Origin: Chitinophagaceae bacterium
GTDB lineage: Bacteria > Bacteroidota > Bacteroidia > Chitinophagales > Chitinophagaceae
Assembly: GCA_023957155.1 (NCBI GenBank)
Contig: JAMLHK010000007.1
Location: 62,001-126,000 of the forward strand
Length of the DNA: 64,000 nucleotides
Reading direction: 5' to 3'
Shown here: positions 1-64,000 of the stretch, piece after piece
Layout: every line of letters starts with the position of its first letter
Position numbering within the stretch: position 1 is the first letter of the stretch
Translations under genes and position numbers: made by a program
The notes under the pieces: model-generated
What the model was told of the DNA's origin: nothing
Seen by the model: only the letters and a program-made list of their open reading frames with translations
Database searches by the model: none

Positions 1-2
1 CA

Positions 3-2063
3 CAGATGGTTCGTTTTACCCATCAGAACAGGGAGCTCAACATTCAATTGGAAGCAGATGCAATTGCCTTGAATGAAGTACGCATAACCGCATACAGCAG
101 TAATAAAACCGGTAAAGAAACCGCAGGCGCTGTTGCCAATATCAGTGGCAGTCAGTTAAGGCAGGGTAGCGGCGTATCATTACAACCGGCGCTTAATAGT
201 ATTCCTGGTGTAAGGATGGATCAAAGTACGCTTTCCGAATCCCGTATCTCTATAAGAGGGAATGGTGTAAGGGCGCCGTGGGGTATTCGTAATATAAAAA
301 TTTATGTCAATGATATCCCTGTAACAGAAGCCGATGGCACTTCCCGTATAGAAGCGCTGGCGGTAAGCGATATCGGACAGGCAGAAATAATAAAAGGCCC
401 GGCATCCAGCATTTACGGCGGGGGAACCGGAGGAGTGATTAATTTTCAGCTACAACGTTCTCCATACCAGGAGCAAAGTATAGAAGTCTCAAGCCTTGCA
501 GGTGCTTATGGATTGAGACGTGTAGCTACTACCTATCGCAACGGTGGAGATAAAATGAACAGCTACCTTTCTTACGGTTGGCAGCAATATAACGGATACC
601 GGCAGCAAAGCAACGACATGCGGCGTTTCCTTGCCGGGAATTTCCAATTCTTTCCTTCCGAAAAACAAATTATTACCATTTTGCTAAACCGAACCACCCA
701 GCATTCCCACATCCCGGGATCGCTTACCCAACAGCAGGTGGAAGAAAATCCCAGACAGGCTAATGCTGCCAACATAGATAAGCAGGCGGCGCGTTACCAG
801 AACTGGACAAGGATAGGAATAGGCCAACAATATCTTTTCAACACCCGGTTTTCAAATGCCACCAGCATTTTTACCTATTTCTATGATCTGGATCATCCCC
901 TGCCTTATGCATACATCCGTAATTACTATCAGAGCTACGGCGGTCGCACCCGGTTTACCTACGACCCGGGTTTTGCGCTATTTCCTACAAAATTTACAGT
1001 GGGAGCAGAGTTTAATCAGGCTAATACCAAAGGCACACAATATGTGAATGAACACGGAAACGAAGGGGCTATCAATGGAAACTCCGATTATAAAAACATC
1101 CTGTATTCCCTGTTTTACCAGTCGGAAACTTTTATCAGCCCCAAAACAACTTTAGCAATAGGACTTAGCTACAACGGACTTAGTTATGATGTTAGCGACT
1201 ACCTGGTTGCGGCGCAAAGCGGCATTAAAAGGTTTAAACCGCAGGCTTCTCCTCGTATAGCTCTGAGCCGGAATTTCGGGAACATGCTTTCCCTGCATGG
1301 CAGCATCAGCTCCGGTTTTTCTCCGCCTTCCGGTTCCGAAATAAAAAATGTTGACGGCTCCATCAATTCCAGACTGCAGGCAGAAAAGGGCATCAATTAT
1401 GAAATCAATGCCAAAGGCAATTTATTGCAGTCACGCCTGGCTTATGACCTCGCGTTATTCAAAATGGATATGAAAGGAGAACTGATCGCGCAATCGGTGC
1501 AGCAGGGGATCACCATTTATAATAATGCCGGTCGTACCAGCCATAACGGTGTTGAACTGGCGCTATCGTATATAGCCATAAAAGAGGAGGATGGGAAAGC
1601 CATTTCCTTATTCAGACCGTATGCCGCGGTTACTTATTCGCATTTCCGGTTTGATGATTACAAGATCCTGGATGCCCAAAACCAGGTAAAAGCAGTATAC
1701 GATGGAAATGAACTTACCGGTATAGCTCCCTGGGTGGTAAGCGCAGGACTTACTATGGAAACAAGAGCGGGTATCTACTTTTACGGGAGTTATTTTTTTA
1801 ATGATCGCCTGCCATTGAATGATGCTAACACAGACTACAACCCTTCCTACCAGGTGTTGAACGGTAAGATAGGTTTTAAGAAAAGCCTGTCTAAGCATTT
1901 TGAAATCAATTTATATGCAGGACTTGATAATATCACTAACAGCCGCTATAGCTCTTTGACGTCTCTGAACGCTGTTGCCTATGGCGGGGGATCGCCTGCC
2001 TATTTTGGGCCTTCGCCTACAAGGAGCGGCTATGGCGGGCTTAATATCAAATACATGTTTTAA
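3..2063 (+). CDS. TonB-dependent outer-membrane receptor, 5'-truncated
   Basis: This is the C-terminal 686 residues of an outer-membrane receptor that imports a ligand using TonB energy. The frame is open to the window edge, and the visible protein begins just before the plug, so the signal peptide and probably a carboxypeptidase-regulatory-like domain lie upstream. The plug is at about residues 25-150, with the motif SIRGNG and the segment AEIIKGPASSIYGGGTGGVI. A 22-stranded barrel follows and ends in the aromatic KYMF typical of outer-membrane porins and receptors. No SusD-like gene follows. A BNR/YHS lipoprotein starts 21 bp downstream and is probably co-transcribed, which makes a metal or metal-complex ligand more likely than a glycan, but this is inference. 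The family call is firm; the substrate is unknown. Confidence 0.93.
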   Translation, partial: QMVRFTHQNRELNIQLEADAIALNEVRITAYSSNKTGKETAGAVANISGSQLRQGSGVSLQPALNSIPGVRMDQSTLSESRISIRGNGVRAPWGIRNIKIYVNDIPVTEADGTSRIEALAVSDIGQAEIIKGPASSIYGGGTGGVINFQLQRSPYQEQSIEVSSLAGAYGLRRVATTYRNGGDKMNSYLSYGWQQYNGYRQQSNDMRRFLAGNFQFFPSEKQIITILLNRTTQHSHIPGSLTQQQVEENPRQANAANIDKQAARYQNWTRIGIGQQYLFNTRFSNATSIFTYFYDLDHPLPYAYIRNYYQSYGGRTRFTYDPGFALFPTKFTVGAEFNQANTKGTQYVNEHGNEGAINGNSDYKNILYSLFYQSETFISPKTTLAIGLSYNGLSYDVSDYLVAAQSGIKRFKPQASPRIALSRNFGNMLSLHGSISSGFSPPSGSEIKNVDGSINSRLQAEKGINYEINAKGNLLQSRLAYDLALFKMDMKGELIAQSVQQGITIYNNAGRTSHNGVELALSYIAIKEEDGKAISLFRPYAAVTYSHFRFDDYKILDAQNQVKAVYDGNELTGIAPWVVSAGLTMETRAGIYFYGSYFFNDRLPLNDANTDYNPSYQVLNGKIGFKKSLSKHFEINLYAGLDNITNSRYSSLTSLNAVAYGGGSPAYFGPSPTRSGYGGLNIKYMF

Positions 2064-2084
2064 CCATTCAAAAATTTTTCCGGG

Positions 2085-3515
2085 ATGAAAAAGTTTTTTG
2101 TTTTTTATATAGCTGCATTTGTCATAATGCAATCCTGTAATGAAAAAGGACGAGATACAGAAGGGTATGATCCCGTCCTGCTCTCCAATATATACAATAA
2201 AGCATCCTGTGTGTTTCTCACTAATGATGAAAAAAATAATCCTGTGATCAGCTGGACAGAAATAGACAGCACGGGGGAGAAGCATTTCTATTTTGCAAAC
2301 TGGAACGTGAAATCGCAGCAATTTGCCCCGGGATTGGCAATTCCCATAGCGTCCAATACCAGCATTCACGAAGAAGGAATGCCGAAGGTTGCGGTTAAAG
2401 GTGATGGCACCCTTGTGGCTACATACGAAACCTCGGTACCTTCAGAGAAGAGCAGGTTTGGGTTAAGCGATATTCAATACGTGATGTCGTTTGATAAAGG
2501 AAAAACATGGACGCATCATCAATCCATTCAGCCCGATGCTGTGCATACCGGTTCACGCTCTTTTGGCAATATGATTCGGCTTGATGACGGGGAGATCGGC
2601 CTTTCCTGGCTGGATACAGACCCCGATACCACTAATAGGGGGCGCCCTGTTAAATTTGCAAGGACCAAGGGAAGTGAAGGCTTTGACAATGCTATACTCA
2701 TCAAGTCGTCTGCCTGCCAGTGCTGCCGTACAGCACTTAGCAGCAATGGGTGGGGAAATGTAAGGGTTGTTTTCCGCGATCTGCTTTCAGGATCTGTGAG
2801 GGATATCTCCGTCTGCAGTTCTGCCGATAACGGCCTTACTTTTGATAAAGCTGTTCCATTCAGCAATGATCATTGGGTAGTAGATGGCTGCCCGCACAAT
2901 GGACCTTCTGTAGTAAGCAAAAATGAGCATACGTACGCAGCCTGGTTCACAGGGTCGGAACAAAATGGTGTTTTTTACGGGGAATTAGATGAGCAAAATA
3001 ATATGCTTTCTAAGCAGCAGCTCGACCGTAATGGCCGGTTTGTGCAGCTATGCCTCATGCCCGACAGCAGCCGGATTGTTGCCTATAATTCAACCTATCG
3101 TATGGAGGATTCGGTATACCATAAAATCGTGGTAAATAAGATAGAAGGGAAAAACATTTTCCAAAAAGAAGTTACGCTACCCCATGCACATGCCGCTTAT
3201 CCGGTAGTGCAGCCGGCAGGAAAGCAACAGGTAATTGTTGCCTGGACAGACAATGGCAGGATCTATTACACGAAAATCAATACAAATACCATTACTGAGG
3301 TGGCAAACGCTGAAGAAGCGCAGCCCCTTGCTGTCAAAAAGAGATTGGTATTTTCCGGGTTGTCGGTATATCATGACCCGGTTTGCGGCATGAAGATAGA
3401 TAAGAGAAGCATTGTAGATACCACTTTGTTCCACCAAAAAACAATAGGCTTTTGCAGTCACGGCTGTAAAGCAATGTTTTTGAAAGATCCCAATGCCTAT
3501 AGAGTAAAGGAATAG
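2085..3515 (+). CDS. Sialidase-like (BNR) lipoprotein with C-terminal YHS metal-binding domain
   Basis: A 476-residue exported lipoprotein: an N-terminal hydrophobic segment ends in the lipobox-like IMQSC at about residue 18. The body resembles a six-bladed BNR/sialidase propeller, with two visible Asp-box sequences, SFDKGKTWTH and SADNGLTFDK. Between and after them lie Cys-rich stretches, ACQCCRTAL and VVDGCPHNG, which are unusual for a true sialidase. The last 45 residues form a YHS domain beginning HDPVCGMKID and containing GFCSHGCKAMF, a fold that binds copper or other soft metals in P-type ATPases and related proteins. Expected location is the cell surface or periplasm. The tight link to the upstream TonB receptor suggests a receptor/binding-protein pair. 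Actual sialidase activity is doubtful. Confidence 0.8.
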   Translation: MKKFFVFYIAAFVIMQSCNEKGRDTEGYDPVLLSNIYNKASCVFLTNDEKNNPVISWTEIDSTGEKHFYFANWNVKSQQFAPGLAIPIASNTSIHEEGMPKVAVKGDGTLVATYETSVPSEKSRFGLSDIQYVMSFDKGKTWTHHQSIQPDAVHTGSRSFGNMIRLDDGEIGLSWLDTDPDTTNRGRPVKFARTKGSEGFDNAILIKSSACQCCRTALSSNGWGNVRVVFRDLLSGSVRDISVCSSADNGLTFDKAVPFSNDHWVVDGCPHNGPSVVSKNEHTYAAWFTGSEQNGVFYGELDEQNNMLSKQQLDRNGRFVQLCLMPDSSRIVAYNSTYRMEDSVYHKIVVNKIEGKNIFQKEVTLPHAHAAYPVVQPAGKQQVIVAWTDNGRIYYTKINTNTITEVANAEEAQPLAVKKRLVFSGLSVYHDPVCGMKIDKRSIVDTTLFHQKTIGFCSHGCKAMFLKDPNAYRVKE

Positions 3516-3799
3516 TCCAAACAATAGACAGGAATAATAGTATACCCTACCCATAGAAGATATGAAAACAACACGGTATGGCTGTATCCATTATTATCGG
3601 TGAGCTAAAACATCTAACTGCCCACTATCACCAACAAACACATCGGGGACGCATATAATGGGTGCTTAGCCACCAAACGGCAACGATAATCTTATGATCA
3701 AAAGATCAAGCAATCCTTTAACCCTATTCGGTTTCGACAGGATATATCCGGTATTATATAACGGGTTCACCTTTATTAAGGTAAATACTAACGATTCTG

Positions 3800-5383
3800 T
3801 TACCTGGGTCCTCCCCCACCGGGTCCGGCGCTGCCTCCCGCAACCGTTACCATGGATGAAGTGGTAAAACTAATACCGGCTATTGCACTGCTTCTTGTAT
3901 ACGTGCCAGCGGTATATAAGCCGTTCACATCTGTACCGCCGGTAACCGATCCGCCGGCATATACTTTGTAGGATGTACCTGCCTGTAGCTTAGGACTTGA
4001 AAACAGCATCGTACTGTACGTACGCGGAATCAAAAAAGTAAGCGCCTCTGCCGATCCGTCAGCAGCTTCAATATGAATAAGCTGGTTGGCTGTTCCACCG
4101 CCAAGTCTTACGGATCTCTGCGTGCTGACATTAGCGGTGGGCATGCTGGTAGCACCGCCAATACCCACAATAATACCACCCGTAATTTTAAAGGTATTGT
4201 TATCACAATCAAAGCCCTCTTCCGGAGCGCCCGCACCTACGGCAATGGTTCTGCCACCTGTGATAGTCATAATACCGTTAGAATCAATAGCGTCATTCGT
4301 GTTGCTATATACATACAGCGTACCGCCGTTAATATAAATAGCTGTGCCTGCATTTAGCCCGTCATCATACGTCTTGATGTTAAATGTACCGTCATTAATA
4401 GTTAACGTGCTCTTACTTTCAATACCCTCTCCCGCCGTTGTGGTAATAGTAAACGTACCGCCGTTTATAATAACATAAGGATCAATAGTATTATCCGTAT
4501 CATAGGATGCCGCAATGCCGTCATCACCGGCTTTTATGGTAAAAATGCCGTCATTGATCACAATATACCCTTCTTCACACTCAATGCCATCACTGGCTGC
4601 CGTTATATTCAACGTTCCGCCATCCGCAATAAATGCATCATTGGTATGGATACCATCTTTTACAGCGCCACTAATCGTAATATTGCCGCTTCGGATGCGG
4701 ATATAGTCATCACTGGCAATGGCGTGTTTATAGTTGCCTTTCACCGTAAGAGAACCGTTACCGCTGAATATCATTTGACCTTCGCTAAAAATCGTTCCTT
4801 TCATATCTTCCGTACCGGTAACATAAGCGGGGCCATCCGTGAGCGTGTTGGTAGTATTATCCGCCAATACGATAAACGACCGCTTTTTGGATTGTATATT
4901 AATTGCCGGACCGTTGCTACTCGTAATATTTACTCCATTTAAAGTGAGCTGAAATTTATTATCACTATAAATTTTTACCGAACCGTTGGTTGTTGTGCCG
5001 GAAACCTCATATTCCACTGCCTTGGCCGTTGATATAATAACAATATCATCCCCCTTTTGGGTAATGGTAACACCATTAGATGAAAGCGGGTTATTTATAT
5101 TAGTCGTAGTTCCGAAGGCAATGGAAACTGTAGTGGTGAAAGAAGAATTTTCGAGCAGATCGTCAGCGTTATAAGCATCACCCGTATTGCCTTCCGCAGC
5201 GGCGGTAGCCGTTGATGCATCCAGGATAGTGATAGACCCGGAAGCATCCGCATCACCGGTTACATCATTTTTTGAACAAGCTGAAAAAATAATGGCGATC
5301 CATATATATAATACCAGCGCCCGAACTATGGCATTCTTTTTTAAAAATATACTCTTTTCCATATACCTGTTTTTATTTTCCAT
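3800..5383 (-). CDS. Cthe_2159-like carbohydrate-binding beta-helix lipoprotein
   Basis: A 527-residue predicted lipoprotein (lipobox IIFSAC, Cys at about residue 36). From about residue 95 to 420 it is built of short repeats of the type GGTFTIT, DDGIHTNDA, GEGIESKS and DDGLNAGTA, the pattern of the Cthe_2159 carbohydrate-binding family (Pfam PF14262), a right-handed parallel beta-helix whose founding member binds polygalacturonate. The C-terminus is a beta-sandwich-like segment ending in a Gly/Pro tail. An in-frame ATG seven codons downstream (5362) would give a more compact signal peptide and is an equally good start. It lies 82 bp downstream of a LytS/LytTR pair on the same strand, which may regulate it. 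A surface adhesin or glycan-binding role is inferred. Confidence 0.82.
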   Translation of the reverse strand: MENKNRYMEKSIFLKKNAIVRALVLYIWIAIIFSACSKNDVTGDADASGSITILDASTATAAAEGNTGDAYNADDLLENSSFTTTVSIAFGTTTNINNPLSSNGVTITQKGDDIVIISTAKAVEYEVSGTTTNGSVKIYSDNKFQLTLNGVNITSSNGPAINIQSKKRSFIVLADNTTNTLTDGPAYVTGTEDMKGTIFSEGQMIFSGNGSLTVKGNYKHAIASDDYIRIRSGNITISGAVKDGIHTNDAFIADGGTLNITAASDGIECEEGYIVINDGIFTIKAGDDGIAASYDTDNTIDPYVIINGGTFTITTTAGEGIESKSTLTINDGTFNIKTYDDGLNAGTAIYINGGTLYVYSNTNDAIDSNGIMTITGGRTIAVGAGAPEEGFDCDNNTFKITGGIIVGIGGATSMPTANVSTQRSVRLGGGTANQLIHIEAADGSAEALTFLIPRTYSTMLFSSPKLQAGTSYKVYAGGSVTGGTDVNGLYTAGTYTRSSAIAGISFTTSSMVTVAGGSAGPGGGGPR

Positions 5384-5465
5384 ACAAGATTATACAACAG
5401 GAAAAATGAATCAAAATCAGATAGGCGAACGGGAGGTATGTATCGGTAAAGGTCTTAAAGAGATG

Positions 5466-6161
5466 TTAACGGTGCTTTACCCACCGGGCAAGCTGTGCAG
5501 CATAAGTTTCGCTTACCGGTAGCAATACGCCATTTGCTAAAATTATTTTACGGCCCGATAAAGCCGATATGTATTTTGCGGAAGCTATATAGCTGCGGTG
5601 AATACGCATGAATTGATCGGCAGGGAGATCTTCCGCGATTTTCTTTAACGACATCAGGGTCATCACGAAATTTCCATCAGACAAGTGGATCTTTATATAG
5701 TCATCAAGACTTTCAATATAAACCATACTATCCAGCTCAATTTTTACCATCCGGTATTCGGAGTATACAAAAATATGTGCTGTTTTTGAAGCGCTGTTCT
5801 GTATTTTATAATATGAAAAGGCCTTCTGCACCGCTCTTTCAAACCGTCCAAAGCTAAAAGGTTTAAGCAGGTAATCCACCGCCTCCAGCTCAAATCCTTC
5901 CAATGCAAACTCTTTATACGCCGTAGTGAAGATAATCATAGGTCGAGATTTCATGCTGTTCACCAGGGCAATACCGTTCATATCGGGCATATCCACATCA
6001 ATAAACAACAAATCAGGCAGCTGCTGATTCATATATTCAAGCCCGGCTACTGCATTATCAAAAGTTTGCAGCAGGTCTATATCATCATGCTGTGTACAAT
6101 ATTGCTTTACAATTTCAAGCGCCAGCGGTTCATCATCAATGGCTACTGCTTTTAACTTCAT
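5466..6161 (-). CDS. LytTR-family response regulator
   Basis: A 231-residue two-component response regulator. The receiver domain occupies residues 1-120, with the acidic pair DDE at 9-11, the phospho-acceptor Asp55 in FIDVDMPDMNG, a conserved Thr in IIFTTAYKEF and Lys in DYLLKPF. A LytTR DNA-binding domain fills about residues 130-231, including YIESLDDYIKIHL and the RIHRSYI motif. It lies 17 bp downstream of the partner histidine kinase, so the two are one operon. LytTR regulators typically bind short direct repeats upstream of target genes. The adjacent beta-helix lipoprotein at 3800-5383 is a possible target, but no binding site was identified. Confidence 0.93.
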   Translation of the reverse strand: MKLKAVAIDDEPLALEIVKQYCTQHDDIDLLQTFDNAVAGLEYMNQQLPDLLFIDVDMPDMNGIALVNSMKSRPMIIFTTAYKEFALEGFELEAVDYLLKPFSFGRFERAVQKAFSYYKIQNSASKTAHIFVYSEYRMVKIELDSMVYIESLDDYIKIHLSDGNFVMTLMSLKKIAEDLPADQFMRIHRSYIASAKYISALSGRKIILANGVLLPVSETYAAQLARWVKHR

Positions 6162-6178
6162 GTGTTTGTTTTCAGATG

Positions 6179-7324
6179 TTAAGCCGGTATATTATCCAGT
6201 GTCAGCACCACGGTAAACTTTTCTTTATCCCCACTCATCTGCAACCGGTGTAAACCGGGATAAAGGAGGTCCAGCCTTTGCTTTGCATTGAGCAGACCAA
6301 TGCCATCCCGGTTATCCTTTTCACTATCTTTGATGATCGTATTCTCCGTTCTGAGACTCACATTCCGCTCATCTACATGAATGGCGATACGGATATACGA
6401 TGGTATATTATTGCTGACCCCATGCTTAAAAGCGTTCTCAATAAAGGCCATCAGGATTAAAGGAGCGACTTTCGTATTCCCATACTCACTGGTCGCTGTA
6501 TAATCAAGCGTTACCTTTTTTCCAAGCCGTAGCTTCTGAAGCGCTATAAAATCGTTGATACACGCAATTTCCTGCTCTACAGGTACAAGATCTTCTTTCG
6601 CTTCATCCGTTACATACCGCATGATATTAGACAGGTGTAATATACCCGAAGCCGTATGTTCGCTTTTGGTAATAGCCAAAGCATAAATATTATTGAGGGT
6701 ATTAAATAAAAAATGAGGACTTACCTGTGCTTTCAGGAAAGCAAGTTCGGCTTTTACCTTTTGTATTTCTACTAATGATTTATTTTCTTCCGTAACGCGC
6801 CATTGCTTTGAAAGCACTAACATGGCACTGCCCGCCATCGTCATAAAGAACAGGATAAGGCTGATGATATCCATCCGGATTCTCCTGTTTTGTACTACAG
6901 GCGGACGGTTCATAGGCGCGCCGGGAATCGGGGTGAAACGACTCTCTCCCTTCAAATCAGGCGGTCGGGGAAAAGCCCTGTTATTTGCTTCGTTCAGGTG
7001 CGCCGGGATTAAAGAATTCCGCTGAGCATCCTGCATCACATGCTCAAAAGGCTTTACATAAAAACAAGCAGCAAACAATGCAATGGATATAAGCGTATAT
7101 GCGAGGTATTTTTTCTTCAGGAAAAAACCGGGCATCAGCACATACATATTGAGATAAAATACCAAAACATAAAAAAGAACGAACAATAAAAACGGAAGCG
7201 ATAAAATAGTTTGCGGCCAGCTGCTATTGTTCCTGCCGCTATTGTTAAGAAAAGCAGCAATAAAAAAAGTAAAAAGCAGCCAGCAGCCGATATGTATATA
7301 TAGCGTAAGTCCTTTCCGTTTCAT
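6179..7324 (-). CDS. LytS/YpdA-type membrane sensor histidine kinase
   Basis: A 381-residue sensor kinase. The first 180 residues contain about four transmembrane helices (near 10-30, 37-57, 70-95 and 150-170). A Pro/Arg-rich loop of about 50 residues (from about 110 to 150) sits between helices three and four. The kinase core is of the His_kinase family (PF06580): the phospho-acceptor His lies in QVSPHFLFNTLNNIYALA, followed by an ATPase domain with the N-box MAFIENAFKHG and the G-box DGIGLLNAKQRL. It probably phosphorylates the LytTR regulator just downstream. There is no recognisable periplasmic sensor domain, so the stimulus may be membrane-borne or the charged loop may sense it. Confidence 0.93.
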   Translation of the reverse strand: MKRKGLTLYIHIGCWLLFTFFIAAFLNNSGRNNSSWPQTILSLPFLLFVLFYVLVFYLNMYVLMPGFFLKKKYLAYTLISIALFAACFYVKPFEHVMQDAQRNSLIPAHLNEANNRAFPRPPDLKGESRFTPIPGAPMNRPPVVQNRRIRMDIISLILFFMTMAGSAMLVLSKQWRVTEENKSLVEIQKVKAELAFLKAQVSPHFLFNTLNNIYALAITKSEHTASGILHLSNIMRYVTDEAKEDLVPVEQEIACINDFIALQKLRLGKKVTLDYTATSEYGNTKVAPLILMAFIENAFKHGVSNNIPSYIRIAIHVDERNVSLRTENTIIKDSEKDNRDGIGLLNAKQRLDLLYPGLHRLQMSGDKEKFTVVLTLDNIPA

Positions 7325-7331
7325 TCTAAAA

Positions 7332-7339
7332 CAAACTTA
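7332..7339 (-). promoter_or_regulatory. Candidate -7 promoter element for the LytS/LytTR operon
   Basis: The minus strand reads TAAGTTTG, an exact match to the Bacteroidota -7 consensus TAnnTTTG. It lies only 7 bp upstream of the kinase ATG, so the transcript would be nearly leaderless. No convincing -33 TTTG is seen at the expected spacing, so this is only a candidate. Confidence 0.35.
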
Positions 7340-7480
7340 GCATATTTTTCTGCTTTCGTCCTGACGGGATCTTCACAGCGAGGCAACAGTGTAAAGAGTG
7401 AGACCCCGACAATTATTAAATTATTCTACTCCAGCGTCTCATGGCTGCTCCACAATAACCTTAAATGAAGACCACGGTGT

Positions 7481-7638
7481 GACGCCTCGGTTTCTCGGTA
7501 GACGCCTCGATCCCTCGGCGTGACGAACGGAAGGATGCGGATTGGGCTTCATTGCCATTGCCGGGCTTTGGTACCCTGAGGGGGCATTCCATTCCCCCGC
7601 CCATCGCTACACCACCGCTGGTCATGCCGAAGCATTGA
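7481..7638. repeat. REP-like intergenic repeat, copy 1
   Basis: A 158-bp GC-rich element repeated in the same orientation at 8077-8234, about 85-90% identical by eye. It starts with two imperfect tandem units of GACGCCTCGATCCCTCGG type. It holds an identical core (GGATGCGGATTGGGCTTC and GGGCTTTGGTACCCTGAGG) and a small hairpin in which a G-run and a C-run flank CATTCCATT. It ends in TCATGCCGAAGCATTGA. Such 'GTCATGCCGAnnnnAnnCGAGG' intergenic repeats are common in Bacteroidota genomes. This copy ends 18 bp past the stop codon of the GIY-YIG gene. Confidence 0.85.
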
Positions 7639-7656
7639 TGCATCCGCCTACCTTTA

Positions 7657-8004
7657 TCACTTTAAGTCTTTTCTATGGAACATCTCTTTCGGCGGCCATT
7701 CATCAAACAGTTCCGCGTTAAGGAATTTCATTTCCGGGTTAAAGGATAAAATTAAAGCCATCTTCTTTTTCCTGCTCCATCCTTTGATTTGCTTCTCTCG
7801 GGCAATAGCATCCAAAATATACCGGAACTCTTCATAATAGAGTAAGTAAAATGCATTATACCTCCCGGTAAATGTCTGAGGATCTCCGCGTGATAAATAA
7901 TGCTCAATAACTCTTTGTGGAAGGTTATTTGTTACACCGGTATACAGTACAGTACGGGTGAAGTTGGTGAGGATGTAAATCCAGTAACAGCGGTGGTATC
8001 GCAT
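7657..8004 (-). CDS. Small GIY-YIG domain protein
   Basis: A 115-residue single-domain GIY-YIG protein of the UPF0213/YhbQ-like group. The signature pair is seen as WIYILTN and LYTGVTN (residues about 8-30), followed by the conserved Arg in LPQRVIEH and Glu in AIAREKQIKGW. Members are short predicted endonucleases with no settled function, often present in several copies in Bacteroidota genomes. It stands alone, with 158-bp repeats on both sides (18 bp beyond its stop and 72 bp before its start), which suggests a mobile or repeat-associated cassette. Sequence and length are normal for the family. Biochemical role is uncertain. Confidence 0.88.
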   Translation of the reverse strand: MRYHRCYWIYILTNFTRTVLYTGVTNNLPQRVIEHYLSRGDPQTFTGRYNAFYLLYYEEFRYILDAIAREKQIKGWSRKKKMALILSFNPEMKFLNAELFDEWPPKEMFHRKDLK

Positions 8005-8076
8005 AATGATTAAGCGGTTAGCGCTATGAAGATAGTGATTATTTGCTCAATGTCAACTTTTCATGCGGGAGGAATA

Positions 8077-8234
8077 GACACCTCGGTTCCCCGGTGTGAC
8101 GCCTCGATTCCTCGGCGTGACGAGCAGGAGGATGCGGATTGGGCTTCACTGCCATTTCCGGGCTTTGGTACCCTGAGGGGCATTCCATTCCCCTGCCCAT
8201 TACAGCACTACCGTTAGTCATGCCGAAGCATTGA
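8077..8234. repeat. REP-like intergenic repeat, copy 2
   Basis: The second 158-bp copy of the element at 7481-7638, in direct orientation, upstream of the GIY-YIG gene. The differences from copy 1 are scattered substitutions plus single-base indels, and similarity stops sharply at both ends (GACACCTCGG at the left, GCCGAAGCATTGA at the right). No target-site duplication was recognised outside the copies. Confidence 0.85.
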
Positions 8235-8287
8235 GGAGCTATTCAAATTCAAGCGCGGAGGGCTTAAGTTCACGGCTATGGTGGCGA

Positions 8288-8308
8288 CCTGCCTACCGGT
8301 CAGGCAGG
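8288..8308. repeat. Short palindromic hairpin (CCTGCCT/AGGCAGG)
   Basis: A perfect 7-bp inverted repeat around the loop ACCGGTC, in the 140-bp spacer between repeat copy 2 and the end of valS. It resembles the paired hairpins at 13115-13172, so it is probably one of a dispersed palindromic family. It has no T-run and does not look like an intrinsic terminator. Confidence 0.6.
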
Positions 8309-8374
8309 CACCCACCGGTAGAACCAATTCAATAGTTATACATAGTGATTTTAATAACCAGGGCAACGATACTT

Positions 8375-11056
8375 TTATCTCAACTGTGTCAGACTCTCTT
8401 CTATCGCCCGGATTTTAGCAGCTGCATCAGCCATTTTTTTTCTTTCCAGTTCCACTACTTCGGGCTTTGCATTTTGAACAAAGCGTTCATTACCTAACTT
8501 TTTTGATATAGAAGCAAGAAAACCTTTTTGATAAGCAAGGTCTTTCTCTAACTGCTCCTTCTGTGCGCTATGGTCAGCAGCAGGAAGCGTAGAATGAACA
8601 TAAAACTTATCTTTCCCTACTACCAGGCTGAGTCCTGCTTTTTCTACCGTATCTGCGATATGAACAGATGACGCATTCACCTGTCTGAGGAGGATAGCGC
8701 GTATAGATTCGTATTTCTCTATATCGGAAGTTTCAATATCGAGCGTTATCTCCTCTTTCATTTTAATTCCGTTCTTAACACGGGTATCACGTATGGCACT
8801 AATAGATTGCTTGAGCAGCTCTCCTTCACCCAGCTTTGCATTATTTACAACACCAACAGCCGGAAACTGCTTAACGCACAGATCTTCCTTTCTATCCTTT
8901 AGCAAATGGTATATCTCTTCTGTAATAAAAGGCATATACGGATGTAATAATTGCAGCAGTTCTGTAAAATAAGCTACTGTTTTATTATATACGCCGGCTG
9001 ATATAGATTCATCAAAGCCCGGCTTTACCCATTCCAGGTACCAACTGCAGAAGTCGTCCCAAATTAAAGAATAGATGGTCTTCAATGCCTCGCTCAGTCT
9101 AAATTCCCTGAACAATTTTTCTACCCCGGCTTTTACTTCATTCAGCCGGCTCTCAAACCATTGTGTAGCAAAGTGATCCTCATCAGGCAGGGTACCATCC
9201 ACCCGCAGCTTCCATATACGTACCAGCTTCAGTGCATTCCACAATTTGTTATTAAAGAATTTCCCCTGCTCTAAAGAAGCATTGTCAAACAGCAGGTCAT
9301 TCCCGGCAGGAGAAGATATCATAATCCCGAAACGAACCGCATCTGCACCGTAATCATCAATAAGCTTCAGCAGATCGGGCGAATTGCCCAGCTGTTTGCT
9401 CATCTTACGTCCCTGCTTATCACGCACCATGCCGGTAAAATAAACGTCTTTAAAGGGAACCGCTTTACCGGTTGCTTTTTCCTTATTATACTCCAGCCCT
9501 GCCATGATCATCCGGGCAACCCAGAAAAATATAATATCCTGCCCGGTTACCAGCACGGAGGTTGGATAATAATATTGAATATCCTTATTCCCCGGATCAG
9601 AAATACCCTTAAACACTTCCATAGGCCATAGCCAGGAGGAGAACCAGGTATCCAGCACATCTTCATCCTGTGTCAGCATATCATCAGCATCCACCTGCAC
9701 ACCCAACCGGTCAGCATATAATTTTTTCGCCGCTTCTTTATTCTCTGCAACAACAACATTACCTTTTTCATCATACCAGGCAGGTATTTGCTGCCCCCAC
9801 CACAACTGGCGGCTGATACACCAGTCTTTCACATTCTCGAGCCAATATTTATAAGTAGCGAGGAACTTATCTCCGGGATGAATATGGATATCTCCATCCA
9901 GCACCGCTTTTAAAGCCGGCTCGGCCAGCTCTTTCATTTTTAAAAACCACTGCGTGGAAATACGTGGCTCCACTACAACGCCGGTGCGTTGGCTATAGCC
10001 CAGCCGGGTATCGTATTCCTCTTCCCTGACCAGGTATCCCTCCGCTGCCAAGCGGGCAATAATTTTTTTCCGGGCGGCAAAGCGATCTTCTCCTATATAT
10101 ATCCGGGCGGCTTCGCTTAAAGTACCGTCTGCATTCAGCGTATCCACTACTTCCAACTGGTGTTTCAACCCCAGGTTATAATCGTTGATATCATGAGCCG
10201 GTGTAACTTTCAATGCACCGGTACCAAATGCAGGATCAACGTATTCATCAAAGATGACGGGTATGCTACGATTAATAAGCGGAACAACCGCTCTTGCATT
10301 TCTTAAATGGGCATACCGTTCATCGTTCGGATTAACGCAAACCGCTGTATCGCCCATGATGGTCTCCGGGCGCTGCGTGGCAATAACAATTCCTTTTTCC
10401 CCGGTCAGCGGATGGCTGATCTCATTTCCCTTTTCATCAGTGATCGCATAGCGGATATAATACAGTTTTCCTCTCAGATCCCTGTACTCCACTTCTTCAT
10501 CGCTCAACGCCGTCTTTGCCGCCGGGTCCCAGTTGATCATCCTGGCTCCGCGATATATCAGCCCTTTACCGTATAAATCCACAAACACTTTCATCACGGC
10601 TTTGTAGTAGCTATCATCCATCGTAAAGGTTACCCTGTCCCAGTCTACACTGCATCCCAATTTTTCTATCTGGCTATAGATAATACCACCATACTTTTCC
10701 TTCCATTCATAGGCATACTTTAAAAAACCGGCCCTGCTCAGGCTATTTTTATCAATGCCTCTCTCTTTCAGCATATTCACCACTTTTGCTTCCGTAGCAA
10801 TAGAAGCATGGTCACTTCCGGGCACCCAACAGGCATTAAAGCCGCTCATGCGGGCTTTTCGTACTAAAATATCCTGCACGGTTTCATTAAGGGTATGTCC
10901 CATGTGTAAAACCCCGGTAACATTGGGAGGGGGAATGACTACCGTAAAAGGCTGCCGGCTATCCGGCACGCTCTTATAATATTTTTTTTCTTTCCAGTGC
11001 CTGGTCCATTTTTCCTCAACGGCAGCAGGTTCATAATTTTTACTGAGATCTTCCAT
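8375..11056 (-). CDS. valS: Valine--tRNA ligase
   Basis: An 893-residue class I aminoacyl-tRNA synthetase that charges tRNA-Val and edits mischarged threonine. The HIGH motif is seen in PPPNVTGVLHMGHTLN and the KMSKS motif in DKQGRKMSKQLGNSPD. The CP1 editing domain sits between them, the tungsten-like WWGQQIPAW segment precedes the catalytic KMSKS loop, and the C-terminal 70 residues form the tRNA-binding coiled coil. I place the start at 11056 (MEDLSKNYEP), because the 21 in-frame codons upstream give a non-homologous, Phe/Arg-rich extension; a -7 element overlaps that extension. The gene is complete and transcribed alone. The call is very secure. Confidence 0.97.
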   Translation of the reverse strand: MEDLSKNYEPAAVEEKWTRHWKEKKYYKSVPDSRQPFTVVIPPPNVTGVLHMGHTLNETVQDILVRKARMSGFNACWVPGSDHASIATEAKVVNMLKERGIDKNSLSRAGFLKYAYEWKEKYGGIIYSQIEKLGCSVDWDRVTFTMDDSYYKAVMKVFVDLYGKGLIYRGARMINWDPAAKTALSDEEVEYRDLRGKLYYIRYAITDEKGNEISHPLTGEKGIVIATQRPETIMGDTAVCVNPNDERYAHLRNARAVVPLINRSIPVIFDEYVDPAFGTGALKVTPAHDINDYNLGLKHQLEVVDTLNADGTLSEAARIYIGEDRFAARKKIIARLAAEGYLVREEEYDTRLGYSQRTGVVVEPRISTQWFLKMKELAEPALKAVLDGDIHIHPGDKFLATYKYWLENVKDWCISRQLWWGQQIPAWYDEKGNVVVAENKEAAKKLYADRLGVQVDADDMLTQDEDVLDTWFSSWLWPMEVFKGISDPGNKDIQYYYPTSVLVTGQDIIFFWVARMIMAGLEYNKEKATGKAVPFKDVYFTGMVRDKQGRKMSKQLGNSPDLLKLIDDYGADAVRFGIMISSPAGNDLLFDNASLEQGKFFNNKLWNALKLVRIWKLRVDGTLPDEDHFATQWFESRLNEVKAGVEKLFREFRLSEALKTIYSLIWDDFCSWYLEWVKPGFDESISAGVYNKTVAYFTELLQLLHPYMPFITEEIYHLLKDRKEDLCVKQFPAVGVVNNAKLGEGELLKQSISAIRDTRVKNGIKMKEEITLDIETSDIEKYESIRAILLRQVNASSVHIADTVEKAGLSLVVGKDKFYVHSTLPAADHSAQKEQLEKDLAYQKGFLASISKKLGNERFVQNAKPEVVELERKKMADAAAKIRAIEESLTQLR

Positions 11057-11064
11057 AAAGCTGA

Positions 11065-11072
11065 CAAAGGTA
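11065..11072 (-). promoter_or_regulatory. Candidate -7 promoter element for valS
   Basis: The minus strand reads TACCTTTG, an exact TAnnTTTG match, 8 bp upstream of the chosen valS start. If used, the valS mRNA would have almost no leader, and the longer start at 11119 would be excluded. No clear -33 element accompanies it. Confidence 0.35.
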
Positions 11073-11199
11073 AGCATATTTGAGGCTGATCGAAAACGCA
11101 GGAGGCGTAAAAAAGACAATATTCCGGCAAGGAGTGGCGTGAGAAAAGATCAGTGTACACGGAGTAAAAAAACGGAGCATGCCAGGAACGACCAGGCAT

Positions 11200-11237
11200 A
11201 AAAAAAAAGCACCTTCCCCGCTAACGAAGAAGGCACT
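11200..11237 (-). terminator. Rho-independent terminator after the 34-residue peptide gene
   Basis: On the minus strand a 9-bp stem (AGTGCCTTC pairing with GAAGGTGCT, two G-U pairs) around a 12-nt loop is followed by nine T. It lies 16 bp downstream of the small membrane-peptide gene and upstream of valS, so it separates the two transcripts. Confidence 0.75.
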
Positions 11238-11253
11238 TCTCATAAAAATAGTT

Positions 11254-11358
11254 TTACCAGGAGAGGTATGTAACAAGCCCTATTGCGGCATAAACCAGTA
11301 TAACAATCATCGCGATCCTGGTACCTTCACCTAAGTGTAATGAGTTAAAAAGCTTCAT
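11254..11358 (-). CDS. Small predicted membrane peptide (34 residues)
   Basis: A short open frame running from ATG to TAA. It encodes an N-terminal polar segment, MKLFNSLHLGEGTR, and then one hydrophobic helix of about 18 residues (IAMIVILVYAAIGLVTYL) ending in SW. I do not recognise the family. What supports it as real is the architecture: a candidate -7 promoter about 150 bp upstream, a plausible start, one clean transmembrane helix with a charged N-terminal flank, and a strong intrinsic terminator 16 bp past the stop. Single-helix peptides of this size often act as small subunits of membrane complexes, but no partner is visible here. Conservation in relatives would decide. Confidence 0.5.
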   Translation of the reverse strand: MKLFNSLHLGEGTRIAMIVILVYAAIGLVTYLSW

Positions 11359-11730
11359 AATTAAAGATTTTAAGATGAAAAAATCAGGATTGGATTATAC
11401 AAAGCTTTCAAAGGAGGGTAGGAACGGAAACGATTGGTGTTACGCAGGTTGTAATACTGTTATATTGCTCTTATACATTGAGTATTGAGATACCAAATAT
11501 CTGATACCAAAGTTAGGTAATTTCAACATATAAAAGTGACTTTATTGTGCACTCCGGGCGCCATTGTGGATATAGTGTGGCAACCTCTATGTATATAATT
11601 GATAATCAATTTGATTATATGATTTTTTTTAAAACCCGGATTTTGAATTTTATCTTTAGTTAATCCAAGCACAGGTATATACCCCAAAATAAACTTTTGA
11701 AACTGGAGTGTCACGAATAAAACCGGGATT
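11359..11730. other. Non-coding spacer with one candidate promoter
   Basis: About 370 bp between the divergently read small peptide gene and the exonuclease gene. The only signal is TAACTTTG on the minus strand (11508-11515), an exact TAnnTTTG match that could serve the small peptide gene with a leader of roughly 145 nt. No convincing promoter for the plus-strand exonuclease gene and no RNA gene were recognised. Confidence 0.4.
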
Positions 11731-13077
11731 TTGATTTATACGATCGTTGATATTGAAACTACGGGCGGATACGCCTCCTCAAACGGGATAACCGAAGTAG
11801 CTGTTTTTGTACATAACGGAACAAAGGTGATTGATCATTTCGAAACGTTAATTAATCCGCGTCAGCCTATCCCCTATTTTATACAAAGCATGACGGGAAT
11901 CACTGATGAAATGGTAGCCCGGGCGCCTGTTTTTGAAGAAGTAGCGGACCGATTGTATGCCTTACTCCATGACAAGATTTTCGTAGCCCATAATGTGAAT
12001 TTCGATTACTCTTTTCTAAAACACCAGTTACAGCAATGCGGCTATGAGCTGAACACCAAAAAGCTATGTACGGTTCGACTTACCCGGAAAGTATTTACAT
12101 CCCTACCCTCCTATAGCCTGGGGAATATTTGCTGTTCCCTGCAAATATCTGTTAAAAACCGTCACCGTGCAGGTGGTGATGCGTGGGCAACCGTGCAATT
12201 GTTTGAAATATTGCTGCGTAACAACGCCCAGCCGTTTATCAGCCAGTTTCTGAAGAAGTCGTCAGGAGAACAATATCTTCCTCTGCATATTCAAAAAGAA
12301 CAGATTGAGCAACTGCCCAATAAACCAGGGGTCTATTATTTTCGAAATCAAAAAGGCAAGGTAATCTACGTGGGTAAAGCTAAAAATTTAAACCGGCGGG
12401 TCCGCAGCCATTTTACCCATAACGGTACGGGAAAACAAAAGCAGGAATTTATCCGTAATATACACGATATCAGCTATCGCCTCTGCGGAACGGAATTAAT
12501 GGCGGCCATATTAGAGGAAACAGAGATCAAAAAATTATGGCCCGTATATAACAGCAGCCGTAAGCAGGCTGAGGTTCAATACGGATTATACCTGTTCGAA
12601 GACCAGCAGGGATACACGCGGCTGGCTATTGATCGAAAGAAAAAGCATCTCCGGGCTTTACATACATTTGGATTACTTTTAGACGGATATGCTTTACTTT
12701 GGAACATTATTAAACGTTACCAGCTTTCTCCCCGGCTCTGCTTTGTAGATAAAACAAACGAAGAAGATAACCTGGCGGCGGTTTATGGTGAGCCGGCGGT
12801 TTACAATAAACGCGTTGCCCGGGCATTACATTCCCTCCAGGAAGAATTACCCAGCTTTGCCGTTTTGGATGAAGGAGTGGAAGAAGAACAACTCAGCTGT
12901 TTATTGATTGAAAAAGGAAAATTCTATGGTATGGGATTTATTTCGAAGAAAGCCAAACTACAGGATATAAGCAGGCTAAAAAAGATGTTAACGCCCTATC
13001 CCGACAATGATTATATCCGAAACCTGATTTACCGTTACGCAAAAGATCACCCCCGGCAAAGAGTCAATTTCTCTTGA
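11731..13077 (+). CDS. DnaQ-type 3'-5' exonuclease fused to UvrC-like GIY-YIG domain
   Basis: A 448-residue two-domain nuclease. Residues 1-165 are a DEDDh exonuclease like the DNA polymerase III epsilon subunit: the first acidic pair is in IVDIETTGG, the second motif in HNVNFDYSFL, and the third in HRAGGDAW. A UvrC-type GIY-YIG domain spans about 195-275: LPNKPGVYYF, VIYVGKAKNLNRRVRSHF and the catalytic Glu in AILEETEIKKLWP. The last 170 residues are not assigned. This architecture is known in several phyla and is related to Cho/UvrC, suggesting a DNA-repair role. The start is a TTG at 11731; the in-frame stop at 11698 leaves no ATG upstream, and the protein would otherwise lose the catalytic Asp. 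Confidence 0.88.
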   Translation: MIYTIVDIETTGGYASSNGITEVAVFVHNGTKVIDHFETLINPRQPIPYFIQSMTGITDEMVARAPVFEEVADRLYALLHDKIFVAHNVNFDYSFLKHQLQQCGYELNTKKLCTVRLTRKVFTSLPSYSLGNICCSLQISVKNRHRAGGDAWATVQLFEILLRNNAQPFISQFLKKSSGEQYLPLHIQKEQIEQLPNKPGVYYFRNQKGKVIYVGKAKNLNRRVRSHFTHNGTGKQKQEFIRNIHDISYRLCGTELMAAILEETEIKKLWPVYNSSRKQAEVQYGLYLFEDQQGYTRLAIDRKKKHLRALHTFGLLLDGYALLWNIIKRYQLSPRLCFVDKTNEEDNLAAVYGEPAVYNKRVARALHSLQEELPSFAVLDEGVEEEQLSCLLIEKGKFYGMGFISKKAKLQDISRLKKMLTPYPDNDYIRNLIYRYAKDHPRQRVNFS

Positions 13078-13114
13078 ATATTTATTATTGTTTTCAGCTA
13101 AGAGGAACTCCCAT

Positions 13115-13172
13115 ATCCGCCGGTTGGCGGATCATTCATCCTTTGTGTACCCACCTGCCGGAACGGGCAGGT
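13115..13172. repeat. Pair of GC-rich hairpins between convergent genes
   Basis: Two perfect 7-bp hairpins stand 20 bp apart: ATCCGCC/GGCGGAT (13115-13132, loop GGTT) and ACCTGCC/GGCAGGT (13153-13172). The second is followed by TTTT and may help end transcription of the exonuclease gene. The stem sequence CCTGCC and the CCGG-like loop recall the hairpin at 8288-8308, so they are probably members of a dispersed palindrome family. Confidence 0.6.
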
Positions 13173-13227
13173 TTTATGAATGAAAAATCTCATGTATGTT
13201 CCTGATGTCTTTTTCCGTTGTACGGGA

Positions 13228-14130
13228 TCAGGGATGTAAGCTTATTTTATCCGCTCCGGGAAATGTTGCCGGTACTTTTTGGGTAACTTTTCCCGTTGCC
13301 ACCCATTCGGCGCCTCTTTGTAAAAAAGTGATAAATCCAACACATTGCTGTGATTCATCGCCATGCCCCAGCGTAGTATGAAATACCCTTCCTTTCCCAT
13401 AACGGGTTACCATCATCACAGGTTCATTACGTCCCGTGCCCCTTTGATCTTTAGCACTAAAAGCCGTAGCCAGTATTTCCATATTTTCAGCAGGACCCCG
13501 CAGCCGGTCATATAGCTCATCTTCATTGTGCATCCATATCTCAGGAAGTCCCCGGGTTATGGGGTGTTTTTTATTTCGGATAACGACCTGAAACGCATGA
13601 TACTTACCGTGGCTACCCCCAATACCCGGACTGTTATCTACTACCCGTTTCCCGGTTTCATCATAATATACATAGGGTCCGTCTTTTTCGTTCCGGTGCC
13701 CCCATCCTCCCAGTCCTATCATTTTATTATATTCCAGCCAGCCCGGGAATGCATTATCCGCAGCATGTACGCTCACCATTCCGCCACCCGCCCGGATAAA
13801 CTCTTCAAAGGCCTGCTGGGTAAACGGCAACCAGTCATCACCGTTATAGTTCATTACAACCACCCGGTATTGCTGAAAATCAGGTTTAAAACGATCCATA
13901 GGTTGTCCCGGAGAAGGCGTAGTTGCCACATCAACAGAAAAAAGCCCTGTTTCCTCCAGGTACCCCTTCATCATCTCAGTGGTTTGTGGCCAATTATCAT
14001 GATTATTCTGTCCGTCAATAATCAGCACATTAATTTTCTTCTTTACAGACTGCGCCGCACTATATGGTATATTCCATACACATAAACCAGCAATAAGCCA
14101 TAACAATATGTACTTTGTACTTCCTTTCAT
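13228..14130 (-). CDS. ThuA-like domain secreted protein
   Basis: A 300-residue protein with a Sec signal peptide (cleavage after about AAQ at residue 27) followed by a ThuA-like class I amidotransferase-type fold. Landmarks are NVLIIDGQNNHDNW at the start of the domain, RVVVMNYNGDDW, GGGMVSVHAADNAF and YGKGRVFHTTLGHG near the end. ThuA proteins act in keto-sugar metabolism (trehalose to 3-ketotrehalose in rhizobia), and in Bacteroidota they cluster with DUF1080 hydrolases and oxidoreductases. It is the last gene of a four-gene minus-strand operon, 56 bp after the cupredoxin-dehydrogenase gene. The substrate is not known. Confidence 0.88.
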   Translation of the reverse strand: MKGSTKYILLWLIAGLCVWNIPYSAAQSVKKKINVLIIDGQNNHDNWPQTTEMMKGYLEETGLFSVDVATTPSPGQPMDRFKPDFQQYRVVVMNYNGDDWLPFTQQAFEEFIRAGGGMVSVHAADNAFPGWLEYNKMIGLGGWGHRNEKDGPYVYYDETGKRVVDNSPGIGGSHGKYHAFQVVIRNKKHPITRGLPEIWMHNEDELYDRLRGPAENMEILATAFSAKDQRGTGRNEPVMMVTRYGKGRVFHTTLGHGDESQQCVGFITFLQRGAEWVATGKVTQKVPATFPGADKISLHP

Positions 14131-14186
14131 ATTTACGATTTTACCATCTTACGGTCTTACTATCCTGCAGTCTTCCGGTCTTTCTC

Positions 14187-16229
14187 TTACTTCGTAACCA
14201 CCAGTATGCCCCGCATTGCCAGGTAATGCCCCGGGAAGGTACATACATAAGGATACTGTCCCGGCTGTAACGGAGCCGTAAAATAGATCGTTTCCGACTC
14301 TGTCGGTCCCAATAACCGGGTATGAAAAAGCACATCCTGTGTATCCGGCACATACGACACCCTTTCTCCGGCCAACCCGAGCTTTGTAGCAGCTTCCCCT
14401 ACCGTATTTGCCGTACCCGGACGCGTGATCACTATATTATGCATCATGTCATCATTGTTATTAAACACCAGCCGGATATGCTCTCCCGCTTTCACCGTAA
14501 GTGTAGCCTGATCAAATTTCAGCCCGGGCTTTGTACCCATAGTAAGTGTCCTGTCCACCTTATTTTTCCATGATGCCGGCATCTTAGTCAGGTGCTTTCC
14601 TCCTGACGGCATAGCAGCCGGAGGTTTAGCCCCGGTGTTGACGCTATGGTGATGCATCACCGGCTGTACCCTGTTGGCGTTGGTGATCGCCAGCCTGCTT
14701 CCGTCAGGGATCTGGTTTAATGTATAATAACCGAAATCATGTAGCAATGTATTCCGCGCGGCAGACAATACGCCTTCCGCCTTGATTTCATGAATATAGC
14801 CTAATTTAAGACTGTCAACTACCAGTCTTACCCTCATCCGGTCTGCAGACACTTCTATCGCTTTAACGGGACATGGGCCTGCATTAATGATCGGGCCTCC
14901 GTAATTGTGATGATACTGATAGGTAAATCTTGTGATGGCATAAGAAGCGCCGCTTTTAGCTGTAGCAAGATCTACCGGCTGTGTAAATGTAATTTCAAAT
15001 CCATCGGGACGGGCTTCCACGGTTTTCATTTCAAAAGGCGTTTCCCCATTCCAGGATAATCGTTGTAAACCGTACGGTGCTCTTCCGGTTGCTCCCCAGC
15101 CTCTCGATGTCATCCCCACAAACATACTACCGTCAGAACCCCAGTTCATCCGCAATATGCCGGAGGAGAACCCTTCACGAAACGGGAACACCACGCCCTG
15201 ATATACACCTTTTACTTTCTCTAAAAATACCCGCATGATCTTACTTTGTCCCTGGTCTCCTACAAACAATTGTCCTTCAAACGACCCCATTTTGCCTTTC
15301 GCATCATAGTTCAGTATACCCGAAGTGGAAATACCGAGTATGGTATGCGGGAACCACACCGCAGGCGGCTTTAACCCGGGTACGCGAAGCGCTACCTCAT
15401 ATTTAGGTTCTTTGGTATCCGGTATATCTTCCTTTTTTAATTTTACATTCGATTCCGGCAATCCCGACCAGACAAGGCTTGCAGGATTTCCTACAAAATC
15501 CCCTTCTGCCACATGGGTTATACTTCCGGACGCCACCCAGTCACCCTGGTTTTCCGAATAAAAGATATCTCCGTGATCATTAAGTCCAAAACCGGCAGGA
15601 GAGCGCATCCCCGCCGCATAAGGCTTTAGCTTTCCATCGGGGGATATCTTGACCATCCACCCATGCCATTTCGATAAGCTTTCCCCATGATCTCTTACCC
15701 ATCCCAGGTTTAATGTAATGATCATATTGCCTTCTTTATCCAGCACAGGCCCATACGAAAATTCATGATAATTACCGGCCAGGGGCCAACTGTAAATTGT
15801 TTCATACTCGTCTGCTTCACCATCGCCATCCAGGTCACGCAGACGGGTAAGCTCTGACCGCTGCACGGCATAGATATCCCCCCGGATATAATTAATTCCC
15901 AACACCTCATGCATCCCACTGGCAAAAAGCCGGTAACGCGGACTAACACCATTCTTCATATAAGGGTTCGTGATGATCCATACCTCACCGCGGCGCGTGG
16001 ATACCGCCAGCTCATCATGGGGAAGAAAAGTCATCCCTCCCACTTCAAGTAAAATATCATCAGGAATAGGTACCGTAAGAATAGGATAAAAATCATCCTC
16101 TTTCTGTACATGCACCGTAGTGTCTTTCTGGGCATAAAGGCCGGTTATTCCCAAAGTACAGATACAAAAAAATACCATAATGGCAGCTCGGAATATTCTG
16201 TTCGATGTTATATATATAATGTGCATCAT
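14187..16229 (-). CDS. Secreted beta-propeller sugar-dehydrogenase-like protein fused to a cupredoxin
   Basis: A 680-residue exported protein (signal peptide to about residue 34, GLYAQ). Residues 45-480 look like a PQQ-type soluble dehydrogenase/PVC-type beta-propeller: GGMTFLPHDELAVSTRRGEV, RDLDGDGEADEYE and FVGDQGQSKIMRV. The last 115 residues form an azurin/plastocyanin-like domain with a complete type I copper site: His in DDMMHNIVI, then Cys, His and Met in VCTFPGHYLAMRG. The fusion implies that electrons taken from a sugar could pass to a blue-copper centre in the periplasm. It sits 9 bp from the upstream DUF1080 gene, so the products probably act together. The cofactor of the propeller is inferred. 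Confidence 0.82.
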   Translation of the reverse strand: MMHIIYITSNRIFRAAIMVFFCICTLGITGLYAQKDTTVHVQKEDDFYPILTVPIPDDILLEVGGMTFLPHDELAVSTRRGEVWIITNPYMKNGVSPRYRLFASGMHEVLGINYIRGDIYAVQRSELTRLRDLDGDGEADEYETIYSWPLAGNYHEFSYGPVLDKEGNMIITLNLGWVRDHGESLSKWHGWMVKISPDGKLKPYAAGMRSPAGFGLNDHGDIFYSENQGDWVASGSITHVAEGDFVGNPASLVWSGLPESNVKLKKEDIPDTKEPKYEVALRVPGLKPPAVWFPHTILGISTSGILNYDAKGKMGSFEGQLFVGDQGQSKIMRVFLEKVKGVYQGVVFPFREGFSSGILRMNWGSDGSMFVGMTSRGWGATGRAPYGLQRLSWNGETPFEMKTVEARPDGFEITFTQPVDLATAKSGASYAITRFTYQYHHNYGGPIINAGPCPVKAIEVSADRMRVRLVVDSLKLGYIHEIKAEGVLSAARNTLLHDFGYYTLNQIPDGSRLAITNANRVQPVMHHHSVNTGAKPPAAMPSGGKHLTKMPASWKNKVDRTLTMGTKPGLKFDQATLTVKAGEHIRLVFNNNDDMMHNIVITRPGTANTVGEAATKLGLAGERVSYVPDTQDVLFHTRLLGPTESETIYFTAPLQPGQYPYVCTFPGHYLAMRGILVVTK

Positions 16230-16238
16230 GTTCGAAGA

Positions 16239-17666
16239 TTACCAGATAAGAGAATAGGTTACAGGGGTATTTGAATTAACAGGCAGCAGCAACTCCTCAT
16301 GTCCGTTTATTTTCCGGATCAGGGGCTTTAACGGATCGCTTACCTTAATATAAAATTGCTTACCGTTTACCGCGTAGCATTCTTTTTCCAGCAATTCAAT
16401 TTTGGTACCTTCTGCAACCCGCACATAAAGATTAGCCGGAGCATTGGCAACAGTTATTGTTCGTACTATCCCTGTAGCATCGGCAACGGATACCTGGTCA
16501 GTAACATCCATATTGTTAACGCTATACCTGAAGGAAGGAGCACGGGCAGCATTCAGTGTATACCCCCTGGTTTGCACCTCATCAAAGGAAAGCGAATCGG
16601 GCCAAAGGGTGGCTTTTATATCCGGCAATACGGCTAATGCGGGCGCATCTGACAAAACAATCACACTGCCCAGAGGTACAATACGCTGATAAGGTTCTCC
16701 TCTGCTATGCCATAAGTCGGTGGCATCTGCAAACTGTCCTCTCCAAACCTGGAACAAGGCCCCCTGTTTCATATCATAGGAGTAATTTACCTGCCGGGGA
16801 TCACCTACGGAGATACCATGGGTGAGCAATTTCTCCTTATAGCTGATGAAACTCCTGAGGAGATAAGGTTTACCCACGGCTTTAACCAATATGGGATTGA
16901 CAAGCCGGGTATTGGCAGGTGTTGAATTATCGCCTGCCAGCGGACGGTAAGCAATATTCCGAAAAGCTACATTTCCATGATCACCCTGAAACATTAACGG
17001 TCCTTCGGGCTGCTCTTCTTTAAATATCGGGGAACGTGTAGGCCCGGTCATTTCTGCCTGTTGTTGCACGAGTACCCCGTTAAGATAAACTTCTTCAAAC
17101 CTTGCATTTTCTATTTTCTTCCCCTTACTATCAAAGCGCGGAGCACGGAATTTGATGCGTATATGCTGCCATAAGCCGGGAGCGCGGGATGTATTCATCA
17201 ACGGAGGGATACCCTCAAATCCTTTATCGTTACCGGGACGGCTGTCATCCCATCGCTGGTATATACCGCCGCAATCCGAAAAAGTAGGATTCGGATTACC
17301 CCAACTGTCAAACAACTGCAGCTCATAACGCCCCTGGAGATAAATACCGGAATTAGATCCTTTAGCGATCATAAAGTCCAGCTCTAATTCAACATCACCA
17401 AAATGCTGTTTAGTGACTAAATGCGCTCTTTCATTTTTTGAAACCAGGTTTACTATCGTCCCGGTACCGGGAACAGCATTCATCGCTCCCACTGTATAAA
17501 GCCCGGCTACCGCATCGCCGGCAACCGACCAGTTAGCGCCGGGACTTACAAAAGCATCAAGACTATTTAACGGGATGACCGTAAAGTCAGATTTTTCCTG
17601 AGCATTGCCCATATTTACAAACAATATGGCGCACAGGATAACCACATACATTCTTCTTATAATCAT
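16239..17666 (-). CDS. DUF1080 (3-keto-disaccharide hydrolase-like) protein with extra C-terminal domain
   Basis: A 475-residue secreted protein (signal peptide ending near NAQE, residue 24). The N-terminal 230 residues are a DUF1080/LamG-like jelly roll: FGDVELELDFMI, GSNSGIYLQGRYELQLFDSWG and GPLMFQGDHGNVAFRNI. Members hydrolyse 3-keto-glycosides made by Gfo/Idh-type oxidoreductases. From about residue 235 on there is a second segment (SFISYKEKLLTHGISVGD, FQVWRGQFADATDLWHSRGE) that I know only as an appendage of such proteins and cannot assign. The neighbours, a cupredoxin-dehydrogenase and a ThuA protein, fit a periplasmic route that oxidises and then cleaves a glycoside. Confidence 0.85.
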   Translation of the reverse strand: MIIRRMYVVILCAILFVNMGNAQEKSDFTVIPLNSLDAFVSPGANWSVAGDAVAGLYTVGAMNAVPGTGTIVNLVSKNERAHLVTKQHFGDVELELDFMIAKGSNSGIYLQGRYELQLFDSWGNPNPTFSDCGGIYQRWDDSRPGNDKGFEGIPPLMNTSRAPGLWQHIRIKFRAPRFDSKGKKIENARFEEVYLNGVLVQQQAEMTGPTRSPIFKEEQPEGPLMFQGDHGNVAFRNIAYRPLAGDNSTPANTRLVNPILVKAVGKPYLLRSFISYKEKLLTHGISVGDPRQVNYSYDMKQGALFQVWRGQFADATDLWHSRGEPYQRIVPLGSVIVLSDAPALAVLPDIKATLWPDSLSFDEVQTRGYTLNAARAPSFRYSVNNMDVTDQVSVADATGIVRTITVANAPANLYVRVAEGTKIELLEKECYAVNGKQFYIKVSDPLKPLIRKINGHEELLLPVNSNTPVTYSLIW

Positions 17667-17774
17667 CAGGATGGAATATTATCGGGTTTTCGATTTTAAT
17701 GTTATATAACAACAATCAGACGTTCAGGGAAAGATGACGAAGCTAATTTTTTTTCGTTAAATACAGTCTATTAT

Positions 17775-19889
17775 TTATTTAGTCACTTTTGATTCGTGTT
17801 CTTCCACCATCCTGTCAAAAGCCCCGGCAACGGAAGCATCCAGCTTTGCCTTCTGTATCCACTCATCCGTGCCATAAACCCCTGCTTTAGAATAATCAAA
17901 GACCCTGAACTGTATTTTATTGATGATCTTTTTATTCCTGAACCTGAAATCAAAATTTTTCACATCGGCAAAGCCGGGATCTGCAATAAGAGAATGACGA
18001 TCTTTACCCTCCTGCTGCCATACGGAAAAGTTCTTTTTACCAAAGAGGATATTACGGTCCCGGGTATCCCAATAACAATTATAATCCGAATAGATATCCA
18101 TATCCGCCCAATTGCTGCTCAGCAATGTCCCTTTGTTATAATATACGATGTTGTTTGTAAAAGAAAAGGACCGGTGCGCTTCCACCCGCGTACCTTGTAA
18201 CTGCGACTTAATGCTATTGGCAAAAATATTATTACGGATAATATTTTCTTTACCATAATGCTGATGAAAGCCGGCACTTTTACAGTTGTATACCAGGTTA
18301 TTTTCCATAACGATCCCTTCGGAACCCTCATCGGTATATAAGCCCCAGCCTCCGTAGTCGAGCGAATACACATGATGAATAAGATTATTACTCACCGTTG
18401 TTCCCTGTGAAGCACCTAATGTATATACGCCCCCCATATCACTTAATACGCCCCATCCCAGGTGATGAATATGATTATACTCTACCCGGTTGCGTTTGGA
18501 AGGACTATGCGTATATCCCCATACCCAGCCGACAGAAACACCGGAATACCGGAAATCGGCTATCTCATTATGCAGCAACTCGTTATCCCTCCCATTAAAG
18601 ATAATCATACCCACTGCACAGGGAAAGACATGCCCCCCGGACCGGGCAATATTATTGATCACTTTTATATGGTGCGTAACTTCTTCCGGGTTGTCACGTA
18701 AAGTGGTTTCCCCGATCTTAATAGCGCCGGCACCCAGATCATGTAAATAACAATGCTCAACCAGCCCGTTGTTGCAGGCGCGTCTAAACCATATTCCACT
18801 GCCCCCGGTACCGGAAACTTCACAATTCACAAACGATACGTTACCGGCAAAATCCAGCTCTATAGCTGCAGCAATAGGGGCAGCTGCCTGCATAGGCTCC
18901 ACTCCTCCCGGGGGCATACGATAACCCGCTATCCGGAATGCTATATTTTCAAATTGAATATTCCTTATGCTTTCTCCTGTCCGTTCATTACCTGTCAGGG
19001 TTATAAACTTATCCAATACGGGCGCCATAGCCGTGGTATGCTCTATGGTTTCTCCCGGCCGGGGATAATAAAATAAAGTACCCGAACGATCTAAAAACCA
19101 TTCGCCCGGGGCATCCAAAGCAGATCGTATATTTTCTATTGTAAACAGGGAATTCGTTCTTATCGGGTTCCAGGATGCCATGCCCTGACCGGCGATATAT
19201 ACAGAGGTGTCCTCATCGTTATATAATTGAATATGCTTTTTAGTATTATCCCAGTGATGATAAAAAGTAACGACCGCATCCTTTTTTTCTTCTTCAGATA
19301 AGCCCTTCAGCCATTGGGCGGCTTCAACAGGTATTTTAATTTGTTGCGTTGCCAGATCAGCTATTGCTCCCTGGCCCGCAACCAGAACGGTTTCTTTAAC
19401 CGATACCGGCGAGTAGAACCCCTTATTGGGTGATTGTGCCCGGGGTACCCGGTTGCCATTAATATATAATTGCTCAAAATGCCAGCCATACCGCCTTACT
19501 TCAGGAACATCGGCCTTCCATAAATGATCTGACACCCGCTCAAATTTACCCAGGTAAAAACCACCATAAAAGACAGCTCCTTCCTCCCCTTTAAATACCA
19601 GTGGCACTGCTTCCGTACCACTATCTTCTACAGACAGGGTTAACGTTTCAGGCATCAGGTATTCGCCCTTACGTATAATGACCTGTAGTGGTTGTTGAGC
19701 AATAAGACCTTGTTTTCTTAATAACCTGATGCGGTCTCTGGCTGCGGTCAGCGTTGCTAACGGCTGGTCTTCCGTTCCGGGATTATTATCATTTCCACGG
19801 GGTGACAAATAAATATTTTGGGCAGTAACATCAGCAAATAACAGAGAGGCGAATACTAAAAGAAAAATGAACCTGATATTTTGTTTCAT
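17775..19889 (-). CDS. Secreted right-handed beta-helix glycosidase, GH141-like
   Basis: A 704-residue protein with a signal peptide (to about residue 23, VTAQ). The start of the mature domain, IYLSPRGNDNNPGTEDQPLA, then TAARDRIR, is the classic opening of Bacteroidota parallel beta-helix polysaccharide enzymes. Helix coils follow (VEHCYLHDLGAGAIKIGETT, NRVEYNHIHHLGWGVLSDMG, VMENNLVYNCKSAGFHQHYG). The order and length resemble GH141, a family with alpha-L-fucosidase and xylanase members, but I cannot separate this from other beta-helix families by eye. It is the first gene of the four-gene operon, 108 bp ahead of the DUF1080 gene. It is not adjacent to the GH29 fucosidase operon, so a shared substrate is only a possibility. 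Confidence 0.75.
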   Translation of the reverse strand: MKQNIRFIFLLVFASLLFADVTAQNIYLSPRGNDNNPGTEDQPLATLTAARDRIRLLRKQGLIAQQPLQVIIRKGEYLMPETLTLSVEDSGTEAVPLVFKGEEGAVFYGGFYLGKFERVSDHLWKADVPEVRRYGWHFEQLYINGNRVPRAQSPNKGFYSPVSVKETVLVAGQGAIADLATQQIKIPVEAAQWLKGLSEEEKKDAVVTFYHHWDNTKKHIQLYNDEDTSVYIAGQGMASWNPIRTNSLFTIENIRSALDAPGEWFLDRSGTLFYYPRPGETIEHTTAMAPVLDKFITLTGNERTGESIRNIQFENIAFRIAGYRMPPGGVEPMQAAAPIAAAIELDFAGNVSFVNCEVSGTGGSGIWFRRACNNGLVEHCYLHDLGAGAIKIGETTLRDNPEEVTHHIKVINNIARSGGHVFPCAVGMIIFNGRDNELLHNEIADFRYSGVSVGWVWGYTHSPSKRNRVEYNHIHHLGWGVLSDMGGVYTLGASQGTTVSNNLIHHVYSLDYGGWGLYTDEGSEGIVMENNLVYNCKSAGFHQHYGKENIIRNNIFANSIKSQLQGTRVEAHRSFSFTNNIVYYNKGTLLSSNWADMDIYSDYNCYWDTRDRNILFGKKNFSVWQQEGKDRHSLIADPGFADVKNFDFRFRNKKIINKIQFRVFDYSKAGVYGTDEWIQKAKLDASVAGAFDRMVEEHESKVTK

Positions 19890-20119
19890 TGGAGCCTGAT
19901 TCTTGTGTTGTTAAAAATAAGGTATTTTGACTACGCTATAGTATTTGGGCGTATTCCAATATTTTTAAGATAGGGCATCTCCTCCGGGTAGCGCAAAGAT
20001 GCGCATAAAAGATCAGCGAAAAATTGGATACAACACTTTACTGTTGGCATAGCAACAGAATATTCTTTACTTTTAATCCGGCAATATTCTTTTGATTATA
20101 CAAGTCCTGATCTATACCA

Positions 20120-20641
20120 ATGAACACATTAGAAAGCTTTACTTCTGTTACCTCTTTTATTTTTGACATGGACGGCGTATTGACTGACGGGAGCCTGTGG
20201 ATATTTCCGGAAAATGAATATATACGCCGCATGAATATAAAAGACGGCTATGCGCTTCAATTGGCCGTAAAAAAAGGCTACCGGGTAGCTGTGATCACCG
20301 GCTCCTATTCCCTGCCTGCACAGCAAAGGCTTTTATCATTAGGCATTACAGATATATTTCAGGGAGTGCATGATAAAAAAGAACAATTGAATACCTATAT
20401 GCTGCAGCACCAAATTAAAAAAGAGGAGCTGTTATATATGGGTGATGATATTCCGGATCATGAGGCCATGCAGATGGCGGGAGTTGCCTGCTGTCCCGCA
20501 GATGCCGTATCTGAAATCAAATCCATATCCCACTACATTTCCATCCATAACGGCGGCAGCGGCTGTGTAAGAGACGTAATTGAAAAAGTAATGAAGATCA
20601 GGGGACATTGGGATACAGGTGCCGGCATAAGCAGTGTGTAA
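20120..20641 (+). CDS. kdsC: 3-deoxy-D-manno-octulosonate 8-phosphate phosphatase
   Basis: A 173-residue HAD-superfamily phosphatase of the KdsC/YrbI group, which removes phosphate from Kdo-8-phosphate in the route to CMP-Kdo for lipopolysaccharide. Motif I is FDMDGVLTDG, motif II is the Thr in VAVITGSYS, the Lys motif is HDKKEQL, and motif III is YMGDDIPDHEAM. The short cap-less size and the C-terminal GGSGCVRDVIEKV are diagnostic for KdsC tetramers. The gene is complete. Its neighbours are a membrane protein and general metabolic genes rather than other kds genes. Confidence 0.93.
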   Translation: MNTLESFTSVTSFIFDMDGVLTDGSLWIFPENEYIRRMNIKDGYALQLAVKKGYRVAVITGSYSLPAQQRLLSLGITDIFQGVHDKKEQLNTYMLQHQIKKEELLYMGDDIPDHEAMQMAGVACCPADAVSEIKSISHYISIHNGGSGCVRDVIEKVMKIRGHWDTGAGISSV

Positions 20642-20701
20642 AAGCCGGAGAATGTGCAGGAGTTAACAACCGGAAACCACATAATTTTAAAACATTCACA
20701 A

Positions 20702-21103
20702 ATGAAAAACAACTCCGTAAAATTTGCAACCCTGTTTTCAGCAGTTTTTGGAATACTGACCCTGTTTGCGGGCGGGTCGGTAATTATGGACCTGTTTGGG
20801 ATGAGAGAAAAAGAAGGAAACTATGTCTTATTTGTAGTCTGGGCTAATTTCCTTTGCGGTTTTATATACCTTATTGCCTCCTGGGGTTTCTTAAAAAGAA
20901 AAAGCTGGACCTCTTTTATTCTAACACTTGCCCTGGGTATACTGGCTGTCACCTTTATCGGTTTAATGATCTGGATATCAAAACAGCAGCCTTATGAAAC
21001 CAAAACCCTGTTTGCCATGAGCTCCAGGCTCCTGCTGACCCTCGCACTATGGCTTATCGCCCGTCAGCTCAGAAAACCCGTTTCCACCCGCGAATCATCA
21101 TAG
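20702..21103 (+). CDS. Hypothetical four-helix inner-membrane protein
   Basis: A 133-residue predicted inner-membrane protein with four hydrophobic segments (about 8-30, 41-62, 69-92 and 104-121) and a basic C-terminal tail. I place the start at the ATG at 20702 (MKNNSVKF) rather than the upstream GTG at 20654, because the extension has a poor composition and the ATG directly precedes the first helix. I do not recognise a named domain. It follows kdsC by 60 bp and may share its transcript. No catalytic or binding residues stand out. Confidence 0.7.
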   Translation: MKNNSVKFATLFSAVFGILTLFAGGSVIMDLFGMREKEGNYVLFVVWANFLCGFIYLIASWGFLKRKSWTSFILTLALGILAVTFIGLMIWISKQQPYETKTLFAMSSRLLLTLALWLIARQLRKPVSTRESS

Positions 21104-21224
21104 AACTGCCGGATAAATTCCTATAGTGACAGGCAGTATTTATGTAACTTAAGTAACGTACCTGACGAAGTTTTTTAAGCAACTTTGCATCAAATTATTC
21201 TTAACTGATTTAAATACAAGTATA

Positions 21225-21611
21225 ATGAGCTATTGTTTTTCTAAAATCATGGATACCGACTTTGATAAGTCCATTGAAATAGTTACCGAAGAGCTTAAAA
21301 AGGAAGGCTTTGGTGTGCTTACGGAAATTGATGTACAAGCAACGCTGAAAAAGAAGCTTGATGTTGATTTCAGGAAGTATAAAATATTAGGCGCCTGCAA
21401 CCCGCATTTTGCCCACCAGGCTTTATTAGCAGAAGACAAGATTGGCAGTATGCTTCCCTGTAATGTCATTATCCAGGAGCTGGAAAACAATAAGATCGAA
21501 GTTTCGGCCATTGATCCTGTCGCTTCCATGATGGCGGTGAAGAATGAAAAGCTGGGTGACATTGCAAACCAGGTGAGGGAGAAACTAAAAAGAGTAATTC
21601 AAAACATTTGA
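21225..21611 (+). CDS. DUF302 family protein
   Basis: A 128-residue soluble protein that matches the DUF302 fold throughout: FDKSIEIVTEELKKEGFGVL at the start, KILGACNPHFAHQAL in the middle (the strongly conserved ACNP segment) and the terminal helix KLGDIANQVREKLKRVI. Its biochemical function is unknown; members are often found with redox, sulfur or detoxification genes. Here it is followed 56 bp later by thioredoxin, which fits a redox context. A near-match to the -7 consensus (CAACTTTG) precedes it at about 21180. Confidence 0.9.
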   Translation: MSYCFSKIMDTDFDKSIEIVTEELKKEGFGVLTEIDVQATLKKKLDVDFRKYKILGACNPHFAHQALLAEDKIGSMLPCNVIIQELENNKIEVSAIDPVASMMAVKNEKLGDIANQVREKLKRVIQNI

Positions 21612-21667
21612 CATTTTAAATGCCGGGTGCTTTGTACGATAAAATAACCTCTTAAAAAACAAATTCC

Positions 21668-21967
21668 ATGGCGAGCACTTTTTCGGAAATCATTCGTTCT
21701 AACACACCCACCCTGGTAGATTTTCATGCACAGTGGTGCGGTCCCTGTAAAATGATGCAACCTGTTTTAGCAGAATTAAAATCCAAGATAGGAGATAAGG
21801 CAAAGATCATAAAAGTGGATGTGGATAAAAATATCCGTGCTGCGGAGGCATACCGGATACAGGGTGTTCCCACACTCATTCTCTTTAAGAACGGCGAAGT
21901 CAAATGGCGTCAATCGGGGGTAGTGCCTTGCCAACAATTAGAGCAGATAATTAACCGGTTTATATAA
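21668..21967 (+). CDS. Thioredoxin
   Basis: A 99-residue thioredoxin-fold protein with the WCGPCK active site at about residue 24 in [15 protein letters not shown], and the conserved cis-Pro in [14 protein letters not shown]. Size and motifs are those of a cytoplasmic disulfide reductase, with no signal peptide. It may be the second gene of a two-gene transcript with the DUF302 gene. It is one of presumably several thioredoxins in the genome, so a specific gene name is withheld. Confidence 0.92.
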
Positions 21968-22538
21968 ATGCACGGGGAATCAGAATGAAGAAAGAAACGT
22001 GGTCGGCACCGAAGGTCAGACCACAGTTATATAAAAACACTACATCAGCCAAAAGACAAAACAAGGTGAAACCGAAATAAAACCAAGAATTCTTTCTGAA
22101 TTTAACTGGAGCCGAAATCTCTTGATCTTCTCCGATGTCTTAATGCCGGGCCTTATGCATTGAAAGGTGCCTAAGAACCATTGCCCCGAAGTTTTCCCGG
22201 ATACCGGATTCAATGATTCTTATCATTCCTTTTTTCCCCCTTAACTCATTTTTATTCTTCATATCAGTTTTGTATGTAACTAAGCAGCCAATGGCTATAC
22301 CCCTGGCTATTGAGTCCATATTATGCAAACAGGCATAACATTCGCTCACAAAAGACCATTTGTATGTTTTATTTAGATTATAAAGTATTTTAGCATGCTT
22401 CGAAATTGCCTGTATGATCAAATATGCTTAATTTGATGAGAAATAAAACTCATCCATTGTCCTTTACAATAATTACATATTCCCAACTATCCCGATGCAG
22501 AAGCCGATTTTGTATTTGTCAAGTAACCACAAACCGAC
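21968..22538. other. Spacer with a weak hairpin, no supported gene
   Basis: About 570 bp between thioredoxin and the AraC regulator. It holds a 6-bp inverted repeat GTGGTC/GACCAC (21999-22024) without a T-run, and the TATAAAGTATTTTA box described separately. A 93-codon minus-strand open frame at 22140-22421 has no recognisable domain and an unconvincing composition, so I do not call it. Confidence 0.45.
22378..22400. promoter_or_regulatory. Candidate operator shared with the fucosidase promoter, site 1
   Basis: A 23-bp stretch with the core TATAAAGTATTTTA, identical at 20 of 23 positions to 31966-31988 upstream of the fucosidase operon. The core is palindromic in part (TAAA-N4-TTTA). It lies about 140 bp upstream of the AraC regulator gene, so it could be an autoregulatory site. 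The match is AT-rich and might be chance. Confidence 0.35.
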
Positions 22539-23414
22539 ATGAAGCCTGAACTTATTGTAGACGCACCTATTTTAGGACAGAAAAAAATATGGGTAAAAAA
22601 AATTAATAAACCCCACTTCGATCATCCATTTCATTTTCATAGACTTTCCGAACTTACCTGGATCAGGGAAGGCCACGGAAAATTGATTGTTGGCGACTAT
22701 GTGGGAAATTTTTCCGAAGGCGAGGTCATTCTTGCCAGCCCCGAACTACCTCACTTATGGAGATGTGATCCCGCTTATTATAAAAACAATAAAAATCTCT
22801 TTACCAGATCAATAGGACTATACTTCCCCCTCGAATTGGTCAACATGCTATCAGACGACATTCCCAGCACACACCGATACAATGAACTGATGCAAAGAGC
22901 AGAGAGAGGACTACGATTTTATGGTAAGACCCGACTGTCCGTTAACGACAAAATGAAAGAGCTGGTCAATGCCAACGGCTTAATGCAACTTGGCCTTTTT
23001 TTACAGGTGATAGATTACCTTTCAAGATCAAAAGAATATGAATTCCTGTCCAGCGTGGGATACAAACGATCTTCCAATATCAACGATATTGAAAGATTTA
23101 ACGAGGTATACCAATTCCTGTTAAAAAATTTTCATAGAGACATTATGCTTGAAGAAGTAGCCCGCATCTGCAATATGACACCCGGTTCATTCTGCAGGTT
23201 TTTCAAACAAAAAACCCAGAAAACGTTCACATTTTTTCTGAATGAGCTGAGAATTGGTCATGCAAAAAAATTATTGCAAAACGAAAACTATCCGATCAAA
23301 GACATTTGTTATGAATGCGGCTATAACAACCCGGTTAATTTTTTCAACACTTTTAAAAAAATGGCAAAGCAAACTCCAAAGTCATTCAGGGAAAGTTTAA
23401 TAAAAATGAAATGA
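22539..23414 (+). CDS. AraC-family transcriptional regulator with N-terminal cupin
   Basis: A 291-residue regulator. The first 130 residues form a sugar-sensing cupin (HFDHPFHFHRLSELTWI, then EGEVILASPELPHLW), and the last 100 carry the two helix-turn-helix units of the AraC family (VARICNMTPGSFCRFFKQ, then IKDICYECGYNNPVNFFNTF, with PKSFRESL near the end). It converges on the nine-gene fucosidase operon, whose last gene ends 35 bp past its stop. By position it is the likely pathway regulator, with a deoxyhexose or derivative as probable effector. The shared box at 22378-22400 and 31966-31988 is a candidate binding site. Confidence 0.93.
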   Translation: MKPELIVDAPILGQKKIWVKKINKPHFDHPFHFHRLSELTWIREGHGKLIVGDYVGNFSEGEVILASPELPHLWRCDPAYYKNNKNLFTRSIGLYFPLELVNMLSDDIPSTHRYNELMQRAERGLRFYGKTRLSVNDKMKELVNANGLMQLGLFLQVIDYLSRSKEYEFLSSVGYKRSSNINDIERFNEVYQFLLKNFHRDIMLEEVARICNMTPGSFCRFFKQKTQKTFTFFLNELRIGHAKKLLQNENYPIKDICYECGYNNPVNFFNTFKKMAKQTPKSFRESLIKMK

Positions 23415-23448
23415 CCCTTTATAACTATGAAGTATGAACTTAGTTCCA

Positions 23449-24504
23449 CTATGCTTTTGACGCTTTGTAAGCTTTTTCCACCAGCCGCATCGTATTCACA
23501 CAATCCTCCACGGAATTATCCGGACATGAAATAATACCCTGGCGGGCTTTTATGAGCTCGTGCATGGAACCGATAAAAGCATGTGGGAACCAGGAACCAT
23601 TTAGAGGCAACGTTTTCCATTCAGACGGATGTTCATCAGCTAAAATATATTCAAAGCTGTCTTCAACACCGTCAGGATAGTTCATTAACACCCCAAGCGT
23701 TGTTTTGATAACCCCTTTTGTTCCTTCTATTTTAATAAAGGCATCCTGGTTATGCAGCCCGAAATCATGTGTATGATTGGTGGAAATATTCACCCTCACC
23801 AAATCGCCATAATCCATAATGATATTTGACTTCACATCTCGTAATTGTTGCATTTTAGGATGTCGCGTTGTTTTGGCAAAAATACCTGCAGGCTCACCCA
23901 GCATATTCCTCACCAGATCAATATAATGGATGCTATGATACAATATTTCCACTCTGGGAGCTCCATACAAAAAACGCCAAAGATGCCACGGTGTATAAAC
24001 GTTCACATATATTTCAAGATCACAGATATCGCCCAGCAGCCCTTCGGCTATCATCTGCTTTGCCATCAGTACGTACGGCGCATACCTCAACTGGAAATTT
24101 ACACCGGCTGTTATATGCTTTTGCCTGCACAACTGCAATATCTGTTCAGCCTGCTGCTCGTTCTCTCCCATCGGCTTCTGCATCAGCACAAAGCTATGAT
24201 CAGGAAGCTGCCGGATCACTTCAGGAATCGCCCTGCCCGGTACGGCTATGTCGTAAATGCAGCTGCAGCCATTTTCCGTAGCCATTTGCCGGATACTATC
24301 ATACACAAAGGGAATAGCAAACGCGGCTGCCAGATTACGGGCTTTGGACATGTCTATATCAAAGATCCCCGCAACGGGTATGCCTGCCAGCCTGTAAGCC
24401 GGCAAATGCGCTCCTTCCACAATTCCGCCCGCGCCAATAATCGCTACCGGGCAGGTTTTCCCGATCACCGGTATCTCAAAACGAATATGTTCCAAACGGT
24501 TCAT
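23449..24504 (-). CDS. Gfo/Idh/MocA-family oxidoreductase
   Basis: A 351-residue NAD(P)-dependent oxidoreductase. The Rossmann motif is VAIIGAGGIVEGAHL, the domain-linking motif VLMQKPMGENEQQA corresponds to the family's EKP segment, and the C-terminal alpha/beta domain includes NFQLRYAPYVLMAK and the catalytic-region His in YHSIHYIDLVRN. There is no signal peptide, so the enzyme is cytoplasmic. It is the ninth and last gene of the fucosidase operon, 6 bp after the symporter gene. By context it probably oxidises the imported deoxysugar or a downstream intermediate; the substrate is not deducible. Confidence 0.9.
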   Translation of the reverse strand: MNRLEHIRFEIPVIGKTCPVAIIGAGGIVEGAHLPAYRLAGIPVAGIFDIDMSKARNLAAAFAIPFVYDSIRQMATENGCSCIYDIAVPGRAIPEVIRQLPDHSFVLMQKPMGENEQQAEQILQLCRQKHITAGVNFQLRYAPYVLMAKQMIAEGLLGDICDLEIYVNVYTPWHLWRFLYGAPRVEILYHSIHYIDLVRNMLGEPAGIFAKTTRHPKMQQLRDVKSNIIMDYGDLVRVNISTNHTHDFGLHNQDAFIKIEGTKGVIKTTLGVLMNYPDGVEDSFEYILADEHPSEWKTLPLNGSWFPHAFIGSMHELIKARQGIISCPDNSVEDCVNTMRLVEKAYKASKA

Positions 24505-24510
24505 AATACA

Positions 24511-25563
24511 TTAACTTCCTCCCAGGTAATTTCCGTAAGTAATGATCAGTACAGCTGCTACCAATACGATCAATGCCAGCGTCAATACCCTGGTAGTGTA
24601 TTTTCTTACCCCTGCCCACTCTTTCATTACAATCCCTATAACAGCGCTGATCAGCACCAGCATGATCATATGGATGGCCCAGCTTGTAAATTTATACATT
24701 CCCATGCGGTTATGCCCCAGCCCGTAAAAGAAAAACTGGGTATACCACAATACCCCTGTCAGCACAGCTAATCCATAATTCAGCCATATCCGCCGGTTGC
24801 TACCGGTATTTTCACCTACGGGAGCTTTATACTCCAGCCATGTTTTATGCTTATAATGAAGGTAAATACAATACAAAGCAGTACTAACAAAAGCTCCGGT
24901 ATTGGAGAAGATATAGATCACATTTCCCTGGAAGTTACCGGCGCCATATTTTGCCGCTACATCTGCAATGGGTTGCCCGCGGAAAAGGGAAAAGCCATAC
25001 AGGGCAGACAGCACCCCGGCGAGGATACAAAGCGTGATGCCTACGGAAAACGAATAATGCTCTTTTTCCCCGCGCCGGCTTTCATAATCTTTCTCTTTTA
25101 ACCTGCCGGCAAGCCCACACAAAGCAATACCTGCCGCTCCTGCAACAATTCCCGTTATGATCGTACTGCCACCATCGCCATTCAGCACCGATGCAATCTT
25201 TCCTTCGTACAACGGAGGCAGCAACGTACCGAGCACACAGGGGATACCCACCGATATGGCATAGGTAAGCGAAAAGCCGACATAGCGTATGGCAACGCCA
25301 AAAGCCGTGCCTCCGATACCATATAATATTCCCAGCAAAAAAGAGCTTCTCATGGCAGACGAGGGTGCTTCCGCCAGCACCTGCCGCAGGTGCGGAATGG
25401 TTAAAAAAGCTACTCCTACCGGCAGCAATACCCAGCAAACCAGGGCCTGCATCAACCAGTAAGTTTGCCACGACCAGCCTTTTGTTTTTTTCTGCGGCGT
25501 ATAACACACCGATGCCGCAAACGCACCGGTAAAATGTAAAAGGATTCCTGCTATAAGATTCAT
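24511..25563 (-). CDS. RhaT-like deoxysugar/proton symporter
   Basis: A 350-residue inner-membrane transporter with about ten hydrophobic helices and the typical RhaT opening (GILLHFTGAFAASVCYTPQK, WSWQTYWLMQ). RhaT imports L-rhamnose with H+; Bacteroidota relatives sit in loci for L-rhamnose, L-fucose and other sugars. The motifs GILYGIGGTAFGVAIRYVGF and SWAIHMIMLVLISAVIG are further family landmarks. It is 10 bp after the amidohydrolase gene and 6 bp ahead of the oxidoreductase gene. With a periplasmic alpha-L-fucosidase in the operon, L-fucose is the most likely cargo, though rhamnose cannot be excluded. Confidence 0.9.
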   Translation of the reverse strand: MNLIAGILLHFTGAFAASVCYTPQKKTKGWSWQTYWLMQALVCWVLLPVGVAFLTIPHLRQVLAEAPSSAMRSSFLLGILYGIGGTAFGVAIRYVGFSLTYAISVGIPCVLGTLLPPLYEGKIASVLNGDGGSTIITGIVAGAAGIALCGLAGRLKEKDYESRRGEKEHYSFSVGITLCILAGVLSALYGFSLFRGQPIADVAAKYGAGNFQGNVIYIFSNTGAFVSTALYCIYLHYKHKTWLEYKAPVGENTGSNRRIWLNYGLAVLTGVLWYTQFFFYGLGHNRMGMYKFTSWAIHMIMLVLISAVIGIVMKEWAGVRKYTTRVLTLALIVLVAAVLIITYGNYLGGS

Positions 25564-25573
25564 AATAATTGTT

Positions 25574-26440
25574 CTAAAGGCTTATCAGATTATAGAAACG
25601 GGCAGCATTGGTGTGATACACTTTTTCCGCATCTTCATTATTCAACAACGTATCTATGATCCCGGTATATCTTTCCCAGTGCATAGCGTAGCTGCCGGCA
25701 AGCGTAGACACCGGCCAGTCTCCGCCCAAAAAGCAACGGTCTGTACCAAATACCTCCAACGCGTAACTGATATAAGGAGAGATATCATCCGCCGTCCATG
25801 CAACAGGATCTCCGGAAGCTGTTCCCAATCCTGATATTTTAGCATATACGTTCCCGTTAGCCACTATCTCTTTTATCAACTCTCCCCATTTTCCAAAGCG
25901 GTGGCCCGCTTTTATGGGAGGCTGATTCAAATGATCCAGCACCATCCGCAGCGAAGGTATTTTTTCAGAAACCCTGATAGCGGTGCCGAGATGATCGTTA
26001 TTAATACCCACTATGTCGTAAGGGATATGATAGGATGCCAGTATTTCCAGGCTATCAAGTACATTTTCCTGCAGCAGCCACCCGGGATCGGGCTCGTTGT
26101 GTATCAGGTGCCTGACACCTTTAAAATAAGGTTCTTTCAGAAATCTTTCCTCCAGCAGCCGCTGCGTTTTCCCGGGATCAGTCAACGGCAGCCAGCCTAC
26201 TACTCCCGCAATTTCATGATTGTTGCGTGCCGCCTCAAGCATCAGCTCCGTATCCTCCGGGTTATTGGCAGCCTGCACCAGTACTCCCGAAGCAACCGGG
26301 GTAGCAGCCATTTGGGGCAGCAGCTCATCCGGCAGGTAAGTACGATTTAAAATGCTGGTATCTCCATCCAGCCATTCGTATCTTACCTTTTCAAGATCCC
26401 AGATATGGATGTGGGTATCAATAATATTGTTTTTCACCAT
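25574..26440 (-). CDS. Amidohydrolase, L-fuconolactonase-like
   Basis: A 288-residue TIM-barrel hydrolase of the amidohydrolase_2 group, which includes L-fucono-1,5-lactonase and L-rhamnono-gamma-lactonase. The metal-binding start IIDTHIHIWDLEKVRYEWL, the conserved GWLPLTDP, FKGVRHLIHNEPDPGWLL, MVLDHLNQPP and FLGGDWPVSTLAGSY are all present. I start at 26440 (MVKNNIIDTHIHIW) instead of the ATG at 26464, which would overlap the upstream gene by 8 bp. Opening a sugar lactone fits oxidation by the Gfo/Idh enzyme in the same operon. The substrate is inferred from the fucosidase. Confidence 0.88.
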   Translation of the reverse strand: MVKNNIIDTHIHIWDLEKVRYEWLDGDTSILNRTYLPDELLPQMAATPVASGVLVQAANNPEDTELMLEAARNNHEIAGVVGWLPLTDPGKTQRLLEERFLKEPYFKGVRHLIHNEPDPGWLLQENVLDSLEILASYHIPYDIVGINNDHLGTAIRVSEKIPSLRMVLDHLNQPPIKAGHRFGKWGELIKEIVANGNVYAKISGLGTASGDPVAWTADDISPYISYALEVFGTDRCFLGGDWPVSTLAGSYAMHWERYTGIIDTLLNNEDAEKVYHTNAARFYNLISL

Positions 26441-26456
26441 CGTTATTTTAAAAATA

Positions 26457-27614
26457 TTATACAAGCACCTGCTTTAATGACCCCCTATACAGCAGGTTGA
26501 TCTCGTCAAGTACGGATTGAGCGTTGCCGCCGTATTGCAGGTATTGCTGAAGCGGCAGCCCTGCCCTGTCCTGGAAACGCAGGTACCCGTTATAACGGGG
26601 ACGCACATACGCCCTGTCCAGGGCAGGCAATGTATTGATAAAGTACCCGGCAGTATAACGGTTCACATGTTCATCTTCCCAGGCAAGCCTGTGTCCTGGT
26701 TGTCCGCCCGTTTCTGTATATAGTGTCGCCTGTATTCCGGGAGATACTATCCACTCCACGAATTGCACGGCTTCTGCAGGATGGGAGGAAGCGGCGGATA
26801 CGGCGATACCCGTGCCACCCAGCGTGCTGCAGAGTTTATGTTCTCCTATGCTTACCAGATCTGTATAGTGCAGCAGGTGCAACGCATATCCTTTCCTGGA
26901 ATAATTAGAGTACCCGTATGCAAACGGACAATACCAGTAATCGTTTGTACCACTCATCATTTCCGCCACTGCAATAGGGTTGCGGGTAAACATCTTTTTA
27001 TCCACCCTGCTCCATAATTCACTCATCCGCTGTAAAGCCAGCCTGCCGGTATTGCTGTCTATTACTTCTTCCCGGCTGGCAAAAGGTGTTTTACCTGCTG
27101 CTATACAGAACATATAAAAATTCATCAGCAGGTCTATAGGAATACCCGGTACGGCTATTTTTCCTTTTTCCGCCAGTGCGATCACTTCATCCCAGCCTGC
27201 GGGCAAACCTGTATTATTTTTTTCCAGCAGGTCTTTTCTATAGCTGGCAACGGGGGTGGCGGCATCAATCGCTAAAGCCCACTGGTGCCCATCGTACTGA
27301 TAGCTTTGGTGCGAAAAGCCGACCGTATGCCTCAATTGATCCTCCAGGTAGGCTGCGGAAACATGCTGATCCAGCGGCAGCACACATTTTGCAGCGGCAG
27401 CACAACCCACCCAGGGATGATCAATGATCAGCAGGTCATAGTCGTGCACCAGTTGCTCTATGGGAAAATCCGCAAACTCCTGGAGGGTTCTTTTCGTCCA
27501 GGTGATATTGATCTGCGGGTGCAGCTCAGCGTAACGTTGGGCGCAGGCAACCAATGGCGTATAACCGCGGCTGTGACCCCAGGTAATACCTTTCAGCTCA
27601 ATCTTCTCCGACAT
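26457..27614 (-). CDS. Solute-binding-protein-like (SBP type 1) protein lacking a signal peptide
   Basis: A 385-residue protein with the fold of ABC-transporter sugar-binding proteins: WGHSRGYTPLVACAQRYAEL, the hinge segment GLPAGWDEVIALAEKGK, SGTNDYWYCPFAYGYSNYS and SSHPAEAVQFVEWIVSP. Unusually, it has no signal peptide or lipobox: the protein begins MSEKIELKGITWGH and the first 60 residues have no hydrophobic stretch. No permease or ATPase genes of an ABC importer are near. The start at 27614 leaves 1 bp to the MaoC stop; the in-frame extension to 27653 lies inside maoC. It may be a cytoplasmic ligand-binding or sensing protein of the pathway. Confidence 0.82.
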   Translation of the reverse strand: MSEKIELKGITWGHSRGYTPLVACAQRYAELHPQINITWTKRTLQEFADFPIEQLVHDYDLLIIDHPWVGCAAAAKCVLPLDQHVSAAYLEDQLRHTVGFSHQSYQYDGHQWALAIDAATPVASYRKDLLEKNNTGLPAGWDEVIALAEKGKIAVPGIPIDLLMNFYMFCIAAGKTPFASREEVIDSNTGRLALQRMSELWSRVDKKMFTRNPIAVAEMMSGTNDYWYCPFAYGYSNYSRKGYALHLLHYTDLVSIGEHKLCSTLGGTGIAVSAASSHPAEAVQFVEWIVSPGIQATLYTETGGQPGHRLAWEDEHVNRYTAGYFINTLPALDRAYVRPRYNGYLRFQDRAGLPLQQYLQYGGNAQSVLDEINLLYRGSLKQVLV

Positions 27615-27615
27615 C

Positions 27616-28059
27616 TTACGCGTTTTTAAGTTGTGCCAGCAAAATATGTTCACAAACCATTACACATTCCTGCTTTTGATTGAATACTTCCACCAGCTCG
27701 GTAACCAGGCCCATGCCCGGTTTTTTATATGACTTTTTTTCTTTTATGGTAATTTTTACGTTTATGGTATCTCCTATAAAAACAGGTTTTATAAATCGCA
27801 GGCGGTCGTATCCATAGCTGAAAGCCACTTCGTTGATCAGGGAAGCCGTCATGCCAACCGCCACGCTGAAGATGAGCGTACCGTGAGCTATACGTTCCTT
27901 AAAGGGCTGCGTTTTGCACCACTCCGCATCCATATGATGCGGGAAAAAGTCGCCGGTTTGGCCGGCATGCATAACAATATCCGTTTCGGTTATGGTACGA
28001 CCGATCGTTTCACGGGTGTTGCCCTCAGTATAATCTTCAAAATATATTTTGGTAAACAT
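27616..28059 (-). CDS. MaoC-family dehydratase/hydratase
   Basis: A 147-residue hot-dog-fold protein of the MaoC/R-specific enoyl-CoA hydratase family. The active-site segment is [14 protein letters not shown], with the catalytic Asp and His kept but the usual Asn position occupied by Phe. The start resembles YFEDYTEGN and the [14 protein letters not shown] segment is also conserved. Such enzymes hydrate or dehydrate CoA- or ACP-bound acyl groups. It lies 24 bp after one CaiB/BaiF gene and 1 bp before the solute-binding-like gene, so it very probably acts on a CoA ester made by those transferases. Confidence 0.9.
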
Positions 28060-28083
28060 AGGAATTTGAAATTTGAGATATGA

Positions 28084-29229
28084 CTATAATCCAAACTCTT
28101 TTGCAATTTTTTCATTGTGCTCTCCCAGCAAAGGAGCTCCTCTTTGAGAGGTGAGCATATTTCCATCCACTCTTACCGGGCAGCGTGTGGTTTTTATTTT
28201 TACCTTGTCCGACACTACCCATTGCTCCATCTCCAGGAGCTTGTATCCCTCGCTGGCCAGCAGATCATCGTAGTCATATACATCGGCACACCATATATCC
28301 GCGGGCTCCAGCACAGACAGCCAGACAGCGGTTGCTTTTTGCATAAAAACTCCCTGCAAAACGCCTTTGATCTTATCTCTTTTCGCAAACCAGTCTTCAG
28401 ATTTTGTGTACCCGCTTAAGGCATCCGTACCCATCAGCTCTCCCAGCTTCGCAACAGGCGCCATGGCTATAGCAATGTAGCCGTCTGCCGTTTTATATAT
28501 TCCATAAGGCGCGGCTATATAAGCATGTGCGCCGTTAACTGCGCTTCGCAACGGCATATCATTACCATCATTGAAAAAACAGGTAAGTACTTCAAACTGA
28601 AAATCCAGGAGGCTTTCCAGCATGCTCACCTGTATCAATGCTCCTTCGCCGGTATGTAACAGCTGTAATAAAGCTGCCAATATGCCCTGTGATAAATGTG
28701 TTCCGGCAATAATATCAGCTACAGCCACGCCCATAGGTACAGGCGGATGACCGGCATTCCCGGTAAGGTATGTAATGCCCGATACAGACTGAAGCAACAG
28801 ATCCTGCCCCGGGAGGTGTTTCCATTCTCCCTCCTGCCCATACCCGCTGATCTCCCCGTAAACAATGGAAGGGTTGATCTCTTTTACCCGCTCATAATCC
28901 AACCCGATGCGCTCCATTACACCCGGGCGAAAATTATGTAGCATAACGTCTGCTTTTGCTATCAGTTTTTTAACCGACCTTAGCGATACTTCATCTTTTA
29001 TATCTGCCGCAAAGCTTTCTTTATTGCGGTTGATCGCGTGGAATATGGTTGACTCACCTCCCGGAAGCTTTACATCCGACACATACAGCATACGGCAGAT
29101 ATCCCCTGTGCCCGGACGTTCAATTTTAATAACCCGGGCGCCCATATCGGCCATCCGCAGACCCGCGCTTGGCCCGGAAAGGAACTGGCTGAAATCCAAA
29201 ACCAAAATATCTTCCAAAAGCGTATTCAT
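28084..29229 (-). CDS. CaiB/BaiF-family CoA-transferase, copy B
   Basis: A 381-residue family III CoA-transferase (formyl-CoA/succinyl-CoA:carboxylate type), which moves CoA from an acyl donor to a carboxylate acceptor through an aspartyl intermediate. Landmarks are VLDFSQFLSGPSAGLRMADM, GARVIKIERPGTGD, LHNFRPGVMERIGLDY, YGEISGYGQEGEW and the catalytic-Asp region GVAVADIIAG. It is a clear paralogue of the next gene upstream, 3 bp away, and both match the family length. The two may form a heteromer or act on successive substrates. Substrate unknown. Confidence 0.93.
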   Translation of the reverse strand: MNTLLEDILVLDFSQFLSGPSAGLRMADMGARVIKIERPGTGDICRMLYVSDVKLPGGESTIFHAINRNKESFAADIKDEVSLRSVKKLIAKADVMLHNFRPGVMERIGLDYERVKEINPSIVYGEISGYGQEGEWKHLPGQDLLLQSVSGITYLTGNAGHPPVPMGVAVADIIAGTHLSQGILAALLQLLHTGEGALIQVSMLESLLDFQFEVLTCFFNDGNDMPLRSAVNGAHAYIAAPYGIYKTADGYIAIAMAPVAKLGELMGTDALSGYTKSEDWFAKRDKIKGVLQGVFMQKATAVWLSVLEPADIWCADVYDYDDLLASEGYKLLEMEQWVVSDKVKIKTTRCPVRVDGNMLTSQRGAPLLGEHNEKIAKEFGL

Positions 29230-29232
29230 ATA

Positions 29233-30369
29233 TCAGGCTAATGAAGCTTTAATGTTTGCATTGTTTTCTCCTATGGAGGGAGCAGGTTTATTCGACTTCA
29301 GCAATTGTTTGTTGATACGAACCGGACAGCGGGTAGTTACAAAACTTTGATCCTTAGCCAGCATGATCTCCTGTTCCATTTCAAGTATTTTATATCCTTC
29401 AGCAGCCCTCATTTCTTTCCAGCTTAATACGGGCATTATCCACAAGTCCAGTGCTTCCGCTTTTTGCAGCCAGTACTGATTGGTGCCTGTTAAAAGATGC
29501 CTGGCAATGATCTCTTTAATTTCATCCCTTTTTGAAAAGCTATCTTCTTCGCTATACACACGCAATGCTTCACATTGTAATGCTTTATTAAGCTCGTTCA
29601 AAGGCATCATGGCTATCGCTATATAGCCATCGGCTGTCCCGTAAATGCCATAAGGAGCACTCAACAGCGAATTGGCATTATTGAATCGTGCCCGCTGAGG
29701 AACTTTCTTACTTTGGAAATAAGTGGTAAAGAACTCAAACTGGAAATCAATAAGCGATTCCATAAGGCTTAACTGAAGCAACGTGCCATGGCCTGTTTTC
29801 TTTGCTTTTATTAAAGCAGCAATTATGAATTGCACTGCCTGGTTGCCGCACAAATAATCTCCGATCGACAATCCGCATGGCATCGGGGCGTCGTCATAGC
29901 TGCCTGTAGTATAGGCCAGCCCCGAAAGCGATTGTACCAGCAGGTCCTGTCCCGGCTTATTTTTCCAGGGGCCTTTTTCACCGTATCCGGAAATCTGCGT
30001 ATAAACAATGGAAGCATTCATTTGCTTAACATCTTCGTAACCCAACCCTTTTCTTTCCATCACGCCCGGTCTGAAGTTATGTGTTATGACGTGAGCCCTT
30101 GCAACCAGCTTCCTTAGCCACTGCATATCCCCTTCGTTATTCAGATCAACCGCAAAGCTTTCCTTATTCCGGTTAATGGTATGAAACAGTAAAGAGCTCT
30201 CATCCACCCACAGGTTTTTAATGACCAGTCTCCTGCCTGCTTCCCCTTTTTCGGGATGTTCAATTTTAATCACGCGGGCGCCCAGATCGGCTAACCGTAA
30301 ACCTGCGCAAGGACCTGACAGGTACTGGCTGAACTCCAGAGCAACAATGCCTTTTAATGGTAACTGCAT
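29233..30369 (-). CDS. CaiB/BaiF-family CoA-transferase, copy A
   Basis: A 378-residue family III CoA-transferase, the first of two tandem copies. It has the same landmarks: VALEFSQYLSGPCAGLRLAD, GARVIKIEHPEKGEAGRR, THNFRPGVMERKGLGY, YTQISGYGEKGPW and the Asp-bearing GLSIGDYLCG. The two copies share most motif positions but differ around the active-site segment (IGDYLCG here, VADIIAG in copy B), so they have probably diverged in substrate. It follows the mutarotase gene by 34 bp. Pairing such enzymes with a deoxyhexose operon is unusual. Confidence 0.93.
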   Translation of the reverse strand: MQLPLKGIVALEFSQYLSGPCAGLRLADLGARVIKIEHPEKGEAGRRLVIKNLWVDESSLLFHTINRNKESFAVDLNNEGDMQWLRKLVARAHVITHNFRPGVMERKGLGYEDVKQMNASIVYTQISGYGEKGPWKNKPGQDLLVQSLSGLAYTTGSYDDAPMPCGLSIGDYLCGNQAVQFIIAALIKAKKTGHGTLLQLSLMESLIDFQFEFFTTYFQSKKVPQRARFNNANSLLSAPYGIYGTADGYIAIAMMPLNELNKALQCEALRVYSEEDSFSKRDEIKEIIARHLLTGTNQYWLQKAEALDLWIMPVLSWKEMRAAEGYKILEMEQEIMLAKDQSFVTTRCPVRINKQLLKSNKPAPSIGENNANIKASLA

Positions 30370-30403
30370 ACCTTAAGTCATTTAAAAATGCGGGATTAAT
30401 AGA

Positions 30404-30733
30404 TCAATCGTGGTGGAAGATCTCCTCCATATCTGCCCACCATTCGTCTTCCCTTCTTGATAGCAAGGGTTTCATACAGGGTTTGCATACCGCCCACCAT
30501 CGAAGCGTGGATGGGTCTGCCGCCATCTTCCTCATATCCGCTTCATAATCATTTCCGGTATACTCAAAATAGCTGAACAGCAAATGATCTTTCAGGTAAA
30601 TGGAATAATTACGGATGTTGCAATCACTTATAGTCTTCAATACCTCCGGCCAAGCCTCAGCATGAAGTCTTTTGTATTCTTCCATTCTCCCAGGCATCAG
30701 CTCTATTACCGCTCCATATCTTTTTTTCTGCAT
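30404..30733 (-). CDS. L-rhamnose/L-fucose mutarotase-type protein (RhaM family)
   Basis: A 109-residue ferredoxin-like protein of the RhaM family, which interconverts the anomers of L-rhamnose; relatives work on other 6-deoxyhexoses. The catalytic His and preceding region are in EYKRLHAEAWPEV, and the double Trp and basic segment are in STLRWWAVCKPCMKP. The C-terminal WWADMEEIFHHD is also typical. The gene follows the fucosidase gene by 58 bp. A mutarotase here supports intracellular sugar as the substrate of the following enzymes. Whether it prefers fucose or rhamnose cannot be told from sequence. Confidence 0.92.
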   Translation of the reverse strand: MQKKRYGAVIELMPGRMEEYKRLHAEAWPEVLKTISDCNIRNYSIYLKDHLLFSYFEYTGNDYEADMRKMAADPSTLRWWAVCKPCMKPLLSRREDEWWADMEEIFHHD

Positions 30734-30791
30734 CGGGCTGCATTTTTAGTTAGATAATCAAAATTCGCACGATTTAATACGATCCATAACA

Positions 30792-31880
30792 TCATTGAAT
30801 ACCCGCGTTTTTTTTAAGGGCAAGCAATGCCTTTACATGCATCTCAGGTATCACTCCTCTTTTATCGGGAGGTACATTCAGGAGAAGGTTGGCTCCTCTC
30901 TGTGTTACGGAAAGATACTGGTTCAGCAGGGCCTCCTCAGAACGCGGGGTATCTCCATCCACGTAAAACCATTCTTTCCCTATCGGGTCGCAAACTTCCC
31001 CGGGCATGTAGTAGGTCTCTCCTTCTATTTCCCTCCATTTGTTATGTCCTCCATCCTTCGGCAAATTCCTTTCAATGGCAATAATATCAGAAGGCCAGGC
31101 ATAAGGTACATTGTAATTTTCACCACTGCTTATACCGCTGTTCATCATGATCACACAATGGGGTTGCAGCTTTGCAATATACTGGTATAAATACGTGCGG
31201 TATCCGCGGCCTAATACCCCCGGGATATCTATCCACATTTCCGCTATATCTCCATACTGTGTCAGCAGCTCCGTTACCTGAGCGGTCTGAAAAGTCTGGT
31301 ACATAGAGGAAGTAAAAGGAGCTGTTTCACCGGGTTTCCCGGGAAAGCTGTTCATCACCGGATTCCATTTTACATCGGTGGGTGTTTGACTTCCGAACCT
31401 GTGATGATTGTCCCATGAACAATAATAGAACCCCGGTTTAATACCATATTTACGGCAGGCTTTTACAAAGGCGTCTACCACATCTGTTGTATTGCCACTA
31501 TTGGCCACCGTATAGTCTGTGTGTTTGCTGGGCCACAGGCAATGCCCCGCTACATGCTTGGTGGTGAGCACCGCATATTTCATACCAGCCTCTTTTGCTA
31601 CCGATATCCATTGGTCTACATCCAGCTTATCCGGCGAGTATACAGCAGCAGCATCCATGCCACCGGGCAACTCCTTTCCTACAAAGGTGCTCATGCCAAA
31701 ATGAATGAACATCCCGTACCGCATTGCCTCCCACTCCTTCAACCTCTTAAGGCTTAGTCGCTGGGCGCCCTTGCTTTTGCTCACGGCAGCCGTAGCGGTT
31801 GTAAAGCTCCCCGCAATGGCAGCACTTCCTGCAGTCATTGCCATTCCGGTAATAAAGCTTCGTCTTGATCTGTTTGTCAT
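30792..31880 (-). CDS. GH29 alpha-L-fucosidase, exported
   Basis: A 362-residue glycoside hydrolase family 29 enzyme, which releases L-fucose from glycans. It has a Tat-like leader (RSRRSFITG, then a hydrophobic stretch to about residue 32), so it acts in the periplasm. Family landmarks are EWEAMRYGMFIHFGMSTFVG, KYAVLTTKHVAGHCLWPSKH, GFYYCSWDNHH and EMWIDIPG, where Asp218 is the expected nucleophile. A C-terminal jelly roll is absent, so only the catalytic barrel is present. This is the first gene of the nine-gene operon and, together with RhaT and the mutarotase, points to L-fucose as its substrate sugar. Confidence 0.93.
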   Translation of the reverse strand: MTNRSRRSFITGMAMTAGSAAIAGSFTTATAAVSKSKGAQRLSLKRLKEWEAMRYGMFIHFGMSTFVGKELPGGMDAAAVYSPDKLDVDQWISVAKEAGMKYAVLTTKHVAGHCLWPSKHTDYTVANSGNTTDVVDAFVKACRKYGIKPGFYYCSWDNHHRFGSQTPTDVKWNPVMNSFPGKPGETAPFTSSMYQTFQTAQVTELLTQYGDIAEMWIDIPGVLGRGYRTYLYQYIAKLQPHCVIMMNSGISSGENYNVPYAWPSDIIAIERNLPKDGGHNKWREIEGETYYMPGEVCDPIGKEWFYVDGDTPRSEEALLNQYLSVTQRGANLLLNVPPDKRGVIPEMHVKALLALKKNAGIQ

Positions 31881-31917
31881 GGCAGTATATTTTATTTTTT
31901 TATATCAGCTACCATTA

Positions 31918-31925
31918 CAAACATA
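31918..31925 (-). promoter_or_regulatory. Candidate -7 promoter element of the fucosidase operon
   Basis: The minus strand reads TATGTTTG, an exact TAnnTTTG match, 37 bp upstream of the fucosidase ATG. A TTTTTTTG run upstream is too close to be a standard -33 element. The candidate operator at 31966-31988 starts about 40 bp further upstream, where an activator would bind. Confidence 0.45.
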
Positions 31926-31965
31926 GCCTGTACACAAAAAAATTCAGTTGCACATTTTATTAGGT

Positions 31966-31988
31966 TTATAAAGTATTTTAACATATTT
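31966..31988. promoter_or_regulatory. Candidate operator shared with the AraC gene, site 2
   Basis: A 23-bp match (20 identical) to 22378-22400, with the core TATAAAGTATTTTA. It is 86 bp upstream of the fucosidase ATG and about 40 bp upstream of the candidate -7 element, a position that suits activation by the AraC regulator encoded at the other end of the locus. Confidence 0.35.
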
Positions 31989-32524
31989 GGATATCTTTCC
32001 TGAATTCATTTGCGCTGAGACTGATATAAAACTTAAGCTGATCATTAGAAGCTCCTATTTTAGAAGAAATAAAAATAACTTACAGATCTTAATTCTATTT
32101 CAGACAATGCCAAACGCAGGCTTTAATACCACTGGGGGAAGACTTGGCACGTCACGCTATTATGACAATTCAATTCACTAAAATAGTAGTAGTAGATGGG
32201 ATGGCAGGAGTGAACATCAAAATAATTAATGCAACTGATTCAAATTTTGTAATGAAGCAATATGATATGGGGAAAGACAGCGTATCCATCTTTCAATCTA
32301 TTTATAATTAAATAGAAATAAGAATACAAATGTTTATTTTGATCCAATCATAAAAGCTAAGCTAACTGGTATTCCGCTTTCAGGTAGGTATGCCACACAG
32401 ATAAAAAAAGTTGGGTAAATAAAATCCTGTATGCAGAATCATTATTTTATAACGATAATTTTTAATTATTTTAACCAGCTCTTTCACATGCTTATTACTT
32501 CATCTCTTTTTGTGCAAATGACAT
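31989..32524. other. Non-coding spacer with a possible decayed coding fragment
   Basis: About 540 bp between the fucosidase operon and the tRNA terminator, without a supported gene. Two short overlapping plus-strand frames meet near 32162: one ends GRLGTSRYYDNSIH, and the next, shifted by one frame, continues FTKIVVVDGMAGVNIKI to 32311. This looks like one protein segment split by a frameshift, but I do not recognise the family. Confidence 0.35.
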
Positions 32525-32552
32525 AAAAAAAGAGTTACGAAAATCGTAACTC
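32525..32552 (-). terminator. Rho-independent terminator of tRNA-Lys
   Basis: On the minus strand a perfect 9-bp hairpin GAGTTACGA/TCGTAACTC with a TTT loop is followed by seven T. It begins 12 bp past the tRNA 3' end, so it closes the tRNA transcript. Confidence 0.88.
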
Positions 32553-32564
32553 CATGATTATTAG

Positions 32565-32637
<73 letters not shown>

Positions 32638-32644
32638 AGGGTGG

Positions 32645-32652
32645 CAAAAGTA
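32645..32652 (-). promoter_or_regulatory. -7 promoter element of tRNA-Lys
   Basis: The minus strand reads TACTTTTG, an exact TAnnTTTG match, 7 bp upstream of the mature tRNA 5' end. No clear -33 element is recognisable, but the placement is what a tRNA promoter would need. Confidence 0.55.
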
Positions 32653-32775
32653 TTAAATTCCTTTTATATTCTATCCATTGACTTCCACAAATCAAAACAA
32701 AAATATAGTACCCTGTACATATCCTTACCGGCATACTTTCTTATCCGTTTTTCTTTGCTAAATTGCAACTGATAT

Positions 32776-33642
32776 ATGTCTGCCGCATCCACCACCGTAA
32801 AAATAGTTGAATGCCCGCGCGATGCCATGCAGGGTTGGAGCCATTTTATCCCGACAAAACAAAAAATTGAGTATATCAATGTCTTGCTGAAAGTTGGATT
32901 TGATACCCTTGATTTCGGCAGTTTTGTTTCGCCGAAGGCGATTCCCCAAATGGCTGATACCCATGAGGTGATCAAACAATTGGATACTTCCGGAACCAGC
33001 ACCAAACTGTTAGCTATTGTTGTTAATGAGCGGGGAGCAAAAGAAGCCCTGCAATACGATACCATCAACTGCCTCGGCTTCCCTTTTTCTGTTTCCGAGA
33101 CTTTTCAGTTGCGGAATGCCAACAGCACAATAAAGGAATCGTTATACCGGGTTGAAGCCATACAGGCACTTTGTGCTGTGCATCAAAAGCAGCTGGTCAT
33201 TTACCTCTCCATGGGATTTGGTAATCCTTACGGAGATCCGTATAGTGAAGAAACGGTTTACCACTGGACAAACATCATGCAGCAGGCAGGCATCACCGTT
33301 ATATCTTTATCCGATACGGTAGGTCTGGCCACTCCGGAACAGGTAAACCGCATTACCGCACATCTGGTCAACAGCTTTCCCGGCATGGAGATCGGTGTTC
33401 ACCTGCATTCTGCTCCGGCTCAACAAATACCCAAGATTGATGCAGCATTCAACGCCGGTTGTCGCCGGTTTGACGGTGCTTTACTGGGTATCGGTGGCTG
33501 CCCTATGGCTGACGATGAACTGACAGGCAATATAGATACGGAACAACTGATTGCCTATTTTTCGAAATCAGGGTACTGCACCCAGATCAATACCGAAGCG
33601 CTGCAGCAAAGCATAGGGATAGCCAAAACTATATTTATATAA
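32776..33642 (+). CDS. Hydroxymethylglutaryl-CoA lyase
   Basis: A 288-residue TIM-barrel lyase of the HMGL-like group, which cleaves HMG-CoA to acetyl-CoA and acetoacetate in leucine breakdown. The start VKIVECPRDAMQGW corresponds to the usual EVGPRDGLQ metal and substrate site, then come LDFGSFVSPKAIPQMADTHE, SLSDTVGLATPEQV, the metal-binding HLH in IGVHLHSAP and the catalytic-Cys loop GIGGCPMADDELTGN. All essential landmarks are present. It is divergent from the tRNA and not in the fucosidase operon. GSCFA follows 1 bp after its stop. The exact acyl-CoA substrate may differ. Confidence 0.9.
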   Translation: MSAASTTVKIVECPRDAMQGWSHFIPTKQKIEYINVLLKVGFDTLDFGSFVSPKAIPQMADTHEVIKQLDTSGTSTKLLAIVVNERGAKEALQYDTINCLGFPFSVSETFQLRNANSTIKESLYRVEAIQALCAVHQKQLVIYLSMGFGNPYGDPYSEETVYHWTNIMQQAGITVISLSDTVGLATPEQVNRITAHLVNSFPGMEIGVHLHSAPAQQIPKIDAAFNAGCRRFDGALLGIGGCPMADDELTGNIDTEQLIAYFSKSGYCTQINTEALQQSIGIAKTIFI

Positions 33643-33643
33643 A

Positions 33644-34645
33644 ATGACGAATTTCAGGTTAGCTCTAAACATACCGCCCTTCCCTCAACAAATCAATCAC
33701 CGCCAGAATATTTTCTTACTGGGTTCCTGTTTTACGGAACATATTTCCAGGCAGCTGACCAATAATAAATTTACGGTTCTTGAAAACCCGAACGGTATAC
33801 TTTTTAACCCGGTGAGTATTGCCAGATCAATTATATCCTATATAGAACAAAAGCAGTACGATGACGAAGACCTGTTTTACCATAACGAGCTCTGGAACAG
33901 CTGGGATCATCACAGCCGTTTTTCTCACCCGGATAAGCAACACGCATTACAACAAATAAATGATTCGCAGCGAACCGCCTTTCTATATCTAAAGCAGGCA
34001 GACTGGCTGATCATAACCCTGGGTACCGCATTCGTATATGAATGGACGGAGCACTCTTTTCCATTATATCCTTATACAAACGTGGTAGCGAATTGTCATA
34101 AAATACCCCAGGACAGGTTCAGGAAGAGATTAATGTCTTCCGAGGAAGTGTTTACTATTTTAGATAATCTCCGCTACAGGCTAACCCTGTTCAATCCCAA
34201 CATAAAAATCATATATACCATAAGCCCCGTACGCCACACCCGGGATGGACTGATTGAAAACAACAGAAGCAAAGCCACTTTAATACAAGCCGTTCATCAT
34301 ATAGTTGAAAAATTTGAAAACCACTTTTACTTCCCCGCTTATGAACTGGTAATAGATGACTTAAGGGATTATCGCTTTTACGCAGAAGATATGGTTCATC
34401 CTAACTACCTCGCTACTGCTTATGTATGGGAAAATTTCGCTACGGCATGTATTGATCCCTCCAGTCATCCGCTAATGAAAGAAATGGAGAAAGTGAATAT
34501 GGCCATGAAACACCGCCCCTTCAACCCATCGTCTGAAGCTCACCGCCAATTTTTAAACAGCAGCCTTACCCGGATACAGACTTTACAGAAGCAATACCCC
34601 TTTTTGAATTTTTCAGAAGAAATACAATATTTTTCGGGGAGCTAA
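33644..34645 (+). CDS. GSCFA-domain protein
   Basis: A 333-residue protein of the GSCFA family, named for the motif seen here as FLLGSCFTEHISRQL near residue 25. Further features are NPNGILFNPVSIARSI, LIITLGTAFVYEW, IIYTISPVRHTRDGL and DMVHPNYLATAYVWENF. The SGNH-like pattern (Ser of GSC, Gly-Thr, Asp/His of DMVHP) suggests a hydrolase or acyltransferase, but no function is established. The gene follows HMG-CoA lyase by 1 bp. Its stop codon overlaps that of the convergent ybbP-like gene by four bases. Confidence 0.92.
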   Translation: MTNFRLALNIPPFPQQINHRQNIFLLGSCFTEHISRQLTNNKFTVLENPNGILFNPVSIARSIISYIEQKQYDDEDLFYHNELWNSWDHHSRFSHPDKQHALQQINDSQRTAFLYLKQADWLIITLGTAFVYEWTEHSFPLYPYTNVVANCHKIPQDRFRKRLMSSEEVFTILDNLRYRLTLFNPNIKIIYTISPVRHTRDGLIENNRSKATLIQAVHHIVEKFENHFYFPAYELVIDDLRDYRFYAEDMVHPNYLATAYVWENFATACIDPSSHPLMKEMEKVNMAMKHRPFNPSSEAHRQFLNSSLTRIQTLQKQYPFLNFSEEIQYFSGS

Positions 34646-37203
34646 ACTTCTTTTCTGAGTACCTCTAAAGGTGGTGTATTTACAATCCCCCTGCTGTTAA
34701 ACATTCCTATAATAACGGTAAGCAGGGATATAACAAAAAATACTACCAACAGCGGAACGAGTGGCGGACTAAAAGATGCATCAAAGCTATATTTCGCCAG
34801 GAGAATACTGGCAATAACAGAAAGCACAATACCCGTACCGGCAGCAAGCATACCGAGAAAAAAATATTCCAAAGCGGTAATCGCATATAACTGCTTCCGG
34901 CTGGCGCCGAGGGTACGCAATAATACCGCTTCCCGCATACGTTGAAATCTGCTGACATAAACCGATGCAATCAGTACGATCAACCCCGTAACAATACAAA
35001 ACCCGGACATGAACCGAATGACAAAAGCAATTTTTCCCAGCACTTCATCCAGTACTTTTAAAATCAACCCCAAATCAATAATGGATACATTGGGAAACGC
35101 GCTCACTACTTCGCGTTGAAAAGCAGCAGAGGCTTTATCTGACGGCACACGCGTAACCAATACATGAAACTGCGGAGCATCTTCCAGTACACCGGCAGGA
35201 AAGACAACCCGGAAATTGGTTTGTACCTTCGCCCAGTCTACTTCCCGGAAACTGCCTACAATAGTTGGAATAAGCGTACCCTGAACATTAAATAAAATAC
35301 TATCCCCTATGGATACCCTGATGTGACGCGCATACCGCTCTTCCATAGATATATAAACGGCAGCACCCGGTTGATACGCTTTTGCAGCTAACTCACCCGC
35401 AGTTAACTTTTCTGTACCGGTTAATGAATCGCGATATGTAACCCTTAATTCTCCGCCAAACGCCCAGGACGGTATCCCGGACAACGTATCTTCTTTTGCA
35501 GCCGCAGCATTCATCCCATTGATCTCTTCTATACGCATGGTAACAATAGGCACATCCTGGTACAATGGTAAATGATGTTGGCTGACCAGCCGGGTAACGG
35601 CATCTTTTTGTACGGACTGTATATCAAACAACACCATATTGGGCTGGTTCTCACCCGAAGACATGGATACCCTTTTCATCAACAGATCCTGTGTCAGGTA
35701 TAGGGTACTGATCAGCATGGTTCCCAATCCGATGGTCACAATCAATAAAATCGTTTGATTGTCGGGACGATATAAATTTGCAAACCCCTGTCTCCATATA
35801 TAATTTAAAGAGGATGGAAAGAAACGGCGCACAGCTCCGCGCAACAATACCGCCACGATTGTTAGTAACAGGAAAGTAACCAATAATCCCGATACAAAAA
35901 TGGTTGTCTCCATCCAGTTTTGCATTTGCATACGGGTCAATAATACAACGAATAAAAAGATAACAGCAAGCAGGAGCACCTGTGCATAATTACGCCAAAC
36001 CGGCTTTTGCTCTACAGACACCCGCAGGGTAATCAATGGAGAAATACCACGAATGGACAATAATGGTAACAGTCCAAACAAAAAAGAAAGTACAGTACCC
36101 AACCCGATACCCTTAGCAATGGATGACCACGAGACATCCGTACTGATTTGTACGGGTAAAACATCTTTTAAAATAAAGGGTAAGACCTGCTGTGCCAATG
36201 TTCCCAGCAAAGCACCGATTAACGCACCGATAAACCCAAGAACAGTTATTTGTATCAGGAAAATCAGAAAGGTTTGCGTTGTACCGGCTCCGAGGCAACG
36301 CAGTATGGCAATGGCAGGAACTTTTCCCCGGATATAAACACTGATTGAACCAGCTATACCTATACAGCCCAACAACAAAGCAATAAAGCCGATAAGGGTA
36401 AGAAACCGGGATACATCTTCAAACTGTCTGCCGGTGCTTTTTTTCCGGGACTCTACGGTTTCGTAACCCAGTCCTTTATTTTCCAGAACGGGACGGATGG
36501 CAGCAAGCTGGTCTTCCATTGTGCGCTGGTCATCATATTGGAAGTAATAACTGTAGGTAAACCGGCTCCCCTTTTGTAATAATCCGGTTTGTTGAAGATA
36601 CCGGTATGGAATATATACCGGGGGAGCAATCGTAGTGGACAGCCCCGAACGACCCGGAGCTTTTGTAAGTACTCCGGCGATAGTAAATGTCAGCTCACCA
36701 ACCTGTATCGAGTCACCCACTTTTGCGTCAAACTGTAGCATGAGCGTATGATCAACCAGCGCCTGTTGTCCTTCCCGGAATGTAGTGCCTGCATCTTCCG
36801 GAATCGTTTCCAGGTTTCCGTAATACGGAAAATTACCGCCAAGCGCCAATACCTGTACCAGGCGGGTTCCGCTACTCCTGTTAAAATAAATCATGGAGGA
36901 GAAGCGACATTCCTGCGAACGTTGGTTTCCCAGGGTGTCCAGTAACCTTTGTTCAGTACTGTCCGGCGCCTGATTGCTATCTATTACCAGGTCGGCGCCG
37001 AGGAGCGTTTTAGCCTGGTTATTGATATCATCCCGGACCCTGGCATCTAAAGAAAAAAGAGCTACTAAAGCTGCAATTCCAAGCACAACAGACGACATAA
37101 ATAACAACAGCCTGAAACGATTCCGGCGACTATCCCGCCACGCCATCGTGATAAGCCAGCGTATGCCTGTCTTCTTACGGAGTAAAAGCTGATCTGTACT
37201 CAT
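34642..37203 (-). CDS. FtsX-type ABC transporter permease (YbbP-like)
   Basis: An 853-residue permease with two FtsX/MacB-like modules. One transmembrane segment near residue 30 precedes an extracytoplasmic domain (about 60-250), then helices at about 265-380, a second cluster from about 410-460 and 485-510, another periplasmic domain, and three final helices at about 725-840. Landmarks are the N-terminal AWRDSRRNRFRLLLFMSSVV and AVLLRTLGASRKQLYAI, the typical FtsX coupling segment. It follows the ATPase gene by 9 bp. It is the permease half of the transport complex likely handling lipid or fatty-acid-like molecules, as E. coli ybbP sits beside tesA. Confidence 0.92.
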   Translation of the reverse strand: MSTDQLLLRKKTGIRWLITMAWRDSRRNRFRLLLFMSSVVLGIAALVALFSLDARVRDDINNQAKTLLGADLVIDSNQAPDSTEQRLLDTLGNQRSQECRFSSMIYFNRSSGTRLVQVLALGGNFPYYGNLETIPEDAGTTFREGQQALVDHTLMLQFDAKVGDSIQVGELTFTIAGVLTKAPGRSGLSTTIAPPVYIPYRYLQQTGLLQKGSRFTYSYYFQYDDQRTMEDQLAAIRPVLENKGLGYETVESRKKSTGRQFEDVSRFLTLIGFIALLLGCIGIAGSISVYIRGKVPAIAILRCLGAGTTQTFLIFLIQITVLGFIGALIGALLGTLAQQVLPFILKDVLPVQISTDVSWSSIAKGIGLGTVLSFLFGLLPLLSIRGISPLITLRVSVEQKPVWRNYAQVLLLAVIFLFVVLLTRMQMQNWMETTIFVSGLLVTFLLLTIVAVLLRGAVRRFFPSSLNYIWRQGFANLYRPDNQTILLIVTIGLGTMLISTLYLTQDLLMKRVSMSSGENQPNMVLFDIQSVQKDAVTRLVSQHHLPLYQDVPIVTMRIEEINGMNAAAAKEDTLSGIPSWAFGGELRVTYRDSLTGTEKLTAGELAAKAYQPGAAVYISMEERYARHIRVSIGDSILFNVQGTLIPTIVGSFREVDWAKVQTNFRVVFPAGVLEDAPQFHVLVTRVPSDKASAAFQREVVSAFPNVSIIDLGLILKVLDEVLGKIAFVIRFMSGFCIVTGLIVLIASVYVSRFQRMREAVLLRTLGASRKQLYAITALEYFFLGMLAAGTGIVLSVIASILLAKYSFDASFSPPLVPLLVVFFVISLLTVIIGMFNSRGIVNTPPLEVLRKEV

Positions 37204-37212
37204 ACTTACGAA

Positions 37213-37914
37213 TTACAGCTGCGGTTTTGAATGATGCGTTTGCTCATCTGCAATAATATGTCCTCCTTTGAGCCGGATAATACGCTGGGTACTTTCTGCT
37301 AATTCAGCATCATGGGTAACAATGATCAATGTAGTACCGGCTTCCCTGTTCAACTCGTAAAGCAGGGATACGATCTTTGCACTGGTTTCATCATCCAGGT
37401 TACCCGTTGGCTCATCGGCAAATAATATCTTAGGGCTGGTAGAAAAAGCCCGGGCTATTGAAACCCGCTGTTGCTCTCCCCCGGATAATTGAGCAGGATA
37501 ATGATGCACCCGATCTCCCAAACCTACTTTTTCAAGTAAACTCACTGCCTGAGCACGGATATGTCTTTCTCCCTGCAACTCCATAGGCACCATCACGTTT
37601 TCCAGGGCAGTGAGGGTCGGTATAAGCTGGAAATTCTGAAAGATAAATCCTATATAACGGTTCCGGATAAAAGCTCTTTCATCCTCACTCTTGTCATCCA
37701 TTCGCATTTTATTGAATTCAATAGTTCCCGAGCTTACCCTGTCTAACCCGGCACACAAACCCAGTAGGGTGGTTTTACCGCTTCCCGAAGGACCTACAAT
37801 AGCCACAACAGATCCTGCTTCCACGGAAAAGCTGATATCATGAAGCACCGTGAGTTTTTTGTTTCCGCTCTGATAGGATTTACTTACACTTCTTACATCC
37901 AGGATGGTATCCAT
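37213..37914 (-). CDS. ABC transporter ATP-binding protein (YbbA/LolD-like)
   Basis: A 233-residue ATPase of the LolD/MacB/YbbA group. The Walker A is GPSGSGKTTLLG, the signature LSGGEQQRVSIARAF, the Walker B ILFADEPTGNLD, and the switch His is in IIVTHDAE. It is paired with the FtsX-type permease directly downstream and divergent from a TesA-like lipoprotein esterase, reproducing the tesA-ybbA-ybbP arrangement known in proteobacteria. A function in extracting or moving lipids is inferred from that context. Confidence 0.94.
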   Translation of the reverse strand: MDTILDVRSVSKSYQSGNKKLTVLHDISFSVEAGSVVAIVGPSGSGKTTLLGLCAGLDRVSSGTIEFNKMRMDDKSEDERAFIRNRYIGFIFQNFQLIPTLTALENVMVPMELQGERHIRAQAVSLLEKVGLGDRVHHYPAQLSGGEQQRVSIARAFSTSPKILFADEPTGNLDDETSAKIVSLLYELNREAGTTLIIVTHDAELAESTQRIIRLKGGHIIADEQTHHSKPQL

Positions 37915-38029
37915 TCTTTAACTTTATATTGAAAAAAATGATCAAATTATTCATATTAAAACAGTATCCCTTCAAATTACTGTATTTTTAAAATATACTT
38001 AACAGCTTTACAGCATAAACCGAACATAC

Positions 38030-38713
38030 ATGGTGAAACGATGTCAATACTGCCTGTTATTCTTGCTTTTATACACCGCCTGCACTAATCCCACACCGCC
38101 CCCCGCTGAGAATACCGACCATACAGCTTCATCAGATCCAGTCCCAGTCCCCTCTCCTGTAAAGAATATCATATTTTTGGGGAATAGCCTTACCGCTGGA
38201 TATGGGTTGAGCCTGTCTGAAGCATTCCCGGCACTGATACAGGCAAAAATTGACTCCTTACATCTTCCATATAAAGTTATTAATGCCGGGTTAAGCGGAG
38301 AAACTTCAGCGGGCGGTAACAGCAGGGTTGATTGGGTGCTTAAACAGCCGGTGCATGTTTTCGTTCTTGAACTGGGAGGCAATGATGGATTGCGCGGTAT
38401 AGCGCTTGAAGAAACGGAAGAAAATCTTCAGCAAATATTGAACAAGGTAAAAGAAAAATACCCTGATGCAAAGCTTATGCTCACCGGTATGCGCATCCCC
38501 CCCAATATGGGAAAACAATACAGTGAACAATTTCAGTCCATATACGCCCGGCTCGCTAAAAAAAACAACATTGCTTTTCTGCCTTTTTTGCTGGAAGGTG
38601 TGGGAGGAGAGCCCGGGTTAAATCAGCCGGACGGCATACATCCAACCGCTGAAGGTCAAAAAATAGTCGCAGAAAACGTGTGGAATGTATTAAAGGGGCT
38701 TTTAGAGAAATAA
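38030..38713 (+). CDS. TesA-like SGNH arylesterase/lysophospholipase, lipoprotein
   Basis: A 227-residue SGNH hydrolase anchored as a lipoprotein (lipobox LLYTAC at residue 18). The four blocks are present: the nucleophile Ser in FLGNSLTAGYGLS, Gly in NAGLSGETSAGG, Asn in ELGGNDGLRG, and Asp/His in DGIHPTAEGQKI. Proteobacterial TesA is a thioesterase I/protease I/lysophospholipase; this lipoprotein probably cleaves acyl esters in the periplasm. It is divergent from ybbA with 115 bp between the starts, a conserved arrangement. Specific substrates are unknown. Confidence 0.92.
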   Translation: MVKRCQYCLLFLLLYTACTNPTPPPAENTDHTASSDPVPVPSPVKNIIFLGNSLTAGYGLSLSEAFPALIQAKIDSLHLPYKVINAGLSGETSAGGNSRVDWVLKQPVHVFVLELGGNDGLRGIALEETEENLQQILNKVKEKYPDAKLMLTGMRIPPNMGKQYSEQFQSIYARLAKKNNIAFLPFLLEGVGGEPGLNQPDGIHPTAEGQKIVAENVWNVLKGLLEK

Positions 38714-38796
38714 AAATACAATACCGAAAAGAATACTGTATATAGTACCTGAAAAAGATTACAAGCTGACCGGGAATAACGTAAATTTTCCTGAGC

Positions 38797-39582
38797 TTAC
38801 CAGCTCCCACCAGCTCCGCCGCCGCCAAAGCTACCACCGCCAAATCCGCCAAACCCGCCGCCGGAGCTACCACCACCACTCCAACCACGGCCTCCGCTGC
38901 TCCCCCCTCCCGGAAACCAAAACACCGGAGGGACACCGGTATCACGATAACCTCGTCTGCTCATAAAAGAGCCATCATTACCACCACCACCTATACGGGA
39001 AATAATGATAGCAATAATGAATATAACTAAAAGGATAAGAACAATAGGTACCCCTTCTTTGTTTCCCCTGTCTGCATATCCTTCCGGTGGCTGGTACTCC
39101 CCCGCAGCGGCCTGCATTATTGCAGTAGTACCTTCATCAATACCCCGGTAAAAATCATTATCCCTGAAATTGGGGAGTATCTCATTATCTACAATCTGCT
39201 TACAAATAATATCCGGTAAGGCGCCTTCCAGCCCATATCCCGGAGCAATAAAAACTTTACGATCCTCTTTGGCAATTAGAAAAACTACACCATTATTAAA
39301 TTCTTTATTCCCCACACCCCATTTACGGCCCAAGGCTGTAGCATATTCATACGGTTCGTAATCATTTAATGTTTTTACGATTACAACTACCACCTGGTTG
39401 GAAGTGGTATCATCATAATTCTTAAGTTTCAGCTCCAGGTCTTCCTGCTGTAAGGAAGTAAGCGTACCCGTATAATCATTTACTAACCGGGGTGGAACAG
39501 GTGCGGCAGGAATGATTTTCTCCACTTGTGCGGAAACGCCAAGAGAAAGAAAACAAAATATAAAAAAAAGATATTTCTTCAT
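38797..39582 (-). CDS. TPM-domain (YgcG-like) membrane protein with Gly-rich tail
   Basis: A 261-residue protein with a signal peptide (cleavage near VSAQ, residue 19), a TPM/YgcG domain (residues about 35-155; VNDYTGTLTSLQQEDLELKL, NQVVVVIVKTLNDYEPYEY, FIAPGYGLEGALPD), a single membrane helix at about 180-195 (VPIVLILLVIFIIAIIIS), and a Ser/Gly-rich low-complexity tail of about 40 residues. This architecture is common in Bacteroidota beside LemA. Plant TPM proteins act as photosystem II repair phosphatases; the bacterial role is not settled. It is the third gene of a LemA-TPM-TPM operon. Confidence 0.9.
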   Translation of the reverse strand: MKKYLFFIFCFLSLGVSAQVEKIIPAAPVPPRLVNDYTGTLTSLQQEDLELKLKNYDDTTSNQVVVVIVKTLNDYEPYEYATALGRKWGVGNKEFNNGVVFLIAKEDRKVFIAPGYGLEGALPDIICKQIVDNEILPNFRDNDFYRGIDEGTTAIMQAAAGEYQPPEGYADRGNKEGVPIVLILLVIFIIAIIISRIGGGGNDGSFMSRRGYRDTGVPPVFWFPGGGSSGGRGWSGGGSSGGGFGGFGGGSFGGGGAGGSW

Positions 39583-39584
39583 TA

Positions 39585-40043
39585 TTATTTTCCAAAAACA
39601 ATTTCATCAGGCAGCTCATTCCTGTCAGTAGCCTCATTATAGGGAAAATGCTTACTTAAGGCGTCTCCTATACTTTCTATTACCTGTACAATACCCGCTA
39701 CAATATGCTCCGTGGTAAATGCACTAAGCATATTTCTCACTTCAGCTTTCCAGAAGGTTTCTCCAACTTTTTGATGAATTCCTTCATCACCGTACACCGC
39801 CAGCTGATGATCCTTTAAGGCTATATATACAATTACCCCGTTCCGTTGTTCGGTTTTATCCATCCTGAGTCCGTAAAACAATTCCACCGCCCTGTCAACC
39901 GGGTCAACAAAACGACAATGACTTTCTATATATACGCGAACTTCCCCGCTGGTTCGTTTTTCGGACGCCACAATAGCCGATACAATCCGTTGCTTCTCTT
40001 CAGCAGAAAAGAAATCTTTGATTTTAGAAGGGAAAAGCCTCAT
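39585..40043 (-). CDS. TPM-domain protein, cytoplasmic form
   Basis: A 152-residue protein consisting of a single TPM domain (YgcG family) without signal peptide or membrane helix: ASEKRTSGEVRVYIESHCRF, RNGVIVYIALKDHQLAVYGD, EGIHQKVGETFW. It lies 2 bp upstream of the membrane TPM gene and 15 bp downstream of lemA. The three are a conserved set in this phylum. Function is unknown, and a role in membrane or envelope stress is only suggested by the company. Confidence 0.88.
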   Translation of the reverse strand: MRLFPSKIKDFFSAEEKQRIVSAIVASEKRTSGEVRVYIESHCRFVDPVDRAVELFYGLRMDKTEQRNGVIVYIALKDHQLAVYGDEGIHQKVGETFWKAEVRNMLSAFTTEHIVAGIVQVIESIGDALSKHFPYNEATDRNELPDEIVFGK

Positions 40044-40058
40044 GAATATGGGAAAAAA

Positions 40059-40649
40059 TTAAAAATTTACCTGTGGGGCAGTTTCAGCACCCGGGTCTGC
40101 GGCAAAAAATCCCTTTTCTTTAAATCCAAGCATGCCGGCATATAATACATTAGGAAACGACTTGACTACGGTATTATATTCCTGCACTGCCGTATTGAAA
40201 TCATTCCGGGATACCTTGATCCTGTTCTCGGTTCCTTCTAATTGCGACTGCAGGTTGAGAAAATTCTGATTGGCTTTCAGCTCAGGATACCGCTCCACCG
40301 TAACAAGCAGCCTGCTTAATGCACTGCTTACTTCGCCCTGGGCCTGTTGGAACTGGGCCAGTTTTTCAGGTGAAAGATCATCTGCATTTATATTCACTTT
40401 TGTAGCATTGGCCCGGGCTTCAATTACTTTGGTAAGTGTTTCCTGCTCAAAGTTGGCGGCACCTTTTACGGTATTCACCAAATTGGGTATAAGATCGGAA
40501 CGACGCTGGTATTCACTCTGCACATTTCCCCACTTGCCTTTTACATTCTGATCTAACCCAACCATTTTATTATACCCGCCACAGCCACAGCCTCCCAATA
40601 ATAATATGGCACCAATAACAATAAATAAAGTAAGATTCTTAGATTTCAT
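40059..40649 (-). CDS. LemA-family protein
   Basis: A 196-residue LemA-like protein. An N-terminal hydrophobic segment (FIVIGAILLLGGCGCGGYN) anchors it, with a possible lipobox at LGGC. The helical core has the family landmarks: YNKMVGLDQNVKGKWGNVQS, QRRSDLIPNLVNTVKGAANF, ERYPELKANQNFLNLQSQLE and TENRIKVSRNDFNTAVQEYN. It is the first gene of the LemA-TPM-TPM operon. The family is a long coiled membrane-associated protein of unknown biochemical role. Confidence 0.94.
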   Translation of the reverse strand: MKSKNLTLFIVIGAILLLGGCGCGGYNKMVGLDQNVKGKWGNVQSEYQRRSDLIPNLVNTVKGAANFEQETLTKVIEARANATKVNINADDLSPEKLAQFQQAQGEVSSALSRLLVTVERYPELKANQNFLNLQSQLEGTENRIKVSRNDFNTAVQEYNTVVKSFPNVLYAGMLGFKEKGFFAADPGAETAPQVNF

Positions 40650-40703
40650 GTTTAGTGTTTTATTGTAGTAAAATTACATATACCGCTTATAATATTAGCA
40701 AGT

Positions 40704-41783
40704 TTATTTTGTATTCTGGTAAAAATCCCCGGCTATCAAATTGATCTCCTCTTTGCTTAACCGTTGATCACCCGAAGCGATTACTACCCTGTAACGAAAA
40801 GTAACTGACTGTCCCTGCTTTAACGCATAGTTCAGGACTTCTTTTCCCTTACTGAAAGCCTTCTGACCTAACGGATTAGCGGCAAATAAACCATACCCCC
40901 TGGCATGCCAGTAGGTAGGATAACCCACATTACCGGGGTGGTCAATAATAACAATACTGGTAATGTCGTTGTCCTGTTTTCCGTATAACATACACCATTG
41001 TGCACGTGTAGCCCAAACGGCATCTCCCTCTTTCCCTTCGCTGGTGATGTAATTTCCCGAAGGAGCATTATCTCTTCCCCCCTCAACCACAGTAACATTT
41101 CCCTTGTCATCTTTAAATTCTTTTTTTTCTTTTGAAGGCATCTCCAGTTCGTGAGCCAGCCGTAAGCCCAGCATGCCGTCTTTCACATCAGGCATCGTTA
41201 CGTCCTGTGCAGCTGTAAGGGTGGTTACCCTGTCTATAATCCGCTTATCATCATCTGCTTTAAAATAATAGGTAGTTGTTTCATTAAGTAACACCTGATT
41301 CTTCTGATTTACCCAGTCAGCCTGCATCTTCAGCATCCCTTTTTTCCCACCTTTGACTTTAAGGATCCTGGTTGCCTTTATCCTGCCATACTTATGCTTA
41401 TTGGCTTCCGAAATTGCATAGGAGTTGTTCCAGAAATCCAGTCCGTTCACATTTTCATAGTTCAGCCATAAGCCGGTGTGATGAGGATGATCGGTCGGCT
41501 CATTAGGGCGCGGAGCAAACGGGAAACCCCTTGTAATAATATGCCCATCAGGTGAATAGATCGGGTATAAAAAGGACTTTTCAAGTGTATCGGTATATAC
41601 CAGGGAAGTAAAAGGTTTGCCATTAGCCGTGATGACAATCTGTTTTGACGCATCATCTGTTGTCAGTTCAATATTATGCACCTGTAACTTAGTTTTAGAA
41701 GATTGTCCGTAGGCAGAACCCAGGGCTATACAGCAAAATACCAGCACGGAATACCGCCAAAAAAAGAAATTTCTGTTGCTCAT
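40704..41783 (-). CDS. DUF6807 (PmoA-like) secreted protein
   Basis: A 359-residue exported protein (signal peptide ending near AYGQ, residue 27). It matches the DUF6807/PmoA-like family throughout: YSPDGHIITRGFPF, DHPHHTGLWLNYENVNGLDF, DGMLGLRLAHELEMPS and HPGNVGYPTYWHARGYGLFA. Despite the name, these are not methane monooxygenase subunits; they occur in Bacteroidota and Planctomycetes near Gfo/Idh oxidoreductases, DUF1080 and ThuA proteins, and are thought to act in polysaccharide use. It is divergent from a Tat-exported Gfo/Idh gene, 166 bp away, consistent with that association. The His-rich segment may bind metal. Confidence 0.88.
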   Translation of the reverse strand: MSNRNFFFWRYSVLVFCCIALGSAYGQSSKTKLQVHNIELTTDDASKQIVITANGKPFTSLVYTDTLEKSFLYPIYSPDGHIITRGFPFAPRPNEPTDHPHHTGLWLNYENVNGLDFWNNSYAISEANKHKYGRIKATRILKVKGGKKGMLKMQADWVNQKNQVLLNETTTYYFKADDDKRIIDRVTTLTAAQDVTMPDVKDGMLGLRLAHELEMPSKEKKEFKDDKGNVTVVEGGRDNAPSGNYITSEGKEGDAVWATRAQWCMLYGKQDNDITSIVIIDHPGNVGYPTYWHARGYGLFAANPLGQKAFSKGKEVLNYALKQGQSVTFRYRVVIASGDQRLSKEEINLIAGDFYQNTK

Positions 41784-41949
41784 AATTAAAACTTTTATAA
41801 AATTAGTATCCTGTTAATGATTCCTTCTCTCCTTATAATTCAACTCGGATCAGAGTTACTGCAAAATACTATAATCTGTTTTGTTTGCAACCTGAAAAGA
41901 TAAAAACTATTGTTCTTTTACTTAAATTTATACTTCAAAGTATTGTTTT

Positions 41950-43308
41950 ATGAAAAATTCACGAAGAGAATTTATAAAAAAGGGATCTATGGCAGGTTTG
42001 GCCACGTATATGGGTACTATGGGGCTTAGTGCAAAAAGTTACCGCAATATTATAGGTGCGAACGACAGGGTTAATGTAGGCGTTGTCGGTTTTTCCGACC
42101 GGTTCAGGGGGGCTTTACTGCCATCCTTTGTCAAGCTACACAAAGAATTGAATTTTGATATGGTTGCTGTTTCGGATATATGGAAGAAGAGAAGAGAAGA
42201 TGGACAGGACTATCTCAAAAAAAAGTTGGGGCATGATATTACAGCGTGTGTAAATAATGAGGCGCTATATGATTTAAAAGATATTGATGCAGTATTTATC
42301 AGCACGGCTGATTTTCAACATGCGCTGCATACCGTTGAAGCGGTAAAAGCAGGTAAAGACACCTATACGGAAAAACCTTTGGCTGAAACGATGGAAGATG
42401 CGAGAACCGTACTCAAAGCAGTGAAAGACAGCGGAAAGATTGTTCAGATCGGTTCGCAAAGAAGAAGCGGAGCAACATACAAATCTGCGTATGATTTTAT
42501 ACAGCAGGGAAAGTTTGGACCAATTGTTATGGTAGAGCTGATATGGAATGTAAACCAGCCTGATCGCTGGCGCAGGTCGTCACTGGTGCCGCAGTTAAGA
42601 GAGGAAGATACGGATTGGAAACGCTTTTTGATGAACCGTCCCTTTGAAAAATTCGATCCCCGGAAATACCTGGAATTCCGCCTGTTTTGGCCTTATTCCT
42701 CCGGTATTCCCGGTCAATGGATGTGCCATCAGATTGACACAGTACACTGGTTTGCCAACTTACCACACCCGCGCAGCGTAGCCGTTAACGGAGGTATATA
42801 TACATGGAAAGATGGAAGGAAAAATGCAGATACACTAACTGCCGTATTCGATTACGGTCCTCTTAATGATCCCTCTGCAGGTTTCCAGGTCATTTTCAGT
42901 TCAAGGATGACCAATTCATCCGGCGGGGTAAAAGAAATCTACTATTCCAATGGAGGCACCCTTAACTTAGATACCAACCAGATCAGCGCTGACGGCGGAT
43001 TACAGGAAAATCATGCAAAAAAAATGGGAATGGAAGCCAACCTTCTGCCCACCATATCATTGAATGATATGGCAACTAAAGTAAGTACTGATGCTGATAC
43101 CGGAAGTGACAACCTCACGCTATCGCACGTTCGCAACTGGATGGAATGTGTTCGTAGCCGCAAACAGCCCAATGCGTCCATTGAAGCCGGTTATAACCAT
43201 TCCATAGCCGTAATTATGTCCAATGCAGCATATAGGACAGGGCAAAAAGTTACGTTCAACGAAAAAACCCAGGAGGTAATGGCGGGCGGAAAAGTATTTA
43301 AATATTAA
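41950..43308 (+). CDS. Exported Gfo/Idh/MocA-family oxidoreductase
   Basis: A 452-residue NAD(P)-dependent oxidoreductase with a Tat-like leader (NSRREFIKKGSMAGLATYMG). The Rossmann motif appears as VNVGVVGFSDRFRGALLP, the linker as TYTEKPLAETMEDA, the conserved QIGSQRRSG follows, and the second domain has QWMCHQIDTVHWFANLPHP with the expected catalytic-region Asp/His. Exported members with this Tat leader are typical of Bacteroidota and are tied to 3-keto-glycoside chemistry. It is divergent from DUF6807 and ends before a strong terminator. The substrate is not deducible. Confidence 0.9.
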   Translation: MKNSRREFIKKGSMAGLATYMGTMGLSAKSYRNIIGANDRVNVGVVGFSDRFRGALLPSFVKLHKELNFDMVAVSDIWKKRREDGQDYLKKKLGHDITACVNNEALYDLKDIDAVFISTADFQHALHTVEAVKAGKDTYTEKPLAETMEDARTVLKAVKDSGKIVQIGSQRRSGATYKSAYDFIQQGKFGPIVMVELIWNVNQPDRWRRSSLVPQLREEDTDWKRFLMNRPFEKFDPRKYLEFRLFWPYSSGIPGQWMCHQIDTVHWFANLPHPRSVAVNGGIYTWKDGRKNADTLTAVFDYGPLNDPSAGFQVIFSSRMTNSSGGVKEIYYSNGGTLNLDTNQISADGGLQENHAKKMGMEANLLPTISLNDMATKVSTDADTGSDNLTLSHVRNWMECVRSRKQPNASIEAGYNHSIAVIMSNAAYRTGQKVTFNEKTQEVMAGGKVFKY

Positions 43309-43360
43309 CAACCGGGAAAAATGGATATACTCCCAATACCGGGTAAGATCCATCGAAATA

Positions 43361-43397
43361 AAAAAGGTCAGGAAATTACCGATTTCCTGACCTTTTT
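43361..43397. terminator. Strong bidirectional terminator
   Basis: A perfect 16-bp inverted repeat (AAAAAGGTCAGGAAAT and ATTTCCTGACCTTTTT) around the loop TACCG, with an A-run on one side and a T-run on the other. It works in both directions: for the exported Gfo/Idh gene on plus and for the polysaccharide minus arm ending with the DegT gene on minus. Confidence 0.93.
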
Positions 43398-43414
43398 ACT
43401 TTATGAAGTAAGGG

Positions 43415-44551
43415 CTACTTAAAAACAGATGTTATTCCTTCAAGGATCCGGCTACGCTCTTCATCCGTTAAATTAGATCCGGAAGGCAGGCACAAGCCAT
43501 CTTCAAACAATTTTTCTGCGGTACCATCGCCGTAAAAAGGCGCATCTTTAAAAACAGGCTGACAATGCATAGGCTTCCACAAAGGCCGACTTTCAATATT
43601 TACTTTTTCCAAAGACAGTCTGAGTGTTTCCCGGGATATAGAGGAATGTCTGATCAAAGCTGCGGTTAACCAACGATTAGAGTAATATCCCTCAGGAGCC
43701 TGTAATAACTGAATGGCGCTTATTTTATTTAATACTTTGGTATACCATTCAAAATTTGCTCTCCGCTGCAAGATACGTTGTGGCAATACCTCCATCTGCC
43801 CTCTTCCAATACCTGCGCATATATTACTCATCCTGTAATTATAGCCGATATGAGAATGCTGATAATGGGGAGCAGCATCCCTGGCCTGCGTAGAAAGGAA
43901 GCGGGCTTTTTCTGCCAACCCGGTTTCATGCGCCACCATTGCTCCGCCACCTGAAGTAGTAATAATCTTGTTCCCATTAAATGACAATGCAGCTATGCGT
44001 CCATAAGTGCCGCACATTTTCCCTCCAATATGACTTCCCAGGGCTTCAGCTGCATCTTCGAGCACAGGAATTTCATATTTATTGGCAATGGCCATGATTT
44101 CCTCCATTTTAGCAGGCATTCCATAGAGATGTACCGGTATTATTGCTTTAGGTTTCCGTCCCCGGGCTATTCTGTCATTGATTGCTTTTTCTAAAAATTC
44201 CGGCGACATATTCCAGGTATCTGGCTCGCTGTCTACAAAAACGGGTATTGCCCCCAGATATGCAATAGGATTTGCCGAAGCAGAGAAAGTCATGCTCTGA
44301 CAAATCACCTCATCGCCAGCTTTAACTCCCAGCAGGATTAAACCCAAATGAATAGCTGCTGTACCTGAACTTAACGCAGCAACATGAACTTCGTCTCCCT
44401 GGTTTCCTCTCAAAAACCCTTCAATATCCTGCTCCAGTCCATTAACATTAGGTCCAAGAGGAGCGACCCAATTGGTATCAAAAGCTTCATTTACATATTT
44501 TCTTTCATTACCACCCATGTGAGGTGAAGAAAGCCATATTTTTGAATGCAT
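43415..44551 (-). CDS. DegT/DnrJ/EryC1/StrS-family aminotransferase (PglE-like)
   Basis: A 378-residue PLP aminotransferase that adds an amino group to a keto sugar nucleotide. The opening IWLSSPHMGGNERKYVNEAF is typical of the PglE/LegC group, the PLP-binding Lys is in LSFNGNKIITTSGGGAM, and the tail has GLCLPSGSNLTDEERSRI. PglE makes UDP-4-amino sugars that are acylated by PglD, and PglD-like genes are in the same arm. It is the last gene of the minus arm, ending 18 bp before the bidirectional terminator. Confidence 0.93.
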   Translation of the reverse strand: MHSKIWLSSPHMGGNERKYVNEAFDTNWVAPLGPNVNGLEQDIEGFLRGNQGDEVHVAALSSGTAAIHLGLILLGVKAGDEVICQSMTFSASANPIAYLGAIPVFVDSEPDTWNMSPEFLEKAINDRIARGRKPKAIIPVHLYGMPAKMEEIMAIANKYEIPVLEDAAEALGSHIGGKMCGTYGRIAALSFNGNKIITTSGGGAMVAHETGLAEKARFLSTQARDAAPHYQHSHIGYNYRMSNICAGIGRGQMEVLPQRILQRRANFEWYTKVLNKISAIQLLQAPEGYYSNRWLTAALIRHSSISRETLRLSLEKVNIESRPLWKPMHCQPVFKDAPFYGDGTAEKLFEDGLCLPSGSNLTDEERSRILEGITSVFK

Positions 44552-44706
44552 ATAAAAGTCGTTTCTTTAATCTTTTAGTCGTAGTTAATAAATTTCAATT
44601 ACTCAATATTTACCAGATTAAATTCATCAGCATCAGCCACAAAAATCCCTCACTATCCCCGCACCCAACAATTAAAAACTTCAGTTTCAGAATTTGTTTA
44701 ACTTCT

Positions 44707-45723
44707 TTAAATGTTCGGTACCCGCATTAGTTGGTCATACTTTGAATAAGCCTCTCCAATCCTGAACTGAAGAAAAGAGTCAACATCATTATTTCCTTTA
44801 GCCCATTCAACAAATACAGAAGCAAAATCTGCACCGGCTACATAAGTAAAGGGGTAGCCACCGCCAAAACGAGGATTTAATTCCAAAACATAATATCCAT
44901 CAGAGGTTTCAAAAATATCACAATCCAAATTACCTATATGTTTCAGTTCTTTACCTAAAGTCTTACCTATATTATATAATGCTTTATTTTCTACCGATAC
45001 AGATTTGTCTGTTTCTCCGGCCCTCATCGCTAACTTCTTTTTAGGGAAAGCTTTTACAAATTCACCTGAGAAGTCATTAAGCACGTCCATGCCATATTCC
45101 TGCCCGGAGATCTTTTCCTGAATAAGAATAGCCCGATCAGCATCCGATTTACTCGCAGCAGCTAAGATCGTTTTATGCAAGCGTAAACTCAACAATTTAT
45201 ATGCCAGCATAAGTTCTTCCTTTGACTCCGGGAATTCTATACCAATTGATGCACTTCCCCATCGGGGTTTAATGACCAAAGGAAACTTCAACTCACCTTT
45301 ATCAATAGCTGTTAACGCACGATCAATATCAACAAATGTTTTAGGAGTTACCAGTCCAATCTCCTGCAAAAACCGGGTAGTTTTCCACTTATCAAAACAA
45401 ATATCAATGACCCCAACATCCGATACTAAAACTTTTACTCCTATTTCTTCTAACCTGTGCTTCTGTGCCGCTATCACCGGAAGCTCCAAATCATTCAGTG
45501 ATATGAGTAACCGAATATCATACTCTTTACAAATTTTTATTACCTGATCTATATACCCCGGGTGATAAACAGCACTTACCTGAACAGCAACATCGGCGTC
45601 TACCAGAGCAGGTGCATTTATTTGCATATCTGTAGCTATTACCTTTCCGGAGCCATGCAATGCAGCTTTAAAATAATTAACCAAGTAGTTACGTCTGCCG
45701 GCACAGCTCAATAAAATATTCAT
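44707..45723 (-). CDS. ATP-grasp enzyme (CarB-like) in polysaccharide cluster
   Basis: A 338-residue ATP-grasp ligase with an N-terminal pre-ATP-grasp domain (NILLSCAGRRNYLVNYFKAA, then KVIATDM) and a central ATP-grasp domain (FPLVIKPRWGSASIGI, ILIQEKISGQEYGMDVL, YYVLELNPRFGGGYPFTYVA). Such enzymes join a carboxylate to an amine or similar nucleophile with ATP. In surface-glycan loci they are thought to attach amino acid or acyl groups, but the substrate here is not known. It follows the PglC-like transferase by 41 bp. Confidence 0.88.
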   Translation of the reverse strand: MNILLSCAGRRNYLVNYFKAALHGSGKVIATDMQINAPALVDADVAVQVSAVYHPGYIDQVIKICKEYDIRLLISLNDLELPVIAAQKHRLEEIGVKVLVSDVGVIDICFDKWKTTRFLQEIGLVTPKTFVDIDRALTAIDKGELKFPLVIKPRWGSASIGIEFPESKEELMLAYKLLSLRLHKTILAAASKSDADRAILIQEKISGQEYGMDVLNDFSGEFVKAFPKKKLAMRAGETDKSVSVENKALYNIGKTLGKELKHIGNLDCDIFETSDGYYVLELNPRFGGGYPFTYVAGADFASVFVEWAKGNNDVDSFLQFRIGEAYSKYDQLMRVPNI

Positions 45724-45764
45724 AATTTCCGTGGTGTTATATTTTGTTAATATAAGTTTGTATA

Positions 45765-46397
45765 CTACTCCCCCTTCTTAATATCAGGTTTTCCTCCGCC
45801 CCGTTGGACTATTAGAGAATCCATTTGAGGGGTTAAAGTAATATCTTCTTGTTTTACTACTTTTAAGATTGTTTTATATATGATTCTAATATCCTCTCTA
45901 AAAGAAATACTTTCAGCATACCTCACATCCAATTCCAAGCGATCATTCCAGGGCAGATGATTACGTCCGGAGATTTGAGACAGACCGGTAATACCAGGCT
46001 TTACAAGATGTCGCTTCCGTTCTCTTTCTGTATAATATGGCAAAAACCTAACAGGCAACGGCCGGGGACCGATAAATGACATATCACCTTTTAAAATATT
46101 AAAAAGTTGCGGCAACTCATCTAAAGATGTTTTTCGGATAAACTTCCCCAATGCGGTTAGTCGTAAATGATCAGGTAACCTGATCCCCTCATTATCATAT
46201 ATATCCTTCATAGATTTAAACTTGTAAATTGAGAAGGCTTTGTCTTTGTATCCAATCCTCTTCTGCAAAAAGAACGGATTCCCTCTGTAATAAATACTTA
46301 ATACAATTATTAATAATAAAAAAACAGGAGACAATAGCATAATCAATATAAAAGCCCCTGTAAAATCTATTATTTGTTTAAAAAAGTGCTTGTACAT
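45765..46397 (-). CDS. PglC-type initiating sugar transferase, copy 1
   Basis: A 210-residue phosphoglycosyl transferase that moves a sugar 1-phosphate onto undecaprenyl phosphate. One re-entrant membrane helix (residues about 9-31, IIDFTGAFILIMLLSPVFLL) precedes the catalytic domain with FFLQKRIGYKDKAFSIYKFK, SLDELPQLFNILKGDMSFIG, PRPLPVRFLPYY and VKPGITGLSQISGRN. The start at 46397 (MYKHFFKQ) is preferred over the ATG at 46508, which overlaps the acetyltransferase gene by about 90 bp. A second PglC-type gene lies in the same arm, so two glycan units may be initiated. Confidence 0.92.
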   Translation of the reverse strand: MYKHFFKQIIDFTGAFILIMLLSPVFLLLIIVLSIYYRGNPFFLQKRIGYKDKAFSIYKFKSMKDIYDNEGIRLPDHLRLTALGKFIRKTSLDELPQLFNILKGDMSFIGPRPLPVRFLPYYTERERKRHLVKPGITGLSQISGRNHLPWNDRLELDVRYAESISFREDIRIIYKTILKVVKQEDITLTPQMDSLIVQRGGGKPDIKKGE

Positions 46398-46419
46398 AAT
46401 TTTTCCCCGGAAGTTTTCT

Positions 46420-47088
46420 TTAATACCTGATAGGTGCTGTAACCTTTTTATGAAATCGTGCAGGATTACCAATCCATAATTCTTCGTCCGGAATATCAGA
46501 AACCACAACCGAACCTATTCCAACTGCTGCATACTGTCCCAATTTTTGCCTCCCTCTTATCGTAGCATTAAACCCAACCCAGACACCCTCACCAACCGTA
46601 ATATATGATCCTGTACAAGAAGTTGCAGACATAAAACAATGTTTCCCAACTATGGTATCATGTCCAATATAAGCATTACTCATTATCAACGTTCCCAGTC
46701 CAATCTTGGTACCATGCGAAATATTCGCATTTGGCATAATCACAACACCCGGTGCAAGATCTGCATCCGGAGCTACATACGCAAGCGGATGTACAAAAGT
46801 ATAGAGACTGCTCTCCCTAATTCCAAGACTATTAAACAGCTGAATTCTATGGGGCTGTCCTCCAATTTTATATATCGTGAAAATGAACTTGTAACCTTGT
46901 GCCTGAAAAGCAGAAGCGTCCGATAATTTCCCTACTACAGGAATATTATTAATCGTTCCCCCCTCTGAGCTGTCATTAAGGATACCCGTAAATTCCACCT
47001 CTGTTCCAAATTGTTGGCTTGCATGCCTGATCGCATTAGCAATGGAAACAGCCGGGCCGGGACCACCGATTACAATAACCCTATCCAT
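46420..47088 (-). CDS. PglD-like sugar N-acyltransferase, copy 1
   Basis: A 222-residue acyltransferase with an N-terminal nucleotide-sugar-binding domain (DRVIVIGGPGPAVSIANAIR) and a C-terminal left-handed beta-helix of hexapeptide repeats (VIMPNANISHGTKIGLGTLI, FMSATSCTGSYITVGEGVWV), ending LWIGNPARF. PglD adds acetyl groups to UDP-4-amino sugars made by a PglE-type aminotransferase. The order here, PglD then PglC, then ATP-grasp, then DegT, closely recalls the bacillosamine set. Whether acetyl or a longer acyl is used is open, given the ACP and KAS III genes nearby. Confidence 0.9.
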   Translation of the reverse strand: MDRVIVIGGPGPAVSIANAIRHASQQFGTEVEFTGILNDSSEGGTINNIPVVGKLSDASAFQAQGYKFIFTIYKIGGQPHRIQLFNSLGIRESSLYTFVHPLAYVAPDADLAPGVVIMPNANISHGTKIGLGTLIMSNAYIGHDTIVGKHCFMSATSCTGSYITVGEGVWVGFNATIRGRQKLGQYAAVGIGSVVVSDIPDEELWIGNPARFHKKVTAPIRY

Positions 47089-47155
47089 GTATTGTATTTT
47101 TTAAAATCAAACGGGTTTAGTTACTTAAACAAAATAGCGGATTGCTTACTATAAT

Positions 47156-48121
47156 TTAATAACCTTTACCATAATCTACCTGATAAGCAGGAGTTTCTCC
47201 TTTACCTATCCGGAGCAGGTTACCTAAAGCATCAGTCATATTTGGTTCTTTATCTGTTAGATGTGTTGCCCGATAAGGCGACAGTACAACGCTACTAAAT
47301 AAAGATAATCGTTTCTGCGCATCCGGTATATCAGGATACCAGTTATCAATTGCCACCCCTCCGATCTGCTTATGATTCAACGCATACAGCAAAGCATTGA
47401 AGTCAATGATCTCACCCCTTGATATATTTACCCAAATGCTTTTATCGGAAGCTGATTGAAATGCCTCTTTCCCTATCATTCCCTTTGTTTTTACGGTAAG
47501 CGGACATGCAATAAATATAACATCAGAGGTTTTAATTAGTTTTTCCAGCTCTACCTGTATAGCACCCATCAACTCATCTTTCGGCCTGGAAGCAGCAGCA
47601 TTTATCAAGAATCTGTCAGTATACGGTTGAAGTAATTGATGGATGGATCTGCCTATATGCCCATATCCTATTATCCCTATGCATTTTTCAAAAAGCGTAT
47701 ATGAATTAAAATCTATTCCTGGTATATTCTTTAAAGAAGGGATATCATTTTTCCGCAACAAGCAGTCAAAATAAGCAATCTTTTTAACCAGCGCATGCAG
47801 CATTGCAATTGCGAATTCCGCCACATATCGGGAGTGTGCCTGTGCTTTATAAATTCGTATTCCTTTCTTTTCAAACAAAGTAAGATTTAACCTGTCTACC
47901 CCTGTTCCAGCCAATTGAAAAACTTTAAGATTGCGGGCTGTTTCTACAACAGAATCTGGTAACGATGATCCAAAACACACATCCGTCACTTCCACTTTCT
48001 CTCTCAAATATTCAGGATCAAATGAGATAGCAAACTCAATTTCAAAATAAGGTGACAAGGTTTCAACGAATACCTCCCTAACCTCTTCTGACATTCTTTT
48101 TAAAACCAACAATTTCTTCAT
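47156..48121 (-). CDS. D-2-hydroxyacid-dehydrogenase-like protein with altered catalytic residues
   Basis: A 321-residue protein of the D-isomer 2-hydroxyacid dehydrogenase fold: substrate domain, then NAD-binding CIGIIGYGHIGRSIHQLLQP and ACPLTVKTKGMIG. The Arg is kept (VNISRGEIIDF), but the usual LDVFExEP reads AIDNWYPDIP and the usual TPHIAG reads SPYRATHL. So neither the catalytic Glu nor the His aligns in the normal place. I start at 48121 (MKKLLVLKRMSEE), whose ATG overlaps the aminotransferase stop as TAATG, indicating translational coupling. Redox activity is therefore uncertain. Confidence 0.85.
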   Translation of the reverse strand: MKKLLVLKRMSEEVREVFVETLSPYFEIEFAISFDPEYLREKVEVTDVCFGSSLPDSVVETARNLKVFQLAGTGVDRLNLTLFEKKGIRIYKAQAHSRYVAEFAIAMLHALVKKIAYFDCLLRKNDIPSLKNIPGIDFNSYTLFEKCIGIIGYGHIGRSIHQLLQPYTDRFLINAAASRPKDELMGAIQVELEKLIKTSDVIFIACPLTVKTKGMIGKEAFQSASDKSIWVNISRGEIIDFNALLYALNHKQIGGVAIDNWYPDIPDAQKRLSLFSSVVLSPYRATHLTDKEPNMTDALGNLLRIGKGETPAYQVDYGKGY

Positions 48122-49272
48122 TACAGGACGAATTTTTTGATCCCTTCTATTCCTGATACTATCTCTTCTTCTTTTCCGGCAAAGGAGATCCGAACATAAT
48201 CGTCCCAATTATCACCAAAGGCAATACCCGGTGTTACCGCCACATTTTGTTCTTCCAACAATGCAGTCGCAAAGGCATCAGATTTTAATCCTATTGCTGA
48301 TACGTCAACAAAACAAAATAATCCGCCCTGTGGTTCTACTACCTTCAACCCTGCTGTATCCAATTCGCCTGCTATATAGCCTGCCATTTTCCGAAGGTGC
48401 AAATTATAGTTACTTAAAAAACTACGGTCTATGTCATAAATCCCTACCAGTCCTTTTTGAATAAAAGAAGTAACATTAGTATTTATATGCTGTACAAGTG
48501 TATTTATATTCTTACGCTGATCTGGCGGCACCGTCATATACCCTATCCTCCACCCCGTCATTCCAAAGGATTTGCTAAATCCATTAATAGTAAATACCCT
48601 GTCTGCAATATCCCTATAGGATCCAGGACTAACTGTATCGCAGTCTCCAAAATTCAAATACTCATATATTTCATCTGAAATCAGGTATATCCCTCTATCG
48701 CTAATTAATGAAATAACCCGATCAAACTCCGAACGTGTAAATACCTTGCCGGAAGGGTTATTGGGTGAATTCAGAATGATGCATTTTGTTTTTGCAGTGA
48801 CAGCTGCTTCAAACGCATCAAAATCTAAAGAGAAATCTTTCCTGCATAAATCTACATTTTTAATAACCGCCTGAGGCTCTGCAATTTTTATCTGGGGTAC
48901 GTAGCTAACGTAACATGGACTGATATTAATCACTTCATCTCCAGGATGAAGAATGGCCATCAGCGCCAGGACAAGTGCCTGTTTCGCACCAAATGTTATG
49001 CATATATCATCTTTTTCACACAAAATTTTATTTTCCTTTTGCAGCTTCTGAGCAATATGCGATCTAAGACTATCCAGTCCCATACTATTACCGTACTTAT
49101 TAAATCCTTTCTTTGCCGCTTCATATACACTTTCAACAATTTCCAAAGGCGGGTTAAAATCAGGCTCACCTAAACCAAGAGAATATATTACTTCTCCCTT
49201 GGATACTTTTTCTCTTGCTTTTTGGCTAAACTTTAAAGTTGCGGAGGGTTGAACTTCTTTTGATATAAACAT
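48121..49272 (-). CDS. Class I/II PLP-dependent aminotransferase
   Basis: A 383-residue aspartate-aminotransferase-like enzyme. The PLP Lys is in INGFSKSFGMTGWRIGYMT, the substrate Arg in YVRISFAGKEEEI, and the Asn/Asp pair in NSPNNPSGKVF and LISDEIYEYLNF. It may transaminate an amino acid or a keto acid in making a polysaccharide substituent. Its stop overlaps the start of the D-2-hydroxyacid-dehydrogenase-like gene by one base, so the two act on linked substrates or form a complex. No signature separates its substrate from those of other family members. Confidence 0.92.
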   Translation of the reverse strand: MFISKEVQPSATLKFSQKAREKVSKGEVIYSLGLGEPDFNPPLEIVESVYEAAKKGFNKYGNSMGLDSLRSHIAQKLQKENKILCEKDDICITFGAKQALVLALMAILHPGDEVINISPCYVSYVPQIKIAEPQAVIKNVDLCRKDFSLDFDAFEAAVTAKTKCIILNSPNNPSGKVFTRSEFDRVISLISDRGIYLISDEIYEYLNFGDCDTVSPGSYRDIADRVFTINGFSKSFGMTGWRIGYMTVPPDQRKNINTLVQHINTNVTSFIQKGLVGIYDIDRSFLSNYNLHLRKMAGYIAGELDTAGLKVVEPQGGLFCFVDVSAIGLKSDAFATALLEEQNVAVTPGIAFGDNWDDYVRISFAGKEEEIVSGIEGIKKFVL

Positions 49273-49347
49273 ACATTCAATGACTTTACAAATGAGAATA
49301 ATTTTACCCGATATCCATAGCTTAAACCTTGCCGCCTTGTCACCTAC

Positions 49348-49956
49348 CTAATTTTCAGATCCTTTAAAGACCTCCATAGTCACATTACCATCTGCATTTA
49401 CCCCCTTCCGGCTAAAAACATTCCATACAGTCAAAAAGGCAATTTTCATATCCAGTAAAAGAGAATAATGGTCTACATACCACACATCATATTCAAATTT
49501 TTGCTCCCAGCTAATCGTGTTACGTCCATTTACCTGTGCCCAACCCGTAATGCCGGGTCTTATTTCATGGCGACGCCTCTGCCTCTGATTATACAGAGGC
49601 AGATAAAGATCCAATAACGGCCTTGGACCAATCAGGCTCATCTCTCCTTTAATCACATTCAAAAGTTGGGGGATTTCATCTAGCGAGGACCTTCTCACAA
49701 AGTTACCTATACCTGTTATTCGCAAATGATCAGGCAACAATCTTCCACTATCATCCTTTGCATCCGTCATGGTTTTAAACTTAATGACACTAAATATTTT
49801 TTCATTCTTACCCGGCCTTTTTTGAAAAAAAAATGGTTCTCCCTTATTTACAATAAAGAGTAATACAGTAACTATTACAAATACGGGAAAAGCAATCATA
49901 AAGACTACGATAGCAAATAAAAAATCAAAAAACCTTTTTAAAAAAGACCTGTACAT
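49348..49956 (-). CDS. PglC-type initiating sugar transferase, copy 2
   Basis: A 202-residue phosphoglycosyl transferase with one membrane segment (residues about 8-30, FFDFLFAIVVFMIAFPVFVI), then FFFQKRPGKNEKIFSVIKFK, SLDEIPQLLNVIKGEMSLIG, PRPLLDLYLPLY and IRPGITGWAQVNGRN. The start at 49956 (MYRSFLKRF) avoids overlap with the KAS III gene. It is similar to the copy at 45765-46397 along its length, though not identical, so the locus has two priming transferases with perhaps different sugars. Confidence 0.92.
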   Translation of the reverse strand: MYRSFLKRFFDFLFAIVVFMIAFPVFVIVTVLLFIVNKGEPFFFQKRPGKNEKIFSVIKFKTMTDAKDDSGRLLPDHLRITGIGNFVRRSSLDEIPQLLNVIKGEMSLIGPRPLLDLYLPLYNQRQRRRHEIRPGITGWAQVNGRNTISWEQKFEYDVWYVDHYSLLLDMKIAFLTVWNVFSRKGVNADGNVTMEVFKGSEN

Positions 49957-50020
49957 ATCAATTGAATACGCTTTTAATAAATTCCAGCGTAAGAAAATTC
50001 CACCAGTATTAAAAAATATA

Positions 50021-51040
50021 TCAAAACTGCAGAACAGTACCTCCCCACGAATACCCCACCCCAAAGCCTGCTATGAGTACCTTTGAACCAATTTTTATCT
50101 TCCCCTCGCTTAATGCATGCTTCAGTGCAATGGGTATGGTAGAGGAAACTGTATTACCACAATATTCCATAAATATGTAAAAACGCTCCGAAGGAATTTT
50201 TATCTTTTTACGCAGATAATCCAGCATAAATTTATTCGCCTGATGAAAAATAAACAAATCAATATCTTCCTGCTTAAGCTCATTTTTTTCCAGGATATCT
50301 TTTACTAAAACCGGCACAGATTCAAGGGTAAAGTTAAATATCTCAGAGCCGTTCATAAAGAGGAAGTTGTCATTATACAAATTACCTTCGTCATCTTCAT
50401 GCAGGGATTCATCTGCTGTTTTGGAGAACCGTGTCGCCCCGTTTTTTACAATAAGATTTTTAGCTCCTTTTCCATTTGTACCCAGGATAACTTTCCCAAC
50501 TTTTCCTCCTTCCTGATCAGCCTTTATTAATACCGCAGCGGCAGCATCGCCAAAAATTGACCTGTTCCCTTTATCCTTCGGATGCAAAAAACGACTATAG
50601 GTTTCTGCAGTAATTAAAAGCACATTACGTACGTCTCCTGATGCAATCAATCCTTTTGCAAGCCCTATCCCATATACAAATCCTGAGCACCCCTGGTTAA
50701 CATCAATGGCACCGGCTGTTGACGGTAATTGTAACCTTTCATGAACAAGGCAGGCTGTCGTGGGTAAAAAATAATCCGGACTTTGTGTACACAATATCAG
50801 ATACTCCACCTCTCCAGGGTTTATTTTACTTTCTTCAAAAAGTTGTTGCGCCGCAGCTACAGCCAAATCAGAAGTAAATTCGTCTGCTGCCACTACCCTT
50901 CTTGATGATATACCTACTTTGCTCATAATCTTATCCACGCTCCATTCAGGAAATGTATCACTTAGCTGTTCATTGGTCAATTCAGCTGAAGGCAAATGAT
51001 ATGCTATGGCTGCTAAGCAGGCAAATGAATTATCCGGCAT
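50021..51040 (-). CDS. 3-oxoacyl-ACP synthase III-like enzyme, copy 1
   Basis: A 339-residue KAS III (FabH-type) thiolase-fold enzyme. The Cys-His-Asn triad is intact: NQGCSGFVYGIGLAKG, IFHQANKFMLDYLRKK and EYCGNTVSSTIPIALK. KAS III condenses an acyl-CoA starter with malonyl-ACP. It is not the housekeeping fabH: it sits with another KAS III, an ACP, an SDR and sugar genes. It follows the second KAS III by 14 bp and could form a heterodimer with it. Likely product is a short 3-oxoacyl-ACP for glycan decoration. Confidence 0.92.
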   Translation of the reverse strand: MPDNSFACLAAIAYHLPSAELTNEQLSDTFPEWSVDKIMSKVGISSRRVVAADEFTSDLAVAAAQQLFEESKINPGEVEYLILCTQSPDYFLPTTACLVHERLQLPSTAGAIDVNQGCSGFVYGIGLAKGLIASGDVRNVLLITAETYSRFLHPKDKGNRSIFGDAAAAVLIKADQEGGKVGKVILGTNGKGAKNLIVKNGATRFSKTADESLHEDDEGNLYNDNFLFMNGSEIFNFTLESVPVLVKDILEKNELKQEDIDLFIFHQANKFMLDYLRKKIKIPSERFYIFMEYCGNTVSSTIPIALKHALSEGKIKIGSKVLIAGFGVGYSWGGTVLQF

Positions 51041-51054
51041 TAGAATACTGCCTT

Positions 51055-52113
51055 TTAAATTTCAACTAATTCGGGAACAACGATTGGATCGCACACGGTA
51101 TATACTGTACCCCATGAAAGCCCCACTCCAAAACCACAAAGCAATAACCTGTTGATTTGCTCTTGGAGTTTAATCCTGGTTGCCGTAACCATTGTCAGGG
51201 GTATAGAAGCAGAGCTCGTATTTCCAAAATGTTTAAGTGAATAGGGGACTTTATCTTCAGGAAGCCCAAGCTTTTTCCGTATTTTCTCATTCATCATTCT
51301 ATTGGCCTGATGAAATATAGCGTAATCAATATCCTCATTGGTCAGGTGAAGATGTTCCATTAACTTTTTACAGGTTTTCGGAGCTTCACTAATACCAAAT
51401 GAAAAAACATCAAATCCATCCAGGTGTAGACTATGAGGTGTTCGTATAAGTCCCTCATCACTTTTATATTCAACCAGGGATTGCTCGGTAAATCGGTTAC
51501 GAAAACCGCCCTCAGGAACAATAATTGCTTTATATCCCGCCCCATCTGTAGCCATGTGGAAGTGAAGCCCCCCGGCCCTTTCATCATACTCCAGTATCGT
51601 AGCTGCACCAGCATCTCCAAATAACAAACTACTGCTCTTATCTTTCGGATATGGAATTTTTGATGCGGTGTCGCCAACCAGCAAAAGTCCTTTTTTGATC
51701 TGTCCTGACGACAAATAAGAAGCAACCAGGTTTAGTCCATATATATAACCACTACACCCTAATGGAATATCAAATGCAAGTGTTTCCTTACTCAATTGTA
51801 ACCTGTCCTGAAGGATACATGCCGTATTAGGTAAAAAGTAATAATCTGGTGACTGTGACACAAATACCAGGATACCGATTTCCGTTCTGTCCGTGTTTAA
51901 CTCATCCAGTAGTTTTTCTGCAGCTGCCACGCAAAGATCCGAAGTACAGACCTCCGGTTCAGCTATTCTAAGCTCTTCTACCCCTACATTATTAATAAAG
52001 GCATTAACATCTCCCGGCGAAAAAAAAGGATTGTCTATGTTTTTCCTTGTATGCTTAGGCACACAAGCTGAAATACCTCTTATCGCTACATTTTTGTTAT
52101 GCAGTAAAGCCAT
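51055..52113 (-). CDS. 3-oxoacyl-ACP synthase III-like enzyme, copy 2
   Basis: A 352-residue KAS III-type enzyme with an intact triad: PLGCSGYIYGLNLVASY, IFHQANRMMNEKIRKK and HFGNTSSASIPLTM. It is a clear but diverged paralogue of copy 1 (different surroundings of the active-site Cys). Two KAS III genes in series are typical of pathways in which one condenses and the other primes, or that use a heterodimer. The gene lies 9 bp after the SDR gene, and all of these are transcribed together. Confidence 0.92.
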   Translation of the reverse strand: MALLHNKNVAIRGISACVPKHTRKNIDNPFFSPGDVNAFINNVGVEELRIAEPEVCTSDLCVAAAEKLLDELNTDRTEIGILVFVSQSPDYYFLPNTACILQDRLQLSKETLAFDIPLGCSGYIYGLNLVASYLSSGQIKKGLLLVGDTASKIPYPKDKSSSLLFGDAGAATILEYDERAGGLHFHMATDGAGYKAIIVPEGGFRNRFTEQSLVEYKSDEGLIRTPHSLHLDGFDVFSFGISEAPKTCKKLMEHLHLTNEDIDYAIFHQANRMMNEKIRKKLGLPEDKVPYSLKHFGNTSSASIPLTMVTATRIKLQEQINRLLLCGFGVGLSWGTVYTVCDPIVVPELVEI

Positions 52114-52122
52114 AGCACTAAA

Positions 52123-52887
52123 TTAATCTAGCAGTTTATATCTTCCTCCATCAAGGGTAAGAGATTGTCCTGTCATCCACCTGGAAGCATCCGAAAGTAA
52201 AAAGACGGCCGCATTGGCTACATCTTCCGGAGTACCGTAACCTAACGGGTATTTCTGTTTATCTTTTTCCACTGTTTCACTGGAAAGCACATCTTCCATT
52301 TCCGAAGCCATAGCTGTTTGTACCATGCCAGGCTCAATCGTATTTACCCTTATTTTTTGAGATGAAAGCTCATTAGCTATTACCCGGCCTGCCGCCGACA
52401 TCGCACCTTTGCTTCCGGTATAGAGCAACGATGATTTGGTTCCCACCTGCTGCGCTACAGATGAAATCAACACAATGGATGAGTGATTATTTTTCTTTAT
52501 TTTCTTTTGACGAACAAGTTGTGCAAGCAACAAAACCATCGAAAAATAATTGATATTCATCACCTCTTCCAAATTTTGCCGCTTAATAAACTTTAAAGGA
52601 GACATTTTTGATATCCCTGCGGCATATACCAACCCGTCAATATCCTCAACTTCTCCGGCTATCTTATCAATACCTTCGTCCAAAGCCAAATCAGCTTCTA
52701 TAAAGGAAGCATTATTTTCACCCAGCTCTCTTACCATTTCACTTAACAGATTCCCTCTTCGTGCTGTGCCGGTTATTTTCCCCCCGGAGGCTACGATTGA
52801 TCTGCAAATACATAAACCGATACCAGAAGATGCACCGGTTACCAGGAAATGCTTATCCTGGAGCGAGAAGAACGGGTTTCCTGTCAT
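52123..52887 (-). CDS. SDR-family oxidoreductase (FabG-like 3-ketoacyl reductase candidate)
   Basis: A 254-residue short-chain dehydrogenase: cofactor motif VTGASSGIGLCICRSIV, the NNAG-equivalent YAAGISKMSP, catalytic Ser in SSVAQQVG and YTGSK, and the C-terminal WMTGQSLTLDGG, typical of FabG-like reductases. Between KAS III genes and ACP, it most likely reduces a 3-oxoacyl-ACP to a 3-hydroxyacyl-ACP. It could instead reduce a keto-sugar; its FabG-like tail argues for the acyl role. Start at 52887, 33 bp after the ACP stop. Confidence 0.9.
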   Translation of the reverse strand: MTGNPFFSLQDKHFLVTGASSGIGLCICRSIVASGGKITGTARRGNLLSEMVRELGENNASFIEADLALDEGIDKIAGEVEDIDGLVYAAGISKMSPLKFIKRQNLEEVMNINYFSMVLLLAQLVRQKKIKKNNHSSIVLISSVAQQVGTKSSLLYTGSKGAMSAAGRVIANELSSQKIRVNTIEPGMVQTAMASEMEDVLSSETVEKDKQKYPLGYGTPEDVANAAVFLLSDASRWMTGQSLTLDGGRYKLLD

Positions 52888-52920
52888 TTGAAACTATTTT
52901 TCACAGCATTGTACTAAGGA

Positions 52921-53148
52921 TCATTTAGCACTCACCCGCTCATATAATTCTTCAATAGTACCGGTTTCCCGCAGATCTGACCCGGTGATTTTCTTATTGT
53001 AATTTTCATCTACCATTGCGATAATCATTAACGCCACCATAGAACTCCATTCTTCCATTTCTTTAAATTTAGTTTCTAATGAAATAGTTTCCGGATCGGT
53101 TTCATCAAATTGTTCAGCAAATGATTGTAAAAACTGATGTTTATCCAT
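52921..53148 (-). CDS. Acyl carrier protein, dedicated to the polysaccharide locus
   Basis: A 75-residue acidic four-helix ACP-like protein. The candidate phosphopantetheine Ser is Ser36 in EEWSSMVALMIIAM; the usual DSL is replaced by SSM, a variation seen in secondary-metabolite and surface-glycan carriers. Helix II is marked by ALMIIAMVDENY. The gene is first of the ACP-SDR-KAS III-KAS III run. It presumably carries the acyl chain made by the two synthases until an acyltransferase moves it to a sugar. Confirmation needs evidence of pantetheinylation. Confidence 0.9.
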   Translation of the reverse strand: MDKHQFLQSFAEQFDETDPETISLETKFKEMEEWSSMVALMIIAMVDENYNKKITGSDLRETGTIEELYERVSAK

Positions 53149-53237
53149 AAATTTTAACTTGATTATTAAAATATTGTTGGTTTATCCCAAATATAGTTTC
53201 AATATCAGCAAAAAACATGTACACGCCAGATCGTATA

Positions 53238-53879
53238 CTATACCCCGGTAGCCATTGCGGGCACTCCCATATAATGTCCGTCATCTTTAATATTCTTAAA
53301 CAAAATAGACATCGGACCAATTACATTCCTACTTCCTACTTTCTTATACTGTAAAACTCCGGAATTCATACCAAAATCATTCTGATCTCCAATTTCAACC
53401 CCTCCTGAAATAAGCGTTGCGGTAGCAAAGGTATTATAATTGCCGATAACAGTATCATGACCCACGCGTACCCCGGCATTAAATACATTAAAATTGCCGA
53501 TTTTATTATCGGCCGACAGGGAGCTGTAGGGCTGAATGATATTCCCTTTTCCAATATTCAGAGATTCAAAATGAACAAACTGGCAGGAAGGATGAAAAAG
53601 ATTAGGAAAACTCAACTTACCTGAGTTGAGCTGCTTTAATATGGATGTAATATTTTGCGACTTTCCGGCAGCTACAATTACATCCGTCTCCTCTCCGATC
53701 TGATTTAAATCATTGATACTGCCCAAAACCTTATAATCCATAAAAAAACTTCCCAAGGGAACTTTATCATCAAAAAAACCTATACACTCCCACCTGCTCT
53801 CAATTTTATTAACATCCCCAATTGTCAGGCATATCTCTTTAGAAAATCCTCCGGCTCCGGCAATGGCTATTTTCTTCAT
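53238..53879 (-). CDS. PglD-like sugar N-acyltransferase, copy 2
   Basis: A 213-residue acyltransferase with an N-terminal Rossmann-like domain (KKIAIAGAGGFSKEICLTIG, then ECIGFFDDKVPLGS) and a left-handed beta-helix (NIIQPYSSLSADNKIGNFNV, VGHDTVIGNYNTFATATLI), closing with HYMGVPAMATG. It belongs to the NeuD/PglD group. It precedes the ACP gene by 89 bp, so the dedicated acyl carrier may donate a non-acetyl acyl group to it. The sugar substrate is unknown. Confidence 0.9.
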   Translation of the reverse strand: MKKIAIAGAGGFSKEICLTIGDVNKIESRWECIGFFDDKVPLGSFFMDYKVLGSINDLNQIGEETDVIVAAGKSQNITSILKQLNSGKLSFPNLFHPSCQFVHFESLNIGKGNIIQPYSSLSADNKIGNFNVFNAGVRVGHDTVIGNYNTFATATLISGGVEIGDQNDFGMNSGVLQYKKVGSRNVIGPMSILFKNIKDDGHYMGVPAMATGV

Positions 53880-54070
53880 CTTACATTTCTGTTTAACTTC
53901 TTACTTCTAACTCGTAAGTATTAAATCTCCAAATCATTAGAATTAAAAGAAAGTGTAGGGAGAAATTAAATTATATAGATACGGGAAATTGAAATACATA
54001 CTACTGCAAAACTAAAAAAACAATTCCCAACAAATCCTATACTACTCATTCAATTTACTACCAGCAGTGA

Positions 54071-54967
54071 TCATTTTTTTTTGAAGAAACGCCTGCTCAA
54101 AAGCTTAACCCAACTATTGAACTGGCGAAACTGAATGCTTTCCGGGACCATAAGATAAGAATACCATCCGGCGATCTTCCAGTTATGAGACATAATTTCC
54201 CATGCCCACTTCAACTTCCCTTTGAGAAGATATTCCAAAACCTGGCGATGCAAAAACCGGGTATAGTATTTTTTCTGGTCTTTGTCTTTATAACTGTCAG
54301 GCGGAATGTTATAAAGCCATAGTGCTTTCGGTCCGTGTAATTTAGCCATAGCACTATTCTCCGTACCCAGCCGGTACCATACTTTAACTTCCGGAGTTGC
54401 AGCTATACAGGTTTCCCTGCCTAACCTTGCCCACATATCATAATCTTCTCCTCTACGTATAGTCGTGTTAAAGTACCCCACTTTTTCAAAAGTCTTCTTT
54501 TTAACACATATCGAGGAAGAGTGCATTACCGGACCTATGTATACCTGCTTAAAAAAATCACGAATAATTCCACGTTCCCGGGCCCCAAAAACATTTAATG
54601 TATCAGAATTATACTTACATGCATAACCGGTAGTATAGCAGTCCGCTTCAGGATAATCGGTAATTAAGTGCTGTATTGTTTCCAGGAAGTCTGGCTCCCA
54701 AAGGTCGTCAGCATCCAAAAAAGCAACGTATTGATACCGGGCAGATTCAATGCCTTTATTTCTACTACTGGATATCCCGCCATTAGGTTTATCTATTATT
54801 CTAATACGGCTATCCCGAATACCGGATACAATATCCCGGCTTTTATCTGTGGAGCCATCATTAACAACAACCAGCTCAAAATTAGTAATAGTTTGATCCA
54901 GCACAGATTGAACCGTATTCCTTACACTCTTTTCTTTATTATAAAGAGGTATAACTATCGAAAACAT
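54071..54967 (-). CDS. Family 2 glycosyltransferase
   Basis: A 298-residue GT-A enzyme. The start FSIVIPLYNKEKSVRNTVQS, the NDGSTD nucleotide motif, GGISSSRNKGIESARYQYVA and the DXD-like FLDADDLWEPDF are clear. The C-terminal half has YDMWARLG, typical of Bacteroidota capsule transferases. It is the first gene of the minus arm; a -7 element lies about 225 bp upstream. The acceptor and donor sugars cannot be read from sequence. Confidence 0.93.
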   Translation of the reverse strand: MFSIVIPLYNKEKSVRNTVQSVLDQTITNFELVVVNDGSTDKSRDIVSGIRDSRIRIIDKPNGGISSSRNKGIESARYQYVAFLDADDLWEPDFLETIQHLITDYPEADCYTTGYACKYNSDTLNVFGARERGIIRDFFKQVYIGPVMHSSSICVKKKTFEKVGYFNTTIRRGEDYDMWARLGRETCIAATPEVKVWYRLGTENSAMAKLHGPKALWLYNIPPDSYKDKDQKKYYTRFLHRQVLEYLLKGKLKWAWEIMSHNWKIAGWYSYLMVPESIQFRQFNSWVKLLSRRFFKKK

Positions 54968-55191
54968 TATCTTTATTATATGTTTTATCCTTTATATAAA
55001 TGGCACAGCTTCGCCTCCTGAGTCCCAAAACCAGCATTATATCATCAAAACATTACTAACGCATTTAATAGGCAAAAAATGATATCCCTCCAACTTAATT
55101 TTATAATTTTCAGTCAAATACAGCTTTCCCGGAATGTAGAGAACCGGTTTTATTACTCATAGATATTTTAATAAATAATGATAAATCGGTA

Positions 55192-55199
55192 CAAATTTA
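55192..55199 (-). promoter_or_regulatory. Candidate -7 element, minus polysaccharide arm
   Basis: The minus strand reads TAAATTTG, an exact TAnnTTTG match, about 225 bp upstream of the GT2 start. No clear -33 element was seen. Confidence 0.35.
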
Positions 55200-55409
55200 T
55201 TAACCATAGTTGTCGCTTTAGCATTAATGGTTGCATTATTTTCTGTAAATCAATAGAATAGGATTTTTTATATTACATTATTTATTATACCCATATAATA
55301 CCTGTGCCTTTTAGTAATATACTATAAGTTCACTGTCTCTTTTTCTCATATAACATTGATATATAATAAATTCTGACCGATATAATATAGTGGTATAAAA
55401 AACTAACTC

Positions 55410-55417
55410 TATCTTTG
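55410..55417 (+). promoter_or_regulatory. Candidate -7 element, plus polysaccharide arm
   Basis: TATCTTTG, an exact TAnnTTTG match, in the middle of the divergent spacer and the best plus-strand candidate. Transcription from here would leave a leader of about 290 nt before wza, containing the CCTACGTAGG palindrome. No clear -33 element was seen. Confidence 0.5.
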
Positions 55418-55710
55418 CACCACTGAAATACTGAGTATAGTAATGCCTACGTAGGTAAAATCCAAATGCTTTTTTAGAGTCCCTCCAACCGGATTGCCTT
55501 TAAAAAGAAAAACCAGCTCTGTCTTTTCTACTTAAACCCCTATTCATATTAAAAAGATATGGGCACACACCATATTGATAAAAAATTGCGTTATTGCTCT
55601 GAATGTCAGTAACATTGATAATGGGACTGACGGGGCGAAGCTATGTAAATCCTTGTCTGAATATTCAATATATTAATATATTGAATAAAAGGCTTATTAC
55701 TTTTAACTAT

Positions 55711-56520
55711 ATGAAACCCATAAACATATATTCATACATGTATAAATTCCTATTTCTTTTATCTGTAACATTTGTTTTGTTACTTTTTTCCTCCTGTCGT
55801 ACGGGCAAGGAACTGGCTTTATTCCAGGATCTCAACTCCGAACAAAACACCCAGGTGCAGGAAGTAAGAACCGCAGCCTTCGATCCCCTCAGACTACAAA
55901 CTGATGACCAGCTACAAATCGTTATCAGCAGCATCAGTCCAGAAGCTTCACAACTCTTCAACCTCATGGGGTCAGCCGTCATCACCGGTAACAACAACAC
56001 CCAAAACATGCAAAGCGTCTATACCGTTTCCCCTACCGGCAATATCACCATACCCATTATCGGCGAGGTTAAAGTAGTAGGCATGACCACCGATGAAGCC
56101 AAAGCAGAAATCAAACATGCCGTCAGTGAATATCTCAAAGATGCTGTCATCAGCGTTACCCTTATTAATTTCCGCGTTACCGTTATGGGTGAAGTACAAA
56201 GACCTTCCACCTTCCAGGTCGCCGGAGAAAAAATCAATGTCCTACAAGCCATTGGCATGGCGGGGGATCTCACTGTTTTTGCAAAAAGAAGCAATATCAA
56301 GGTCATCCGTAAAGCCGCTGACAAGGTAGAAGTAGCTCACCTTAACCTTAATAACAGCAGCGCCATGCGATCCCCTTTCTATAACCTCAGGCAAAATGAT
56401 ATCGTACTCGTTGAACCAGGTAAACGTAAAGGACTTCAGGCTGAAGGACTCAATGTTATTATCCCTGCAGCTACCAGTATTATTTCTCTTATTATCGTTG
56501 CCCTTACCCGTTTACGCTAA
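55711..56520 (+). CDS. Polysaccharide export lipoprotein (Wza-like)
   Basis: A 269-residue outer-membrane polysaccharide export protein with a signal peptide ending in the lipobox LLFSSC. The core PES and SLBB domains show LRLQTDDQLQIVISSISPEA, NITIPIIGEVKVVGMTTDEA, VTVMGEVQRPSTFQV and a C-terminal hydrophobic segment. The Met at 55711 (MKPINIYSYMYKF) or at 55738 (MYKFLFLLSV) are both good starts; the longer in-frame extension to 55603 is rejected because it puts a long non-signal stretch ahead of the lipobox. Just downstream is a Wzc-like kinase, its usual partner. Confidence 0.92.
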   Translation: MKPINIYSYMYKFLFLLSVTFVLLLFSSCRTGKELALFQDLNSEQNTQVQEVRTAAFDPLRLQTDDQLQIVISSISPEASQLFNLMGSAVITGNNNTQNMQSVYTVSPTGNITIPIIGEVKVVGMTTDEAKAEIKHAVSEYLKDAVISVTLINFRVTVMGEVQRPSTFQVAGEKINVLQAIGMAGDLTVFAKRSNIKVIRKAADKVEVAHLNLNNSSAMRSPFYNLRQNDIVLVEPGKRKGLQAEGLNVIIPAATSIISLIIVALTRLR

Positions 56521-56550
56521 ACATCTTTTATTTACAGCATCTAAAACTTA

Positions 56551-58938
56551 TTGCCCGTGCAACATAATGCTCAAATATCGCCAGTGCAGCAATCCAATCT
56601 ACCGGAGGAACAGATGGATATCAGGAAAATATTGTTTAAAATCCTGCGCAACTGGCCCTGGATCTTATTATCTCTCTTTGTCATGATGACCATAGCCTGG
56701 CTATATAACCGTTATACTGAGCCTGTCTATAAAGCCAAGGCTTCCATCATGATCAAAGATGAAAAAAAGGGAGGGGCTGGGCTACTTGATAACCCGCTGC
56801 TTAAAGAACTTGATCTCGGAGGCGGAGGAAAACTCGTGGATAACGAAATAGAGGTACTCAAAAGCTTTGACCTCATGGAAAGTGTGGTAAGAAAACAGCA
56901 GCTCTTCCTCGATATTAAAAGCAAAGGCAATCTTACCAGCAGATCCGTTTTCGATAAAGAAGCACCCCTGAGCATTCAATTCGCCAACCCCGATACCATT
57001 ATACAACCCCTGCAATGGACTATTGCCAGAAAGTCTGACGGAAAATGGCACCTTAACTATGGTGTTCATAATAAAGATCTCCCCATCACCAGAACCAGGT
57101 GGTATATCATCAACGGGCTGCTCTTTCAAATTACCGATAACCCCAACTTTAAAACAAGTTCCGACAGCACAAATCTCATTGAAGAATACCTGCTCTATAT
57201 CAATCCCGTAAAAGTAGCAGTCAACAACTACTCCGCTGCGCTAACCGTACAACCCGCAAGTAAAACCGCCTCCATCATCAACATGGAGCTTACCGATTAT
57301 AATAGCAGAAGAGCACAGACTACGCTCAGTGCACTTATTGATATCTATAACCGGCAGGCGCTCGAAGATAAAAACAAGGTTACCAATAATACCCTTGAGT
57401 TCCTCAACGAAAGGCTTGCCATTATAGAAAATGAACTTCGCACCGTGGAAGGACAGGTACAGCAATTTAAAAGCACCAACCGGATCACCGATGTATCAGC
57501 TGAAGCACAAAAATACCTCGAACAGGCTAAACAGGTAGACATGCAAAAGGCTGAGCAGCAGACTCAGCTCTCTATCCTCGAATCTATTGAAAAAGACCTT
57601 AAAGCCAACCAGGATAATCCTAAACTTGCACCTTCCGGCTCCGGGATTACAGAGCCTTCCCTGGCTGAAATGATCCAGACACACAACCGCCTCGTACTTG
57701 AAAGAGAACGGCAGGCAGAAAGGCTCGGACCTAAAAACCCCATACCCGTTGACCTCGCCAACCAAATCGCTAACCTAAGGGTAAGCCTGCTCACTAATAT
57801 CGGTAATCTTAAACAGGCGTACCGCATCGCATTAAATGATATCAGCAGTAAAGATGCAGAGCTCAATGCCCGCATCAGAAACATACCTCAAATACAAAAA
57901 AACCTCGTACAGATACAGCGTGATCAGTCTGTAAAAGAACAGCTCTACTTCCTGCTCCTACAAAAAAGAGAAGAGTCCGCCATTACCCTGGCCTCTACTA
58001 CTCCTGATTCCAGAAGTGTTGAAAAGCCCAGAAGCCTCGGTATTGTAAGCCCGAAAAGAACACTGATCATGGCTATTGCTTTCCTATTAGGACTGCTTAT
58101 CCCCATCAGTATTATTTACCTTATTAACTTCTTTAACAACAAAATTGAAGATAAGGATGAAGTAGAGCAAAATACTAAAGCTCCTGTACTGGGAGAGATC
58201 TCCTACGTCAAAAAAGACACTTCGCCCATCGTGGTACAAAAAGGCAGCAGGTCTATTGTCGCAGAGCAGTTCAGGGTGATAAGAACCAGTATCAGCTTTA
58301 CCAGACCGGGGCATTCTCCAAGAATCATACTGGTGACCTCCCATCGCCCCGAAGAAGGAAAGTCCTTTACCAGTCTTAACCTTGCCGCCAGCTATGCCCT
58401 GCTCAACAAAAAAGTAGTGGTGCTTGAATTTGATCTACGTAAACCCCGGCTTAGCATTGCTGTTGATATTCATGCCGATACCGGTATCAGCAACTTCCTT
58501 GCCGGAAGCACTAATGAGATAACCAACATCCTGCATGAAGTGCCAGGATTTGAACAGCGGTTCTGGCTCCTGCCCGCAGGTCCCATCCCTCCTAACCCCG
58601 CTGAGCTCATCCTCGGTGAAAATATGAAGAAACTTATGGACGAACTCAACAAAAGGTTCGACTATATCATCTTCGACACCCCTCCCTACGGACTCGTTAC
58701 GGACTCCTCCCTGCTCGCTGCTCATGCCGACATCAGTGTTGTTGTTCTCAGGCAAGGGTTCACCTTTAAATGGGTACTCCAGGAACTCAATAAAAAATTA
58801 ACCGACAACCCCAATCAGCCCCTTTACACCGTTATTAACAGAGTCGGTGAAAAAAACAAATACGGCTCCTATAAAAAATACGGCTACGGATATACAGAAT
58901 ACTTCGATACACCTAATAAAAAAAGAAAAAGAAAATAA
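56551..58938 (+). CDS. Polysaccharide co-polymerase/tyrosine autokinase (Wzc-like)
   Basis: A 795-residue inner-membrane protein controlling chain length and export. The Wzz domain begins at about residue 20 (MDIRKILFKILRNWPWILLS) with its first helix, long coiled coils follow (residues about 290-470), a second helix lies at about 507-530, and then a cytoplasmic BY-kinase domain with HRPEEGKSFTSLNLAASYAL, VVVLEFDLRKP and FDYIIFDTPP. The tail is Tyr-rich (YGSYKKYGYGYTEYFD). The start is unclear: TTG at 56551, GTG at 56557, or ATG at 56614, which has GGAGG six bases upstream. Paired with Wza, it forms the export machine. Confidence 0.93.
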   Translation: MPVQHNAQISPVQQSNLPEEQMDIRKILFKILRNWPWILLSLFVMMTIAWLYNRYTEPVYKAKASIMIKDEKKGGAGLLDNPLLKELDLGGGGKLVDNEIEVLKSFDLMESVVRKQQLFLDIKSKGNLTSRSVFDKEAPLSIQFANPDTIIQPLQWTIARKSDGKWHLNYGVHNKDLPITRTRWYIINGLLFQITDNPNFKTSSDSTNLIEEYLLYINPVKVAVNNYSAALTVQPASKTASIINMELTDYNSRRAQTTLSALIDIYNRQALEDKNKVTNNTLEFLNERLAIIENELRTVEGQVQQFKSTNRITDVSAEAQKYLEQAKQVDMQKAEQQTQLSILESIEKDLKANQDNPKLAPSGSGITEPSLAEMIQTHNRLVLERERQAERLGPKNPIPVDLANQIANLRVSLLTNIGNLKQAYRIALNDISSKDAELNARIRNIPQIQKNLVQIQRDQSVKEQLYFLLLQKREESAITLASTTPDSRSVEKPRSLGIVSPKRTLIMAIAFLLGLLIPISIIYLINFFNNKIEDKDEVEQNTKAPVLGEISYVKKDTSPIVVQKGSRSIVAEQFRVIRTSISFTRPGHSPRIILVTSHRPEEGKSFTSLNLAASYALLNKKVVVLEFDLRKPRLSIAVDIHADTGISNFLAGSTNEITNILHEVPGFEQRFWLLPAGPIPPNPAELILGENMKKLMDELNKRFDYIIFDTPPYGLVTDSSLLAAHADISVVVLRQGFTFKWVLQELNKKLTDNPNQPLYTVINRVGEKNKYGSYKKYGYGYTEYFDTPNKKRKRK

Positions 58939-58972
58939 AAACATAAAAAAGATATAAAAATAACACAGCGTT

Positions 58973-60124
58973 ATGATGAAAAAGGTTGGGCTTGTTTCTC
59001 ACTTTTATGTGCATTACAGAGAACCTGTATTAAGAGCCTTAGCCAATTCTAAAGAACTGTCCTACTATTTCCTGGGCGACATTACTCAAACCGATGATAT
59101 CAAAAGAATAGATTTTGACTCGGAAGAGTTACTAAAAAAGAGGTTCATCCGTTTAAAAAACAAGGAAGTCTTCCACTACTTTTTCTGGCAAAAAGCGCTT
59201 CTTAAACAGTTGAAATCAGGACAGTTTGACGCAGTCATTTTCTTAGGGGACATCCGTTTCCTTTCAACCTGGGTTGCACTTATTTTTCTTCGACTGAAAA
59301 GAAAAAAAGCTTTTTTATGGACACATGGTTTATATGGTAAAGAAAACTGGGTACATCTTCAGATAAAACTTCTTTTCCTGAGACTTTCTAATGGAGCATT
59401 TTTATATAATAACCGGGGCAAACAGTTGTACCGGCAACACGGAATTTCCGAAAGCAAATTAATACCCGTTTATAATTCTCTGAATTTTGAAGAAACTGAA
59501 CAAAACAGGAAAGATTATAAAGAAACAACAAAAGAGCAACTTCTGAAATCTTTTACTAATCCTGATTTACCAGTAGTATTCTGCATTGGAAGGGTCAACA
59601 AAATAAAAAAAATCCCACTGCTTATAGAAGCTATTAATATTTTAAAAACTAATAACTTCTACATAAACTGTTTTATCATAGGTGATGGTGAAGACAAGAA
59701 TAATATTGAAGCATTAGCATTGCAACTCAATATCCGGGAACAGATACGCTTTACAGGAGCCTTATATGATGAATCAGAAATATCCCGTTATATCATGTCT
59801 TCAGACCTGTGTGTCTGTCCCGGAGCAATAGGATTAACGGCAATTCATTCCTTGTCTTATGGCGTACCTGCCTTAACTCACAACCATTTCGCCGAACAGG
59901 GGCCTGAACATGAAGCAATCACTCCCGGTAAAACAGGGGATTTTTATAAAGAAGGGGATGTACATGACCTGGCAAATAAAATCCGGGAATGTATTAATCA
60001 AAGGCTAAACAACAAAGAAGAAAGTATTAAAAATTGTATTGCAGTCATTCAACAATATTACAATCCCCAGTCTCAAAAAACAATTATGACCCGACACATT
60101 CTATCCGAATTAGAAAGTCAATAG
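58973..60124 (+). CDS. Family 4-type glycosyltransferase, first
   Basis: A 383-residue GT-B enzyme. The N-terminal domain (VGLVSHFYVHYREPVLRALA) has no clear donor signature; the C-terminal domain has VVFCIGRVNKIKKIPLLIEA, FIIGDGEDKNNIEALALQLN, RFTGALYDESEISRYIMSSD and CVCPGAIGLTAIHSLSYGVP, the pattern of GT4 enzymes. It probably adds a sugar to the growing repeat. It is 35 bp after wzc. Confidence 0.9.
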   Translation: MMKKVGLVSHFYVHYREPVLRALANSKELSYYFLGDITQTDDIKRIDFDSEELLKKRFIRLKNKEVFHYFFWQKALLKQLKSGQFDAVIFLGDIRFLSTWVALIFLRLKRKKAFLWTHGLYGKENWVHLQIKLLFLRLSNGAFLYNNRGKQLYRQHGISESKLIPVYNSLNFEETEQNRKDYKETTKEQLLKSFTNPDLPVVFCIGRVNKIKKIPLLIEAINILKTNNFYINCFIIGDGEDKNNIEALALQLNIREQIRFTGALYDESEISRYIMSSDLCVCPGAIGLTAIHSLSYGVPALTHNHFAEQGPEHEAITPGKTGDFYKEGDVHDLANKIRECINQRLNNKEESIKNCIAVIQQYYNPQSQKTIMTRHILSELESQ

Positions 60125-60174
60125 TTTTCGTTAAACAGTATAACAAACAGGTTCTTAATCTCTTCTTAAACACC

Positions 60175-61323
60175 GTGAATATCATTATCAATGTATCTAA
60201 CCTGAGAATCGGTGGCGGCATGCAGGTCGCCCATTCGTTTATTAATGAATGTATAGCTATCAAAGATCACGAATACCACGTCTTCCTTTCAAAGGAAATG
60301 AAAGGTATTTTAAACCTGCAATTATTCCCCTCAAATTTCCGGTTTTATCTTATTCAAAATACAACAGGCTCTTTTAAAGGAAGAACACGCCTTTCCGGAG
60401 AATTAACTAACCTGGAAAGAAAAATAAATCCGGATATTGTGTTTAGTGTCTTTGGTCCGACCTACTGGAAACCACAAACAACAACTCATGTTGCAGGATT
60501 TGCCAATTCCATATATATCTATAAGAACTCTCCTTTCTTTAAAACCATTGGCTATAAAAAGAGAACAATTATCCGGCTAATGGAAGTAATCCACATGAGA
60601 AGTTTCAAAAAACATTGTGACGTACTGATCAGTGAAACAGAGGACATAGGTAATCATCTGAAAATAATATTTCCTGATAAACCTGTATTTACAGTTGGTA
60701 ATACCTGTCACCAGGTTTTTTCCAACAAGGAATTGTGGACAACGGAAATTCACTTACCTGAGTTCAATGGCTTCACGCTGTTAACAATATCCGCAATGTA
60801 TCTTCATAAAAACCTGTCTGTTATTCCCGCGGTTATTGATTATTTAGTTCAAAAACATTCATCTTTCCGGTTTCGTTTTGTCCTAACGATCAATGAAGAG
60901 CAATTGGGGAATTTAAGCACGGTACAAAAACAACATATTTTATTCATCGGCAAAGTTCCCGTATCAGAATGTCCACATCTGTATAAGCAGGCAAACGCGA
61001 TGTTCCTGCCTACCTTGCTGGAGTCTTTCTCCGCAAATTACCCGGAAGCGATGAAAATGGAAATTCCGATATTGACTTCAGACCTTCCGTTTGCCACTTC
61101 ACTGTGTGGTGATGCCGCGATATATTTTAATCCGTTTGGAGTTGAAGACATTGGAGAAGCCATTTTCAAATTAGCCAATTCAACGGAGAAGCAAGAGCAA
61201 CTCATTGAAAAGGGAAAAAAAAGATTACTTTCATTCCCTTCACCCCAACAAAGAGCCCGGCGATATCTTGCCATCTGTGAAAAATATAACCTAAAAAAAT
61301 CGAATCACTATGTTCAACAATAA
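60175..61323 (+). CDS. Family 4-type glycosyltransferase, second
   Basis: A 382-residue GT-B enzyme starting with the typical glycine-rich NIIINVSNLRIGGGMQVAHS. The C-terminal half has TLLTISAMYLHKNLSVIPAV and LPTLLESFSANYPEAMKMEI, resembling GT4 signature regions. The start is set at a GTG at 60175, since upstream codons in this frame overlap the previous gene; the longer TTG frame at 60034 is spurious. It overlaps the following capE-like gene by 14 bp, so translation is coupled. Confidence 0.88.
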   Translation: MNIIINVSNLRIGGGMQVAHSFINECIAIKDHEYHVFLSKEMKGILNLQLFPSNFRFYLIQNTTGSFKGRTRLSGELTNLERKINPDIVFSVFGPTYWKPQTTTHVAGFANSIYIYKNSPFFKTIGYKKRTIIRLMEVIHMRSFKKHCDVLISETEDIGNHLKIIFPDKPVFTVGNTCHQVFSNKELWTTEIHLPEFNGFTLLTISAMYLHKNLSVIPAVIDYLVQKHSSFRFRFVLTINEEQLGNLSTVQKQHILFIGKVPVSECPHLYKQANAMFLPTLLESFSANYPEAMKMEIPILTSDLPFATSLCGDAAIYFNPFGVEDIGEAIFKLANSTEKQEQLIEKGKKRLLSFPSPQQRARRYLAICEKYNLKKSNHYVQQ

Positions 61324-62329
61324 AAAACTCCTGATTACCGGAGGAACCGGCTCTTTTGGCAATGCTGTACTCACCCGGTTTTTGAACACCAATTTTGAAG
61401 AAATACGCATATTTAGCCGGGATGAAAAAAAGCAGGACGATATGCGAAAAATTTATAACGACCCTCGCGTAAGATTTTATATCGGTGATGTTCGGGAATA
61501 CAACTCTATTGAAAATGCCATAAGAGGAGTGGATTATATTTTCCATGCTGCTGCTTTAAAACAGGTCCCTTCCTGTGAGTTTTTCCCAATAGAAGCAGTT
61601 AAAACCAATGTAGAAGGAACAGCCAATGTATTGGACGCAGCAATCCGGAATGGCGTAAAAAATGCAGTGGTGTTGAGTACAGACAAAGCAGTATATCCCA
61701 TCAATGCCATGGGCATGAGCAAAGCCCTGATGGAAAAAGTGATGGTGGCAAAGTCTAAAACCGTATCTGCCAAACAGTTGGTATTATCAGGTACCCGTTA
61801 TGGTAACGTGATGGCATCAAGAGGTTCGGTAATCCCGCTGTTTATTGACCAGATTAAAGCAGGAAAACCCATAACCATTACTGATCCGCACATGACTCGT
61901 TTTATGATGACGCTTGAAGATGCCGTGGACCTGGTATTATACGCGTTTACCCATGCAGAACCCGGTGATATCTTTGTACAAAAAGCTCCGGCAACCACCA
62001 TTGAACTACTCGCCATTGCCCTCAAAGAATTATATAATGCCAGCAATGAAATAAAAATAATTGGTACCCGTCACGGTGAAAAACTATATGAAACTCTGGT
62101 CAACAGAGAAGAAATGATAAAAGCCATTGATATGGGAGACTATTTTAAGATTCCTGCCGATACCAGGGGACTAAATTATGAACAGTATTTTTCTGTAGGA
62201 GATACAGATGTGTCAAAAATTGAAGATTATCATTCACATAACACCAATCAGATTGGTCTGGAGGAAACAAAAAAATTATTATTGCGCCTTGATATCATTC
62301 AAAAGGATTTAAATGTAAACCAAGCCTGA
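61310..62329 (+). CDS. fnlA: UDP-GlcNAc 4,6-dehydratase/5-epimerase (CapE/FnlA-like)
   Basis: A 339-residue NAD-binding SDR that converts UDP-GlcNAc to the UDP-4-keto-6-deoxy-L-talose/rhamnose-type intermediate, first step to UDP-L-FucNAc. The Rossmann motif is LITGGTGSFGNAVL, and the active-site region is STDKAVYPINAMGMSKALME, where Met occupies the place of the usual SDR Tyr in YxxxK, a feature reported for CapE-type enzymes. Other features are FHAAALKQVPSCE and GTRYGNVMASRGSVIPLF. It is followed by capF and capG homologues in the same order as in Staphylococcus capsule loci. The gene is complete. Confidence 0.93.
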   Translation: MFNNKKLLITGGTGSFGNAVLTRFLNTNFEEIRIFSRDEKKQDDMRKIYNDPRVRFYIGDVREYNSIENAIRGVDYIFHAAALKQVPSCEFFPIEAVKTNVEGTANVLDAAIRNGVKNAVVLSTDKAVYPINAMGMSKALMEKVMVAKSKTVSAKQLVLSGTRYGNVMASRGSVIPLFIDQIKAGKPITITDPHMTRFMMTLEDAVDLVLYAFTHAEPGDIFVQKAPATTIELLAIALKELYNASNEIKIIGTRHGEKLYETLVNREEMIKAIDMGDYFKIPADTRGLNYEQYFSVGDTDVSKIEDYHSHNTNQIGLEETKKLLLRLDIIQKDLNVNQA

Positions 62330-62333
62330 GGAA

Positions 62334-63452
62334 ATGAAGAAAATAGGTATAACGGGACAAAATGGATTCACCGGTTCGTATCTCTATAATACTATAAGCC
62401 TGCTGAAAGATGAATTCCAACTTATCCCGTTTGAGAAGACATATTTCAAAAATGAAAAACAATTACAGCATTGGGTTCAACAATGTGATGTGATTGTTCA
62501 CCTGGCTGCCATGAACAGGCATCCCGACCCACAGGTAATTCATGATACAAATATTAATCTTGTAACAGAAATCATCAGTGCCGCAGTGGCTTCCGGCACA
62601 CAGCCCCAGATTATTTTCACATCCTCCATCCAGGAAGAAAAAGATAATTTATACGGAAAATCGAAGAAAAAAGGCAGAACTCTTTTTGCTGAATGGGCAG
62701 AAAAACATGGTGGTAAATTTGTTGGAATGATTGTTCCTAACGTATTTGGACCATTTGGTAAGCCCTTCTACAATTCGGCAGTAGCTACTTTTTGCCATCA
62801 ATTGTGTAACAATGAGGAGCCTAAAATTGAAACAGATGGATTGCTCAAATTAATTTACATTGATGAGTTAGTTAAAATAATTATTGATGCAGCCAGGAAC
62901 AACATGCATAATCCTGAATTTAAGATTGCCCATACAAGAGAGTATTACGTATCGCAAATCCTAAATCAGCTCCAGGAATTTAAAAATCAATATTTCAACA
63001 ATGGCATATTTCCTTCGCTTCAAAATAAATTCGATATAGATTTATTTAATACTTTCCGGAGCTTTATCAATTTGAAGAATTATTTCCCCTATCGGCTAAA
63101 ACAAAATACCGATAACCGGGGCACATTTGTGGAACTGGTTAAACTACAACAAGGCGGACAGGTATCTTTTTCTACCACCCACCCTGGCATCACGAGGGGA
63201 AACCACTTCCATACGCGTAAAATAGAGCGGTTTGCGGTAATCAAAGGAGAAGCATTGATACAACTCAGGAAATATAATACAGAAGAAGTATTTAACTTTG
63301 AACTTAAAGGAGAAGAAGCATCCTATGTGGATATGCCGGTATGGTATACGCATAACATTACCAATACCGGTACGGACGATTTATATACGATATTCTGGAT
63401 AAACGAATTTTTTGACCCTACCGACCCTGATACTTATTTTGAAATTGTTTAG
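62334..63452 (+). CDS. fnlB: UDP-2-acetamido-2,6-dideoxy-hexulose reductase/epimerase (CapF/FnlB-like)
   Basis: A 372-residue two-domain enzyme: N-terminal SDR-like Rossmann domain (IGITGQNGFTGSYLYNTI, VNPNVFGPFGKPF-like IVPNVFGPFGKPFYN) and a C-terminal cupin with FSTTHPGITRGNHFHTRKIE and RFAVIKGEALIQL, whose His residues bind metal. CapF epimerises C3 and reduces C4 of the CapE product, giving the precursor of UDP-L-FucNAc. The two-domain form is diagnostic. It follows capE by 4 bp. Confidence 0.94.
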   Translation: MKKIGITGQNGFTGSYLYNTISLLKDEFQLIPFEKTYFKNEKQLQHWVQQCDVIVHLAAMNRHPDPQVIHDTNINLVTEIISAAVASGTQPQIIFTSSIQEEKDNLYGKSKKKGRTLFAEWAEKHGGKFVGMIVPNVFGPFGKPFYNSAVATFCHQLCNNEEPKIETDGLLKLIYIDELVKIIIDAARNNMHNPEFKIAHTREYYVSQILNQLQEFKNQYFNNGIFPSLQNKFDIDLFNTFRSFINLKNYFPYRLKQNTDNRGTFVELVKLQQGGQVSFSTTHPGITRGNHFHTRKIERFAVIKGEALIQLRKYNTEEVFNFELKGEEASYVDMPVWYTHNITNTGTDDLYTIFWINEFFDPTDPDTYFEIV

Positions 63453-63472
63453 ATAATGTTATATCATTTTTA

Positions 63473-64000
63473 ATGCATACCAATATAAAAAAATTAAAGG
63501 TATTGACCGTTGTGGGCACCCGCCCTGAAATTATACGACTATCCCGCGTATTAGCCCGATTAGACGAATCAGAAGCCATTGATCATATACTGGTACATAC
63601 CGGGCAGAACTACGACTATGAGCTAAACCAGGTGTTTTTTGAAGACCTCGAGCTCAGGAAGCCCGATTATTTTTTAAACGCCGCTGGACAAAACGCGACT
63701 ACCACCGTTGGACAAATACTAATAAATATAGACCCTATTCTTGAGAAAGAGCAACCCGATGCCTTCTTAGTGCTGGGCGATACCAATAGCTGTCTATGCG
63801 CAATTCCAGCCAAAAAAAGAAAAATACCCGTATTCCACATGGAAGCGGGAAACAGATGTTTTGACCAAAGAGTACCTGAGGAGACGAATCGTAAAATCGT
63901 AGATCATGTAAGTGATATTAACCTAACTTATTCGGATATTGCCCGGGAATACCTGCTTAGAGAGGGGCTTCCGGCAGACCGGATCATTAAAACCGGAAGT
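63473..64000 (+). CDS. fnlC: UDP-N-acetylglucosamine 2-epimerase-type enzyme (CapG/FnlC-like), 3'-truncated
   Basis: The first 176 residues of a WecB-type non-hydrolysing epimerase that runs off the end of the window. The opening KVLTVVGTRPEIIRLSRVLA, VHTGQNYDYELNQVFFEDL, VLGDTNSCLCAIPAKKRKIP and VFHMEAGNRCFDQRVPEETN are the family landmarks. As the third gene of the capE-capF-capG set it should catalyse the C2 epimerisation that finishes UDP-L-FucNAc. Start at 63473, 20 bp after capF; an earlier in-frame start was not seen. Confidence 0.9.
   Translation, partial: MHTNIKKLKVLTVVGTRPEIIRLSRVLARLDESEAIDHILVHTGQNYDYELNQVFFEDLELRKPDYFLNAAGQNATTTVGQILINIDPILEKEQPDAFLVLGDTNSCLCAIPAKKRKIPVFHMEAGNRCFDQRVPEETNRKIVDHVSDINLTYSDIAREYLLREGLPADRIIKTGS

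Follow-up and report, generated by a model that had tools for sequence, protein, structure and literature searches.

A nine-gene operon on the minus strand at positions 23449–31880 of the 64,000-nucleotide stretch analyzed here (the window) may be a self-contained module for the uptake and oxidation of a third L-6-deoxyhexose, most likely an O-substituted L-fucose, which would join the fucose route through a pair of CaiB/BaiF CoA-transferases and a MaoC-type hydratase; we give this reading a probability of about 0.4. It draws on the gene families, conserved catalytic residues, a conserved gene set, an association with the fucose route, and parallel sets of transporter and oxidation genes, from which we infer the substrate, the CoA ester, the elimination, the entry point, and the role of a sugar-binding-protein homologue (SBP homologue). 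The genes are arranged as follows.

30792–31880, minus strand: GH29 alpha-L-fucosidase family protein, heading the operon (Pfam Alpha_L_fucos, 149.5 bits; cutoff 25.2)
30404–30733, minus strand: RhaM-type mutarotase (Pfam rhaM, 112.2 bits)
29233–30369, minus strand: CaiB/BaiF (class III) CoA-transferase a (CoA_transf_3, 289.9 bits; cutoff 23.3)
28084–29229, minus strand: CaiB/BaiF (class III) CoA-transferase b (CoA_transf_3, 317.8 bits; cutoff 23.3)
27616–28059, minus strand: MaoC-type hydratase/dehydratase, MaoC2 (MaoC_dehydratas, 88.7 bits)
26457–27614, minus strand: MalE-fold sugar-binding-protein homologue, probably cytoplasmic (SBP_bac_8, 52.9 bits; also SBP_bac_1)
25574–26440, minus strand: COG3618-type amidohydrolase, probably a sugar lactonase (Amidohydro_2, 143.8 bits)
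24511–25563, minus strand: RhaT-type sugar/proton symporter (Pfam RhaT, 178.5 bits; cutoff 27)
23449–24504, minus strand: Gfo/Idh/MocA dehydrogenase, probably an aldose 1-dehydrogenase (GFO_IDH_MocA, 45.7 bits)
22539–23414, plus strand: AraC-family regulator (open reading frame whose 3′ end faces that of the operon)

The original prediction of nine tightly spaced minus-strand genes of these families is borne out. All nine open reading frames are present, the Pfam matches agree, and the intergenic gaps span 1–58 nt (58, 34, 3, 24, 1, 16, 10, and 6 nt), counted with our own start calls, which are the ATG at 27614 for the SBP homologue and the ATG at 26440 for the lactonase; the longer listed frames of these two genes begin with GTG and TTG, respectively, each inside the preceding gene. 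The AraC-family protein is likely to be the operon’s regulator; its homologues flank the module in L004 (77% identity, 5′ side) and L077 (56%, 3′ side). An HMG-CoA lyase-like gene at 32776–33642 was considered as a further member and rejected, a homologue being found in 0 of 87 loci. Three of the assignments fall short of their NCBIfam cutoffs, which counts against our reading: the mutarotase scores 49.5 bits with TIGR02625 (cutoff 99.6), the amidohydrolase 157.8 with the L-fucono-1,5-lactonase model NF052480 (cutoff 400; a paralogue on contig C21 scores 256), and RhaT at best 303.7 with the RhaT equivalog model (cutoff 468).

The assembly (88% complete) has no CoA_transf_3 match besides the two CaiB genes. 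The family match and a conserved aspartate together place the pair among the predicted class III (CaiB/BaiF) CoA-transferases. D171 of CaiB-a and D172 of CaiB-b, which show at least 95% conservation across a set of 117 sequences that includes the own copies, are the presumed nucleophiles by analogy with FRC and CaiB. In MaoC, D37 and H42 of the motif GDFFPHH are likewise at least 95% conserved (85 sequences, own copies included) and correspond to the putative Asp-His catalytic dyad of the MaoC/R-hydratases; a Phe stands where Asn is the usual residue of that motif. The nearest solved structure is 4ffu (197 bits), which we take to be a Sinorhizobium meliloti protein. Many relatives have a second MaoC; the window is without one, a point against our reading. 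In the Gfo/Idh protein, K110-P111, H190, H193, and D196 are at least 95% conserved (52 sequences), and a search for relatives of solved structure at E 1e-10 found none.

The same gene set, which the original prediction had suggested seeking in other genomes, recurs in Bacteroidota and beyond, with related sets in Verrucomicrobia, Alphaproteobacteria, Paenibacillus, Chloroflexi, and Acidobacteria. Because the set recurs in many phyla, the combination is not a product of chance. One scan gave 345 MaoC relatives, of which 80 loci were examined; component counts are for the 58 of these 80 that are at least 15 kb long, and since the picking of open reading frames lost some genes, MaoC itself is counted in 55 of the 58, despite being the criterion by which all the loci were selected. 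GH29, GH95, or DUF5703 genes accompany the module in 24 of the 58 loci versus 3 of 27 fucose-route loci (p = 0.006, kinship ignored) and, by similarity cluster, occur also in loci of Chloroflexi (L038, L060) and Paenibacillus (L069); relatives of the window GH29 protein, at 73% and 75% identity, directly precede the module’s mutarotase gene in L006 and L008. Within the family, the module MaoC is present in 35 of 195 genomes. The fucose FAH diketo-hydrolase is matched in 33 of these 35, G168 and G187 (83% complete) being the exceptions, versus 78 of the other 160 (Fisher p = 1.4e-7, kinship ignored).

A Pfam search recognized no enolase-, UxaA-, or IlvD-type dehydratase in the operon itself, and neither a fuconate dehydratase nor an FAH diketo-hydrolase lies within 23449–31880. 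To that extent the original claim that no known fucose route is encoded here stands; it does not extend to the rest of the genome, where candidates for both enzymes are found. The known oxidative L-fucose route appears, from sequence matches, to be encoded outside the window on other contigs. Contig C21 carries FucP (TIGR00885, 333 bits; cutoff 280) and L-fucose dehydrogenase (NF052481, 407; cutoff 300). The second lactonase and an FAH hydrolase are also there, both scoring under their cutoffs (256 vs. 400 and 384 vs. 500, respectively). Contig C20 carries a UxaA-type dehydratase and an SDR resembling those of relatives’ fucose operons. This UxaA scores 269.6 with the galactarate dehydratase model (cutoff 730.9), no uronate genes were recognized by eye beside it, and a fuconate dehydratase is not distinguishable from an altronate dehydratase by UxaA identity alone. 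Among 28 relatives’ loci, UxaA lies within the same 18–20 kb as FAH in seven (L118, L119, L121, L122, L123, L133, and L138), and relatives of the C20 SDR, at 58–71% identity, occur in 23. The phosphorylating route (FucI/FucK/FucA) is not predicted as judged by L-fucose isomerase, for which the two PF02952 matches in the 88% complete assembly are both below cutoff (23.5 and 21.3 vs. 29.3); the single Aldolase_II match in the genome is RhaE of the rhamnose locus. An enolase-type FucD was also sought in the organism’s own genome and rejected: the Roseibium FucD gave no match of at least 35% around six of the seven MR_MLE_C matches, and the FucD-like protein of L003 gave none in G000 at E 1e-60. 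These six enolase-type genes may nevertheless be weaker fuconate dehydratases.

These findings bear on what the CoA enzymes replace. The finding of FAH without a dehydratase at C21 first suggested that CaiB and MaoC take the place of fuconate dehydratase. We dropped this as the main reading because of the UxaA and SDR genes at C20, the UxaA genes near FAH and the C20-type SDR genes in relatives, and the UxaA match in 34 of the 35 module genomes, which argues against replacement. The original prediction had looked to an absence of fuconate dehydratase genes elsewhere for support; a UxaA-type candidate exists, and the known route that it had named as counting against it is largely supplied by the C21 and C20 genes.

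The reading that we prefer would run as follows. Enzymes of the alpha-L-fucosidase family would release O-substituted L-fucose, RhaT would import it, and the mutarotase would supply the right anomer. The Gfo/Idh protein would oxidize C1, and the amidohydrolase would open the lactone to the aldonate, which the CaiB pair would turn into an aldonyl-CoA thioester, with the SBP homologue holding or presenting the acid inside the cell. MaoC would then carry out a β-elimination, removing the proton at C2 and the leaving group at C3 to give a 2-oxo-3-deoxyaldonyl-CoA, and the CoA would be handed on to the next aldonate. The freed 2-keto-3-deoxy acid would pass into the ordinary L-fucose route, through the SDR and then FAH, to pyruvate and lactate. 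MaoC-type R-hydratases suit L-fuconate and L-rhamnonate, both of which are 3R, and crotonases suit the common D-aldonates, which are 3S. The metal of enolase- and UxaA-type dehydratases is bound through the free 2-OH, and a blocked 2-OH would therefore explain the CoA activation.

The oxidative L-fucose route proceeds by a dehydrogenase, a lactonase, fuconate dehydratase, KDF dehydrogenase, and an FAH hydrolase (Xanthomonas type), with a UxaA/aldolase version in Campylobacter. The module has the same dehydrogenase, lactonase, and mutarotase steps and strongly co-occurs with the FAH of that route, but has CoA-transferases, MaoC, and the SBP homologue instead of a dehydratase. In the CaiB/CaiD carnitine system and in DddD, a class III transferase activates the substrate with CoA and β-elimination from the thioester follows; with carnitine, the transfer step also recycles the CoA. 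The proposed logic of activation followed by elimination is alike; the module differs in its MaoC partner (a crotonase in other cassettes), its sugar-oxidation context, and its SBP homologue. Such other cassettes, identified mostly from record annotation, occur in Variovorax, Streptomyces, Sinorhizobium, and Shinella; they combine CaiB, an SBP that also seems to be without a signal peptide, and a crotonase with an SDR and either an aldose epimerase or a lactonase. Because CaiB and a hydratase fill the aldonate-dehydratase slot in these four sugar operons, the originally proposed order of oxidation, lactone opening, CoA-ester formation by CaiB, and processing by MaoC is still the best reading. 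The FAH-annotated proteins of Variovorax and Streptomyces gave no NCBIfam match at 1e-15, which counts against our reading.

What does not carry over from the CoA-dependent deoxyhexonate route first proposed is plain L-fucose as the substrate; a third, fucose-like sugar is more likely. The genome holds three parallel sets: the module; a fucose set with FucP, fucose dehydrogenase, lactonase, FAH, and a mutarotase-like stretch (30% identity); and a rhamnose set with RhaE over cutoff, a RhaI-like protein under cutoff, a mutarotase-like stretch (35%), and a RhaT-like protein to which the window RhaT is only 34% identical. It is possible, if rather doubtful, that the module instead provides a parallel CoA-dependent dehydration of the aldonate of an unmodified L-6-deoxyhexose, whether L-fucose itself or, for instance, 6-deoxy-L-talose, redundant with or alternative to the UxaA/FucD dehydratase. 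L023, where a single contig carries Gfo/Idh, mutarotase, lactonase, CaiB, MaoC, SDR, and FAH and no enolase-type dehydratase was recognized in the 10.3 kb covered (the search being for this type rather than UxaA), has a gene content that fits plain fuconate too. In the alphaproteobacterial loci, which hold a complete fucose route, a single lactonase and a single mutarotase serve throughout, so that the module has enzymes in common with that route and may simply act on fucose. The filling of the dehydratase slot by CaiB and a hydratase elsewhere also fits, and the case for O-substitution is one of exclusion and of neighboring glycosidases. Against plain fucose, 34 of the 35 module genomes already have a UxaA match, and separate transporters, dehydrogenases, and lactonases are kept both in this genome and in G144, where the fucose operon and the module are adjacent (L134) with two of each. 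Moreover, G171 and G257, of the same genus, have the fucose-route genes and no module match.

We know of no established substrate or activity for any member of the module. It seems unlikely that the acid on which CaiB and MaoC act has nothing to do with the sugar ring, being for example an acyl or carboxyl group that decorates a glycan, and that the two merely travel with sugar genes. Known class III CoA-transferases handle oxalate, carnitine, succinate, and mesaconate; the pair’s best NCBIfam scores are with models of these types, all far under cutoff, and aldonyl-CoA terms were not found in the literature searched. However, no further acyl-CoA enzyme was recognized among the frequent, identified neighbor families (most small clusters lying outside these), the partner of CaiB and MaoC has a sugar-binding fold, and this pair turns up repeatedly in compact operons for sugar oxidation. 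In a Roseibium record, a thiolase and an AMP-binding gene lie about 4 kb off in a cluster of their own.

The structure model of the SBP homologue (pLDDT 95.3) best matches MalE-type proteins, with Foldseek E values of 1e-20 to 1e-19 to maltose-, trehalose-, and sulfoquinovose-binding proteins. It shares the fold of the ABC sugar-binding proteins but differs from them in showing no signal peptide by eye, the N-termini starting at the first strand, in an operon without ABC permease genes, and in being more conserved than expected of a transport receptor. In 46 sequences from several phyla, at loci picked by MaoC similarity, 42 of about 384 positions are invariant, including W11, H13, R15, R41, D64, D116, R125, N236, and R337 (numbered from the residue after Met). 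This invariance, and the homologue’s position without CaiB beside UxuA in Microvirga and beside an enolase-type dehydratase in this genome, would suit an enzyme, for example an aldonate epimerase or lyase on whose product CaiB and MaoC act. We find that improbable, as the fold is an ordinary binding-protein one and a conserved binding site alone could account for the invariance. The SBP homologue is found on 145 plasmid records.

A broader scheme, to which we give little credence at present, is a general “aldonyl-CoA” mode of sugar breakdown, in which an acid presented by a cytoplasmic binding protein would become a CaiB thioester and undergo C3 elimination by MaoC (L-sugars, 3R) or crotonase (D-type, 3S). 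Its purpose would be to open sugars blocked at the 2- or 3-oxygen, such as O-methyl-fucose, without oxygen-dependent demethylation. To our knowledge, no sugar catabolic pathway proceeds via the CoA ester of a sugar acid. If true, the proposal would explain a gene set found in several phyla, assign a role to proteins whose sole annotation is “CoA transferase” or “extracellular solute-binding protein”, and suggest how methylated or otherwise blocked deoxysugars might be broken down independently of oxygen. A description of the module was not found in the titles and opening parts of abstracts searched or in passages of PMC11378808, PMC8857213, and PMC9007349. On pSymB of S. meliloti, a MaoC homologue of 63% identity lies beside a mutarotase and a Gfo/Idh gene, with an SDR and FAH next; that locus differs in having an ABC transporter in RhaT’s place, and it also holds an L-fuconate dehydratase that is 79% identical to the one of Roseibium.

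The nine-gene minus-strand operon of the window is real, in the order and with the families originally predicted, as judged from open reading frames and profile matches. The operon and the other features of this part of the window are as follows.

23449–31880, minus strand: GH29 fucosidase, mutarotase, CaiB-a, CaiB-b, MaoC, sugar-binding-protein (SBP) homologue, lactonase, RhaT and Gfo/Idh oxidoreductase
32776–33642, plus strand: HMG-CoA lyase-like protein (207.8 bits, cutoff 246), divergent from the operon and outside the conserved module
17775–19889, minus strand: right-handed β-helix protein about 3.5 kb past the operon; its N-terminus looks like that of a secreted protein, and it weakly matches a GH141 insertion domain (34.4 bits, cutoff 27); GH141 members include fucosidases
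43415–63452: cluster resembling polysaccharide biosynthesis (aminotransferase, sugar transferases, nucleotide-sugar enzymes), with a KAS III-like pair at 50021–52113, both read by eye from N-termini

The CaiB pair are the only Pfam-family matches to CoA_transf_3-type CoA-transferases across the 4.6 Mb assembly. An AraC gene at the 3′ end points to the operon, and AraC homologues flank the module in loci L004 and L077.

The original prediction held that the known fucose routes are missing. That is correct for the window and incorrect for the genome, in which a known fucose route appears, from profile matches, to be encoded on other contigs.

Known fucose- and rhamnose-route genes elsewhere in the genome
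Contig C21 (L104): L-fucose permease, TIGR00885, 333 bits, cutoff 280
Contig C21 (L104): L-fucose dehydrogenase, NF052481, 407 bits, cutoff 300
Contig C21 (L104): second lactonase, 256 bits, under the cutoff of 400
Contig C21 (L104): FAH-family hydrolase, 384 bits, under the cutoff of 500
Contig C20 (L125): UxaA-type dehydratase, then an SDR
Contig C12 (L109): RhaE over its cutoff, RhaI-like isomerase under cutoff, RhaT-like protein

No match to FucI over cutoff was found in this genome. The C20 UxaA-type gene appears, on the basis of gene neighbourhood, to encode the fuconate dehydratase; UxaA shares a stretch with FAH, the diketo-hydrolase of the route, in 7 of 28 relatives' fucose loci examined, and the C20 SDR has relatives at 58–71% identity in 23 of the 28. 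A LutB-type lactate oxidation gene lies close to a fucose FAH (L113:7558-8961), which fits lactate as an end product of the fucose route; L117:7135-8622 and L130:10323-11705 have N-termini that look similar by eye.

Among 195 genomes of the same family, a close MaoC relative is found in 35, FAH in 111 and UxaA in 122. FAH is present in 33 of the 35 module genomes versus 78 of the other 160 (Fisher p = 1.4e-7), and UxaA in 34 of 35 versus 88 of 160 (p = 4.1e-7), kinship being ignored in both tests. Two genomes of the window's own genus have fucose-route genes without a module match. In genome G144 (L134), the module directly follows the fucose operon, so that dehydrogenase, lactonase and transporter each occur twice in adjoining gene sets. 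The co-occurrence and these doubled sets speak for a second substrate entering the fucose route and against replacement of the route. Neighbouring GH29, GH95 and DUF5703 genes, found at 24 of 58 module loci versus 3 of 27 fucose-route loci (a rough control, the two sets differing in source and length), point to sugars released by α-L-fucosidase-type enzymes. A protein with DUF5703_N and GH95-like parts often accompanies the module, in 18 of 87 loci (e.g., L004:5474-7702 and L083:12402-14594).

The second substrate would be a fucose-like L-6-deoxyhexose, oxidized to an aldonate, activated by CaiB and subjected to elimination by MaoC. Conservation covers the residue taken to be the CaiB nucleophile as well as the Asp-His pair of MaoC. 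L-Fuconate and L-rhamnonate carry a 3-OH of R configuration, the one used by MaoC-type hydratases, and the common D-aldonates carry one of S configuration, the one used by crotonases. This difference would fit the split between MaoC and crotonase cassettes if the latter act on D-type sugars. Dehydratases of the enolase, UxaA and IlvD types bind their substrates via the carboxylate and a free 2-OH. Since a thioester would not need a free 2-OH, a 2-O-substituted fucose is a natural candidate for the module's substrate.

To judge from gene content, the module is a conserved unit. One scan with the MaoC protein gave 345 relatives, and the best 80 loci are from Bacteroidota, Verrucomicrobia, Paenibacillus, Ammoniphilus, Chloroflexi, Acidobacteria and Lentisphaerales; plasmid records add Alphaproteobacteria and one record, marked unverified, named as a betaproteobacterium. 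Among the 58 of these 80 loci that extend at least 15 kb, CaiB occurs in 57, of which 43 have two copies. The SBP homologue is present in 50 of the 58, Gfo/Idh in 46 and RhaT in 41; the window's type of lactonase is seen in 20 and its mutarotase in 7. The SBP gene adjoins a CaiB gene in at least 39 of 66 cases, a lower bound owing to ORF picking; the window differs in that the SBP gene comes after MaoC. An additional MaoC, distinguished by its motif (MaoC1, LDMHPYVAD, n = 30 sequences; e.g., L004:7766-8275), is present in many module loci and absent from the window, where CaiB-b and MaoC are only 24 bp apart. Searches of the paper library found no description of the module.

The SBP homologue, to judge by eye from N-termini, apparently lacks a signal peptide: among 45 of the 69 homologues of useful length, all but about 10 start at the first β-strand or a few residues before it, and the longer starts of those 10 are probably miscalled. 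Its model (pLDDT 95.3) has its matches among binding proteins for maltose, trehalose and sulfoquinovose. With 42 invariant columns among 46 aligned sequences, it shows the conservation expected of an enzyme or of a component tied to one fixed partner. In many Bacteroidota the CaiB pair is followed by an SBP of another family, likewise with no apparent signal peptide outside Alphaproteobacteria.

The surroundings of SBP homologues in other sugar operons bear on the role of CaiB. The CaiB and SBP genes overlap in Variovorax (L143) and Streptomyces (L144); behind them come a hydratase of the crotonase family and a gene annotated as FAH, with SDR and aldose epimerase genes nearby; Pfam confirms the L143 CaiB and crotonase, and the FAH-annotated proteins of both loci match no NCBIfam model at 1e-15. 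On a Sinorhizobium plasmid (L147), CaiB, SBP and crotonase are accompanied by Gfo/Idh, SDR, aldose epimerase and a sugar transporter; a Shinella plasmid (L149) combines SBP and CaiB with a sugar transporter, crotonase, SDR and an SMP-30 lactonase. The SBP homologue of Microvirga (L142), in turn, adjoins two UxuA-type dehydratases, and a paralogue on contig C12 of the genome studied here (L101, 39% identity) adjoins an enolase-type dehydratase, an SDR and Gfo/Idh, without CaiB. Comparison of these six hand-picked loci suggests, by position, that CaiB plus hydratase occupies the place of the aldonate dehydratase in other sugar operons. Its recurrence across operons of different make-up gives the proposed CoA chemistry, still unproved, stronger support than was available to the original prediction. 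At L101 (G000:C12:371000-388000, 4300-9352), the enolase protein is L-rhamnonate-dehydratase-like, and a 281 aa protein is also encoded. Homology of the SBP paralogue starts there 38 bases past the SDR gene, too close for a signal peptide to fit, and upstream of the first called ATG/GTG/TTG.
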